From: Xestospongia bergquistia
Taxonomy: Eukaryota > Porifera > Demospongiae > Haplosclerida > Petrosiidae
Reading direction: 5' to 3'
NCBI GenBank assembly: GCA_963965975.1
Contig: OZ014412.1
Coordinates: 13,468,849 to 13,532,848, forward strand
DNA: 64,000 bases
Both the position numbers and the translations under genes were made by a program. Under the pieces are notes generated by a model that did not search any database, had not been told where the DNA came from, and saw nothing but the letters and a program-made list of their open reading frames with translations. This document shows, piece after piece, positions 1 through 64,000 of the stretch. The stretch's first letter is position 1; each line of letters opens with the position of its first letter.

Positions 1-1172
1 AATCCAGCTTGAATACTTTTCATTGTCATTGCACATGCCCATGCCTCACTAAATAGTTTTGAAAAGGTGAATCTTGTGACTACCTTGCCCGGATTATCCA
101 CTAAAAACTTTCGGCATACCTGCCTCCATGAAGACTTTAATGGTCCAAATGGACCTTTATCCAGAGGCTGGGTTTCATGTGATGAATGTGGGAGTAGACA
201 AAAAATGATCACTTTCTCTTCTGCTGCCTTATTAATTACTGAAGGATTATAGTGTGAAGAATGACCATCGAGTAGGAGTAGAATTGGTCATACAGTTGGG
301 GCATGAGGCAAAAAATGATGGACAAACCATAAATCAAACGGTTCACTATTGATCCACCCGGATTCTGAGAGACCATACATAGTCCCGGGGACTTCTCCAT
401 CAACCATTGCTAGTTTCAGACACTTTAGGTCAAATATTACAAAGGGTGGCATGCAATATCCAGCAGCATTACATGATGCAAGAACTGTAATCTGTGTTTT
501 ATTTCCAGTTGTTATTGCTCTTGGATGTTTGACACCTTTAGCAGTCACACCCTTTGAAGGTTTTGGATCTAGTGGCATTCCAGTTTCATCACAGTTGAAC
601 AATTGGGTGGGCTTTGAAACAAGGTCATTTTCCTGAATGGTTTGCTCTAAAATATCGAAATAATTACTCAAGACGTCTGGGGTGCAGGCTGAAGCACAAT
701 TGTTAGCAATTTGCTCAGTAATTCGGAGAGAAAGTTCTGAATGTCGTTTCCTGAATCCCTCCCACCAACCGCTAGAAACTGTCACATTCCTTCTTTTTCT
801 ATCAACTGTAGCTTGTACTATCGATATCACTTCCTTCCTTGTACGTGGAAATCCTATTTTTGCAGTTTCCAATAAAAATGTTACCAGCTCTTCTTCTTCT
901 TCTTCATCTGTTAGATACTTTTGACCACTCTTGCTACCACTTAAAACTTTTCCCGAAACATGATCTTGAATAGTAGATTTAGGGATTTGATACTCTTCTG
1001 CTGCCTGTCTCAAAGACAATCCACTCTCAACTGCTTGACATGCCCGTTCTAAGTTTTCAGAAGTTCAAGTTTTATATTTTAGAGGTCGAGCAGAGCAAGA
1101 TTGTGGAATATCATGTGTGAACTTGGATGAATAGAGTACACGCCCACTAAGAGGAAGTGATTTAGTTGCCAT
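1..1172 (-). pseudogene. Tigger/pogo-type transposase pseudogene, 3' end beyond the window
   Basis: One reading frame runs from ATG 1172-1170 to the left edge, broken by TGA at 1067-1065 and TGA at 290-288; the frame is the same on both sides of each, so these are point nonsense changes. The order of parts fits a pogo/Tigger DDE transposase: a helix-turn-helix near residue 52 (LRQAAEEYQIPKSTIQDHV), a run of Glu, a CENP-B-like DNA-binding part (GWWEGFRKRH), then the DDE_1 core with NCDETG (first Asp), LLLDGHSSH (second Asp, right after the second stop) and QPLDKGPFGPLK (third Asp). Such enzymes cut and paste a transposon at TA sites in the nucleus. The inverted repeats were not found; one end is outside the window. 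A domesticated gene is unlikely with two stops. Confidence 0.88.
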
Positions 1173-2464
1173 TTGATTGAACACAAAGACTACAGATAAG
1201 TATGTCAATTATAGATGAATAACATACACAACCTACCTATCAGAGATTTGTTACTAGCTGTCTTGAGATATTGAGAATGTGTTTGAAAGAGAGTACTTGA
1301 GTTAAAGTGAGACACTAGGTGCATAATAACATCAAAGGAAAATACAAAAGGAAACTGACCTATTAGAGACTTAATACCTTTTCAGATAGAGAATGTGTTT
1401 GAGTTATTATAGCGATAATGTCGGTATATGCAGGATAAGTAACACTATAGAATTTACCTCTATATGTACTTGGTTGCCCAGATCAAACATTTGAAGACTG
1501 ATCTAAACATAAATGATTGTAATAATCTAAGTGTAGCAGCAGTAGACAAAGTTTCAGTTGAACAAAAATTATTTAACAAGAGGCTATTACAACATTAGTG
1601 CATTAAGGACTAGGTACATCCACTTTGTTCTTAAAATAGTAATGTACACTTGTAGATCTTATTGGGTTTGCTAAGGATTTACAAATAGAATGACACCACA
1701 AATGACAATGACATAATATATGCTAGTCCCTATGCTTGTATAATTTGGCCTTAGATTTAGATATATAACTATTATAAGCTAAACCATCATTCACTGCAAA
1801 ATTTTGAAGAATATTTGTGAATTTTGCAAACTTATAAATTGTACAATTTTATGATGAGAGCGATAGGAAATTCTTGAAAATTTCCACTTGCAAATGCTCC
1901 CAAAGAAGCTATTTGTCAATATTCTTCCTTGAAAATTTGGCAGTGTATGGTGTTATCCTGCTGTAATCTTGTCAGTGCTGGTCACCATCACAACAAAGGC
2001 CCTTTTGGGGCTAAAATATTACTAAAAAGTCATATGGGGAAAGTCCAAGGCTATTAATATGAAAGATGTAACTTGCTATTGCACTTTTGGTTTTCTAATG
2101 GCAACAAAAAGTGAAAAGACCTTAACATAAAAATTATGGTTTATTCACAACTACAAGTCTGATAAAGCTCTCCAGTTGGTTTTGCCATACTTGAGAACAC
2201 TGCAAATAACTTTAGCACTTCAATCAGGTATATCTCAAATAAGAAAGCAGACATCAATAATATGTAAGTTAATTAGCCTCAACTCTATCAGATGGCTATT
2301 CTAGTTTTCCTTTAAAGTATTGGGAACATTGTCATAGTTAATTATTTTATTATGGAAAATGTTTTTTTTGAAGGTATGTGCATGAATATCTTGAATATGG
2401 ATGTAAGAGAGATAGGAAAATCTCCAAGGTGTCTTATGAGATGTTTTATACTTATGGAGACAAT
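1173..2464. other. AT-rich stretch, no gene seen
   Basis: No long open frame, domain-like translation or clear repeat was seen. The first few hundred bases are probably the 5' flank of the Tigger-like element. Confidence 0.5.
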
Positions 2465-2972
2465 TAGTGTTGTTTTAGTAGACATAAGGTGTTTTAGTTT
2501 TAGTTTAGTTATAGCAAAAGGTAAAATTTATTTTTAGTTATAGTATTAGTTATAGTATTAATACTAATTTTAATTCAGTAGTATTAGTTATAGTATTAAT
2601 GTGAAATTTAATTTAGTTATAGCATTAGTTATAGTCATATTTAATAAGCAAACACTTTTGTTTTCTTCAGGAAGATACATACTCCACTTTTTCTTGGCCT
2701 TCCAGGACCAGCTGCTATACTAGCTGTAAGCATGCTTTCTAGTTCTGAATCACTCATGTCCAAATCAGTCAGGAATTGAGCACATAGCAGCTCTTACCAC
2801 TCCACTAGCCATTTTAGATCAATCACGTGACCGTGTCTAGCATTCGCCGCAAATTTGCATTGCGTTTCCAATCCCTCCTCCCTCTCTATTATCTATGGTT
2901 ATAGTTAACTAAAATTTTTACTCTCTACTAAAAATATTTTAGTATTAGTTATAGTTAACTAAAACAACACTA
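2465..2972. mobile_element. Non-autonomous hAT-type element (508 bp) with 8-bp target duplication
   Basis: The ends are inverted repeats of about 15 bp: TAGTGTTGTTTTAGT at 2465-2479 and its complement ending at 2972. Both sides carry the same 8-mer GAGACAAT (2457-2464 and 2973-2980). An 8-bp duplication with a TAGTG start is the hAT pattern. The inner flanks are rich in TAGTTATAG-like subterminal repeats. On the minus strand, about 2650-2815, a short coding-like stretch survives (start MASGV, then after a frame change FLTDLDMSDSELESML and AAGPGRPRKSG). It may be the first exon of the parent transposase, which would make this a deletion derivative. The element cannot move by itself. Confidence 0.85.
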
Positions 2973-4360
2973 GAGACAATGAACATCCAAATAGGTGTTT
3001 TGGCAAAAAATGTTAATTTTAATTGTCACTCAAGCTCAGGCAACAATTCGAGACGTCAAGGTGAGTACTTGAACCAATTACTCAAGTCACTATATTACAG
3101 TAGTATTAGCATTATAGACTATGTGACATGCTACAAATAAATCTATTGAGTATCTAATCTTATCGTACCTTTCAGAATATCTGTGATAACGCTTAGTAGT
3201 CTTATCTGACTTCTATTGACACGTGCAAGTGTGGTCGAATAATCATAGCCCCACCTACTTAGCAAATTTCCTCTGAAAAATAACGATGTGTTAGCAGATT
3301 TAAAAAGTTTGATTATACTATTGTAGTTCCATTGTTACTTGATAACAACAGCCATAGCCTTCTCGCTTTGCTTGGTTATTGAAGGAATTTTGGCGATTGA
3401 ACGATTTTACATCATACTTGTCCGCTTACTGCTGCCTCCGAAAATTTTTTTCAAAACCTTGTCGCTATTCACAGAAGCTTCCTAAAACTTTCAAAGCACT
3501 TGGTATATTAATTAATCAGGTCGTAGTTTAAAGCAGTAAGTTAGAAATGCCAGTTCTCTTGGTAGTTTATCTTGCTAGATGCGGCCGAAAGTGATACGTC
3601 CGTTCTTGTGTAATTTACTCTAGTACTTTATATTGTCATTCAATTGTGTTTCCAGATGGAAGCTATATGAGAAACTTGTGAATTTTCTATAGAATTTTGT
3701 TCAGAAATCTAATGTTTCCTGATGAGAGGAAACTTAAGAAAATTTCAAAATTCTTTATGGAAATTTGAATGGAATTTTGGCTATTGTATTTCCAGAAAGA
3801 TTTTCTCGTGGAAATGTTTAGGAAATATATAATTTTTCATAGTGTGAAATGATAAGTAAAATTTATTTAAACTACTGTCATCACTAAAGATTTGTTTTAT
3901 AAGTTGTTGGGTTGTGTTTATTGACAAACAATATTAGCATAATTTCTCATGTATAGAGACACCTAAAGTTTCTTTGCCAAAGTTACAAAACTTTGATGAT
4001 AGCCTATTGTCTAGTAATACCATTATTGCATTAATTAACTGAACCTGTTTTTTTGCAGTTTTTAATTGTTAATATCATGTCACAGGTACTTGTGACACTT
4101 ACACAATAATGTACATATTGCCATGTATAGTCATCTTTGCTTCTGCTATATAAACAAAGCAATGTAGCAAGTACATTAATTAATGACATATTAAATATAT
4201 ATGCATATAGTTAAGATTTTAATATAGGTCCTATCAGAAATCAAAACATAGGTTATTACAGAAAATGCTTAATACAAGTTAACAGAGCTTTCTATCACGA
4301 GCCACATTATGTACATCCGTACTACCAAAAAATCAAGACTTATTGTCTACAATTATTATC
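2973..4360. other. Non-coding AT-rich stretch
   Basis: After the hAT target duplication no domain-like frame was seen. Short open frames here have no recognisable motif. Confidence 0.45.
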
Positions 4361-4992
4361 TTGTTCCTTTCAACAATGTATTCTACTATTTGTATGAATG
4401 TATAGATATAGACAGATTGAAGGATTTAAGAGATAGTTTAATAAATTTAATATTTGAAATAAGTACAGAAACAGATAAAGACATTGAGCAGTTGATAAGT
4501 GTCATTGATTGATAAAGATAATTAAAATAGTTTTTGATAGTTAAACAATCAGACGTTGATAGTTTAATTAATTATCGATGTGGTATGTTAATAATTAATT
4601 AATTAACTTTAACTGCATGAGTATTTTAATGGTACATAATTGAGATATACTTTTATTTGTGTTTGTAGACAATGTAATGTTTAAAAACAATGTTGATAGA
4701 TGAAGTTATATATTCATATATGTAGACTGGTAACTTTTTTATTAGTATCAATGTATATAGCCAGTACTGTACACTGTCATGATAGTAATATCATAGTTGT
4801 CAACTTTTCTTGACTTCTACTGTATAAATGATGGATTGTGTACAAATGTTTTTTGATAAATAGATGAAATGATAAGTCAAATTTATTCATTAATTCATTA
4901 ATGACATCAAGTATAAAGGTACAACTGATCAACAATAGAATGTAAAAGATCAAACTCTAACATTAATAAAGTGGCTATGTATGTACAATATA
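4361..4992 (+). repeat. Direct repeat copy 1 (about 630 bp) with a short open frame
   Basis: This block recurs in the same orientation at 8230-8872 with roughly 95% identity by eye. It holds an open frame (4309-4512, 67 codons, extending left of the repeat) whose shared part reads LKDLRDSLINLIFEISTETD and ends ISVID-stop; the frame stays open in copy 2. The block starts TGTTCC and ends TGTACA, which resembles an LTR (TG...CA), but no primer site, polypurine tract or pol sequence lies between the copies. A duplicated 3' exon is the other reading. Confidence 0.7.
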
Positions 4993-5606
4993 TATAACAA
5001 TAAGAGTGTTGATAAAATAACAGGAAAATAATTGTTAACAAAATGTAATAATTATTATAAAAAATAATAAAGCAATAGGGGATAATAGAAAATGTAATTT
5101 AACAAAAGACAAAAAATAGTGCAGAAAGACAAAGTACTTCTTCATTAAGTTCATCTCTTTCAAAAACAGTCACTTTCTCTTCCTTTGTACCAGTATATTA
5201 TCAACTACAATCTATAGAAGATATTATAGTTATTTTACACATACATTGTATAATGATATCATATGAAAACACAATGATCTCTCGAGATTAACTTAATATT
5301 TTTACTGGTGAGTACTTAAAGTGGTTGAAAGCAATGAACACAGTAATAACTATGTACTGAGAATGTCTATCATTATCAAAAGGAGTAGATACATAAATTG
5401 TTATATGTCCATGTACAGTAAACTATTTATATAAGTGATAAACCTAGCAGTAAAAAAGAATAATAATATTATAAGGATACTCTAAAACAATATCTATAGT
5501 TTATAAATAAACTTACATGATATCCATATATTATCAGATCATTTTAACTCTACTATTTTCAATACTCTCATCAGTTTCTAACTAGTAATAGACTAATATC
5601 ATATAA

Positions 5607-6042
5607 CCCTTTAGTGACGAGAAGCCTTTTAAAAGCTCGATAATTGCTTGCGTGGGAGGACGACAAGCATTTCTATAGGCTCCATGACAACAAGACTTTA
5701 AAAGCGGCAGTATTAACGGCTGTTATTACATATGACTTCAGGTAGTGAAAAACTGAACTACTCTCTCTCTTTTCTTTGATTTAACTGTTTTTTTGCAATA
5801 ATATTAATTTCAAAGCAGGTAAAATCTTTTAAAATAAATATTTTTTTACTATTAACAATAACTTGAAAAGGGAAACATACTTAAATACATCTTGTAATAA
5901 TAACTTAGAAGTGATGGCTAGGAGAGGCTTGCTAACTGATGAAGTAATTGACATGTTAACAGAAGATGATTGTGATTACCATGACTACTATGAAAATGTT
6001 GACCCAGGGAGTAATGATGACTTAGGTTTCACAGAAGAATAA
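5607..6042 (+). other. Possible 5' end of a piggyBac-like element: terminal motif plus short acidic ORF
   Basis: A CCCTTTAGTGACGAG motif at 5607, preceded by ATAA (one base off TTAA), resembles a piggyBac terminus. An ATG at 5914 opens 42 codons ending TAA at 6040-6042, starting MARRGLLTDEVIDMLTEDD and very acidic, as many piggyBac transposase N-termini are. Nothing like the catalytic core follows on this strand, and a longer coding-like frame lies on the opposite strand. It is best read as a remnant. Confidence 0.25.
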
Positions 6043-6281
6043 TTCCTATGCTTACGTCTGAATTGACTTAAAGTAGACCACAAATGAGTATTCTTTTCTA
6101 CCAATGTCTTATCTACACATTGTGCTGGTTTGTCAAAAAAAATATCTAGAATAAGAAGGAAAGGCTCAGGATCTGTTAGATTTTCCTGTTTCGCAATTAA
6201 ATTGTCTCTGTATGGATCTTTACGAACATGGTATCTTATATTGGTACATTTTGATGACCATTCAATTATTTGGAAACATAA
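5988..6281 (-). CDS. Exon-like open frame, terminal exon of an unrecognised gene
   Basis: A minus-strand frame of about 97 codons runs from a good acceptor (TTTAATTTAG, exon start 6281) to TAG at 5990-5988. It lacks an ATG near its start. The translation has a balanced protein-like composition, with pieces such as DPEPFLLILDIFFDKPAQ and HLWSTLSQFRRKHR. No family was recognised. Its 3' end overlaps the short acidic ORF on the plus strand. It could be a last exon of a host gene or part of a transposon gene. Confidence 0.35.
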   Translation of the reverse strand, partial: LCFQIIEWSSKCTNIRYHVRKDPYRDNLIAKQENLTDPEPFLLILDIFFDKPAQCVDKTLVEKNTHLWSTLSQFRRKHRNYSSVKPKSSLLPGSTFS

Positions 6282-6949
6282 CTAAATTAAAATATGTTAA
6301 AAGTAATAATAATGTTACAATGCATGAGATATCTTTATAAGAAGTATATCACAAGCAAACAGTCATGAAATTATAACATTTCTAAAAAAATTACAGCAAA
6401 TTTTAACTAAAAGATAGAACAATAACAAAGAAAACATTAACATATTATGACTATCTTATACTATGTAAAGTGGTTGTTTGCTTGTAACTTGAAATATTGA
6501 GAACTCCTTTGGAGTTATCAAGACAAATTGCAAAGACAGATACAAAACGTCAATACTAGGACGAAGATGCCACCTGCAGCACAATCATTGTTTTGTAAGC
6601 ATCAATTTTAACTACTTGGTAGTCTTGTGTATAATAGTGTTGTTATGTTGTTGTCATATTTAAATAAGATTTATAATTGAGTCTTAGTAAACATTAATTG
6701 CTTTTTTTTATTGTTATTGCCTCTGGTCACTTACATTATATGTATATGTTAGTTTAATTAAATATCATCAGTAATAGATTACTTAATATTCTATTATTAT
6801 GTTTGTAATGTAGTATATTGATCTCTGTATGCTAAATGCTAATAACACAATATTCTTAAGACATGGTTAGTAAGCTAACGTCTTAATGTCTATTTTGAAT
6901 ATTGACTATTTTTCATTAATGTAAATTGTCACTTATCTTTGCTTTGTTG

Positions 6950-7509
6950 TACAGATAATATTGGCAACCTGGTCAAACTTTACCCACCACCTCTTCTGAA
7001 GCACCTGATCTATTCTCTACTTCTTCCCATCAGCAGACCACTGACAACAGAATAGTTATAGATGATCTTCAAAGTTTTTAGTCTAGAATGGAAACCCAGT
7101 CCAAATTTTAAAATGAAAGAATAGACAACCTTGAGCAACAGTAAAAGTCAGTGGAAGATGAAATGACATCAAGTACCTCTGTTTCAAGTTAAATTATACA
7201 TACACCTGTTATTAAACAGAGGATTCATGACAGGTTAACATCTCATCGCAAGTAAAGTGTATGTTTACATGCAGGCATGTTAATACAATTTGTATCTCAA
7301 TTCTCTTTATTCTAAAGTAAGATACAACATGTCCATTCTATGTTTGATGAACAAAATCAATGGAATCCTTCAGAGACATAAGCAATCATTTTGTCAGTAA
7401 CAGCATTTTTTGACATGTTCACAGAATCAACAGTCAACATAATTCAAGTGTTATTGAGAAGATTATACATGAAATTGGTAGTGAGAAATTCAATGAGGAC
7501 ATTATTTAA
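6950..7509 (+). pseudogene. Degenerate coding remnant, coiled-coil-like, unknown family
   Basis: On the plus strand about 6960-7195 reads as protein-like sequence (PTTSSEAPDLFSTSS, NERIDNLEQQ, KSVEDEMTSSTSVSS) with stops at three places inside an otherwise continuous heptad-like frame. A further piece ending at the TAA near 7507 reads SSVIEKIIHEIGSEKFNED. This looks like a decayed multi-exon gene or transposon ORF1. No domain was recognised. Confidence 0.3.
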
Positions 7510-8229
7510 ATAAAGTTTATTTATTAATATGAAGTATTTTATTATTTTCGTTTTTGTGAAAAGGTCTGCAAAACATATCATAAAAGTCTTTTGAAAAAGA
7601 GCAAGCACATGACAATTTATATTAATGAAAAAACACGAGAGATGTAGAAAAAAAGAGTAAGTATGTAGTAGTCATTAGTCTACCAATGACACACACTTGT
7701 TTACACAGAGCATTACAGACATATGAATGTAGAGGGAAAATGATAAAAGAAAGGAGAGAAACTGAGCTGTAGGCTGATGCTATTACAGAAAGAATTTCAG
7801 AAGAAGAAAAGCTTTGAATAATGTATGTATACAGCAACCATCCTGTTGATCAGACTGTAATCTTGAAATCCACATACTAAAACTATTCCTATGAAATGCA
7901 AGAAGTAGATGGTAAGCAATGTTGATCATAATGATGTAAGTGCAGCCATGGAACAGTAAATGATGAAGGAGAAATGGAAGATGATGTGTCTGAAAATGAA
8001 AATAATAATGACATATTGTCATAAACCAATTTCACATCGTGTATTTAAGATTAGTTGGAACTTGGAATGTTAAGTTAATTAGTAATAAAGTATTTTATAA
8101 TAATCTATCTGGTATAGACAAAAAATAAGGAGGCAATAAGTTATCCCTATACCTGAGCTTTATGAACACAGACTTCTTATATTGAATCAATGATGTTAAC
8201 TGAAATAACAGTGATATAAGACTAGATAT
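7510..8229. other. No supported gene
   Basis: Only short frames on both strands with low-complexity translations. A plus-strand acidic tail (NDEGEMEDDVSENENNND, near 7950-8020) might be coding but has no start or partner. Confidence 0.4.
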
Positions 8230-8872
8230 TTGTTCCTTTCAACAATGTATTCTACTATTTGTATGAATGTATAGATATAGACAGATTGAAGGATTTAATA
8301 GATAGTTTAATAAATTTAATATTTGAAATAAGTACAGAAACAGATAAAGATATTGATCAGTTGATAAGTGTCATTGATTGATAAAGATAATTAAAATAAT
8401 TTTTGATAGTTAAACAATCAGAAGTTGAATAGTTTAATTAATCATCGTGTGGTATGTTAATAATTAATAAATTAATGAACTTTAACTACATGAGTATTTT
8501 AATAATACATAATTGAGATATACTTCTATTTATGTTTGTAGACAATGTAATGTTTAAAAACAAGGTTGATAGATGAAATTATATATTCATACATGTAGAC
8601 TGGTAACTTTTTTATTAGTATCAATGTATATAGCCAGTACTGTACACTGTCATGACAGTAATATCATAGTTCTAAGCTTGTCAACTTTTCTTGACTTCTA
8701 CTGTATAAATGATGGATTGTGTACATATGTTTTTTGATAAATAGATGAAATGATAAGTCAAATTTATTCATTAATTCATTCATGACATCAAGTATAAAGG
8801 TACAACTGATCAACAATAGAATGTAAAAGACCAAACTCTAACATTAATAAAGTGGCTATGTATGTACAATAT
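8230..8872 (+). repeat. Direct repeat copy 2 of the block at 4361-4992
   Basis: Same orientation as copy 1, 3.2 kb downstream, with a few substitutions and small indels. The shared open frame is kept (LKDLIDSLINLIFEISTETD, then stop). It ends about 140 bases before the 3' end of the ankyrin-Roc-COR-death gene, which is on the other strand. Confidence 0.7.
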
Positions 8873-9012
8873 GTAAAAATAATAGAGTAAATAGGGGATA
8901 ACACAAAATTTAATTTAACAAAAATTAAAAGAAATCATGCATAACAAAGGTATAATTTAAAAAAAAGTAAATCCAAAAAAATAACTTTAACTCAACAACA
9001 TTGAGTAGTCAA

Positions 9013-9335
9013 CTATTTCACTCCATAATTTGACTTTACCTCTGTTTTAGTTAAAAACTGTCTGATTTTCATTGCTGTTGAAGGATGCTTAACTACAGGA
9101 CCTTCTACTGCAGTCAAAACAATATTCCAAGTACAGGTTGAGGGAAACGTATCTATCCAGCTACGTAAGACAGCAATAAGTTTGGTTGTGTTATCATCAT
9201 TACTTCGACGCAAACCACCTAAAACCTGATTTTCCACTTCCAATGCAACACCAATTTTGTCCCAATCATACTCAATGTCAGTCAGCAGATTAACCAGATC
9301 TAAAAGCTTTGGTTGTTTCTCAGCAATGCAAGTGT
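9013..9335 (-). CDS. Terminal exon: second death-like domain
   Basis: The acceptor AATACAG gives exon start 9335; TAG is at 9015-9013. The translation has the same helical pattern as the first death domain: LLDLVNLLTDIEYDWDKIGV, then VLRSWIDTF, TCTWNIVLTAVEGP and MKIRQFL. Paired similarity to the exon at 9814-10092 indicates an internal duplication of the domain. Adaptor-type death domains usually oligomerise. Confidence 0.8.
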
Positions 9336-10526
9336 CTGTATTAGAAACACAGAGTTACTATGATAATCTAAGAAATATGCATTGAAACAATTAAACTCAA
9401 TATTTTTTTATAAAATGTTAACCCACTTTACAGTCACTAACATGTGTCTTAATGGCTTGTCAATGATATTTACTAACCTAGTGGTCTGGCGTCATTGATA
9501 GCAGTTCCATTGTCTTCATGAGGTTGGCCACATGATTCAGTTAATGATGGAAGATAAGTAGGCTTCTTTGCAACTAAAGAATGAAAATGAGCTTTAAAAT
9601 AATTTATAATACATTTATAAAAGCATTGAATTGTAAAAGTATAGAGAACAACCAACCTAAAGTAAGTGGATCACGGGTCATGCTCTCATACAAATTAGGT
9701 TTAGTATCATTCTCAACTAAATTAAAATGTAGAGTCAACAAAACACTATATTTGTAATGTATAAAGTTTGAACTAAAAGTAAATTATCATCAAAAATTAA
9801 TTAAGTATCTGACCTGATTCAATACCAAGGAATTGCCTGATTTCAATAGCAAGTGATTTCAACTGCAAGGGACCCTCAATGACAGTAATGAAATGATCCC
9901 ATGTCACTGGTGTAGGCTCATTATCTAACCAGCTCTGCAACATCTTGGACATCTTCACTTCATCAGAGAAAGTAGAGTGACACAACCCATCAATAGTGTT
10001 AGAGTCAACTCCAAGTAAGCCTCCCATTTCTTGCCAATTTGCTGTCACAGAAGAAAGCATTCTTAACAGAACATATTTCTCTGGTTTGCTAGCTATAAAT
10101 ATAAAGATATTGTAATTGTAATAAAAGTAGTTGTATACATAAAATGTTGACAGAGTGGTGATAAATACAACATTTAACAATAAGTAGTTATATACATAAT
10201 GCGACATGTTATCTGTCTTAACTAATCTATTGATTTTCATGATGTAATAACATGGTGACAAGACAGAAAGGTTTTTTTTAAGATTCAGATTGACAAACAA
10301 TATATTAAAGGGGAGATAAGCATTCTAGTTAATAGCTTTGTCAAATATTATTTTTAACATTTCTCAGTGGAGTTGTGCACAGATCTCCAGTCAAAGCAAT
10401 CAATTTTATGTCATAAAGGCATTGTATATAACCATGTTTAAAAGAATTCAAGGTGAAATACATGTAAAACTGGAAGAAGATACATCTTAATATATTACAA
10501 AATATGATACAATAATACAATATAAT

Positions 10527-10567
<41 letters not shown>

Positions 10568-13500
10568 AAGAGAGAGAGATTAACTTACCTAAAGTAATTG
10601 GAACCTGACTCCTCATTTCAGAATTTGAATTTGAATAAGATCCTTGATTATCTACATTAAAAAATATAAGTCATTAACAATTATAATATATTGTTTCAAA
10701 ATAATATTGGCTCAGTTATCTACATTGTTATCTTGATAAAATTATTGTGTATACAAGATATTATTTGAAAACACTGATCATACCTCGTGTATCCAGAATA
10801 GGAGGGGCTTGAACTAATTGGATTTGACAAGCTGATGTCTGATCTATAATTAAAATAACAAATAAGATATAAATGTTGAAAACAGCATACATTTGTATCC
10901 AGTAAACCAATGTCCCTCTTTCTCTGTATCAAGTTGTATTGGTTCTAATTGTCTCATTATTGTGCATTGAACATATTTAGAGTAAATTAACTTTGCTGGA
11001 TGTGGTTGTATATTTAAATCTGTCATGTGATTAGGATGTCTACACAACAGACTAACTGTAAACTTGAGAGCGGAAGGATCATATGACAGGGGATCAGCAC
11101 AGGATGATACAGCTTCATCTAGTGTATCGCGTATGATACTACAATTACTGATAGGAATTCCAGAAAAGTAGACTTCCATCCAAGAAAGGGAATCAACCAG
11201 CAAAACTAATCCCTCTAAATCATCAGAAACTAATTTCACTCCATAGCGTAGCTGATTTGATAATTTTGATGATGAACTGTATAACTTAAAGGTTGGATAA
11301 GTCTTCCTATTTAGTAAAGCTACTACAGTAGCAGGGAACACACCCTATAACATAACAATAATTGTAGAGTTATGACTAACATGTATGACATCACTTACCT
11401 GAGGTACAACTTTGTTTTCAAATTGAAGCACCATTGGATGACATGTTTTCTTAAAATGCTTCTTTTCTTCCCCTGTAATATGCGTACTAGGAAGAACTGC
11501 TGGTATAAAATACTGCTGAGTTGATGAAGTAGATGTTGCCTCTGTTAGATTCCTTAAAGGACTGATAATGCAAAGATGTGCCATTAACTCAAGGAAGTTA
11601 TCCTTGGTGAACAAACCCTCAACAAATTGGACATCCAGGAGAGCATCGAGCAATTTACTTTCAAATATGCCTTTGTGTCGAAGCTGTTGATTCCAGCCTG
11701 GGTAGGGAGCACAATCTTTGAAAATTTTACACTTCACTGGGTCAACAAATGAAGCTCTAATGATGCTAGTGACCAAGTTAACTAGGTACTGTGGATTAGT
11801 GAATATAATGTTATCGATTACGTCAGGAAAGTAGAGAACTAAAGACAAGGAGTTGAGGTATTCAATACAGAGTGTTGTATCTGAAGCTTTCATTTTTAGC
11901 TCTTGCCCTATCTCCACACAGCTGTTAAGAGAGACCATACCATGATCCACCTTCTCTGCTACTTCTTTCATACGTAATTCAAAGACATACCATCGAATTG
12001 GTATTTCTATTTCAGCAGCAATATTTTCATAACTTGTAATACGCGAGCGGATATCTTCGGATATTTGCTTTCTATTCCTTTTGCATGTATTGTCAACAGG
12101 AAAAATTAATTCATCCTCTGATTCATTATAAAATATGAAGTGATCGCGAAATTCATGCAAAGCATGCAGCAGCTGAGAATTTTTTTCATGCAATGGCTCT
12201 AATTCCTTGAACAGAGTAGTGATTCCATATGTGCGATCATAATTTGTACCAACAATACAGAAGAGAGGCTTAAAATCAATTTTGTCGAGACCTTTGGCAA
12301 CTGTGTGCTTGGCTGATGCTATAGAACGGACAAAGTATTCTATTAGCTGAAGATTGGTCATCTGAAGCAAACTAGGCTGATGTACAATTTGACCATTGAC
12401 AGAGTATAGAAACTTAGGCTTATCACTGAGAAAATCATTCAATTTTGTGACAATAACATTGAGGCAATTTCCATGAAGAAAAGCCCGTGATACATCAGCA
12501 AATTGAGGCTGACCTCCGCTATCAAGGACATGTATCCATGTTGATTCGTGCAGCTCTTTTGACCTTTTTCCTTTTGCCAAAACATCAAGTATTTGGTCAG
12601 AGTAATAAGGAGCATCTGAATCAATAATATAATTGGGATCTAAATTAGTGGCACCAGAGGAAATTTTGTGGGTCAGAGGCTCAAGAGAAGTAATATCTTG
12701 TTCATCGGTACATTGGTCTTCCATAAGTGATGTGGGTACATTGCCACATTTTTCAATACTAGAAGTGGTACTAGGAGTAGACTCTTTATCAATTTCTTCA
12801 GATTCAAAAAATTTAGGAAACACTTCCATTACTCTCTTCAACAATTCTATCCCCTCCATTCTCTCCCAAATACTTCCATGCTTCTCTCCAACTATACGCT
12901 CAATTGCACGGATAGGTCTACTGGCAATAGCTGTGCTGTTGTGATGCTTTGGAGCTGGCCAATTGAAAAGCAAATGTAGAAAAGATGTTTTCCCTACACC
13001 TGGAGGACCCATTAGCACCAACTTTATAATTTCTACAATAACAGACCCTTCTCTTAAAGCTTGCGCAAATGATTTAGCTGAATCTGTATAAGAGAAATAT
13101 AGATCAAGAATAAATAATGAAAATGAAGTAATGTCTTTAATACAAAACTAATTTGATGAAATTATCTTTTCATTAAACAGATTACATCATCTTATGCAAC
13201 GTGTAATTAGTATAAATGTGCTATTATAATAGCACATTTATACTGATTAAATATTTCACAACAATGTGACTATTACATAAAAGAATGGATATTGATTATT
13301 TAAGAAGACATGCAAACAATAAAATTAATAAAATTATTAATTTTATTAGGAAAAAAATATTATTTGGCAATACTATTATGAATCCACAACAATTTTATGA
13401 TAACAGAATTGAAGCAAATATAGATAGCTTAAACAATGTTCTTTCCTATACACAATGATAACACTAAAGTCATATTTGCTGTCAAGGATATCTTTGACAA

Positions 13501-14773
13501 TGAAGTGGTGCTACAAACAAACTCGATTTAACTAACCTGAATACAAGCATTGTCTAATGGCTTGAGTCGACATGTAAGCCAGATCAGCAGGTAATTTTCC
13601 TTCCTAAAAGCAAGCACTGAATAATTATATATATAATATATGACTTACCTTGTCTGGTATATTAAAGTCAGCTCCAAATTGATGTAATAACTTTACTACT
13701 TCCATTTTCTTTCTCATAAATGCAAGATGAAGTGGAGTTCGTCTTTGCTATAAATATAAATATGTATTTATTAAAACACCTTTTTGTCAAATGAGATGCT
13801 ATGAAATTAATCTTAAAAAAAAATTTAGTGATTATCTGAAAAAGATTTAGATTCTGTTACTTAATGTCAAACACTTGCATATATAACTAGTTTAATATTT
13901 TGCTATATGAAGTTTTATATTAAGTTTTTTAGAGGTCAACTAGTCAGACCAACGTTTCTATGCTGGATATGAAACTGTTGTGTGTGTAATGTAATTTTGT
14001 AGGAAGTGACACAAACTGGAATGATTATGTACATGTATCATATCAAAAGTGGTTGATACATTTCATCAGTATATTAATCATACAGAGAAATAAGAAAAGC
14101 TCAATTCAGTAACCTTGGACTTTCTTATGATTAGTCTCATCTGGTGAAATATCTAACAAGTAGGTATAGACAAATACAAACACTAATAAAATGCTAATAT
14201 GACTCATTTTAAGAGGTACAGACTTTGCTTGGTGTTAAAAAAATGTGTGATATCAACAACATGTATAATTGTAAGTTCATCATAACAATTTACTGTTCAT
14301 TCTTATTAAAGAATTTTAAATACTGATGTAATGAATTACTTGAAAATAGAAGCAAAGAGAATCTATACACAAAGCTAGAAGATTCTATTTTAGGCTAATA
14401 GTTAAATTAGTTGGACTACTAACATATTTTGTCTCCTTAAATGTGTATGAATATACTGTAATCATTAAGAATATAATTGTTTTGATGAATTAGACCTATT
14501 CTAATAAAATTATTGTCTCAAATAATTTGACAAAATGAACATAACTTGAACTAACACTGATTTCCCATAATTGTTGACCACACCCTCATGAATAATAATA
14601 TTTTAGAATACATCACTGTATTAATTTTATAAAGCTAATAACGAAGACATTCACCAATGTATATAGACAGTTACCTTATTGAGAGCATCAAGGGTTGCTC
14701 CACTTCGTATAAGTAGTTGAACCATTTCAGTGTGTCCTTTAGATGCAGCATCGTGTAATGGTGTATTCTTATC
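9013..14773 (-). CDS. Ankyrin - Roc - COR - death - death domain protein (ROCO family), 3' part of gene
   Basis: Eleven exons join into one frame of 3285 bases (1094 residues plus stop): 14675-14773, 13649-13747, 13537-13603, 11399-13083, 10891-11344, 10784-10843, 10589-10651, 9814-10092, 9657-9716, 9478-9573, 9013-9335. All junctions are GT-AG and the phases agree. Order of domains: two ankyrin repeats and a capping piece (about 1-88), Roc GTPase (P-loop GPPGVGKTS near 113, DSGGQPQF near 277), COR (about 400-790), death domain 1 (843-935), death domain 2 (988-1094). ROCO proteins are GTP-regulated scaffolds; ankyrin repeats usually bind a partner and death domains recruit signalling partners, so a cytosolic sensor or adaptor is likely (inference). 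The first exon is not here; more ankyrin exons lie upstream. Confidence 0.85.
9478..9716 (-). CDS. Two small linker exons between the death domains (9657-9716, 9478-9573)
   Basis: Exons of 60 and 96 bases, both in phase 1, code for a polar linker (VENDTKPNLYESMTRDPLT; LPSLTESCGQPHEDNGTAIN). Donors are GTTGG and GTTAG. They have no domain and could be alternatively spliced without breaking the frame. Confidence 0.7.
9814..10092 (-). CDS. Exon encoding the first death-like domain
   Basis: A 279-base exon with acceptor TTTATAG and donor GTCAGA, phase 1 at both ends, so it is a symmetric module. It reads YVLLRMLSSVTANWQEMGGL, LLGVDSNTIDGL, MLQSWLDNEPTPVTWDHF and ITVIEGPL...EIRQFLG, the six-helix death-fold spacing with the conserved Trp in W.EMG. 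The longer open frame through the acceptor is intron read-through. Confidence 0.8.
10527..10580. repeat. Compound microsatellite (AC)n(AT)n(AG)n
   Basis: Runs of AC, then AT, then AG lie in an intron of the Roc-COR gene just below the exon at 10589-10651. It starts 9 bases from the donor, so length changes could touch splicing. Confidence 0.95.
10589..10843 (-). CDS. Two small linker exons after COR (10784-10843, 10589-10651)
   Basis: Exons of 60 and 63 bases, phase 1, encode a linker (QTSACQIQLVQAPPILDT; DNQGSYSNSNSEMRSQVPIT). Acceptors TTATAG and AATGTAG, donors GTATG and GTAAG. No fold expected. Confidence 0.7.
10891..11344 (-). CDS. Exon after the Roc-COR exon: C-terminal part of COR or adjacent domain
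   Basis: A 454-base exon from acceptor TTATAG (start 11344, GVFPATVVALLN) to donor GTATGC. It continues the COR reading frame: PTFKLYSSSSKLSNQLRYGV, DLEGLVLLVDSLSWMEVYF, CADPLSYDPSALKFTVSLLC. In ROCO-type proteins this position holds the end of COR and a beta-rich extension. Confidence in the exon is high; the domain name is an inference. Confidence 0.75.
11399..13083 (-). CDS. Large exon with Roc GTPase and COR core
   Basis: A 1685-base exon from acceptor TTATACAG (13083) to donor CAG|GTAAG. The Roc part has the Walker A loop GPPGVGKTS, an insertion of about 120 polar residues, DSGGQPQF (G3, DxxGQ-like) and CIVGTNYD at the NKxD position, where the Lys is replaced (TNYD). The COR part is seen in IPIRWYVFELRMKEVAE, LNSLSLVLYFPDV and IIFTNPQYLVNLV. 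Roc-COR units bind GTP and dimerise. It is fully open, with no frameshift. Confidence 0.88.
13537..13747 (-). CDS. Ankyrin repeat exon (13649-13747) and ankyrin-capping exon (13537-13603)
   Basis: The first exon is exactly 99 bases, phase 0, one 33-residue ankyrin repeat (RRTPLHLAFMRKKMEVVKLL, GADFNIPDK). The next, 67 bases, reads EGKLPADLAYMSTQAIRQCL, a short C-terminal cap, and ends in phase 1, the phase used by the rest of the gene. Acceptors TATAG and CTTTTAG; donors GTAAG and GTTAG. Confidence 0.85.
14675..14773 (-). CDS. Ankyrin repeat exon, 99 bases
   Basis: One complete repeat (DKNTPLHDAASKGHTEMVQL, LIRSGATLDALNK), phase 0 on both sides, acceptor ATTATCCAG, donor GTAACTG. It joins in frame to the exon at 13649-13747. 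Confidence 0.85.
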
Positions 14774-15734
14774 CTGGATAATGAAAGTGTTAAAATTATG
14801 CAAAGTGTTAAGATAATTTAATTTATAGTACAATGACAAATCAAGTATACTACACTAGTTTCAACAGAAACTTTATTGCAAAAGCAACAGCTGGTACCAT
14901 TGATCAAAGAGAGTTATTAGTGTAATCATTTAGTTGATCACACATTATTAGAGATTGGACTTTGGAGCTAGCATGTTATTGCAAGTTCAGTATACAATAA
15001 CATATAGGCATATTCTTATTAACAAAGAAGATATAGTTGGACCTTACAGAAGCATTTTTAAGAACAAGCAACATATCACAGCAGTTCTGTTTTATACTTT
15101 GATTTGCTCATTGATATGACTGCATGTATATAGTTTAATTATTTAGGATCTCACATATAAATACAGACACTTTACGTAATACCTTAAATACAGTATTTTG
15201 TAAGAGATTTTTACCTTACAAAAATTATTGAATTATTGAAATAACAATGTAATAAAAGATAATGTAGGGAATATGCCAAATTGATATAATGCTAATATTT
15301 ATGTTCTTCCAGTCATATTATTACAATTATCCAACAGAATAATTATGATGATCTATACTATGTGTTATGATTGTAATAACTACTGTATATGAATTCAACA
15401 TTGATGATATCTGTGATATTTGTCATTAAAATAATCTATAATAAACATATCTTAAGATAGAGCTTGGTTAGTGGGAATGGTATCCAAAAATATATTGACA
15501 ACATGTAATTCATACTATTTTTGCACACATAGTGTACAACACTAGTTCAGGAAAGTATATGATTTATTACATATTAAAAATTTTATATAAGCAAATTACT
15601 GAAATGTATAAATGTATACAGTTACAAGTGATATGACATAATATAAATTAAATTAGCACAAAAATTATCTGGTTGTGACAATACTATGTGAACTATTTTG
15701 CAAGCAATGTTTGTTGTTGATTTTGCTGATTAGT

Positions 15735-16230
15735 AGGAGGAGGAATAAGTTATCATCACAACAGAGATGTCAATATATCTAAATAAAATGTTAGGATTAA
15801 TACAAGTAGTAGATTGTAAAGATTCACTCATATGTCATGTTCCAAGAAGTGACTAACAATCAGAAGAATTTATTATACAAGTCTAATTATTCACTCAATG
15901 TAAATGTCAGAGCATGTTTCTACAAGTAATTAACAGTATCCTAGTATATTCACTATGTTAATACTTAGAATGTCAAACCATTTAACTTATTATTATCATA
16001 GAATAAGCATAGTGATGACAGTGACTATAATTACACTTAGTACGAGGATTATAGTAAATACAGACATGTTGTTTATATTGTGTGATATGTTAGCTTTGGA
16101 AAGGTGGAGATAATTTCATTCTAGCTTATATCTGGTATTACTAGCACCTCATATATTGTAGTAGTAGGTAGTAGTTGTATGTACATAAACAAATAGACAG
16201 AGCTCAAGTGGTATGCTGTCATTGTTCTTC
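15735..16230. repeat. Intronic repeat unit R, copy 1
   Basis: Starts AGGAATAAGTTATCATCAC and includes AAGTGACTAACAATCAGAAG. Related copies lie at about 16345-16640 (more diverged), 26795-27260, 29766-30130 and 43452-43920. Copies 3 and 5 sit about 170 bases below an ankyrin exon; here the expected exon is absent. The unit is most simply an old duplicated intron of the ankyrin array. Confidence 0.65.
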
Positions 16231-16344
16231 TTGTTACTTAATTTTCCATATCTGTTTCTTAATGATTGCTCTTACATCTTTTAGAACACAAAGCAATTTA
16301 CTGTCTTTGGAATTATAAGAAATTTAAGTCAAAAACTACAAAAT

Positions 16345-16640
16345 TCATAATGCTAACATGTAAACTTATTCAAGTCACTAACAATAAGAAATTCTATTAT
16401 ACAAATCTTTCAAAATAAAATAACAGAGCATAATTAGTATTCCAAGTAAACAATATCCTGGTATATTAGCTTTGTTGCCTCTGAGAGTGTAAAACAATTT
16501 TTCTTAAATAATAGACTAAAAGTAATTAAGACACTGTCTAGTTAGTGTTAGGACTATAGTAAATGTAGAGATGTTGTTTATATTGTGATGATATGTAGGC
16601 TTTTCAAACTTAGAGATAATTTCATTCTAACTAATAGTAG
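16345..16640. repeat. Intronic repeat unit R, diverged copy 2
   Basis: Shares CTAACAATAAGAAATTCTAT, TATCCTGGTATATTA and GATGTTGTTTATATTGTG-like blocks with copy 1. A part of the same version recurs at 18137-18258 and 31093-31213, where it is cut by a transposon remnant. Confidence 0.5.
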
Positions 16641-16775
16641 TCACTAGGTCAGTGGAGTTAACCCTCACATACACAATTATAGACATATTAGCACTTACTA
16701 CACACTATACAACAATGCTTTCTTTATGATCTCTTACATCAACCAACAATTTAAATATATTTATATCAGCACTGT

Positions 16776-16826
16776 ATATTACAGACACTATGTTATTATA
16801 ATATAACAACATAGTGTCTGTAATAT
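16776..16826. repeat. Perfect hairpin: 19-bp arms, 13-base loop
   Basis: ATATTACAGACACTATGTT (16776-16794) pairs perfectly with 16808-16826. It touches the left edge of the duplicated unit (about 16825). A second, near-perfect hairpin (arms of 14 at 16835-16848 and 16859-16872) follows at once. Confidence 0.85.
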
Positions 16827-17319
16827 TTTGAATTCTAGGACGAAATATGGCACCATAAATATTTTGTCCTAGGATAAATTTTGTGCTGTTATTTTGTTAT
16901 TTTGTGCTTTTATGTTACTTTGTTCAGTTGTTTGTTTTATAGTCTTTGATCACTAAATTAGGTTGTGAACTAAAGGCAGAGTTAATCAAATGTGACTTTG
17001 TTGTTTGTTAATTGTAAATTTACTAACAGACCAATTGAAACAATCAACAGTCATGATCAATTGTCAGTCATTTCACAATATTACTGATAATTGTCATTGA
17101 CACAGTTATAACTAAGGAAGTTACAAAAACACACAAAGATCTGTTACTTGAATTTTGAATTTGTTATAAACATCATTTATGTTTTGTGACTTCATGTGTT
17201 CCTACATGTGTTAATTCATCATATAATATAATGTTCTTAACATAAAATATATACTTAATATCAAATATGTTCATAATATGAAATATGTTGTAATGTATCT
17301 TTAATAATAATCACACTAA

Positions 17320-18258
17320 ATATTACATACAATAAAAATATATTTTACTTTTACACTAAATCCTCAGTTATATATACAAATTTCAACTATTGGAAAGTGA
17401 CTTTGCAAAGCCACACATAAAATAATAAACTATATATAGTAACTGCTTCTAATCTGCTGTCCATGTTGACTATAACTGTGTGTGAAAATGACATTGCTTG
17501 AACCACAATAAAAATAGTTGTTTAATGATTCATTTCACTTATCTGAACAAATCCACTATCTGTACACTTATAAAGAATATCATAAACAAAAATTTTGGAT
17601 AACTCAAGATGTACTGTACATAAATGGAGTGTCTAAAGTAATAACACTGACAAATAATAAGACCGTATGTGACCAAAATACAAAGATGGTATGTAACACA
17701 AATAAACTTCAAGTGAGTGCTTGCACATAAATGGTTGCATTGTGGCCCACTTGAATACAAATCACTAAATTTAATATATGAGATGTTTAATATTTGGTCT
17801 TATGGTTACCAAATTCCATAACTTCTTGTTCAAGATGAACATGTAGCAGTTGTTTTAATGCAAGCACTTGTTTGAAATTAGTTTGGACATTAGGTACCAT
17901 TTTCCTATTTTTAGTCACAAGTCTCAGTTGTATGTTTAATAATAATTTATGAAATGTTCATTCATTTTATACATGAAGTTTGGCATATGTAATGATAGTA
18001 CCATACAATATATCTGGTTGTGCAATGCTGTGTTAATGATTTTGCAAATGATATATTCTATAACTTATTGTAGTTAATTGCTATTAATACATTACCATAA
18101 TGAATGATATGAATGGAGTTTGAAGAAAACTTCTTATGTAAACTTATTCAAGTCACTAACAATAAAAATTCTATTACCAAAATTTTTCAAAGTAAAATAA
18201 CAAAATAATTAGTATTTCAAGTAATAAACCATATCCTAGTATATTAATTTTGTTTAGT
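17320..18258. other. Duplicated intronic stretch, no supported gene
   Basis: Matches about 30272-31213 closely. Two short open frames face each other on opposite strands (17518-17730 and 17539-17760) and are kept in the other copy, but neither has a motif, and both being kept is expected from the high identity alone. Confidence 0.5.
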
Positions 18259-19047
18259 GGACCCACGAATGTATTCCCAAAATTGTCATGGTGATGTAAC
18301 TTTCGATTCTACAGCATATCCTTAAGATTTTTGCACTAAATGATAGCACGTAATGAGCTCTGTAAATATAATATTTAAGTATTGCCTGATGATGTTTTGT
18401 ATTTGCCAAACTAATTTTGTGCATATTGTAAAATTTTACACGATTATGACGTCATAAATTAATTTCCTTCACCTCTTCCTGGAGTTCACATGATCAACTT
18501 CTTTGTGATTTAAGTCTATCTTTCTATCTCTTTATCGATGTCATCAAAGTCGAAGACACAAAGGCAACGCGAGGAATCATTAGTACTAGCAAGAGAAAGT
18601 AAAATGAATGTTGTTCTAGTCAGGAGGAGTCAATAATGGAGGGTCAGTTTAGTGGAACGACCGACGAGGTTAGAACTGAACCTGAAGGACTTGCTGAATT
18701 GTTGGTGCTGTCTAGTGATTCCTTAGACATGGAGGATGAAGACGTCGACCCATCATTTGATTTAGGCTCAAGCTAGAAGTCTGATAAGAGATCATATGAT
18801 CGACAACTTTTGTGACAAATGGGTTACTCATCTTAACCATGAAGATAGAGTTTCTCTTGGCCTCCTTCTCTGTTTTCAACTTAGACCTGTACTTAGAAAG
18901 GGTGTAACAGAATCAGCAGAGTTTTCTTCATAAAAACCAGCATTAGATTCAATATCCCTCCAAAGAATCCAGAAACATTTTGAAAGGTACACCATTACAT
19001 GCTTACTTATCTTGAAGATATACCAAAGGCTGAGACTTAGAGATGTT
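18259..19047 (+). pseudogene. N-terminal remnant of an unidentified transposon gene
   Basis: Starts abruptly inside a repeat R copy. ATG at 18540 opens MSSKSKTQRQREESLVLARE, then an acidic part (LSSDSLDMEDEDVDPSFDLG) and, in another frame, NFCDKWVTHLNHEDRVSLGL followed by LLLCFQL. Frameshifts and stops separate these. The arrangement looks like the N-terminal region of a large DNA-transposon protein, but the family was not settled. At 19048 it is fused directly to gypsy RNase H sequence. The counterpart is 31214-31996. Confidence 0.45.
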
Positions 19048-20817
19048 AGGAAGAAAGTTCAAAATATATTCAGACCACCAACCACTCAAATATTTATTCA
19101 GTGAAACCCGTCCGATACCGGTGATGGTTGTATCGAGGATTCAACATTGGTCACTACTCCTCAGTTCTTATGAATATGAGATTGAATATTGACCAGGATC
19201 CAAAGTAGCAAATGCTAATGCTCTCAGTAGACTCCCTTTACCAGAGACCCCACCCGAGTCAAGTAAAGATGGACCAGTAGAACTACTCATTCATCAACTC
19301 TCAGAAGTAATTGTCACTGCTAATCAAATAAAGAATTGGACAGAAAAGGATCAAATCTTATCTCGAGTTCATCATTTTATATTACACAGATGGCCAAACA
19401 TTGTTGACAATGAAGATCTCAAGCCATACTTTAACCGTCGAGATGAACTCAGCATCGTCAAAGGGTGTGTCTTGTGGGGATCACGAGTAATCATACCTAC
19501 ACCTTCTCAGTCACTAGTGTTGAATCAACTACATGACACTCATCCTGGAGTCAGTCAAATGAAGAGTCTTAGTCGTTCATATGTCTGGTGACCAGATATA
19601 GACAGTGATATTGTGAAGAGAGTGAGAGGATGTAATATGTGTCAAATGAATAGACCTTCTCCTAGTAAAGCTCATCTCCACCCATGGGAGTATTCCTGTA
19701 GACCTTGGGCGCGGATCAACATTGACCATGCTGGTCCCTTCATGGGAAAAATGTTTTTAGTGGTCATAGACGCTTATTCCAAAAGGATTGATGTTGAAAT
19801 ACTGAACTCTACTTCTGCCGTGAGCACCATTATTAAACTTTGTTCATTATTTGCTACACACAGCATACCAGAACAGTTGGTGTCAGATAACAGATCAGAT
19901 TTTCAAAGCGAGGAATTCAAGCAAATCACAACTCAGAATGGTATTAAATACATATTCACATCACCTTACCATCCCTCCTCCAATGGATCTGCTGAAAGGG
20001 CAGTTCAAACTATCAAGAGTACAGTTGTTAAAATGGATGGTCCAATTGATGTACGTTTATCTATATTTTTACTTCAGTATAGGGTAACACCCCAGACTAC
20101 TACTGGACTTTCCCCGTCTCAACTTCTAATGGGAAGGAAGATAAGAACATGTTTAGATGCACTACATCCTGATATGTCAGAAGATGTCGAGAAGAAACAG
20201 GAGAAACTCATCTCTGGCAAGGAACCTCGAAAGTTTAAACTGGATGATCTATTGTTTGCAAAAAATTTTCATGAATCTATGTGGATACCGGTGAAGGTAA
20301 CTAAAATAACTGGACCTTTATCGTATGAAGTTACAACTGAAAGTGGCATGACTTTACGACATCATGTTGACCATCTTCGAAGATTTTCAGAAGAGTCACA
20401 AAGTACATTATCAACTCAAGAGGATTGGTCAATAATAGATACCACACCTCAAGGAAGACCTCAACCTAATCAGGTAGAAGTTTCAGAAGCTCAAGAAGAT
20501 CGTGTGGAACCAACAGAGCCTACCCAATCAACACCTGAAAATCCAACACCAGTAGAGCATTCACCAGTTGGAAGATCAAGTCGAAAACAAAAATCGCCTG
20601 AAACATTTGCTCCACTCATTCGAACTTAAAAACTTAAAAAGAGGGAAAATATGGTAACTTAAATAAACCTATGATGTAATGTTTATATAAATGTTCTGGA
20701 ACTGCACTATATATTGTCATGTAAATTCAGTTTTGTTCAGTCTACAGTTGTTGAGTTATTGTTCTTTTAAATATATATGTTGTATTGGTAAGCTCGGTCA
20801 CTAGTAGAATTACAACA
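19048..20817 (+). pseudogene. Gypsy family A, copy 1: 3' remnant (RNase H end, integrase, 3' LTR)
   Basis: Begins inside RNase H ([11 protein letters not shown]), then the shared stop (TGA 19190-19192, after EIEY), the integrase zinc finger with HDTHPGVSQM and CNMCQ (a Trp codon is TGA at 19589-19591), and an open frame 19613-20629 of 338 codons with the core: NIDHAGPFMGK (first Asp), QLVSDNRSDF (second Asp), SSNGSAERAVQ (Glu). The C-terminus is Pro/Gln-rich. The 3' LTR is 20650-20817, preceded by a purine tract, and TAGTT follows at 20818-20822. Gag, protease and reverse transcriptase are missing, so it is dead. Confidence 0.88.
20650..20817 (+). repeat. Gypsy family A LTR (168 bp)
   Basis: Starts TATGGTAAC in place of TGTGGTAAC and ends ATTACAACA. 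Same length as the LTRs at 22312, 26455, 38559 and 43113. Confidence 0.9.
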
Positions 20818-20945
20818 TAGTTAGCTTGTATGATTGGTATTATAATATCAAAAAAGGCTCTATTTTGCATTTTCCTTTTGAAATTATTTTCCAAAATTTA
20901 ACATCCCAAAAATCTGGAAGAAATGATTTCAAGAAAACACTTTTC
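20818..20945 (-). pseudogene. piggyBac-type transposase, short N-proximal fragment
   Basis: Same sequence as follows the other gypsy 3' LTRs (26623, 33096, 43281). On the minus strand it reads around GCYILGNNFKRKMQNRAFF and IIIPIIQGNY, the part just before the catalytic core. It stops at CTTTTCGG and is joined to the 3' end of another piggyBac copy. Confidence 0.65.
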
Positions 20946-22311
20946 GGACCACGCCTATTTACTTAACATAAAACCACAGGAATTATGTGAGAGCAAGTAA
21001 AAAATGGTTGTTTATTGAGGAAGAAGACAAGTATATATACGCTTGAATTTCCCTCTTCTCAAGTAGATGACTTGCTTTAGGCTGTCTACAAGAACGATGT
21101 GTTTGTTGTTCTGACCAGACCATTACTTTGGATACTTGAAAGCGCCTGCTGTCCATAGCAACGTGTAAAGGTTAGTAGTTTTGTACGTTCTTTTACTTAT
21201 ATAATGAAATGAATATGTGATAAATGAAGAACTATGATTGATGAGTATCTATTAGGTATTTTCTAAAACACTCGTCTGGTCACAACGCTGGATTCTCTGG
21301 ACAAGTCTGACAGACAAACAATGTTAAGTAGTGTTCTTCACTTTTATCACTACAGACAATGCAATCTCTCCTCTTTGTTCTCTTTTCCAAGTAATGAACA
21401 CACTCTTTGGATTCTTGGTAGCAGTAGCAGAGACTGATAGTGTGACAGAAAGTGATACTTCTCTCTCTTCAAGTAATGGTTCAACAAGACATTGAATAAA
21501 GATAAGACATTCTGTGTGTGTTACCTTTGTTAGTGTCTTGACATAATTATAATATATACATTCACAACAACCACTTCTAGCATCCAAAAGAATACACTAT
21601 TTTATGGACTTGTGTAAAAAGAGTAATATGCCATTAACTGGTCAAGCTTGTCTCCAAGCATATAATAATTGTACTCATGCATGTCCAGTAGTTTCTCTTT
21701 TGTAGAATCTGTTGACCTTATATTGATATAGAATATTAAACCATTATTGTACATATTATCATTATAATAATTGCATAGAGTTACCATTGTCATTTTACCT
21801 GGGTTGTATTTCTATCATCTTGTTATTGTATTTTGTTTTACGCATTAGAATTGTTCTCTTATCTTGCCATGCTAAAGCCATCATATTACCACATATGTAG
21901 CTTTCAGTTGTACTCTTTGGTTTTTTTTATTTTCTTTTGATTTCTACAGGCAATCCTCTTTTGTTTGATAGAACAGTACCTAAATCCCATTTGTTCCGAT
22001 GCATCAGGTAGAAGAGGACTAGTGTAAAATTGATCAGTGTAAAGATCATAGCCTTTGTCCCTGAGATGATCTGTCAAGGTTGTAACAAATTTGACTGTAT
22101 GTGATGCTTCAGGATTGTCAATTAGGTTAGTGTCCTTTCTGTAGTATAAATGTAAGTTGTGCATGTAACCTGTTTTACTATCAGACAGAACGTAATATCC
22201 TTTTAGTCCCGATGAGTTCAGTTTTCCTTTCATATACTGATGAAATGATACTCTTCCCTTGAATGAAATGACAGATTCATCTACAGCAATTTGTCTGTCT
22301 GGATTATAGTT
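20946..22311 (-). pseudogene. piggyBac-type transposase, C-terminal two thirds, unit 1
   Basis: Minus-strand pieces match the DDE_Tnp_1_7 order: NPDRQIAVDESVISFKGRV (first catalytic Asp, at the gypsy boundary), then the frame 22233-21904 with SGLKGYYVLSDSKTGYMHNL and DLYTDQFYTSPLL (second Asp), then EYNYYMLGDKLDQLMAYYSF (third Asp; one residue seems lost before it), and a Cys-rich tail (CVVC-like and CQTCPENPAL) ending in a stop where a Cys would be expected. Frameshifts separate the parts. The 5' third is on the other side of the gypsy insertion. Confidence 0.85.
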
Positions 22312-22479
22312 TGTGGTAACTTAAATAAACCTATGATGTAATGTTTATATAAATGTTCTGGAACTGTACTATATATTGTCATGTAAATTCAGTTTTGTTC
22401 AGTCTACAGTTGTTGAGTTATTGTTCTTTTAAATATATATGTTGTATTGGTAAGCTCGGTCACTAGTAGAATTACAACA
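22312..22479 (+). repeat. 5' LTR of gypsy copy 2
   Basis: TGTGGTAAC to ATTACAACA, 168 bp, differs from the 3' LTR by one T/C near the middle. Confidence 0.93.
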
Positions 22480-22504
22480 TATTTGGCGATGAGAGGTAAA
22501 AGAG

Positions 22505-23300
22505 ATGGCAGTGCTTATCAGTGGACTATTGGAACCGTTCGACCCGTCAAAATATATACAACATTTTGAACTATACGTGAAGGCCAATGACATCCCAGAG
22601 GAGAGGAAGAAGTCAGTCTTTCTCACAGCCATTGGCTACGACTCGTACGAAGTTCTGACAAACATTTTCGAGAAACCGGAGCAAGAGACTCTTGAGACAC
22701 TCTAAGCTGAACTAGAGAAGCATTTCTAACTCCAAGTGTTTGGTTATAGCGGAGTGGTACAAATTTGGTTGTCAACACCAGAAAGAGTCAGAAAGTATAG
22801 CAGATTTCGTTGCAGGCTTATGTAAGTTGGCGCATGCTGCAACTTTAAGAAGGCATCGTTAGATGAAACTCTTTGTGACAAATTCGTGTGTGGTCTACAG
22901 CACGAATATATCAGAAGTCGTCTACTTACAGAGGAAGATAATCTTACTTTCGATTGATCAGTCGAGATAGCTACAGGATTAGAAGGTGTCAAGAAGCATG
23001 CTCACTTAATGCAGCAAGAAACTAAGAAAGAAGAAAACCATCGCACTACAAGACGACACAATACATTCAACCCAAGGTCATACACCATTGTATGTTTTAA
23101 ATGTGGATGTCCGCACGTGGCACAGGCGTGCTGGTTCATCAAAGAAAAATGCCACAATTGCGGCAAGACTGGCCACATCTTTAAGGTATGTCGGAGCCCT
23201 ACCACAAAGTCTCAGAAGTCTAAAGGAAGACCAGCAAAGGGCCTGGACTCTGTAAACAAGGAGGAGTCATCACCTCTGGAAGAACTCACTCCAGAAGAAT
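22505..23300 (+). pseudogene. gag of gypsy copy 2, broken
   Basis: ATG 22505 opens MAVLISGLLEPFDPSKYIQ. The frame stops at TAA near 22703 and shifts several times. Two zinc knuckles remain: a degenerate one (CFKCGCPH) and a canonical CCHC, CHNCGKTGHIFKVC, at 23150-23191. Gag packages the RNA into a particle; this one cannot be made in full. Confidence 0.85.
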
Positions 23301-26300
23301 CTAATAATTTATTTATGATTTATTCTTTTTCCTCTAGGTCTGATCCAATCAAGCTAGCCGTGGAAGTAAACGGTCACAAGTTAGAATTGGAGTTGGACAT
23401 GGGTGCTTCAGTCTCTGTCATTAGTGAAGACATGTTCAATTCAGGGCTGTCCTCCTCAGTTCAACTCTGCCCTAGTAATGCATTTCTCACTTCGTATTCA
23501 GGGCACTCGTTAGAAGTGCTAGGAAATGCAAACGACAAAGTTAAATACCAGACACAAACAGTCACACTTCCAATTTTTGTAATCAAGCGCAAAGGTGTGA
23601 GTTTGTTCGGTCGTAACTGGCTGAAGAGGATCAAACTGGACTGGCAGATTATCAAAAGCTTTCGTATCAACTCACCATTGGATGAAGTTATTGAGAAACA
23701 AACTCGTCTTTTCAGATCCGAGCTAGGGAAGTTGAAGAGTATGGAAGCCAAAATCTGTGTCCCCAGCAATGCTCAACCTCGTTATTTTAAACCTCGCCCA
23801 GTCCCTTACTCATTACGTGACAAGGTAGATCGAGAACTAGAACGTCTACTCAAAGCTGGAGTTATCTCACCAGTTTAATTTTCTGATTGGGCTACCCCAA
23901 TCGTACCAGTTGTCAAGTCAGATGGTAGTATACACATTTGTGGAGATTATATGGTGACAGTCAATGCAGTCTCCAAACTAGAAGAGTATCATCTTCCCCG
24001 AGTTGAAGATCTATTCACAGCCCTTTCTGGAGGAAAGGTATTCTTTAAACTAGACCTTTCTCATGCTTATCAACAAATTGTACTAGAAGAGGATTACAAA
24101 AATGTACTATCATTAACACTCAGAAGGGTTTATTTCAGTTCAAACGACTTCCTTTTGGTATCTCTTCCACCCCTGCCATTTTTCAATGAACAATTGAGAG
24201 TTTGTTGCAAGGGTTACCAGGGGTGGTTGCATATATTAATAACATTTTAGTAACCGGAAAGAGCCAACAGGAGCACCTTGAGAACCTGACAAGAGTACTG
24301 AATTGTTTAGAAGAGGCTGGAGTAACAATGAAGAGACACAAATGTACATTCGCTGCACCGTCAGTTGAATACCTAGGTCACGTTATCTATCAAGAGGGTT
24401 TGCATCCATCAGAGGAGAAATTCAGAGCAATTAAACAAGCCCCATGTCCTCCAAATGTGACAGAATTAAAGTAGTTTTTAGGTTTGCATCAATTATTACT
24501 CTAAATTCTTGCCTCACTTATCTACTCTTTTGTCTCCATTGTATCATTTACTTAGGGAAGATGTAAACTGGTCCTGGAAGAAGTTGAAAGAAGATGCATT
24601 TAATAAAGCCAAGCAGTTGCTTCAATCATCCACACTCCTCATGCATTATGATTGTCAGAAGGAGATCATACTTTTTTGTGATGCTTCACAGTATGGTTGA
24701 GGAGGAGTTTTAGCTCATAAGATGGGTGATGGATCAGAGAAACCAATTGCATTCATTTCTAGAACTCTCTCACCAGCTGAGAAGAAGTACTCGCAATTAG
24801 AAAAAAAAGGCCTAGCAATTATTTTCGCTGTGAAGAAACTACACCAATACTTATAAGGAAGAAAGTTCAAAATATATTCAGACCACCAACCACTCAAATA
24901 TTTATTCAGTGAAACCCGTCCGATACAAGTGATAGCCGCATCGAGGATTCAACTTTGGTCACTACTCCTCAGTTCTTATGAATATGAGATTGAATATTGA
25001 CCAGGATCCAAAGTAGCAAATGCTGATGCTCTCAGTAGACTCCCTTTACCAGAGACCACACCTGAGTCAAGTAAAGATGGATCAGTAGAACTACTCATTC
25101 ATCAACTCTCAGAAGTAATTGTCACTGATAATCAAATAAAGAATTGGACAGAAAAGGATCCAATCTTATCTCGAGTTCATTGTTTTGTATTACACGGATG
25201 GCCAAACATTGTTCACAATGAAGATCTCAAGCCATACTTTAACCGTCGAGATGAACTCAGCATCGTCAAAGGGTGTGTCTTGTGGGGATCACGAGTAATC
25301 ATACCTCCACCTGGTCAGTCACTGGTGTTGAATCAACTACATGACACTCATCCTGGAGTCAGTCAAATGAAGAGCCTTAGTCATTCATATGTCTGGTGGC
25401 CAGGTATAGACAGTGATATTGTGAAGAGAGTGAGAGGATGTAATATGTGTCAAATGAACCTTCTCCTAGTAGAGCTTCTCTCCACCCATGGAAGTATCCT
25501 TCTAGACCTTGGGCGCGGATACACAATGACCATGCTGGTCCTGTAATGGGCAAAATGTTTTTAGTGGTCATAGACGCTCATTCCAAATGGATTGATGTTG
25601 AAAAAGTGAACTCTACTTCTGCCGTGAGCACCATTATTAAACTTTGTTCATTATTCGCTACACACGGCATACCAGAACAGTTGGTGTCAGATAACGGATC
25701 AGGTTTTTGAAGCGAGGAATTCAAGCAATTCACAACTCAGAATGGTATTAAACACATATTCACATCACCCTACCATCCCTCCTCCAATGGACTTGCTGAA
25801 AGGGCAGTTCAAACTTTCAAGAGTACAGTTGTTAAAATGGATGGTCCAATTGATGTACGTTTATCTATATTTTTACTTCAGTATAGGGTAACACCCCAGA
25901 CTACTACTGGACTTTCCCCGTCTCAACTCCTAATGGGGAGGAAGATAAGAACATGTTTAGATGCACTACATCCTGATATGTCAGAAGATGTCGAGAAGAA
26001 ACAGGAGAATTTCATCTCTGGCAAGGAACCTTGAAAGTTTAAACTGGATGATCTGTTGTTTGCAAAAAATTTTCATAGATCTATCTGGATACTGGTGAAG
26101 GTAACTAAAATAACTGGACCTTTATCGTATGAAGTTACAACTGAAAGTGGCATGACTTTACAACGTCATGTTGACCATCTTCGAAGATTTTTAGAAGAGT
26201 CACAAACTACATTATCAACTCAAGAGGATTGGTCAATAATAGATACCACACCTCAAGGAAGACCTCAACCTAATCAGGTAGAAGTTTCAGAAGCTGAAGA

Positions 26301-26454
26301 AGATCGTGTGGAACAAACAGAGCCTACTCAATCAACACCTGAAAATCCAACACCAGTAGTGCGTTCACCAGTTAGAAGATCAAATCGAAAACGAAAACCA
26401 CATGAAACATTTGCTCCATTCATTCGAAACTTAAAAAACTTAAAAAGGGGGAAA
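23300..26454 (+). pseudogene. pol of gypsy copy 2, broken
   Basis: The protease site reads LELDMGASVSVIS (DMG in place of DTG). Reverse transcriptase begins in frame but stops at 23876-23878 (after GVISPV), shifts near 24100, and its active site reads YINN in place of YIDD. RNase H keeps FCDASQYG and YSDHQPL; the shared stop is at 24998-25000. Integrase pieces ([35 protein letters not shown]) lie in different frames. Several independent lesions make it inactive. Confidence 0.88.
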
Positions 26455-26622
26455 TGTGGTAACTTAAATAAACCTATGATGTAATGTTTATATAAATGTT
26501 CTGGAACTGCACTATATATTGTCATGTAAATTCAGTTTTGTTCAGTCTACAGTTGTTGAGTTATTGTTCTTTTAAATATATATGTTGTATTGGTAAGCTC
26601 GGTCACTAGTAGAATTACAACA
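26455..26622 (+). repeat. 3' LTR of gypsy copy 2
   Basis: 168 bp, nearly identical to the 5' LTR; followed by the TAGTT duplication. Confidence 0.93.
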
Positions 26623-26790
26623 TAGTTACCTTGTATGATTGGTATTATAATATCAGAAAGGCTCTATTTTGCATTTTCCTTTTGAAATTATTTCCCAAAA
26701 TGTAACATCCCAAAAATCTGGAAGAAACGATTTCAAGAAAACACTTTTCGGAAAAATAGAATGTTACAAACATTATGCTGACCATTAACA
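26623..26790 (-). pseudogene. piggyBac-type transposase, N-proximal fragment beyond the gypsy insertion
   Basis: Removing the gypsy copy and one TAGTT joins IIPIIQGNY directly to NPDRQIAVDES in frame, showing this is the other side of the broken gene. Upstream the translation reads YFSEKCFLEI and RFLGCYILGNN, then decays at the edge of repeat R. Confidence 0.75.
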
Positions 26791-26794
26791 TGAG

Positions 26795-27260
26795 GAATCA
26801 GTTATTATCACAACAGAGATGCCAGTATAGTTATATAAAAATGTTAGGATTAATACAACCAACAGTTTGTAAAGATTTACTCATATAAAATGTTGTAAGA
26901 AGTGACTAACAATCAGAAGAATCTAATATACCAGTCTAATTATTCTCTCAATGTAAATGTCAGAGCATATTTCTACAAGTAATTAACAGTATCCTGGTAT
27001 ATTCACTATGTTAATACTTAGAATGTCAAACCATTTAACTTATATCATGGAATAAACATAGTGATGACATTGACTATAATTATAGTTAGTGTTACTGTTA
27101 TAGTAAATACAGATATGTTGTTTATATTGTGTGGTATGTTAGCTTTTGAAAGGTGGAAATAATTTCACATCATATATGTTATTAGCAAATATAAAATACA
27201 ATTCATATGTTGTAGTAGTAGGTAGTAGTTGTATTTACATAAACAATCACATTTTTTCTT
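26795..27260. repeat. Intronic repeat unit R, copy 3
   Basis: Starts AGGAATCAGTTATTATCAC; very close to copy 5 at 43452-43920. Confidence 0.65.
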
Positions 27261-27434
27261 CTTATTTAATTTTGTATTTTTGTTTGTGTATTTATTTTAG
27301 GAGTGACTATGTAACAACTTATAGATAATTAAATCACAAATAACTACATAATTACATGTATTAATAACAACATTATATACAAAATACAGTCATGTATAGT
27401 AATGACAACTTGTTCAATTAATGGAGATACTTAC

Positions 27435-27533
27435 TGTGTTAATGGCATCCAGTGATGCACCAGCTTTAATTAGTGTATGAGCTGTCTCAGAATAGCCCCA
27501 GTAAGCAGCATAGTGAAGAGGTGTACGATTGTT
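27435..27533 (-). CDS. Ankyrin repeat exon, 99 bases, unit 1
   Basis: One full repeat (NNRTPLHYAAYWGYSETAHT, LIKAGASLDAINT), phase 0 on both sides, acceptor TTTATGTAG, donor GTAAGT. Its size and phase equal those of 13649-13747 and 14675-14773, so it could be an upstream exon of the Roc-COR gene across a 12.7-kb intron, or part of a separate decayed gene. Its partner is 44092-44190. Confidence 0.75.
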
Positions 27534-27925
27534 CTACATAAAGGAGAGTTCAGTATTTATGATCAATTCACTTTATAATATACAGCTACATCTAATGATA
27601 CATTATAAAGGATAGGTAAAATAATTCAATATCTTTTCACTAATGTGTATAGAGAGGTTAATACTTTATGTGATGTCAGCAGTAGTATTCATAATAACTA
27701 GATAGGTTTACAATATAGTCTTATAATATAATACATGACAGTAATTAAGTCATTTGTTAAATACATGCTCTATAGAACTTATATTATTAATTAACAAGTT
27801 ATAACTAGTATATATCATTATTATACAACAGTTGTAAAATAGCTAAACATGATATTAACATAATAACATTAAGTGTACACAATATCAGATTTGAAATGGA
27901 AACAAAATATTAAAATTATCAACAT

Positions 27926-28275
27926 CCCTTAGAGGACGACGCCATTTTAAAATATTTCACTTAAAAACATTAAGATTAAGGTGAAAACAGAGAATAGGAA
28001 TATGCTGATGAAACAACCAGCGCATTATGCTTCAATTTCTGTTCTCTTAATGGCAAATTGCTTAGACTATCAACCACTATGGTATGTTTGTTCTAGAGAC
28101 CATTACCATTGGACACTTGAACACACATGATGTCCTTAACAAATTAACAAATAAACAGCAAAACTTATAAGAACAGGTAAATGAGAAACATTTTTAATTA
28201 GCATTCCACGTGTCACAAAATTAGTTTTAATGAAGGTGGGCGTATCACGAATTTGTGATAGTGGTCCTCTAAGGG
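27926..28275. mobile_element. 350-bp inverted-repeat element, piggyBac-related, unit 1
   Basis: The termini CCCTTAGAGGAC and GTCCTCTAAGGG are perfect 12-bp inverted repeats. Internal blocks (ATGGTATGTTTGTT, ACCATTACCATTGGACACTTGAA-like) resemble the 3' flank of the piggyBac gene at 20946-21200, so it looks like an internally deleted relative. The target duplication is unclear (AT on both sides). An identical-length copy lies at 44639-44988. Confidence 0.75.
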
Positions 28276-28561
28276 ATATATATCAGGTAACCTATACTAT
28301 CCAATAATGAGAGCATTGACATCATTCTACTGTATTGATTGTATTGTAAAATGAGTTTACTGCACATATTAACATATTAACATTACGTAATAAATAACTT
28401 GTAATGTTTTAATTTTATGTAACAAAGACTAGAAACTAAATATCAAAGCTAGGACAATTCCAACATACTACTAAGCTATAGGATGAGTAATCTCTACTGG
28501 AAGCTTATGAGGATAATACACAAATAAACCACAATTTATAGTCTTTGACAAAAAAGAAACA

Positions 28562-29110
28562 CAGTGGCTATAGATCTAGCAGCCGGATGCAATAACTATA
28601 GTTATTAATCCGGAAATTATTAATTAATAACTAACGATTATTAAACACTAATAAAAATGGCGACAAAGCAGGTGCTGTCACGTTGGAAAGTTCCACAGAC
28701 CTTCCTTTGAACGACACTTCGATAGATCTTGTGTGCTTTACCGTTGGAGAAAGGTTCTCCTCGTATCACCATTTGAAAGAGAAAGTTACAGCATACGAGA
28801 AGGCGAAATCAATTCAATTGAGTCACAGTGACTCAAAGACACTTCAGGCTGCTAGTAAAAGAATTCCACTTAAGGCTGCAATAGCTAATCAAGACTTAGT
28901 TTACTACTACATCAATCTTTCCTGTGTGTTTGGTGGTAAAACTATCAGGATAAAGGAAAAGAGACCTAATCAGAGGTCAGTACTGATACGTTTGTGTAGT
29001 TTGTATAGTTAAGTCTAAACTTCACAATGTTTTTTATAGTACTATTAAGCAAGAATGTAAGGTGATGATCAAACTATCTCTAAGTGATAACGGGCAGCAT
29101 TTGGTTGTCA
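28562..29110 (+). pseudogene. Mutator-like element, truncated: inverted repeat and N-terminal coding part, unit 1
   Basis: Begins with CAGTGGCTATAGATCTAGC, as at 45275, and then a frame reading DLPLNDTSIDLVCFTVGERF, YHHLKEKVTAYEKAKS and YYYINLSCVFGG, up to the end of duplication unit 1. There is a possible ATG at 28656 in a different frame, so a small frameshift separates it. See 45275-47124. Confidence 0.7.
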
Positions 29111-29234
29111 AGATTCAATTCTTTCAAATTTTGAAGTTTGAATCGAAGTTATGAAAAAGTATTTTTTGACAATTTTTATCTTAGGATGACGTATTGCAAG
29201 CAGATGTTTATCCTAACATAAAATATTGCAAAGC
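29111..29234. other. Junction between the two duplicated units
   Basis: About 124 bases without a match in unit 1 or 2. No long homology to the breakpoints was seen. Confidence 0.5.
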
Positions 29235-29765
29235 ATTTTGAATTCTAGAACAAAATATGGCACCATAAATATTTTGTCCTAGGATAAATTTTGTGCTGTT
29301 ATTTTGTTATTTTGTGCTTTTATGTTACTTTGTTCAGTTGTTTGTTTTATAGTCTTTGAAAAGAAAGAAAAAGTTTGTACAAGGGTTAGAGCCTCTGTGA
29401 TCACCAAATTAGGTTGTGAACTAAAGGCAGAGTTAATCAAATGTGACTTTGTTGTTTGTTAATTGTAAATTGAAACAATCAACAGTCATGATCAATTGTC
29501 AGTCATTTTACAATATTACTGATAATTGTCATTGACACAGTTATAACTAAGGAAGTTACAAAAACACACAAAGATCTGTTACTTGAATTTTGAATTTGTT
29601 ATAAACATCATTTATGTTTTGTGACTTCATGTGTTCCTACATGTGTTAATTCATCATATAATATAATGTTCTTAACATAAAATATATACTTAATATCAAA
29701 TATGTTCATAATATGAAATATGTTGTAATGTATCTTTAATAATAATCACACTGTAAGCAAATAAT

Positions 29766-30130
29766 GATGCCAATGACAACAGAGATGCCAGTATAAAGTT
29801 ATATAAAATGTTAGGATTAATAAAAGAAGTATTTTGTAAACATTCATATATATGTCATGTTGTAAGAAGTTACTAACAATCAGAAAAATTTATTATACAA
29901 GTCTAATTACGCTCTTAATGTAAATATCAAAGCATATTTCTACAAATAATTACAGTATCCTGGTATATTATTATGTTAATACTTCAAGTGTCAAACCATT
30001 TATATTATATCAGGGAATAAACATAGTGGTGACAATGACTATAATTATAGCTAGTATTATATAGGATTATAGTAGTACAAACAATATTATGTAATAAAAA
30101 TATAATTAGAGTCATTGTTAACTGATAAAT
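29766..30130. repeat. Intronic repeat unit R, copy 4
   Basis: ACAACAGAGATGCCAGTAT to AGTAGTACAAAC, more diverged than copies 3 and 5. Missing in unit 1 between CACACT and ATATTACAT. Confidence 0.6.
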
Positions 30131-30289
30131 TTTTTCATCAAAAATGTTAAGTCATCACTTTTATTTTAACTATTTTCATTTTAAGAATTACACTGATATA
30201 ATATGTTCAAATAAAAACATTACATGATAATAACTGAGGACATGTGCACAAAAGTCATAATATCTATGACTAGATATTACATATAATAA

Positions 30290-31213
30290 AAATCTATTTT
30301 ACTTTTACACTAAATCCTCAGTTATATATACAAATTTCAACTATTGGAAAGTGACTTTGCAAAGCCACACATAAAATAATAAACTATATATAGTAACTGC
30401 TTCTAATCTGCTGTCCATGTTGACTATAACTGTGTGTGAAAATGACATTGCTTGAACCACAATAAAAATAGTTGTTTTAATGATTCATTTCACTTATCTG
30501 AACAAATCAACTATCTGTACACTTATAAAGAATATCATAAACAAAAATTTTGGATAACTCAAGATGTACTGTACATAAATGGAGTGTCTAAAGTAATAAC
30601 ACTGACAAATAATAAGACCATATGTGACCAAAATACAAAGATGGTATGTAACACAAATAAACTTCAAGTGAGTGCTTGCACATAAATGGTTGCATTGTGG
30701 CCCACTTGAATACAAATCACTAAATTTAATATATGAGATGTTTAATATTTGGTCTTATGGTTACCAAATTCCATGACATCTTGTTCAAGATGAACATGTA
30801 GCAGTTGTTTTAATGCAAGCACTTGTTTGAAATTAGTTTGCACATAGGTACCATTTTCCTATTTTTAGTCACAAGTCTCAGTTGTATGTTTAATAATAAT
30901 GTATGAAATGTTCATTCATTTTATACATGAAGTTTGGCATATGTAATGATAGTACCATACAATATATCTGGTTGTGCAATGCTATGTTAATGATTTTGGA
31001 AATGATATATTCTATAACTTATTGTAGTTAATTGCTATTAATACATTACCATAATGAATGATATGAACTGGAGTTTGAAGAAAACTTCTTACGTAAACTT
31101 ATTCAAGTCACTAACAATAAAAATTCTATTACCAAAATTTTTCAAAGTAAAATAACAGCATAATTAGTATTTCAAGTAATAAACCATATCCTCGTATATT
31201 AATTTTGTTTAGT
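30290..31213. other. Duplicated intronic stretch, no supported gene
   Basis: Counterpart of 17340-18258. Only the same pair of facing short open frames is present. Confidence 0.5.
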
Positions 31214-31996
31214 GCACCCACGAATGTACTTCCAAAATTGTCATGGTGACGTAACTTTCGTTTCTACAGCATATCCTTAAGATTTTTGCACTAAATGATA
31301 GCACGTGATGAGCTCTGTAAATATAATATTTAAATATTGCCTGATGATGTTTTGTATTTGCCAACCTAATTTTGTGCATATTGTAAAATTTTACACGATT
31401 ATGACATCATAAATTAATTTCCTTCACCTCTTCCTGGAGTTCACATGATCAACTTCTTTGAGTCTATCTTTCTATCTCTTTATCGATGTCATCAAAGTCG
31501 AAGACACAAAGGCAACGCGAGGAATCATTAGTACTAGCAAGAGAAAGTAAAATGAATGTTGTTCTAGTCAGGAGGAGTCAATAATGGAGGGTCAGTTTAG
31601 TGGAACGACCGACGAGGTAAGAACTGAACCTGAAGGACTTGCTGAATTGTTGGTGATGTCTGGTGATGCCTTAGACATGGAGGATGAAGACGTCGACCCA
31701 TCATTTGATTTAGGCTCAAGTTTGAAGTCTGATAAGAGATCATATGATCGACAACTTTTGTGACAAATGGGTCACTCATCTTAACCATGAAGATAGAGTT
31801 TCTCTTGGCCTCCTTCTTTGCTTTCAACTTAGACCTGTACTTAGAAAGGGTGTAACAGAATCAGCAGAGTTTTCTTCATAAAAACCAGCATTAGATTCAA
31901 TATCCCTCCAAAGAGTCCAGAAATATTTTGAAAGGTACACCATTACATGCTTACTTATCTTGAAGATATACCAAAAGGCTGAGACTTAGAGATGTT
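31214..31996 (+). pseudogene. N-terminal remnant of an unidentified transposon gene, unit 2 copy
   Basis: As 18259-19047, with the same fusion to gypsy RNase H; the acidic part reads SGDALDMEDEDVDPSFDLGS and has lost the stop of copy 1 (SSL in place of SS-stop). Confidence 0.45.
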
Positions 31997-33095
31997 AGGA
32001 AGAAAGTTCAAAATATATTCAGACCACCAGCCACTCAAATATTTATTCAGTGAAACCTGTCCGATACCAGTGATGGCTGTATCGAGGATTCAACGTTGGT
32101 CACTACTCCTCAGTTCTTATGAATATGAGATTGAATATTGACCAGGATCCAAAGTAGCAAATGCTGATGCTCTCAGTAGACTCCCTTTACCAGAGACCCC
32201 ACCCGAGTCAAGTAAAGATGGATCGGTAGAACTACTCATTCATCAACTCTCAGAAAGTAATTGTCACTGCTAATCAAATAAAGAATTGGACAGAAAAGGA
32301 TCCAATCTTATCTCGAGTTCATCATTTTGTATTACACAGATGGCCAAACATTGTTGACAATGAAGATCTCAAGCCATACTTTAACTGTCGAGATGAACTC
32401 AGCATCGTCAAAGGGTGTGTCTTGTGGGGATCACGAGTAATCATACCTACACCTGCTCAGTCACTAGTGTTGAATCAACTACATGACACTCATCCTGGAG
32501 TCAGTCAAATGAAGAGTCTTAGTCGTTCATACGTCTGGTGACCAGATATAGACAGTGATATTGTGAAGAGAGTGAGAGGATGTAATATGTGTCAAATGAA
32601 TAGACCTTCTCCTAGTAAAGCTCATCTCCACCCATGGGAGTATCCCTCTAGACCTTGGGTGTGGATACACATTGACCATGCTGGTCCCTTCATGGGAAAA
32701 ATGTTTTTAGTGGTCATAGATTTTCAGAAGAGTCACAAACTACATTATTAACTCAAGAGGATTGGTCAATAATAGATACCACACGTCAAGGAAGACCTCA
32801 ACCTAATCAGGTAGAAGTTTCAGAAGCTCAAGAAAATCGTGTGGAACCAACAGAGCCTACCCAATCAACACCTGCGTTCACCAGTTACAAGATCAAGTCG
32901 AAAACAAAAACCGCCTGAAACATTTGCTCCACCCATTCGAACTTAAAAACTTAAAAAGAGGGAAAATGTGGTAACGTAAATAAACCTATGATGTAATGTT
33001 TATATATTGTCATGTAAATTCAGTTTTGTTCAGTCTACAGTTGTTGAGTTATATATGTTGTATTGGCAAGCTTGGTCACTAGTAGCATTACAACA
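31997..33095 (+). pseudogene. Gypsy family A, copy 3: 3' remnant with internal deletion
   Basis: Same start as copy 1. Shared stop at 32139-32141 and the same Trp-to-stop at 32539-32541. Near 32720 the integrase jumps from FLVVID straight to the C-terminal part, losing about 620 bases that copy 1 has, including the second Asp and the Glu of the active site. The LTR is 32967-33095, shortened to 129 bp by small deletions; TAGTT follows. Confidence 0.85.
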
Positions 33096-34604
33096 TAGTT
33101 ACCTTGTATGATTGGTATTATAATATCAAAAAAGGCTCTATTTTGCATTTTCCTTTTGAAATTATTTCCCAAAATGTAACATCCCAAAAATCTGGAAGAA
33201 ATGATTTCAAGAAAACACTTTTCGGACCACGCCTATTTAATTAACATAAAACCACAGGAATTATGTGAGAGCAAGTAAAAAATGGTTGTTTATTGAGGAA
33301 GAAGACAAGTATATATACGCTTGAATTTCACTCTTCTCAAGTAGATGAGTTGCTTTAGGCTGTCTACCAGAACGATGTGTTTGTTGTTCTGACCTATTAG
33401 ACCATTACTTTGGATACTTGAAAGCGCCTGCTGTCCATAGCAACGTGTAAAGGTTAGTAGTTTTGTACGTTCTTTTACTTATATAATGAAATGAATATGT
33501 GATAAATGAAGAACTATGATTGATGAGTATCTGTTAGGTGTGATATTTTCTAAAACACTCCTGTGGTCACAACGCTGGATTCTCTGGACAAGTCTGACAG
33601 ACAAACAATGTTAGGTCGTGTTCTTCACTTTTATCACTACAGACAACACAATCTCTCCTCTTTGTTCTCTTTTCCAAGTAATGAACACCCTTTGGATTCT
33701 TGGTAGCAGTAGCAGAGACTGATGGTGTGACAGAAAGTGATACTTCTCTCTCTTCAAGTAATGGTTCAACAAGACATTGAATAAAGATAAGACATTCTGT
33801 GTGTGTTACCTTTGTTAGTGTCTTGATATAATTATAATATATACATTCACAACAACCACTTCTAGCATTTAAAAGAATACTTTTTTCCACTATCTTATGG
33901 GCTTGTATAAAAAGAGTAATATGCCATTAACTGGTCAAGCTTGTCTCCAAGTATATAATAATTGTACTCATGTATGTCCAGTAGTTTCTCTTTTGTAGAA
34001 TCTGTTGACCTTATATTGATATAGAATATTAAACCATTATTGTACATATTATCATTATAATAATTACATAGAGTTACCATTGTCATTTTACCTGGGTTGT
34101 ATTTCTATCATCTTGTTATTGTATTTTGTTGAACACATTAGAATTGTTCTCTTATCTTGCCATGCTAAAGCCATCATATTACCACATATGTAGCTTTCAG
34201 TTGTACTCTTTGGTATTTTTTATTTTCTTTTGATTTCTACAGGCAATCCTCGTTTGTTTGATAAAACAGTACCTAATTCCCATTTGTTCCGATGTGTCAG
34301 GTAGAAGAGGACTAGTGTAAAATTGATCAGTGTAAAGATCATAGCCTTTGTCCCTGAGATGATCTGTCAAGGTTGTAACAAATTTGACTGTATATGATGC
34401 TTCAGGATTGTCAATTAGGTTAGTATCCATTCTGTAGTATAAATGTAAGTTGTGCATGTAACCAGTTTTACTATTGGACAGAACATAATATCCTTTTAGT
34501 CCCGATGGGTTCAGTTTTCCTTTCAAATACTGACGAAATGTTACTATTCCCTTGAATGAAATGACAGATTCATCTACAGCAATTTGTCTGTCTGGATTAT
34601 AGTT
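33096..34604 (-). pseudogene. piggyBac-type transposase, unit 2 copy (with short N-fragment at 33096-33226)
   Basis: Same as 20818-22311. The C-terminal frame is better kept: ATKNPKGVHYLEKRTKRRDC, CVVCSDKSEEHDL and CQTCPENPAL, then a TGA where Cys is expected, then PQECF, which completes the Cys-rich zinc-binding tail of this family. The middle frame 34526-34197 has TDQFYTSPLL. The TAGTT duplication is at 34600-34604. Confidence 0.82.
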
Positions 34605-34761
34605 TGCGGTAACTTAAATAACCCTACGATGTAATGTTTATATAAATGTTCTGGAACTGCACTATATATTGTCATGTAAATTCAGTTTTGTTCAGTTGTT
34701 GAGTTATTGTTCTTTTATATATGTTGTATTGGTAAGCTGGGTCACTAGTAGAATTACAACA
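34605..34761 (+). repeat. Left LTR of the tandem gypsy array
   Basis: 157 bp, TGCGGTAAC to ATTACAACA, with small deletions compared with the 168-bp form; more diverged than the other two. Confidence 0.88.
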
Positions 34762-34786
34762 TATTTGGCAACGAGAGGTAAAAGAG

Positions 34787-35970
34787 ATGGCAGCGCTTAT
34801 CAGTGGACTATTGGAACCATTCGACCTGTCAAAGTACAATGTTACAAGATATATACAACATTTCAAACTATTCATGAAGGCCAATGACATCCCAGAGGAA
34901 AGGAAGAAGTCAGTCTTTCTCACAGCCATTGGCTACGACTCATACGAAATTCTGGCAAACATTTTCGAGAAACTGGAGCAAGAGACTCTCGAGACACTCG
35001 AAGCTGAACTAGAGAAGCATTTCAACTCCAAGTCTTCAGTTATAGCAGAGCGGTACAAATTTGGTCGACACCAGAAAGAGTCAGAAAGTATACCAGATTT
35101 CGTTCCAGGCTTACGTAAGTTGGCAGCACACTGCAACGATGCCATCTAACGATGCCACTGAAGGCATCGTTAGATGAAACTCTTCGTGACAAATTCGTGT
35201 GTGGTCTACAGCACGAATATATCAGAAGTCGTCTACTTACAGAGGAAGATAATCTTATCTTTGATCGATCAGTTGAGATAGCTACAGGATTAGAAGGTGC
35301 CAAGAAGCAATGCAGCAAGAAACTAAGAAAGAAGAAGACCATCGCACTACAAGACGACATAATACATTCAACCCAAGGTCATCCACCATTGTATGTTTTT
35401 GTTGTGCAGGTCCGCACGTGGCGTGGGCATCCGGTTCATCAAAGAAAAATGCCCAATTGCGGCAACACTTTTCACATCTCTAAGGTGTGTCGGAGCCTTA
35501 CCACAAAGTCTCAGAAGTCTAAAGGAAGACCAGCAAAGGGCCTGGACTCTGTAAACAAGGAGGAATCATCACCTCTGGAAGAACTCACTCCAGAAGAATC
35601 TAATAATTTATTTATGATTTATTCTTTTTCCTCTAGGTCTGATCCAATCAAGCTAGCCATGGAAGTAAACGGTCACAAGTTAGACATTGAGTTGGACACA
35701 GGTGATTCAGTCTCCGTCATTAGTGAAGACACGTTCAATTCAGGGCTGTCCTCCTCAGTTCAGCTCCGCCCTAGTAATCCATCTCTCACTTCGTATTCAG
35801 GGCCCTTGTAAGAAGTGCTAGGAAATGCAAACGTCAAGGTTAAATACCAGACACAAACAGTCACACTTCCAATTTTTGTAATCAAGGGCAAAGGCGTGAG
35901 TTTGTTCGGTTGTAACTAGCTGAAGAGGATCAAACTGGACTGGCAGATTGTCAAAAGCTTTCGTATCAAC
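34787..35970 (+). pseudogene. gag and protease region of gypsy copy 4
   Basis: ATG 34787, MAALISGLLEPFDLSKYN, open to 35149; a second frame 35152-35811 carries the end of gag and the protease motif LDTGDSVSVIS. The first knuckle is gone and the second lacks Cys residues (PNCGNTFHISKVC). Confidence 0.82.
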
Positions 35971-35976
35971 TCACCA

Positions 35977-36999
35977 TTGGATGAAGTCATTGAGAAATAT
36001 TCTCGTCTTTTCAGATCCGAGCAAGGGAAGTTGAAGGGTATGGAAGCCAAAATCTGTGTCCCCAGCAATGCTCAACCTCGTTATTTTAAACCTCACCCAG
36101 TCCCCTACTCGTTACGTGACAAGGTAGATCGAGAACTAGAAAGTCTACTTAAAGCTGGAGTTATCTCACCAGTTCAATTTTCTGATTGGGCTACCTCAAT
36201 TGTACCAGTTGTCAAGTCAGATGGGAGTATACGTATTTGTGGAGATTATAAGGTGACAGTCTATGCAGTCTCCAAACTAGAAGAGTATCCTCTTCCCTGT
36301 GTGGAAGATCTATTTGCAGCCCTTTCTGGAGGAAAGGTATTCTCTAAACTAGACCTTTCTCATGCTTATCAACAAATTGTACTAGAAGAGGATTCCAAAA
36401 AGTTTACTATCATTAACACTCAGAAGGGTTTATTTCAGTTCGAACGACTTCCTTTTGGTATCTCTTCCGCCCCTGCCATTTTTCAACGAACAATAGAGAG
36501 TTTGTTGCAAGGGTTACCAGGGGTGGTTGCATATATTGATGACATTTTAGTAACCGGAAAAAGCCAACAGGAGCACCTTGAGAACCTGACAAGTGTACTG
36601 AATTGTTTAGAAGAGGCTGGAGTAACATTGAAGAGACACAAATGTACATTCGCTGCACCGTCAGTTGAATACATAGGTCACGTTATCGATCAAGAGGGTT
36701 TGCATCCATCAGAGGAGAAAGTCAGAGCAACTAAACAAGCCCCACGTCCTCCAAATGTGACAGAATTAAAGTCATTTTTAGGTTTGCTCAATTATTACTC
36801 TAAATTCTTGCCTCACTTATCTACTCTTTTGCTCCACTGTATCATTTACTTAGGAAAGATGGAAACTGGTCCAGTAAGAAGTTGCAAGAAGATGCATTTA
36901 ATAAAGCCAAGCAGTTGCTTCAATCATCCACACTCCTCATGCATTATGATTGTCAGAAGGAGATCATACTTTTGTGTGATGCTTCACAGAATGGCTTAG
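35977..36999 (+). pseudogene. Reverse transcriptase of gypsy copy 4, best-kept RT in the window
   Basis: 340 open codons from the end of protease into RNase H: YFKPHPVPYSLRDKVDRELE, FSKLDLSHAYQQIVL, LPFGISSAPAIFQRTIES, then the intact YIDD box (36532-36543) and the thumb/connection. A frameshift near 36840 ends it in the connection to RNase H. Reverse transcriptase copies the element RNA inside the particle. A stop, a shifted RNase H and a broken integrase mean the copy is not autonomous. Confidence 0.85.
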
Positions 37000-38463
37000 G
37001 AGCAGTTTTAGCTCATAAGATGGATGACGGATCAGAGAAACCAATTGCATTCATTTCTAGAACTCTCTTACCAGCTGAGAAGAAGAACTCGCAACTAGAA
37101 AAAGAAGGCCTAGCAATTTTTTTTCGCTGTGAAGAAACTACACCAATACTTATCAGGAAGAAAGTTCAAAATATATTCAGACCACCAACCAATCAAATAT
37201 TTATTCAGTGAAACCTGTCCGATACCAGTGATGGCTGTATCGAGGATTCAACGTTGGTCACTACTTCTCAGTTCTTATGAATATGAGATTGAATATTGAC
37301 CAGGATCCAAAGTAGCAAATGCTGATGCTCTCAGTAGACTCCCTTTACCAGAGACCACACCCGAGTCAAGTAAAGATGGATCGGTAGAACTACTCATTCA
37401 TCAACTCTCAGAAGTAATTGTCACTTCTAATCAAATAAAGAATTGGACAGAAAAGGATCCAATCTTATCTCTATTTTTTTTGTTTTGTATTATACAGATG
37501 GCCAAACATTGTTGACAATGAAGATCTCAAGCCATACCTTAACCGTCGAGATGAACTCAGCATCGTCAAACGGTGTGTCTTGTGGGGATCATGAATAATC
37601 ATACCTCCACCTGGTAAGTCACTGGTGTTGAATCAACTACATGATACTCATCTTGGAGTCAGTCAAACGAAGAGCCTTAGTCGTTCATATGTCTGGTGGC
37701 TAGATATAGACAGTGATATTATGAAGAGAGTGAGAGGATGTAATATGTGTCAAATGAATAAACCTTCTCCTAGTAAAGTTTCTCTCCACCCATGGGAGTA
37801 TCCCTCTAGACCTTGGGCGCGGATACACATTGACCATGCTGGTCCCTTCATGGGCAAATTGTTTTTTAGTGGTCAGAGACGCTCATTCCAAATGGATTGA
37901 TGTTGAAATAGTGAACTCTACTTCTGCCGTGAGCACCATTATTAAACTTTGTTAATTATTTGCTACACACGGCATACCAGAACAGTTGATGTCAGATAAC
38001 GGATCAGGTTTTCGAAGCGAGGACTTCAAGCAATTCACAACTCAGAATGGTATTAAACACATATTCACATCACCCTACCATCCCTCCTCCAATGGACTTG
38101 CTGAAAGGGCAGTTCAAACTTTCAAGAGTACAGTTGTTAAAATGGATGGTCCAATTGATGTACGTTTATCTAGATTTTTACTTCAGTATAGGGTAACATC
38201 CCAGACTACTACTGGACTTTCCCCGTCTCAACTCCTAATGGGGAGGAAGATAAGAACATCTTTAGATGCACTACATCCTATTATGTCAGAAGATGTCGAG
38301 AAGAAACAGGAGAAACTCATCTCTGGCAAGGAACCTCGAAAGTTTAAACTTTAAGTTTAAAGGAAGACCTCAACCTAATCAGGTAGAAGTTTCAGAAGCT
38401 CAAGAAGATCGTATGGAACCAACAGAGCCTACTCAATTAACACATGAAAATCGAACACCGTAG
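36882..38463 (+). pseudogene. RNase H and integrase of gypsy copy 4, broken
   Basis: RNase H frame 36882-37211 ([20 protein letters not shown]), shared stop 37297-37299, integrase pieces 37625-37900 (HDTHLGVSQT; CNMCQ; HIDHAGPFMGK) and 37986-38354 ([24 protein letters not shown]). A frameshift in the core lies near 37865. Confidence 0.82.
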
Positions 38464-38558
38464 TGCGTTCACCAGTTACAAGATCACGTCGAAAACAAAA
38501 ACCACCTGAAACATTTGCTCCACTCATTCGAACTTAAAAAACTTAAAAAGGGGGAAAA

Positions 38559-38726
38559 TGTGGTAACTTAAATAAACCTATGATGTAATGTTTATATAAA
38601 TGTTCTGGAACTGCACTATATATAGTCATGTAAATTCAGTTTTGTTCAGTCTACAGTTGTTGAGTTATTGTTCTTTTAAATATATATGTTGTATTGGTAA
38701 GCTTGGTCACTAGTAGAATTACAACA
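38559..38726 (+). repeat. Shared middle LTR of the tandem gypsy array
   Basis: 168 bp, preceded by a purine tract and followed by TATTTGGCGACGAGAGG, so it serves as 3' LTR of copy 4 and 5' LTR of copy 5. One base differs from the LTR at 43113. Confidence 0.92.
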
Positions 38727-38751
38727 TATTTGGCGACGAGAGGTAAAAGAG

Positions 38752-39541
38752 ATGGCAATGCTTATCAGTGGACTATTGGAACTGTTCGACCCGTCAAAAT
38801 ATATACAACATTTCGAACAATTCGTGAAGGCCAATGACATCCCAGAGGAGAGGAAGAAGTCAGTCTTTCTCACAGCCATTGGCTACGACTCATACGAAGT
38901 TCTGGCAAACTTTTTCAAAAAACCGGAGCAAGAGACTCTCAAGACACTCAAAGCTGAACTAGAGAAGCATTTCAACTCCAAGTCTTCGGTTATAGCAGAG
39001 CGGTACAAATTTGGTTGTCGACACCAGAAAGAGTCGGAAAGTATAGCAGATTTTGCTGCAGGCTTATGTAAGTTTGCAGCACGCTGCAACTTAAAGAAGG
39101 CATTGTTAGATGAAGCTCTTCGTAACAAATTCATGTGTGGTCTACAGCATGAATGTAGCAAAAGTCGTCTACTTACAGAGGAAGATAATCTTACCTTCAA
39201 TCGATCAGTCGAGATAGCTACAGGATTAGAAGGTGCCAAGAAGCATGCTCACTTAATGCAGCAAGAAATTAAGAAAGAAGAAGACAATACGATACATTCA
39301 ACCCAAGGTCATCCACTATTGTATGTTTTCATTGTTGAGGTCTGCACGCGGAGCAGGCGTGCTGGTTCATCAAAGAATAATGCCACAACTGCGGCAAGAC
39401 TGGCGACATGTTTAAGGTGTGTGAGAGCCCTACCACAAAGTCTCAGAAGTCTAAAGGAAGAGCAGCAAAGGGCCTGGACTCTGTAAACAAAGAGAAGTCA
39501 TCACCTCTGGAAGAACTCACTCCAGAAGAATCTAATAATTT
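38752..39541 (+). pseudogene. gag of gypsy copy 5
   Basis: ATG 38752, 244 open codons to 39486 (MAMLISGLLELFDPSKYIQ), but the frame leaves the knuckle region after QQEIKKEE, so the zinc knuckles are lost. The gag-pol junction is interrupted at 39541 by the 422-bp element. Confidence 0.82.
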
Positions 39542-39963
39542 GTGACCGGATATGCAAAAAGGGACCACTTGAGTCATTTCTGTCATTTTCACTTTTTCAT
39601 ACCATTTTAAAGTGTAGATAATTCTGAATTGTTTGATACCTTGGATAAATGCATGCGTTGCTCAAGACACGAGATATAAACGGAAATAGAGTGGCTACTA
39701 CCAAAAATTAATTTTGAGATAAGTGGAATTTAATTTTCCACCCCCGCATCCCGTACACTAATATTTGATAACGCGAACGCTTCTACGTGCAAAGCTAGAA
39801 AGAACTTTCGCTTTTTAGACGCTTCAAAATGACTGTCAGGAACTATTCTCTTCGTTTTTTGGTTTAACTCAAATTCTCAAAAAGATTGAAACCATCACTT
39901 TTTCTGTCCATACTGAAATTTTTGTTTTTGACAGAAGTGGTCCCTTTTCGCAAATCCGGTCAC
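39542..39963. mobile_element. 422-bp inverted-repeat element with 4-bp target duplication, copy 1
   Basis: Starts GTGACCGGATATGC and ends GCAAATCCGGTCAC; inverted repeats of about 29 bp with a few mismatches (AAAAGGGACCACTT shared inside). ATTT flanks it on both sides; removing the element and one ATTT restores the gypsy sequence seen at 23305 and 35605. Copy 2 (62399-62821) differs at about 8 positions, near 98% identity, so both moved recently. There is no coding capacity. The superfamily is open; 4-bp duplications occur in several. Confidence 0.92.
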
Positions 39964-39967
39964 ATTT

Positions 39968-42900
39968 ATTTATGATTTATTCTTTTTCCTCTAGGTCTGA
40001 TCCAATCAAGCTAGCCGTGGAAGTAAACGGTCACAAGTTAGACATGGAGTTTGACACAGGTGCTTCAGTCTCCGTCATTAGTGAATACATGTTCAATTCA
40101 GGGCTGTCCTCCTTAGTTCAGCTCCGCCCTAGTAATGCATCTCTCACTTCGTATTCAGGGCACTCGTTAGAAGTGCTTGGAAGTGCAAACAACAAGGTTA
40201 AATACCAGACACAAACAGTCACACTTTCAATTTTTGTAATCAAGGGCAAAGGCGTGAGTTTTTTCGGTCGTAACTGGCTGAAGAGGATCAAACTGGACTG
40301 GCAGATTATCAAAAGCTTTCATATCAACTCACCATTGGACGAAGTCATTGAGAAACATTCTTGTCTTTTCAGATCCGAGCTAGGGAAGTTGAAGGGTATG
40401 TAAGCCAAAATCTGTGTCCCCAGCAATGCTCAACCTCGTTATTTTAAACCTCACCCAGTCCCCTACTCGTTACGTGACAAGGTAGATCGAGAACTAGAAT
40501 GTCTACTCAAAGATGGAGTTATCTCACCAGTTTAAGTTTCTGATTGGGCTACCCCAATCGTACCAGTTGTCAAGTCAGATGGGAGTATACGTATTTGTGG
40601 ATATTATAAGGTGACATTCAATACAATCTCCAAACTAGAAGAGTATCCTCTTCCCCGAGTGGAAGATTTATTCGCAGCCCTTTCTGGAGGAAAGGTATTC
40701 TCTAAACTAGACCTTTCTCATCCTTATCAACAAATTGTACTAGAAGAGGATTCCAAAAAGTTTACTATCATTAACACTCAGAAGGGTTTATTTCAGTTCA
40801 AACGACTTCCTTTTGGTATCTCTTCCGCCCCTACCATTTTTCAATGAACAATTGAGAGTTTGTTGCAAGGGTTACCAGGAGTGGTTGCATATATTGATAA
40901 CATTTTTGTAACCGGAAAAAGCCAACAGGAGCACCTTGAGAACCTGACAAGTGTACTGAATTGTTTAGAAGAGGCTGGAGTAACATTGAAGAGACACAAA
41001 TGTACATTTGCTGCACCGTCAGTTGAATACCTAGGTCACGTTATCGATCAAGAGGGTTTGCATCCATCAGAGGAGAAAGTCAGAGCAATTAAACAAGCCC
41101 CACGTCCTCCAAATGTGACAGAATTAAAGTGATTTTTAGGTTTGCTCAATTATGAATTATTACTCTAAATTCTTGCCTCACTCATCTACTCTTTTGTCTT
41201 CACTGTATCATTTACTTAGGAAATATGGAAACTGGTCCTGTAAGAAGTTGCAAGAAGATGCATTTAATAACGCCAAGCAGTTGCTTCAATCATCCACACT
41301 CCTCATGCATTATGATTGTCAGGAAGGAGATCATACTTTCGTGTGATGCTTCACAGTATGGTTTAGGAGCAGTTTTAGCTCATAAGATGGATAATAGATC
41401 AGAGAAACCAATTACATTTTACTCTCTCACCAGCTGAGATGAAGTACACACAATTAAAAAAAGAAGACCTAGCAATTATTTTCGCTGTGAAGAAACTACA
41501 CCAATACTTATCAGGAAGAAAGTTCAAAATATATTCAGACCACCAACCACTCAAAAATGTATTCAGTAAAACCCGTCTGATACCAGTGATGGCTGCAACA
41601 AGGATTCAACGTTGGTCACTACTCCTCTGTTCTTATGAATATGAGATTGAATATTGACCAGGATCCAAAGTAGCAAATGCTGATGCTCTCAGTAGACTCC
41701 CTTTACCAGAGACCACACCTGAGTCAAGTAAAGATGGATCGGTAGAACTACTCATTCATCAACTCTCAGAAGTAATTGTCACTGCTAATCAAATAAAGAA
41801 TTGGACAAAAAAGGATCCAATCTTATCTCGAGTTCATTGTTTTGTGTTACACGAATGGCCAAACATTGTTGACAATGAAGATCTCAAGCCATACTTTAAC
41901 TGTTGAGATGAACTCGGCATCATCAAAGGGTGTGTCTTGTGGGGATCACGAGTAATCATACCTCCACCTGGTCAGTCACTGGTGTTGAATCAACTACATG
42001 ATACTCATCTTGGAGTCAGTCAAATGAAAAGCCTTAGTCGTTCATATGTCTGGTGGCCAGGTATTGACAGTGATATTGTGAAGAGAGTGAGATGATGTAA
42101 TATGTTTCAAATGAATAGACCTTCTCCTAGTAAAGCTTCTCTCCTCCCATGGGAGTATCCCTCTAGACCTTGGGCGCGGATACACATTGACCATGCTGGT
42201 CCCGTAATGGGCAAAATGTTTTTAGTGGTCATAGACGCTTATTCCAAATGGATTGATGTTGAAATACTGAACTCTACTTCTGCCGTGAGCACCATTATTA
42301 AACTTCGTTCATTATTTGCTACACACGGCATACCAGAATAGTTGGTGTCAGATAATGGTCAGGTTTTCGAAGCGAGGAATTCAAGCAATTCACAACTCAG
42401 AATGGTATTAAACACATATTCACATCACCTTACCATCCCTCCTCCAATGGACTTGCTGAAAGGGCAGTTCAAACTTTCAAGAGTACAGTTGTTAAAATGG
42501 ATGGTCCAATTAATGTACGTTTATCTAGATTTTTACTTCAGTATAGGGTAACACCCCAGACTACTACTGGACTTTCCCCGTCTCAACTCCTATTAGGGAG
42601 GAAGATAAGAACATGTTTAGATGCACTACATCCTGATATGTCAGAAGATGTCGAGAAGAAACAGGAGAAACTCATCTCTGGCAAGGAACCTCGAAAGTTT
42701 AAACTGGATGATCTGTTGTTTGCAAAAAAAAACATAGATTTATGTGGATACTGGTGAAGGTAACTAAAATAATGGACCTTTATCGTATGAAGTTACAACT
42801 GAAAGTGGCATGACTTTATGACGTCATGTTGACCATCTTCAAAGATTTTCAGAAAAGTCACAAACTACATTATCAACTCAAGAGGATTGGTCAATAATAG

Positions 42901-43112
42901 ATACCACACCTCAAGGAAGACCTCAACTTAATCAGGTAGAAGTTTCAGAAGCTGAAGAAGATCGTGTGGAACCAACAGAGCATACTCAATCAACACCTGA
43001 AAATCCAACACCAGTAGTGCATTCACAAGTTAGAAGATGAAGTCTAAAACGAAAACCGCCTGAAACATTTGCTCCACTCATTCGAACTTAAAAAAATTAA
43101 AAAGGGGGAAAA
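39968..43112 (+). pseudogene. pol of gypsy copy 5, broken
   Basis: Protease FDTGASVSVIS (39972-40403), then a stop (GKLKGM-stop). RT parts keep FSKLDLSHPYQQIVL and an active site YIDN in place of YIDD. RNase H has [18 protein letters not shown]; shared stop 41655-41657. Integrase pieces 42102-42341 and 42497-42757 are in separate frames. Several lesions; inactive. Confidence 0.85.
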
Positions 43113-43280
43113 TGTGGTAACTTAAATAAACCTATGATTTAATGTTTATATAAATGTTCTGGAACTGCACTATATATAGTCATGTAAATTCAGTTTTGTT
43201 CAGTCTACAGTTGTTGAGTTATTGTTCTTTTAAATATATATGTTGTATTGGTAAGCTTGGTCACTAGTAGAATTACAACA
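43113..43280 (+). repeat. Right LTR of the tandem gypsy array
   Basis: 168 bp; shares ATATATAGTC and AAGCTTGG with the middle LTR, which separates this pair from the LTRs of unit 1. Confidence 0.92.
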
Positions 43281-43448
43281 TAGTTACCTTGTATGATTGG
43301 TATTATAATATCAAAAAAGGCTCTATTTTGCATTTTCCTTTTGAAATTATTTCCCAAAATGTAACATCCCAAAAATCTGGAAGAAAAGATTTCAAGAAAA
43401 CACTTTTCGGAAAAATGGAATGTTACAAACATTATGCTGACCACTAGC
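43281..43448 (-). pseudogene. piggyBac-type N-proximal fragment, unit 2
   Basis: Continues the gene broken at 34604. The minus-strand frame reads FHFSEKCFLEIFSSRFLGC, ILGNNFKRKMQNRAFFD and IIIPIIQGNY with no stop between, better kept than the unit 1 copy. Confidence 0.75.
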
Positions 43449-43451
43449 ATG

Positions 43452-43920
43452 AGGAATGAGTTATTATCACAACAGAGATGCCAGTATAGTTATATGAAAA
43501 TGTTAGGATTAAGACGACCAATAGTTTGTAAAGATTTACTCATATATCATGTTGTAAGAAGTGACTAACAATCAGAAGAATCTAATATACCAGTCTAATT
43601 ATTCTCTCAATGTAAATGTCAGAGCATATTTCTACAAGTAATTAACAGTATCCAGGTATATTCACTATGTTAATACTTAGAATGTGAAACCATTTAACTT
43701 ATATCATGGAATAAACATAGTGATGACATTGACTATAATTATAGTTAGTGTTACTGTTATAGTAAATACAGACATGTTGTTTATATTGTGTGATATGTTA
43801 GCTTTTGAAAGGTGGAAATAATTTCACATTATATATGTTATTAGCAAATATAAAATACAATTCATATGTTGTAGTAGTAGGTAGTAGTTGTATTTACATA
43901 AACAATCACATTTTTTCTTC
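43452..43920. repeat. Intronic repeat unit R, copy 5
   Basis: Near-identical to copy 3 at 26795-27260. Confidence 0.65.
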
Positions 43921-44091
43921 TTATTTAATTTTGCATTTTATTTGTGTATTTATTTTAGGAGTGACAATGTAACAACTTATAGATAATTAAATCACAAATA
44001 ACTACATAATTACATGTATTAATAACAACATTATATACAAAATACAGTCATGTATAATAATGACAACTTGTTCAACAATTGAGATACTTAC

Positions 44092-44190
44092 TTTGTCAAT
44101 GGCATCCAATAATGCACCAGCTTTAATTAGTATATGAGCTATATCAGAATAGCCATTGTAAGCAGCAAAGTGAAGAGGAGTATCATTGTT
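44092..44190 (-). CDS. Ankyrin repeat exon, 99 bases, unit 2
   Basis: One full repeat (NNDTPLHFAAYNGYSDIAHI, LIKAGALLDAIDK), phase 0, acceptor TTTATGTAG, donor GTAAGT. It differs from 27435-27533 at 14 bases, changing 9 of 33 residues, while the flanking intron is nearly the same. It could be an upstream exon of the Roc-COR gene. Confidence 0.75.
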
Positions 44191-44638
44191 CTACATAAAG
44201 GAGATATCAGTATTTATGATCAATTCACTTTATAATATACAGCTACATCTAATGATACATTATAAAGGATAGGTAAAATAATTCATTATCTTTTCACTAA
44301 TGTGTATAGAGAGGTTAATACTTTATGTGATGTCAGCAGTAGTATTCATAATAACTAGATATTATCATATTTGGAGATTAAAGTGTTTGTCCTATTATGT
44401 CACATATCTTTATCTATAGGTTTACAATATAGTCTTATAATATAATACATGACAGTAATTAAATCATTTGTTAAATACATGCTCTACAGAACTTATATTA
44501 TTAATTAACAAGTTATAACTAGTATATATCATTATTACACAACAGTTGTAAAATAGCTAAACATGATATTAACATAATAACATTAAGTGTACACAATATC
44601 AGATTTGAAATGGAAACAAATATTAAAATTATCAACAT

Positions 44639-44988
44639 CCCTTAGAGGACGACGCCATTTTAAAATATTTCACTTAAAAACATTAAGATTAAGGTGAAAA
44701 CAGAGAATAGGAATTTGCTGATGAAACAACCAGCGCATTATGCTTCAATTTCTGTTCTCTTAATGGCAAATTACTTAGACTATCAACCACTATGGTATGT
44801 TTGTTCTAGAGACCATTACCATTGGACACTTGAACACACATGATGTCCTTAACAAATTAACAAATTAACAGCAAAACTTATAAGAACAGGTAAATAAGTA
44901 ACATTTTTAATTAGCATTCCACGTGTCACAAAATTAGTTTTAATGAAGGTGGGCGTATCACGAATTTGTGACAGTGGTCCTCTAAGGG
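44639..44988. mobile_element. 350-bp inverted-repeat element, piggyBac-related, unit 2
   Basis: Same ends and length as 27926-28275; copied with the segment, not by a new insertion, because the flanks match as well. Confidence 0.75.
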
Positions 44989-45274
44989 ATATATATCAGG
45001 TAACCTATACTATCCAATAATGAGAACATTGATATCATTCTATTGTATTGATTGTATTGTAAAATGAGTTTACTGCACATATTAACATATTAACATTACG
45101 TAATAAATAACTTGTAATGTCTTAATTTTATGCAACAAAGACTAGAAACTATATATCAAAGCTAGGACAATTCCAACATACTACTAAGCTATAGGATGAG
45201 TAATCTGAGCTGGAAGCTTATGAGGATAATACACAAATAAACCACAATTTATAGTCTTTGACAAAAAAGAAACG

Positions 45275-47124
45275 CAGTGTCTATAGATCTAGCAGCCGGA
45301 TGCAATAACTATAGTTATTAATCAGGAAATTATTAAGTAAGTAACTAACGATTATTAAACATTAATAAAAATGGCGACGAAGCAGGTGCTGTCACATTGG
45401 AGAGTTCCACAGACCTTCCTTTGAACGACACTTTGATAGACCTTGTGTGCTTTAACGTTAGAGAAAGGTTCACCTCGTATCACCATTTGAAAGAGAAAGT
45501 TACAGCATATGAGAATATGAAATCAATTCAATTGAGTCACAGTGACTCAAAGAGACTTCAGGCTGCCAGTAAAAAAATTTCACTTAAGACTGCAATAGCT
45601 AATCAAGACTTAGTTTACTACTACATCAATCTTTTCTGTGTGTTTGGTGGTAAAAACTATCAGGATAAAGGAAAGAGACCTAATCAGAGGTCAGTACTGA
45701 TACGTTTGTGTAGTTTGTATAGTTAGGTCTAAACTTCACAATGTTTTTATAGTACTATTAAGCAAGAATGTAAGGTGATGATCAAACTATCTCTAAGTGA
45801 TGACGGGCAGCATTTGGTTGTCACTGATGTTAATGAAAACCACACCCATAATGCTAGCAAAGTAAGAAGCAGTCATTACCTGATTATTACTATGATAACT
45901 TGATTAAATAGGAAATATATGATCATCTTCCTTGTCAGCGGATGCTTGACTGAAACCTGGAAGGAAGCAGAAAGTTTTTAAAAGATGAAAGTTAACAAGA
46001 AGTTGCTTCAACAATGTCTTAGTGTAATAGTGGCCATGGGGAAGGTTGTTACACTGAAAGACATTAGCAACATACAGACTGGACTAGTAAGTAAAGAGGA
46101 TGAAAATAATCTAGACGCTCTTGTTAAGAAGTTAAGAGATATGTCATGTATATTAATATCATTATTCACATGTACATGTATGTGAATTAAATGTTTTAGG
46201 TTCATTAATTGAAGTATTCACTGATGCTAGCAACACTTTTACAGGCTTATTGTTTCCAGACAGTATTATGAAGTCTGTCTTTTATTTGAATCCTGAGGTA
46301 ATTCTTGTTGATGCCACTTATAAACTGAACAATTTCAGAATGCCTCTGTACTTATTGATGTCCAAAAGTTTGAAAAAGAGGCTGACCTAAGGGCTCTGAT
46401 AAATCAATTATAGGATTGACAAAGAAGAGAAAGTGTCAAGCAAATAAACCAGTACCATTCTTGAGAAACACTCCTCAAGAGAGAGAGAAAGGTGTGTTTA
46501 TTTATCACTATGCTTTCTTTCACTCCCTACTCTTTATACAGTGATTCTATCTTGGTTTGTTGATGTCGAAGTAGCTAATAGTGCTATAGCAGGTGATAAG
46601 ATAATAGAAGAGAATGATATTGAAGATAGACCAGAAAAGATATCTGTCTCATGTTTGGACGAGAATATTTGTTTGGAAAGTTGTAGGAAGTATTGTAGTC
46701 AGGTCACTTGGTCAGCACTGATGAGTGTTGTGGACATCCTTTAGGAAAACCCCAATTGGTACTGTTAAAGATGCACTAATCCAATTCATGATGAAAGTCA
46801 AGCATCAGTTGTCTGTGATTGCTACCTTAATTGGTATCATTTTTCATGCTTGGATATGAAGAGCCAACCAAATTTAAGTTATGGTTTTGCAGGAAATAGT
46901 AAGATTGATTACTTGACTTGTATAAACTCAACTCTTAATGATGAGTGTTTGTTTTTATGATAATGATAATAATGAGACTAAAAGGAACAAAGTTAAAAAT
47001 AATTCTTTACTTTCTTTCATGCTTATTAATAATTATTATTTCATTATTAACTGCTGGAATAGCGCATGCACAGACAGACTTCCGGATTAATAGCTGTAAT
47101 TATGCTGCAGGACTAGAGCCACTG
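45275..47124 (+). pseudogene. Mutator-like (MULE) transposase element with inverted repeats, broken
   Basis: The left end CAGTGTCTATAGATCTAGC (45275) pairs with a diverged right end, GCTGCAGGACTAGAGCCACTG region ending 47124; both go on to a TATTAATC(C/A)GG block. Coding parts: DLPLNDTLIDLVCFNVRERF, DDGQHLVVTDVNENHTHNAS, a small intron with GTAAGAAG and an AAATAG end, EIYDHLPCQRMLD-stop, KKLLQQCLSVIVAMGKVVTL, then VFYLNPEVILVDATYKLNNF (first catalytic Asp of the MULE fold). After that the core is deleted and a C-terminal part follows with VVCDCYLNWYHFSCLDMKS, a zinc-binding tail. The order resembles ZSWIM3-type proteins derived from MULEs. Stops and deletion make it inactive. Confidence 0.78.
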
Positions 47125-47127
47125 CCT

Positions 47128-47697
47128 TATATATATTTCACTTAGAAACCTCAAGGTTTAAGCAAAAAGGAAAATCGGAGTTTGCTGATGAAACAATTTG
47201 CGTATTATACTTCAATTTCTTTTTCTCAATACCAAATTACTTTAGTCCATCAACCACTATGGTATGTTTGTTGTTCTTGAGACCATTTCCATAAACACTT
47301 GAACACACATGTTGTCCTTAGCAATGAATACAGGTTACTAGTTTTGTAATATTTTTAACTTGTGTAATTATGTGAACATATCATATATGAAATGGTACAA
47401 TTTATTAGTTTGAGTCAAGCATGACATTTAGGACTTCATTATCAAGTTCATTATCAAGTTACTACAGTCATAATCATAACTGCTCTCTTTCTCTGTTTTA
47501 ATATCTGAGCAATATTCAAAAACCTGATCAAAATTACTTGTTATTTTATAATAGTAATTATTGAATATTATATTGTTAATTTTATATAACAAATTAACAG
47601 CAAAACTTATAAGAACAGGTAAATGAGAAACATTTTAAATTAACATTCCACGTGTCCCAAAATTGTGGTTATTAATGAAGGTGGGCGTGTCACGAAT
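47128..47697. mobile_element. piggyBac-related element, copy 3, longer and missing its left end
   Basis: Blocks match the 350-bp elements (TTTGCTGATGAAACAA, CAACCACTATGGTATGTTTG at the left; GCAAAACTTATAAGAACAGG, GAAGGTGGGCGTGTCACGA at the right), but the middle is about 220 bases longer and includes ACTAGTTTTGTAA, as in the piggyBac 3' flank. The right end is cut by gypsy family B at 47698. Confidence 0.6.
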
Positions 47698-47960
47698 TTG
47701 GCAGGTTTGTCACAGTAAAGTATCAAAGATCTCAAAAGGTCAAGCCACACATTCTATATTACAAGACTTCCCTCCCTCAGATGAAACTCCACCAGCATCT
47801 CCACGGCAACCATACAATAATGTGTATGATCTCTTCTCAGTCAGAGGCAAGACCAACCCAATTGCTTTGACAATTCATGTAAACATGGCAGTCCTTCCCA
47901 TGGAACTAGACACAGGGGCTTCTCTATCCTTAATTAGTGAAGATACTTATAAATCCATTA

Positions 47961-49976
47961 TACTCTGTTCTAGTTGAGAAGAGCTCTTTATTAAAAAAAG
48001 ATGTTATATGCATGGATGTAAGGTGAGGAATTTCCTTGCCTATTATATACAATTTGCGCTGAAGCACATTTTAATTATATTCATTATTTGTTCACGTGAA
48101 TGTCATATGAACACACCATGTTTTCTCTCATGATGCCAGCGGGAAAGAGATTGAGATCACAAACAAAGGAGGTTGTTGTGAATCTCTATGATTATTTTCA
48201 GGAACCTGACAAGCGTAAACGGACTGAAGGATCTCTGAAACAAACCTCTCATGCTACAAAACTTTCACGTACCAGCACGGAAGGAGAAACTTAGTACAGG
48301 GAGCTGCCTTTTCAACTCCAACAAAGAGGTGCAGCGTCTCCAGACGCTTGTTAGTTGATGATTTTGATCATGAAGCCATCAGACGAAAAATATACCACCT
48401 CTATTGGGGCAATCAGCACGTGTCACTGTCCAAGTTGCTTGTTGTATTGAAAGAGGATAACCTCTTTCACAGTCAGCGGTCAACCCTCCACATCTTGCTA
48501 AGAGGAATGGGTTTCAAGTGAGTCACCATAACTTTTCTTATGATGCCCATTAATATTATACTTTATAGACATAAGAGAGTATATGATAGACACCACTACT
48601 ATGAACAACCACATATTATGGAACAGAGGCATGCTTACCTTTGTCGAATAATGACAAATTGCCAAGAGAATAGGCCAGTTGTTTACCTTGATGAAACCTG
48701 GGCCAATGCTCATGATGGTAAGGATTGTGCTTGGGTGGAGAGGGATGATGTGACTGGTGGAACTCTTGGTGATATAAAAAGGACTCCTGGGAAAGATTGC
48801 ACAGCTTATTATTCTTGGAGCTGGTGGTGAGATTGGTTGGATTCCCAATACCACTCTCATATTCAGATCCAAAAAATACTGGTGATTACTATGATGAGAT
48901 GACTGCTGATCATTTTAAGAATAGTTTGCTACCAAACGTTTCCCAAATGGTCCATGTAACAGTCTTATTGTCATGGATAATACTTCATATCATAGTCGTC
49001 ATAGTGACCCTGTCCCAGTCAAAAGTTGGACAAAGCAAAAGATGCAAGATTGGCTTCAGACAAAGGGAGTTGACTTCCTAACAAATGCCTTGAAAGCTGA
49101 ATTGTATACCATCATATAAAGATTGAAACCTACCCCTCGCTATGTTGTTGATGACATGGCTGCTGGTGCAGGTAAGAACTCAGTCAAGATAACCTTTGTA
49201 TTTATTGATATGTACATCATACAGGGCATGAGGTGGTCCAACTCCCTGTTGCTCACTGCACTCTCAATCCTGTTGATTTGGCATGGACATAGGTTAAAGG
49301 TAACATCAAGGCCAATATTCGTGCATTTAATCTCTGTGAGGTTTAACAGCTGGCATAGGAAGGCTTCAATGTTGTGACACCTGACCATTGGAAGAGCCTC
49401 ATTCAACATGTTAAGGTCCACTTTGAAGACCACTATTGGTCTAATGATGGCCTCTATGAAGAGTTAGTTGATTAAATCTCATTTGAAATGGAGGCGAATC
49501 AGATGAGTCTGATGATTCTGATCAATCTGATAGTTATGATGACGACTAGTTCTAGGCTTTCTCAGTCTTCCTTCTTTGTCAAAATTTTTTTTTAAATCCA
49601 TGGTGGCTTTATAGCTGCCTCAAATCACAAAGACGATACTTGGTTATTATTTTAATAATAATTGTCATAATATTGCATTTGTTCATATAATTAGAATTGT
49701 AATTTTGAATTGCCATTTGACAGATGGCTGAATTCTCAAGGCGAAAATTGTTTTGTATTAAATCCTCGAAAGAGTGCAATTTGAAGTATGTGAAAGGTAT
49801 GCCATTGAAAATGTATGGAGTTTTCTAGTTAAACTGTTTAGTACTTTCATGTAGTGCCAGAGAGCCAAATTTTACATATAAAATCCACATTTGCAAGACA
49901 AATCGATTGTGCAAATCTAGCACGTAAAACGGCAAAGTTATTCACATGGGTGGCTCTTCTCAACTCAGACAGAGTA
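47961..49976 (+). mobile_element. Tc1/IS630-type DNA transposon, 2016 bp, TA target duplication
   Basis: Inverted ends TACTCTGTTCTAGTTGAGAA (47961) and the complement of TACTCTGTCTGAGTTGAGAA at 49976, flanked by TA on both sides. Removing it and one TA joins the family B protease frame exactly (TYKSI to SSITDKL). It carries one transposase gene on the plus strand, listed separately. Confidence 0.9.
48118..49545 (+). pseudogene. DDE_3-type transposase of the Tc1/IS630-like element, broken
   Basis: MMPAGKRLRSQTKEVVVNLY opens a helix-turn-helix N-terminus; AIRRKIYHLYWGNQHVSLSK and LHILLRGMGFK follow. The catalytic core: RPVVYLDETWANAHDG (first Asp), TLGDIKRTPGKD, IVMDN-like SYHSRHSD in a shifted frame (second Asp), and CTLNPVDLAWT-like NPVDLAW near 49265 (third acidic residue, Asp). 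A small intron is possible after GMGFK (GTGAGTCACC). A stop near 48292 and frameshifts near 48830 and later show decay, although the ends are well kept. Confidence 0.82.
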
Positions 49977-49995
49977 TAGTAGCATTACTGATAAG

Positions 49996-52901
49996 TTGAA
50001 ACCTTCAAATGTTTCCTTTCACACCTATACAGGAGAAACATTGGCTGTTTTAGGATATGTAGATGTCCAAGTTGAATATGTGACACAGGCCCTTATCCTT
50101 CCATTAATTGTTGTGAAAGGGCAAGTTTATTCGGATGGAAACTGGCTTGAGAAAATTAATTGTTTTCCTATTCACACTGTTACTATCTCATCTGCTTTAG
50201 ATAATTTATTGCAAACATCAAAGTCTTTTTCTTGATTGGCTAGGAACACTACAAGGGTTTCATGCTTGATTAACTGTAGATCCGACAGCTCAACCTTAAT
50301 TTTGAAACCTTGACCGGTACCATATTTACTCAAGGAGAAAGAGTTAGAACAATTACAAATCTGGGTATTATTACACCAGTATCATTTTCAGATTGGGCTG
50401 CTCCAATTGTTACTGTTATGAAAAGTGACACTAACATTTGTATTTGTGGTGACTACAAGGTGACTATTAATCAAGCTTATCAGCCAGACTCTTACCCATT
50501 ACCTCGTGTTGATGATCTTTTTGCAGCTCTTTCAGGTGGAACTATTTTGTCAAAACTCGATCTTAGTCATGCATACCAGCAGATATTACTTGATGATGAA
50601 TCAAAAAAAAATTTATGAAAATCAACACTCATAAGGGATTGTTTTTATATCAGAGATTGCATTTTGGCATTTCTACTGCACCATCATTGCTTCAATGTAC
50701 AATGGAGTCTCTCCTACAAGGACTAACAAAAGTATTTTTCGTATTCATGATATTTTGGTTGCAGGTGTTGATGAACAGAATTTCAGCATGTGTTGATGAA
50801 CATAATATAAGGCAAGTTTTAGAATGATTAGAAGCTGCTGGACTGTCTCTGAAGAAGTCAAAATGTGTTTTTATGACAAAATTGGTGGAATACCTTGGTC
50901 ATGTCATTGATGCTAGTGGCCTTCCCCATCGAGCAGTAAGGTAAAAGCCATTAAAGAGGCTCCAGAGCCTACTAATATTACTGACTTAAACTCTTTTTTA
51001 GGGCTATTTAATTATTATAATAAGTTTCTCCCTAATTTGTCGACAATTTCAGTTCCATTGCACAGTTTACTCTGTAAAGATACTAAGTGGAAGTGGTCTA
51101 GGGCACAAGCTAAAGCCTTCACAAAAGCCAAAGATCTCCTTCAGTCTTCCTCGTTACTTGTCCATTTTGATAGTACGAAACCATTACTTCTCTCGTGTGA
51201 TGCTTCTCACTATAGCCTAGGATCTGTTCTTGCACACAAAATGGATGATAATAGTGTGAAACCTATTGTTTTTATCTCTTGAACCTTGTTCCCTGCAGAA
51301 AAGAAATATTCTCAGCTGGAGAAGGAAGCATTAGTAATTGTTTTTGCTGTAAAATGGTTTCATCAATACTTGTATGGTAATGCATTCACATTCTATTCTG
51401 ACCATCAGCCTCTGGAACATCTCCTCAAAGAGTCTCATCAGATTCAAGTTATGGCATCCTCCAGGATACAACGATGGGCTTTAACATTGTCAGCATATCA
51501 GTACACCATTCAACATAGACCTGGTGCCAAAATGGCAAATGCTGATGCCTTAATGCGACTTCCACTACCTGAATCACCTTTATCAGTACCAATTCTTGGA
51601 GACATAAATTTGGTCCTAGAGCACCTCTCAGACAATGTTGTCACTGACTCATAGATTAAATTGTGGACCGAGAAAGACCCTGTATTAGCGAGAGTTCGTC
51701 GCCTTGTCCAAACTGAGTGGACTATAAGTGACCCTGGTCCTGATATTCTTCCTTACTTTCAATGTCACACATAATTATGTATTATAGACGGTTGTGTAGT
51801 TTGGAGATCAAGGGTGATTATTCTTGTAGAAGGGAGAATGAACATTATCAAACAACTGCATGAGACACGCCCAGGATTGAGTAAGATGAAAAGTTTAGCT
51901 CATTCATTTGTATGGTGGCCTGGTTTAGACTCTGATATTGAAACTGAAGTTCAACAGTGCAAGATTTGTCAACTGCATTGTTCAATGCCAAATAAAGGTC
52001 CTCTGCACCTGTGGGAATATCCCAGTCGATTGATCATATTGGTCCTTTTTTAGGAAAATTGTATCTCTTCCTAATTGATGCCCATTCTAAGTGGATGGAG
52101 GTCCATGTTGTTCCTTCAACATCTAATGAAGCTATCATTGAAAAACTCAGAATTATATTTTATACTCATGGAATTCCTGACCAATTAGTATTGGATAATG
52201 GATCTGGGTTCACTAGTCATAAATTTCACTCTTCATGAAAAAGACTGGGATAAAGCACACATTGACTTCTCCTTACCATCCTAGCTCAAATGGTTTAGCT
52301 GAGTGTGCTCTACAGACTTTTAAAAATCAAATTTGGAAATTGAAAGGTGACGTTCAAAAGAGAATTTCAAAGATATCGAGTTACTCCTCAAAGTATCACT
52401 GTCTCTCACTTGCTGAACTACTAATGGGTTAGAGACTTCGTACACATCTGGACCTATTCCATCCAGATACATCTTGTAATGTAATTAAGAAACAAGACAA
52501 GTTGACAGCTGTTACTAAACATTGTCAAAAATTTTTATTGGTTGATTGTTTGTTTGCAAAAAATTTCAATGGCCCTGACAAGTGGAGTCCTAACACTGTA
52601 ACACGTATTACTGGTCCTGTCTCATATCAGGTACAAAATTCTTCTGGCACCATTCAACACCATCATGTTGATCACCTTCATTATCACTATCCACTTAACA
52701 GTGACGATCAAGAGTCAAATGACTTTGATGATTGGGCTTTTTCAAGTACTACATCAACTACTGATACATCCTCAAACCTAGAACAGGGTCATGGTCAATC
52801 GATATTGCATTATCCACTACCTCCTCTCTTCAATGTTCTAATAGAACCTGCAAAGCATTTGATTGTTATGGACCTAACCTTTCAAACTAGAATGGGAGGA
52901 A
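49996..52901 (+). pseudogene. pol of gypsy family B after the transposon insertion
   Basis: Frames in order: 49996-50235 protease end; 50310-50618 RT fingers and palm (FSDWAAPIVTVMKSD, ICGDYKVTINQA); 50615-50827 with a frameshift over the active site; 51037-51282 and 51286-51654 RNase H, separated by one stop; 51814-52053, 52011-52238 and 52235-52432 integrase; 52502-52909 C-terminal domain with FAKNFNGPDKWSPNTVTRIT, like the GPY/F module that follows gypsy integrases. Dead through many small lesions. Confidence 0.85.
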
Positions 52902-53111
52902 TGTTGTAACTTATTTCTCATGATTGTTATTTCTTGTGATTATTATGTGATATGATGATGTAATTATAGTTGGTAACTTCCTGTTTGGTATGTATATATG
53001 TCAGTTTTGTTGTGTAAAAATCATTATTGTAAATTGTCATTCGTTCTTGTTCAGTGACTATGTTCAGTATCTCAAGGAATCATTCCTATTCATTTACTAC
53101 CGGTCGTAACA
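52902..53111 (+). repeat. 3' LTR of gypsy family B (about 210 bp)
   Basis: Starts TGTTGTAACTTATTTC right after the purine tract GGGAGGAA and ends CGTAACA. The boundaries rest on TG...CA and on the purine tract, since the 5' LTR is missing. Confidence 0.65.
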
Positions 53112-53218
53112 AGTTGTAAATATACTTAATCCTTCCATTCTTTGTCATCTTATCCTTTTAGGTGATTTCATATTCCTATTGACACTGCTTCTGGTCCTTA
53201 CAGTATCTCCTCTATCTC

Positions 53219-53450
53219 GAAATTTAAGTAAATCTTCTAACGAAATTTAATTAAAATGTTTTAATATTAATTACAATGAAAATTCAAGATTTCCTATTAA
53301 TTAGAAATATGGTATCAATAAGAAAATATGAGAAGCTGAACGTGGAGGATAGCTCATGAAGCTCAGCCTCTCCCCTTTCTTTAAAGATGCCAGTGAAGCT
53401 GAGATAGATAGATTGCTGTCATCGAGCATAAATGAACTGTAAATTATAGT
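53219..53450 (+). repeat. Dispersed repeat with exon-like part, copy 1
   Basis: Matches about 60950-61316 in parts: GAAATTTAAGTAAATCTT, ATTAATTAGA, and best over CTTTCTTTAAAGATGCCAGT to TGAACTG. The last part reads LSPFFKDASEAEIDRLLSSS then INEL and stops at a GTAAAT donor-like site, so it may be an exon of a repeated gene. Confidence 0.55.
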
Positions 53451-53651
53451 AAGTAGGTACTCTCTATTATAACTATTCTAAAACAAGATGGACAATTATA
53501 CCTCTATGGTAATAATAAAGAAATGTTACTTGATATGGACAATATCTGTTACCACATCCTGATAAGATTTTAAATCATTATCTATGGGAAGTAAATTCTC
53601 TGTTCTTGACCACTCTCAGGTTATCAGCAGCTACTCCTTGATGAACACAAA

Positions 53652-54345
53652 TTACAAACTCTTAATATGTATTGTTATACCTACTTCCCAAATGGGATGG
53701 CGTTGATAAATGTCATGTTTCATAAGAAAATGGACATCATCCTCGAAACAATTTGTTACATCAATTGAGCCATCTACTGTAAATAGACATTTGTCATAGT
53801 GCTTTTTTGAGGACTGTTTGATAATAATGTCTCTTTTTCTTACAAGTTCCACATGTAGTCTGGCCTTTTCGAAGACCTTAAAGAAACATGTAAGATAATT
53901 GTTAATAATATTGTTACTCCATACTTCTGACTGATTTGTCAGTGGGGTATTCATGTTCCTTACAATAGCAGAACTATTTTTTGGACATTGCTCACACAAA
54001 TCTGTCATTGTTTTCAGGATCATAATATATGTTAGGGTATTGTCACCTTATACTGTAAAATATATTCTCAGAGGGATGTCTGAATGTTGATTTACATTTG
54101 CTTTGAAATATTCAATTTAGATTGTATTTTTAGATATGCTGGATGGTAATAGTTGTAAATTGTATGTCTTGTAACCTGGTATTTGACCAGGTAATAAGAT
54201 TGCATTGGCCTTAGAATAATTTAATATTAATGTAATTATTTTGATTACTTCTTTAGGAGTGAATGTGTGGTGTGGTTCTCTTCCAACATTACTGTGTTTT
54301 CTAACAATACTAATTCCAATGGTGTAGTAATGTGTAGACGAGAGA
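53652..54345 (-). pseudogene. Transposon-associated gene remnant with CxxC motif, unidentified family
   Basis: Minus strand: 54345-54117 reads SNVGREPHHTFTPKEVIKII and ILLPGQIPGYKTYNLQLLPS; after a gap 54023-53652 reads TMTDLCEQCPKNSSAIVRN and LHVELVRKRDIIIKQSSKKH, ending at a GTATAAC donor-like site. The block order (a GR.PH helix, a PG..PGYK stretch, then DLCxxC) recalls a protein type common in transposon-rich invertebrate genomes, but I could not name it. The right end is cut by gypsy family C. Confidence 0.45.
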
Positions 54346-56654
54346 GCCACCCCGAGACTGTCGTCCACGCCCAGTACCATTTGCACTCCATTCGAAGGTA
54401 GATAAGGAACTGGAGACACTGGAATCAATGGGAGTACTGGAAAAAGTGGAATTTGCAGACTGGGCAGCACCCATCGTTCCAGTATTGAAGGATGATGGAA
54501 ATGTTAGAATTTGTGGAGATTATAAGATGACAATTAATAAAGCATCAAAAGTGGATCTGTATCCAGTCCCAAGAGTGGAGGACCTTTTCACAGCAATGTC
54601 CGGTGGAGTGTCTTTTTCAAAGTTAGACTTATCACATACATATCTCCAACTACAATTAGAGGAGTCATCAATGCAAGATGTAACAATAAACACCCACTCT
54701 ATAGATATACAAGGTTACTGTTTGGGGTTTCGTCAGCACCAGGTATTTTTCAACAAGCCATGGATAACCTCCTGCAAGGGATGCCATATGTCGTGGCATA
54801 CCTCAATGATATATTGATCTCTGTTAGGTCAGAACAAGAACATCTCGATAACTTAGAATGTGTCTTCAAGAAGTTGTCAGAAGCAGGAATTCGTCTAAAG
54901 AGGGAGTAGTGTCTGTTCATTATCTGGGACATCGAATCTCAAAAGAAGGTATGAAACCAACGGAAAAAAAGGTCAGTGCAATCACACATGCACGTAGACC
55001 CAGCAATGTATTTGAGTTGAGATCATTTTTGGGCCTCATCAATTTTTACAGTAAATTCTTACCAAACCTCTCTTCTGTTTTGAGTCCTTTATCAGTTACT
55101 TAATAAGTCAAAGATGGCAGTGGGGGAAAGATCAAGATAGAGCTTTTACAGAAGCCAAGTTGTTGTTAAAGTCACCCCACCTGTTAACTCATTATGAATG
55201 CAGTAAACACCTCACCCTTGCATGTGATGCGTCACCCTATGGGGTAGGAGCAATACTGTCACATAAGTTTGATGATGATGATGAAAAACCCATAGCATAT
55301 GTGTCCAGAACTCTTAACAAAACAGAATCAAAGTATGCTCAGATCGACAAGGAGTCCCTGGCCATTATTTTTGGTATAACTAAATTTCACAAGTACCTAG
55401 TGGGTCGTAAATTCACCATTTATACAGATCATAAGCCTTTAATGTATCTTTTCGGAGAGAACAAAGGTATCCCTATGACAGCATCTGCGAGAGTGACCAG
55501 ATGGGCTTTGCTGTTAAGTGCAAACCTGGGAAGGAGTTGGCAAATGCAGATGGACTTAGCCGTCTTCCATTGTCAGACGTGGGTCAAGAAGATGCCACAC
55601 CAATGGAGCTAATTAATTTGATTGAGCATTTGAACTCCATACCAATATCAGTGTCTGAAATCATTAAATGGACAAGTAGAGACAGAACCCTATCAAGAGT
55701 GAGGCACTTGATAAGACATGGGTGGCCAGAAAATATTGATGGAGATGTAGACCTGAAACCATATGCTAGGCATAAATTGGAACTAAGTGTATTAGACAAC
55801 TGCATCATGTTTGGGTCTCGTGTGGTTGTTCCACCACATTGCAGGAAGACAGTCTTAGATGAACTTCATCAATGTCATCCGGGAGTATCAAGAATGAAGG
55901 CATTAGCAAGGTTATATGATATTTGTTTTCAAATTTTGGAATTCCTGACAAGGTGGTTTCTGATAATGGTACATCATTTTCTAGTCGTAATTTTAAAGAA
56001 TTTATGGACAACAATGGCATTGTGCACACTCGAGTAGTACCTTACCATCCATCTAGCAATAGCCAAGCAGAAAGAGCAATACAAATTGTCAAACAAAGGA
56101 TAAAGAACCAAACTGAAGGAACTTTGAATATGAGGATTTCAAGGTTTTTATTTACTAATCGTAATACCCCTCAGAGTGTGACAGAACACTAACCTGCTGA
56201 GTTAATGTTTGGTCGTAAACTAAAGTCCCGATTAGATCGTTTGCACCCAGACCTCAATAGGAAGGTTCAAACAAAACACACTAGAGGTACTAAGTTACGT
56301 GAGTTTAAGATTGCAGATAATGTGTACTTGAAGAATTTTCATAGGGGAGAACAATGGCTACCTGGAAGTAGTATGTCAAGTAAATGGCCTGGTATCATAT
56401 GTAGTTAAGTTTACCGATGGACGAGAGTTGAAAGGTCATGCTGATCATGTCCGATCTCATTTGGATGGAGAAGAAATAGAGCTCAGCCCAACACCAGTTG
56501 CTCATACTGAGCCAAGTATAGAACCAATTAATTATGACCTAATTTAGACGGGAGGTGAAGTCCCTGAACCTCGAACGAATTAAACAAATTGTTCCTTTAC
56601 GTAGATCCTCACGTCGAAGGAATCCTCCAGACTGGTATCATAATACTATTTGAG
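54346..56654 (+). pseudogene. Gypsy family C pol, truncated at both ends
   Basis: Starts within RT at RPRPVPFALHSKVDKELETL, then GVLEKVEFADWAAPIVPVL and FSKLDLSHTYLQLQLEE; the active site reads YLND, not YxDD. RNase H: LACDASPYGVGAILSHKFD, YTDHKPLMYLF. Integrase: HQCHPGVSRM, then a jump near 55920 that removes the CxxC and the first catalytic Asp, then KVVSDNGTSFSSRNF and SSNSQAERAIQIVK. The C-terminus RRSSRRRNPPDWYH ends at 56652-56654. No LTR was found. Confidence 0.85.
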
Positions 56655-57297
56655 TTTATTTTTAGTTGTATTATGAATACAATTATCTGTCCTGTCCCAC
56701 TATAATGCTATCTTATGTATGCTATATAAATGTTATATATGTTATCATATAAGTAGATTGTTATTATTATTATTATTATTAAGAGTGGTTTTTAAAAGTG
56801 ATATCAAAGTTGTATTAAAGATGCTCTATATCTCTGTGACTCTATTTCAAGTCATCACAAATGGTATTTCTTTATTGAATAGTCAAACCTTTAGGTATGA
56901 TTGATATACTGTAGTCTGTGTTTGACAATGCCATGTAAAAACAGGAAGGTTTTATAACAAATCTGCATAGTGTGGTCATGTATTGTTATTATCATGTTCA
57001 GGTATACCTTGACTCATTATAAATGAACTATGTGTAAAAGTGATTCCTTTCTTTTTGAAGATGGCTAGCATGATGTGAAGTCTCCAGCCCATGTAGTAGA
57101 TGCCCATAAAAGGTCCATTTTTTTCTTTAGATAATTCAACAATATCATTCCTTCTGGCCCTGTAGTGTACATCAGAAAATTGTTCTGAGCATTTCACTAG
57201 ACCTCCTAATTACTTATTATTCCATTATGATTGTAACCACCATGGTGGGAGTATTATTGTCTATGTCAAATCTCACGTTATCACTTCCAAAGCACAT
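56655..57297. other. Flank of gypsy C with (TTA)n run; one unassigned minus ORF
   Basis: A TTA microsatellite lies near 56759-56780. A minus-strand frame of 73 codons (57197-56976, RARRNDIVELSKEKNGPFMG) has no recognised motif; it may be an exon or chance. Confidence 0.4.
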
Positions 57298-57470
57298 GTG
57301 GGAGTTATTGCTGGTTCGCCTACTTCAATTTTAAGACAATAGTACATTTTTGCCTACAGATACTGTAATTATAACTAAGCATTGTGAATTTACAAACTAT
57401 AAGACGAACCAAAAGGGACTTAAACAATCTAAGTAATGACGAAGGAGTTTAAGGTAAATGATGATTAATA
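57298..57470. repeat. Direct repeat, copy 1 (about 175 bp)
   Basis: Includes GGTTCGCCTACTTCAATTTT, TTTTTGCCTACAG and AACAATCTAAGTAATGACGA; matches 59684-59865 in the same orientation at roughly 85%. The two copies bracket the remnants at 57553-59030. Confidence 0.7.
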
Positions 57471-57552
57471 CAGTAGTTTGAAGATTAGATAACACAAAAA
57501 TTTTCATCAATAATTTTTACAAATTAAATGAACTAGAATACAGTATTATAAA

Positions 57553-57822
57553 CTACTGCTTTGATTCTTGATTATAATATAGCCTTCGATGGCGATAATA
57601 GGAACTTCTGCTTAATGCTTGATCACAATGACCACAGAAGAAACGTTTACTCATCCTTTCTCTAGAATTATTTCTAATTTTTCTAAATAATTTCCCTGTA
57701 AATAGGAATTGAGTGGATACGGCACAGTCCACATGTTTGTAGTAATGCTTGCTTCTACTCCAAAATCTTAAGAACTGGAAGAGTTCGCTCACAATCCTCA
57801 GAAGCTCGATCTGGAACTTCAT
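57553..57822 (-). pseudogene. Zinc-finger-like N-terminal exon, unknown family
   Basis: The minus-strand frame holds, after an internal ATG at 57648, RFFCGHCDQALSRSSYYRHR: a CxxC followed by a spaced His, like a single C2H2-type finger, then a stop. The upstream part of the frame overlaps the plus-strand exon at 57785-57935 and is probably not translated. Confidence 0.4.
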
Positions 57823-59030
57823 TGCATAGAAATGTTTATCAGCCTAATGAAGAGCTTTTTGAGCGATGGCGTCCAATTTCTTTTCCATTCTGTTCAGATG
57901 AAGATGACACAGAAAAAGATAGTCAGGAGGTAAACTGTTGTAGGTTTTTGGGTTATAAAGTAAAGCATTATCAATGAAATATTATTATGAATGAAAATTT
58001 ATTATGATTCACTTACTATCATGGTTATTCAAGCGTTACTGTATGTTAATTAACCTTAACTTTTTTATGTGACAGCACTTGAATTTAGTTGTAATGTTTC
58101 AACAACAACAAAGCCTTTTGCAAAAGCTATTGACACAACATGATGACATGTAGAAGGAGTGGAAGGAATGGAAGGAAAAGCATACAGAACTGAGCCATCG
58201 ACTGTCTTTAATGAAAGATAAATTCACAATTCATCATAATTATAGTTCCAATTGTTCACAAACAGAAAAAAAGAAAGTGAAAGTCACTAGAGAAATGACT
58301 GTAAGACTTATCTTCATTAAATGATAAATCTTTTCCTCTAATTTTGTATGTAGAAAAAGTTATTGCAATATACGACCTGTTATATGAACGGTTTAAACCA
58401 AATGAAAGGTTACAGTTATCTGTAAAAACTTCTTACTATTTACATTGTATGTATAGCTTGGAAGTCTGCTCACAATAAGAATATAAAGGGAAAAAAAATC
58501 GGTGAAATACTTTTAGCACATAGTGATAAGTACAGTGAGGAAGATGTCACGGGTATATAAGGTTTTGTATTATGTAAAATGGTGCAATTTTTTAGTTGCT
58601 GTTAAAAGAAGGTATGAAAGCTTAAGAAGACAGTATTTAGATGAGGAAAAAGAGAACTTTGAAGAAATACATGCTTCTAAAGGCAAAATTAAAAAGTACA
58701 GGCAGAGAAAAAGACAGGTATGTAAGTAACATAATAAGTTCTTTTATTATCCATGCACAGAAATTTGATAGTAGAACTCTTGTGGTTTTACCAAATGAAA
58801 TGAATCACTAGAAGCAGATTTCTGTTGATTTTATGACTGAAGAATCTGATGATAGTGATGATCAAATATATTAGTCATTCACAAATTGACATGGCGTTCA
58901 AGGAGTAAGCAACTGTCATAATTATCATTGTTCAAAGCATTGTACAACTGACGGAGTTTCTTCATACACTAGACGAAAGATACGAAATGAAAGTTTGGAA
59001 AGATGGCACGAAAAAGTAGGAAGGTAGGAA
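57785..59030 (+). pseudogene. Multi-exon gene remnant, unknown family
   Basis: Exon-like pieces on the plus strand, most with splice-like borders: 57785-57935 (NEELFERWRPISFPFCSDED, donor GTAAAC); 58074-58300 (acceptor GACAG; HLNLVVMFQQQQSLLQKLL, EWKEWKEKHTELSHRL; donor GTAAGA; one TAG); 58590-58717 (RRYESLRRQYLDEEKENFEE, KKYRQRKRQ; donor GTATGT); 58761-58880 (FDSRTLVVLPNEMNH, FMTEESDDSDD) and about 58930-59025 (TRRKIRNESLERWHEKVGR). A coiled-coil and acidic protein is implied. Stops in three exons show decay. Confidence 0.45.
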
Positions 59031-59683
59031 CACCTTCTAATAGTCTACTGCCGTTCAATGCTCCCCAGTGAGTAAATAATTTGGTACTTACATAGAATTT
59101 TTACTGTTTTTAGGCTTCGAAGAGCTAATAGCTAGTGTAACCAATTCTTCAGTTATTGGAATATTGGTATTTAATCATCTTTATATACTTGTTAAATAGT
59201 GGTAAGTTATATTGTGCTTGAATTAAATTACCTTGCTTTGATAGTTAATACATAAATGGTGATTGTTACTTTGTATCAAAATGGTGGTAAGTTATGTAAA
59301 ATGTTTATTAACTTTTAACCTTGCTTTAGAAAGTTTCATAAACAGTACGAAATCATTTGACTTAGCAGTAAGTTAAATGTGTAGTATTTGATTCAATTTT
59401 ACATGTCATTTTCTTAGATGCTGTTGAACAAGTTACTGTAATTGGACAAAATTAATAAAATGATTAAATTTTGTTAATAAATTAAATTTAGTTAATCGCA
59501 ATAATTATTAACCTGGAAGACAAGGAGTAGGCAAAGAGTAGCCGTGGCGTGTGTACTTGCATGCATCAGTGTGGGAACTGAGCGTGCTCACAATAAAAAC
59601 ACGGTCTGTGCACATTTATCCCTTTCCTGGAAGTTTCTATTATATTTCTATGGTACAGGTTGTGGTTACTGTGTATTAAGTGG

Positions 59684-59865
59684 TGGGAGTTTTGCCTGGT
59701 TCGCCTACTTGAATTTTAATACAATAGTATAGTTTTTGCCTACAGCTACCGTAACTTTAATTAAACAAACACTGCGAATTTACGAATTACAAGATGAGCT
59801 ACTGGACCAAAAGTGACTCAAACAATCTAAGTAATGATGAAGTAGTTTAAGGTAAATGATGATTA
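59684..59865. repeat. Direct repeat, copy 2
   Basis: See 57298-57470. It ends about 50 bases below the 3' end of the minus-strand MULE remnant. Confidence 0.7.
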
Positions 59866-59914
59866 AAGAGTGTACAATTTAATGTTAAGGAAAGTAAAGA
59901 TTAAAGAATTCATA

Positions 59915-60916
59915 CGTTAATGTGTTGAGACATGACTGCTACATAATCTAGATCTGATAAAGAGATTATATTATTGCTAAATCTTTCTCTGAGCTCCTTA
60001 ATGTGTTGATCATTCTCTATAGCTTCCTTTTTCTGAAAAAAAGGACAAGCACCTACTGCAAGCTCCTGTATCAAAACCTCTGTACTGGCTTATTCTCTCT
60101 GAAATACCTCAACACATTCAAAGGTATTTGGATGGGATTTTCTAACTACTCACTGTAGACAATTGTGCCAACCATCAAAATGATTGTTTGTCCATGGTCC
60201 TTCAGTCTCATATAAGTTCCACTCTGCTGTATGGAATGTTCCAGCTATCCGTGTGATTATCAAAATACATAATGATTTCATTGATTCTTGGTAACTCTGG
60301 AGTATTTGCTTTTATTCCTTGCCATGTAAGACAAACAAAATGAATGGGAGGAAAGGCAACTGCTGCTGTTCTACATACAAATGACTTTAGCTGTTCCATA
60401 TTTATATTTGTATTGGATTTGTATCTTAAATTTCACCTAATTGCCAGGAAGAAATGATAATAGCATTCTTTATAATGTAGATATTAGAAAATTCTTTTGT
60501 ACTACTTGTTTGATGGCAACTTCAAAGTAAGCAATCACAGTCTCAGGTTTGAAATGTAGTTATAAATTTTGAGCTTTTTCTTTAAAATATGGAATAGTCT
60601 GTCGTAAGTATCACTGGATTTTTTGGCAAGAAAGCATAAACTAATGGATGTTGCTTACCTTGTTTAAATGCATGTATGGAAAAGATTTGATAAAAGAACT
60701 TTAGTCATGTCTGGAAAGTCCCATCAATGTAGATTGTATTGGCTTCACAAATTATCTTTATGTTGGTGTCTGTTGCAAATGCAACCGTTTTGTCTTCTCC
60801 AGAACCATCTTTATGCTAAAAGAAAGACTCACCAGATGCTGCCATCTTTGAAGAGACCTCTTTCTTACACAGTATTGTTTCTAAATTCATCAAACTATGT
60901 TTTGGTTGGTGCATAA
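59915..60916 (-). pseudogene. Second Mutator-like transposase remnant
   Basis: Minus strand, N to C: FATDTNIKIICEANTIYIDG followed by TFQT (first catalytic Asp of MULE proteins) near 60780-60710; QHPLVYAFLPKNP near 60640; KAQN and PETVIAYFEVAIKQ near 60550 (second acidic position); FPPIHFVCLTWQGIKANTPE (60399-60208 frame); GPWTNNHFDGWHN and SHPNTFECVEVFQRE near 60170-60100; then DQHIKELRERFSNNIISLSD. This is the MULE order. Stops and frame changes between almost every piece show that it is dead. It is not closely related to 45275-47124. Confidence 0.7.
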
Positions 60917-60949
60917 TTGATCCAAGAATGAACAGACCTTATGAAATTT

Positions 60950-61316
60950 AGGTAAATCTTGCAACGAGATTCACTCAACATGTTTTGAATAGTGGTTACA
61001 ATGAAAAATTAAAAACATCTATTAATTAGATTTACGGTATCCTTAAGGAAAACGTACCATTATATCAAAATTTGAGAAGGTAAACTTGGACGAAATCCCA
61101 TAAAGCAATAGCAAAGTTAAGTCATTACCAAAGAAACATAAAGAAATCTTCACAGACAAGTTGAGTACAATCACTTAACACGTCAAGCTGCACTTGAAGG
61201 AAAACTCCAAACCCAAGTTTATAGACCTCAGCCTCTACCCTTTCTTTAAAAATGTCAGTAAAGCTGAGATAGATAGATTGCTGTCATCAAGCATAAATGA
61301 ACTGTAAGTTATCGAT
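60950..61316 (+). repeat. Dispersed repeat with exon-like part, copy 2
   Basis: Partner of 53219-53450. Here the frame is longer: VKLHLKENSKPKFIDLSLY, then PFFKNVSKAEIDRLLSSSIN, again ending before a GTAAGT. The conserved frame in both copies suggests a real exon in the parent gene. Confidence 0.5.
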
Positions 61317-62039
61317 GGATATAGTTGGATGCTAAGATGCAAGATTAATACTATTTTAAATGCTACTAAACCACAATATATCCTGGAGTTACAATCCCTT
61401 CTAAGCAAATCAATTATTTTGAAACATTATCTCTATTTATCCACAATATTACAAACTCTAAATAAAATACCTTTATTTATGTGTCCCTTTATTTCAGTCA
61501 TTTGAGCATTTTACATCATAAAACATCCTTTTATTTTAGCAATTTGAAAATGAGCATTAGTATGCAGAACAGCTGAAAACAGTTTAGGATACATGATTAT
61601 TAGAGTTCAGTCAGTGATAGAATCCATGATGCCAGCCTTTACAAATCCTTCTATGATGACGTCTCTTTCTCTTTCATCTCTTCCTTGGACGGATGCGGTA
61701 GATACGGCTTGCTAGAAGCACTCAAGAACCAGCAGTAGAGAGACATCGTCGTTCTGCTCGCGTAAAGTCATGCAACGCGTGCTACAGTTTAGTTACACGT
61801 GGAAATCACGTGATTAATTAAATTTTTAACGATTCATTAATTTTAGCGACTACGAAGAAATCGTGAAACTCGTGAAAATTAAAGGACTACATACATAAGG
61901 GGATTTACAGTAACCTGTTGAAAAAGTGATATGAAGTGGGTGTGGTCTATACTATGTGACAAATCTGTAGATCCTTTTAGACAAGGATTAGTGTCATCAA
62001 AGGTTTTAACATATTATAATCCAGGATTACCCATTCTTC
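61317..62039. other. No supported gene
   Basis: A GC-richer island at about 61640-61800 contains a minus-strand ATG with a short frame (MSLYCWFLSASSKPYLPHPS), possibly the first exon of something, but nothing follows. Confidence 0.4.
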
Positions 62040-63110
62040 TAACAATAGAAAGCTTTTAATATGGCATTGCCTGGTGTTGTGACATGTTTGTAAAGATACC
62101 AGTGTAAAGCCAATTGATTATACATCTAGAGCCTTAACCAAAGCAGCAAATAATTATTTTAAAAAGAGAAATAGAAGCATTACTCATAGCGTTTGGTCTT
62201 GTGAAATTTCATCAGTATTTAAAATATGTCTACCTTATTAATGTGCACTTAATTATGTATTGTATTGAATTTACTAAAACATGTGTATCTAATCAAGTTA
62301 GCAATAAGGTAGTTATTTAAAAGAGTTGGTTATGATGTGTGACTATTGTAAAAATGGACCTAAATGGACTGAATATATTATTATTAAGAAAAGTAAATGT
62401 GACCGGATATGCAAAAAGGGGACCACTTGAGTCATTTCTGTCATTTTCACTTTTTCATACCATTTTAAAGTGTAGATAATTCTGAATTGTTTGATACCAA
62501 GGATAAATGCATGCGTTGCTCAAGACACGAGATATAAACGGAAATAGAGTGGCTACTACCAAAAATTAATTTTGAGAAAAGTGGAATTTAATTTTCCACC
62601 CCCGCATCCCGTACACTAATATTTGATAACGCGAACGTTTCTACGTGCAAAGCTAGAAAGAACTTTCGCTTTTTAGACGCTTCAAAATGACTGTCAGGAA
62701 CTATTCTCTTCGTTTCTTGGTTTAACTCAAATTCTCCAAAAGATTGAAACCATCACTTTTTCTGTCCATACTGAAATTTTTGTTTTTGACAGAAGTGGTC
62801 CCTTTTCGCAAATCTGGTCACAAATATTTGACATTTCTTGTTATATGGCTGATGGTTAGGTGCAAGAGAAGAGACACATAGATCAGTTGTTTGTTACAGA
62901 ATGAATTAATTCTGATTATGGTCACTTTGTCATACAACATCCTGCAATGTTTGTGATAATTGAGAACCTATCAATTCCACTATAAATGATAACTGTTTAC
63001 CTATGGAATCAATTGATGCTAATCAATCCTTAATGATATCTAAGAGAACTCTAGTGATCATACCTATCCCACAATCACATTGTAATCCTCCTGAATGATT
63101 CATTGACAAT
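62040..63110 (+). pseudogene. Decayed LTR-retrotransposon pol fragment split by the 422-bp element
   Basis: RNase H is seen at 62095-62235: PIDYTSRALTKAANNYF, then EIEALLIAFGLVKFHQYLKY, one frame change apart. On the other side of the inserted element (about 62985-63105) a tail reads MESIDANQSLMISK and SHCNPPE-stop-FIDNT, like the C-terminal end of gypsy polyproteins (RNPPEWF type). Nothing else of the element is clear. Confidence 0.5.
62399..62821. mobile_element. 422-bp inverted-repeat element with 4-bp target duplication, copy 2
   Basis: Starts GTGACCGGATATGC, ends AAATCTGGTCAC, flanked by AAAT on both sides (62395-62398, 62822-62825). 423 bp here because of one extra G in the left inverted repeat. 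Confidence 0.92.
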
Positions 63111-64000
63111 ACATGTACCATAATGTTGTAATGTATTGATTTAAGTGAGGAGGAATATCACATATATGTTGTGTCATTGTGTGCGTGGTTTTCGTTTAGG
63201 CATGATTAACCCTTTATAAACGAAATTAATTATTGTGAGCATGTCATTAATACTTAATTAAAAATTGCCTAAGGATACTTAATAGAAACTTGTGTCTTTT
63301 GTTGTGTTACAGCATGTTTTGTTGTCCTATAAGATCATTTCGGCAATTATAATTGACTAGATACTGAAGAACCACTTCTAGTTGTGTACGTTCACGAATT
63401 GAGGTAAGAATGTTCATTACAATATAGCCTTTATGTTTGTGTGTTATTGCATAACAACTTCTGACACTATCTAAGTTAACAAATACTCTCCTAGAAGTTA
63501 ATCAATCCTCTATAGGTTGCTAGAATGTACAAAGATGAGAAAAATAACTGTATATTATGGACGTTCATAGAAAAGGTAAGGATTCCTCAACTTTAAAAGC
63601 AAGCTTGGGTTGAGAGCTAGCAAAAAATGACTATTGGCTGCATATTTTATATAACTATACCTTATAGTTGTTAAATGTAAATTTTGAGTTAGCTAGCTAA
63701 AAGAGAGAGCAAACTTTTTGGATGTGACAGTATGTCTACCATATTAACATGCACTTTATTACATGTTCTTTATGTCTATTGTATATAAAGGGTTAATAAA
63801 TAGAGCACCACATGTAGTGATAGACTGATTTTGTAACTTTATTTGTTCTATGTGTTAAGTAGAAATCGTTGTGTGATCTATATTTAGAATGGACAACAGT
63901 TATCACAATTAGAAGTATAATTTTATTCATGTAAAACGTTGATATAATACTATCCACTGTTTGGCTGCAGCACTGTATGTGTCATTTTGTACATACAAAG
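63111..64000. other. AT-rich end of window, no gene seen
   Basis: No domain-like frame or clear repeat. A purine-rich GAGGAGGAA near 63149 could be a polypurine tract of the decayed retrotransposon, but an LTR could not be delimited. Confidence 0.4.

Follow-up and report, generated by a model that had tools for sequence, protein, structure and literature searches.

The two hypervariable ankyrin exons in the window, by which we mean the whole 64,000-nucleotide stretch analysed, belong to a family of about twenty copies. On a near-identical background, these copies vary extremely at codons predicted to form the concave binding surface, and far more of their changes alter amino acids than neutrality predicts. 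The gene that carries them is one member of an ankyrin-ROCO gene array on contig C2. A genome search for more copies, as suggested in a first-pass annotation of the window, found 19 in-frame copies of the exon along 1.64 Mb.

Gene model of the window

Judged by order and strand only, the simplest reading of the two exons, HV1 and HV2, is that they encode adjacent ankyrin repeats within a single ~59 kb minus-strand gene, which has the following parts in the window.

44092..44190, minus strand, hypervariable ankyrin exon HV1 (locus L010), NNDTPLHFAAYNGYSDIAHILIKAGALLDAIDK
27435..27533, minus strand, hypervariable ankyrin exon HV2 (locus L001), NNRTPLHYAAYWGYSETAHTLIKAGASLDAINT
14675..14773, minus strand, third ankyrin exon, 99 bp, conserved
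13649..13741, minus strand, fourth ankyrin exon, boundaries from the tblastn match
11345..13147, minus strand, Roc-COR GTPase open frame (Pfam COR-A E=1.1e-7, Roc E=1e-4)
9797..10324, minus strand, Death-domain-like C-terminal open frame (Pfam Death E=0.009, weak)

With an N-cap ankyrin exon placed 5 kb beyond the window, the gene appears to run from that exon through HV1, HV2 and a pair of ordinary ankyrin exons to the Roc-COR GTPase and the Death-like end. The HV1 and HV2 exons are each 99 bp long with phase 0-0, and their 33 codons lie between the splice edges atgtag and gtaagtat, which agrees with the earlier statement that both keep frame, phase and splice sites. The predicted translation is a 33-residue TPLH ankyrin repeat. 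Four ankyrin exons were detected in the window by profile search, and phmmer with three joined exon translations matched 438 distinct PDB sequences at E<=0.001, the best being a DARPin (E=1.7e-150). Since the repeats inspected are single 99 bp exons with phase 0 on either side, the fourth being delimited by its match only, the gain, loss or swap of a repeat keeps the frame.

A single 600-aa frame matched Roc and then COR-A, both under Pfam's curated score, and the Death match reached 16.5 bits, under the Pfam cut-off of 22.6. The Pfam scan of this central frame (E<=0.001) returned COR-A and Roc only, with no NACHT or NB-ARC ATPase; no kinase domain was found in the scanned window frames (7 and 5), and no LRR sensor with tandem shuffling exons in the window, where the sensor exons found were ankyrin. 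The Roc-COR protein had at least 115 genomic matches, 73 out of 493 candidates having been scored. By analogy, the protein, earlier called receptor-like, would be better read as an intracellular ankyrin-ROCO protein.

The exon pair and its duplicated segments

23307..29110, no strand assigned, duplicated segment copy A, containing part of a Ty3/gypsy-like element
39964..45823, no strand assigned, duplicated segment copy B
26772..28600, minus strand, intron flanks of the HV2 cassette, common to the 19 array copies close to the exon
43431..45350, minus strand, intron flanks of the HV1 cassette

Copies A and B were 94.2% identical (254 mismatches in 5788 aligned bases). Alignment of HV2 with HV1 gave 14 mismatches in 99 bases, 12 amino-acid-changing and 2 silent, with 9 residues altered; the mismatching codons were 3, 4, 8, 12, 16, 17, 20, 27, 28, 32 and 33, those at 4 and 28 being silent. 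These counts reproduced the first-pass annotation, and its "about a dozen" differences in some 450 flank bases corresponded to 10 in the closest 448 aligned bases. The remaining non-element part of 26753-29110 differed from its copy at 67 of 2254 bases (3.0%; Fisher p=3.8e-6 against the exon). The ratio of 12:2 by itself is compatible with the neutral one (binomial p=0.33), so the pair alone was rejected as proof of selection, and the question of variation beyond chance was decided by the 19 genomic copies. In the adjoining LTR-type element, 99-column windows from ~26348 reached up to 15 differences, like the HV exon. The HV2 flanks were nearer to those of four other cassettes (1.2-1.5%) than to the HV1 flanks (2.2%), and beyond about 250 bp downstream the HV2 flank was common to roughly half of the pairs. 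Region 28600-29110 was considered as a 5' exon and rejected, as the plus-strand frame there looks element-like, presumably resembling a ZSWIM3/FAR1-type element; DNA related to it was found on C1, C3, C5, C11, C12, C13 and C14 too.

Divergence of exon and flanks among the array copies

Flank distances came from alignment with free end gaps of the 19 copies. Exon divergence exceeded flank divergence in 170 of the 171 pairs, the exception being a pair with identical exons, which confirmed that the exon changes faster than its introns. The exon mean was 12.3%, while the flanks had a mean of 2.6% and a maximum of 4.6%. Over nine independent (disjoint) nearest pairs, the flanks differed at 68/4854 bases (1.4%) and the exons at 61/891 (6.8%), with 60 exon differences in amino-acid-changing codons and 1 silent against a neutral expectation of ~76:24 (p=1e-6). 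An alternative flank alignment gave 50/3231 for flank, 64/891 for exon and 61:3 (p=3e-5). The exon thirds diverged by 0.176, 0.102 and 0.089, compared with ~1-3% in the first 400 bp of upstream flank and 2-5% in the first 350 bp of downstream flank; farther upstream the value climbed to 4-9%, at lower coverage.

Other parts of the same genes, taken as controls, changed little, unlike the HV exon. Between the window gene and the 14.87 Mb paralogue, Roc-COR differed at 7/1800 bases, the third ankyrin exon at 1/99 (as it did from the 13.30 Mb paralogue) and the fourth at 5/93, whereas the HV exon differed at 8/99 (HV1) or 14/99 (HV2).

Frame-breaking polymorphism, which would have pointed to dead exons, was absent from the array copies (19/19 in frame). 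Their acceptor atgtag and donor gtaag were identical in 19/19, the donor continuing as gtaagtat in 18 and as gtaagatt in L019. Intact frames and splice edges speak against relaxed constraint, dying exons or an assembly artefact, and relaxed exons would be expected to diverge at the intron rate, not several times above it. The copies also adjoin different effectors. Such an origin is very unlikely in our view, even with stops in three downstream Roc-COR frames of the array (13.60, 13.91 and 13.99 Mb) and with the copies at 13.638 and 13.941 Mb almost identical.

The scaffold codons (2, 5-7, 9, 13, 15, 21-24 and 26) were invariant in 19/19 copies, silent positions included. The scaffold search gave 25 matches, of which 19 were analysed; four on C2 (12.91-13.24 Mb) and two on C9 were set aside, their introns being only 74-78% like those of the array (12.95 Mb without a listed value). 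These six had one identical 33-base core with no variation. Both observations weigh against a history in which gene conversion brought in whole exons from a divergent donor array and contact residues were not under selection, since such a donor would be expected to alter the scaffold too. Related exons on C1, C3, C6 and C9 could serve this explanation, as could the 4 differences among the 39 aligned bases that lie up to 20 bp outside the HV1/HV2 exon, but we consider it improbable.

Probable selection on the contact codons

Codon models, run with our own script and not PAML, gave 2dlnL values of 63, 130 and 104 for M1a versus M2a on three trees. The M2a site class, 21-24% of sites, had omega2 of 12-32 and lay far above 1 on every tree. 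Recombination can inflate M2a, and the flank and combined trees were built on an alignment that was poor for L001, L002 and L019. Together with the 60:1 ratio, these values give good support to diversifying selection, as the first-pass annotation proposed, on the ankyrin contact residues.

The spacing of variable codons 33, 1, 3, 11 and 12 equals that of the DARPin variable positions 45, 46, 48, 56 and 57, as listed in an excerpt of PMC10484509. All five were within the top six of 33 codons for variability, a cut picked after seeing the data. The HV codons varied at 39/135, a biased figure because the codons were picked after their variation was seen; the totals and the nonsynonymous-to-silent counts are unaffected. 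By this spacing the variable codons correspond to ankyrin contact positions, in line with the earlier remark that surface positions change. The family combines one repeat per symmetrical exon with well-supported diversifying selection at concave positions, placed by alignment to DARPins and not by structure.

Codon-sized multi-nucleotide changes at five codons, compared with ~1.5% flank divergence, might suggest targeted hypermutation (DGR-like or other editing). The changes, however, chiefly affected the first two codon positions and involved several bases rather than one, and such a mechanism is very unlikely.

For the N-cap exon, 16 matches were found; the nine on C2 were analysed and the seven others left out. 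All nine were in frame, with pN 0.099 versus pS 0.083 (0.094 versus 0.052 without L070). The N-cap exon exceeded its flank in 24/36 pairs, the downstream flank itself being 0.12 diverged. These values give moderate support for contact-codon variation in the N-cap exon too, less strong than in the HV exon.

Probable exchange of cassettes between genes

Thirteen of the 19 cassettes, each being the exon together with its introns, were paired with a Roc-COR match, taken as the nearest downstream and lying 9-54 kb off; those at 13.255, 14.091, 14.284, 14.410, 14.500 and 14.764 Mb were without one (73/493 candidates scored). At locus L061, which lies upstream of the 14.89 Mb cassette, no ankyrin exon was seen and most frames were element-like. 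The cassette introns stayed ~97% identical between genes with Roc-COR parts of only 33-49% identity. Effector identity was below 0.5 in 61/78 pairs, with a median flank divergence of 2.6% (range 1.2-4.6%), and cassette and effector distances showed no significant correlation (Mantel r=0.18, p=0.10; cruder version r=0.06, p=0.34). Since alike cassettes lie upstream of dissimilar Roc-COR parts without significant correlation, whole cassettes seem to have been moved or homogenised between genes, and their exchange is supported. Of the import by gene conversion proposed earlier, exchange of whole cassettes therefore stands, while conversion confined to the exon is unsupported: a PHI-like test inside the exon was not significant (p=0.20), leaving within-exon recombination without support, and exon and flank distances were correlated over all 19 copies (r=0.36, p=0.007).

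MHC exon 2 has been described as carrying old variants under balancing selection with intron homogenisation by gene conversion. The HV exon variants might likewise be old and held by balancing selection, with the surrounding introns repeatedly homogenised and the flanks merely young. The alike introns beside very different effectors would fit this history, and many codon states were common to several array copies. The correlation of exon with flank distances was gone without the recent duplicates L014 and L017 (r=0.18, p=0.17). All-pairs pS in the exon was 0.071 against a flank mean of 0.026, so silent changes or multi-step codon paths account for part of the exon excess. However, old variants would be expected to carry more silent differences than the single one beside 60 in altered codons in the nine nearest pairs, and we regard this history as possible but rather unlikely.

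Proposed explanation

The explanation that we prefer, and think quite probable as a whole, is an ankyrin-ROCO array in which cassette spread and diversifying selection shape an intracellular recognition receptor. Unequal crossing-over and gene conversion between cassettes would have spread and stacked them, a process to which the adjoining repeated LTR-type elements may have contributed, and new contact residues would have been favoured by diversifying selection. The protein may recognise a pathogen, a symbiont or non-self, a ligand on the ankyrin face switching the Roc-COR GTPase to give a death-type output. Rapid change at surface contacts would be expected if a recognition receptor has to shift its target continually.

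If this is true, a germline system uncouples the variable binding face from the signalling part. With the contact codons defined, ligand binding and allelic diversity are directly testable. Should the host be an early-branching animal, as suspected, the system would bear on flexible recognition in animals without adaptive immunity.

Comparison with known systems

DAPK1-type proteins have the domain order ANK-Roc-COR-Death. The order predicted for the window gene is the same, its Death, Roc and COR matches being under Pfam curated scores; in contrast to them, no kinase domain was found for it in the scanned window frames, and it belongs to a large family in this genome rather than being a single gene. 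The per-repeat spacing of variable positions equals that of DARPins in the excerpts of PMC10484509 and PMC8683736, but DARPins are engineered libraries rather than a gene family found in nature. Among the best-ranked literature matches, none had a title concerned with hypervariable ankyrin-ROCO genes of animals.

The brown-algal LRR-ROCO genes, according to an excerpt of Teng et al. 2024 (PMC11378527), which cites Zambounis et al. 2012 on them, have LRR exons of 72 bp and phase 2, many in tandem per gene, with exon shuffling and positively selected concave-face sites, and are proposed immune receptors. They share with the array the predicted ROCO effector, one repeat per constant-phase exon, probable exon shuffling, concave-face selection and a proposed receptor role, whereas the array has ankyrin exons of 99 bp and phase 0, two of them variable in the window gene in addition to a variable N-cap, similar introns throughout its 1.64 Mb and a Death-like end. 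The fungal NLRs with ANK, TPR or WD repeats, in the excerpted text of Dyrka et al. 2014 (PMC4986451), have highly conserved repeats, possibly through concerted evolution, with positive selection on the concave surface and varied effectors. The ankyrin forms resemble the array in all these respects, but they are from fungi and have a NACHT/NB-ARC switch in place of Roc-COR.

These brown-algal LRR-ROCO and fungal ANK-NLR receptors are the closest known systems, and the logic proposed here would match that reported, in the excerpts cited, for both. We give an even chance to the broader view of a modular, quickly renewed repertoire of ankyrin-ROCO receptors in an animal genome. About twenty genes whose GTPase effectors differ widely would exchange among themselves a homogenised cassette bearing a hypervariable, DARPin-like face, and recognition would thereby recombine independently of response. 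Such a repertoire would parallel those of brown algae and fungi while having a separate origin.

Gene model and copies of the exon

The window spans C2:13468849-13532848 of a 146 Mb genome, and the gene carrying the hypervariable 99-bp ankyrin exon HV1 was modelled as follows.

Features of the predicted ankyrin-ROCO gene of the window
C2:13537689-13537781: N-cap ankyrin exon matching the window gene, 5 kb beyond the window on the same contig (C2)
44190-44092, minus strand: ankyrin exon HV1 (profile)
27533-27435, minus strand: ankyrin exon HV2 (profile)
14773-14675, minus strand: third ankyrin exon (profile)
13741-13649, minus strand: fourth ankyrin exon (profile)
13147-11345, minus strand: Roc-COR frame, downstream of the four ankyrin exons
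After the Roc-COR frame, minus strand: weak Death match

Since the first exon of the compact relatives L062 and L063 is an N-cap ankyrin exon, and a matching exon is located 5 kb past the window, HV1 and HV2 would, by order and strand, most simply be successive repeats of a single gene. Alignment of their two segments reproduced the counts of the first-pass annotation, with 14 differences in 99 exon bases (12 amino-acid-changing and 2 silent, affecting 9 residues) and a quieter nearest intron (10 differences in 448 flanking bases), while the rest of the non-element part differed at 67 of 2254 bases. By itself, this pair is thin evidence of selection because the ratio of 12:2 was near the neutral 76:23 (p=0.33) and the neighbouring LTR-type element reached 15 differences per 99-base window between the segments.

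The genome search for further copies proposed in that annotation found 18 more, introns included, at 93-97% identity. In this DNA search they were located between 13.25 and 14.89 Mb of C2, HV1 included, with one on the opposite strand. Frame-breaking changes, a sign of dead exons, were sought and none was found, as 19/19 array copies were in frame at 99 bp. The acceptor and donor were common to the 19 copies, with gtaagtat in 18 and gtaagatt in the array copy L019, and 18 of the 19 exon sequences were distinct. The scaffold pattern had 25 matches genome-wide, 23 on C2 and 2 on contig C9, and the reversed pattern used as a control had 0 genome-wide. Six scaffold copies outside the array (C2:12907975, 12949559, 13056609 and 13244641; C9:4001287 and 4312792) share one identical 33-base core and appear to be the same exon family without variation. 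The gene copies at 13.638 and 13.941 Mb of C2, 304 kb apart, had identical exons, 2 differences in 550 flank bases and 99.8% identical Roc-COR parts, which may reflect recent duplication or assembly.

Several Ty3/gypsy-like copies (RVT_1, integrase core) were present at 19048-26752, 32718-38350 and 38360-43411, and their LTR-like repeated pieces of about 370-570 bp adjoin both window cassettes (exon plus intron flanks); these are a possible substrate for unequal exchange. The open frames 28635-29009 (+) and 45349-45723 (+) within the cassette intron are what we take to be ZSWIM3/FAR1-type transposon protein-like, and DNA matching them adjoins 18/19 array copies, as read from the matches, the exception being 13.713 Mb. 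The frame at 288-1064 (-), with Psq and Tc5-transposase-like helix-turn-helix domains, is a putative transposase relative.

Variable codons and selection

Across the 19 copies, the most variable codons were 1 (N, Y, G, F, D), 3 (R, N, D, E, A, T), 8 (Y, R, W, L, F, H), 11 (Y, G, F, M, A) and 12 (W, F, N, Y, K, D, I), followed by 16, 17, 32 and 33, and codons 2, 5-7, 9, 13, 15, 21-24 and 26 were invariant, silent sites included. The divergence maximum fell in the exon, inside a low-divergence cassette. With flanks of 400 bp upstream and 160 bp downstream compared under free end gaps, the mean difference was 2.6% in the flanks and 12.3% in the exon. The faster change of the exon than of its introns, first noticed in one pair, extended to 170 of 171 pairs, and the sole exception was a pair with identical exons. 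Nine disjoint nearest-flank pairs were chosen so that shared history was not counted repeatedly; they differed at 68 of 4854 flank bases and 61 of 891 exon bases. Of these exon differences, 60 fell in codons whose amino acid changed, and 1 was silent (p=1e-6). The three trees used for codon models gave concordant results, the smallest 2dlnL (63) coming from the exon tree. Over all pairs, pN was 0.139 and pS 0.071 in the exon, so its silent rate also exceeded that of the flank, and old variation may therefore account for part of the excess. Compared with its paralogue at 14.87 Mb, the window gene differed at 7/1800 bases in Roc-COR, at 1/99 and 5/93 in the ordinary ankyrin exons 3 and 4, and at 8/99 (HV1) or 14/99 (HV2) in the hypervariable exon.

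Codons 33, 1, 3, 11 and 12 all ranked within the top six of 33 by variability (p=2.5e-5, the cut chosen afterwards) and, in the alignment to designed ankyrin repeat proteins (DARPins), were spaced like the variable positions 45, 46, 48, 56 and 57 named in PMC10484509, with that numbering anchored to TPLH. A second set, of six positions, gave p=1.7e-4. Our results showed hypervariability of the contact codons with an amino-acid excess and intact frames. In nine array genes, the N-cap exon (9/9 in frame) was also variable at equivalent places and in last-loop length, with a divergence of 0.096 in the exon core, 0.035 in the upstream flank and 0.12 downstream, pN of 0.099 versus pS of 0.083, and exon above flank in 24/36 pairs, a weaker contrast than that of the hypervariable exon.

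Cassettes and effectors

Similar cassettes adjoin very different effectors (Roc-COR parts). Partners were assigned for 13/19 cassettes, giving 78 pairs with effector identities from 33% to 100%; 61 pairs had effectors less than 50% identical, and their cassette flanks differed by a median of 2.6% (1.2-4.6%). Cassette-flank and effector distances were not significantly correlated over the 78 pairs (r=0.18, p=0.10). At 13.418 and 14.682 Mb, for example, effectors were 33% identical, flanks 1.5% apart and exons 14% apart. Unlike these cassettes, the ankyrin 3-4 region matched mainly three close paralogues, plus one partial 253-base match on contig C1. Exon and flank distances were correlated among all 19 copies (r=0.36, p=0.007), but the correlation was no longer significant once two recent duplicates were removed (r=0.18, p=0.17).

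The HV2 flanks were 1.2-1.5% from four other cassettes and 2.2% from HV1, and over 1.58 kb upstream the nearest cassette was that at 14.28 Mb (97%), with HV1 at only 93%; the gene may thus have acquired HV2 through unequal exchange with another gene, and not by copying the neighbouring exon. Cassettes would be exchanged by unequal crossing-over or conversion, selection would favour new binding, and the protein would be an intracellular receptor for recognition, in which a GTPase acts as the switch and the output is of the death type. We consider this combination of contact-codon hypervariability, cassette exchange, selection for new binding and a recognition receptor probable, and within it an immune or non-self role has about an even chance.

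Comparison with known systems

The COR-A domain had at least 146 matches genome-wide at E<=0.001, not all above the Pfam cut-off (150/171 candidates scored), densely clustered on C6, C10, C11, C12 and C15, which suggests a very large ROCO expansion; four brown algae have 31, 9, 22 and 47 ROCO genes (PMC11378527), although counting methods differ. The Roc-COR matches of three paralogues, at C2:13.602, 13.906 and 13.990 Mb, each contain one TGA and one TAA, indicating perhaps a shared intron or related pseudogenes. Ankyrin genes at 1.26 and 5.5 Mb of C14 have very long uninterrupted frames, the longest of 2968 aa, and so differ from the genes described here, in which each repeat has its own exon. 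The Death-like end and the general character hint that the host may be an animal, perhaps a sponge.

In fungal NLR ankyrin repeats, positive selection maps mostly to the concave face, with signs of concerted evolution (PMC4986451). In the brown-algal ROCO genes of PMC11378527, each LRR has one 72-bp exon, exons are shuffled and sites on the concave face are under positive selection; these genes carry LRR exons, whereas the window gene joins ankyrin to ROCO, and the present case unites ankyrin, ROCO and exon modularity.
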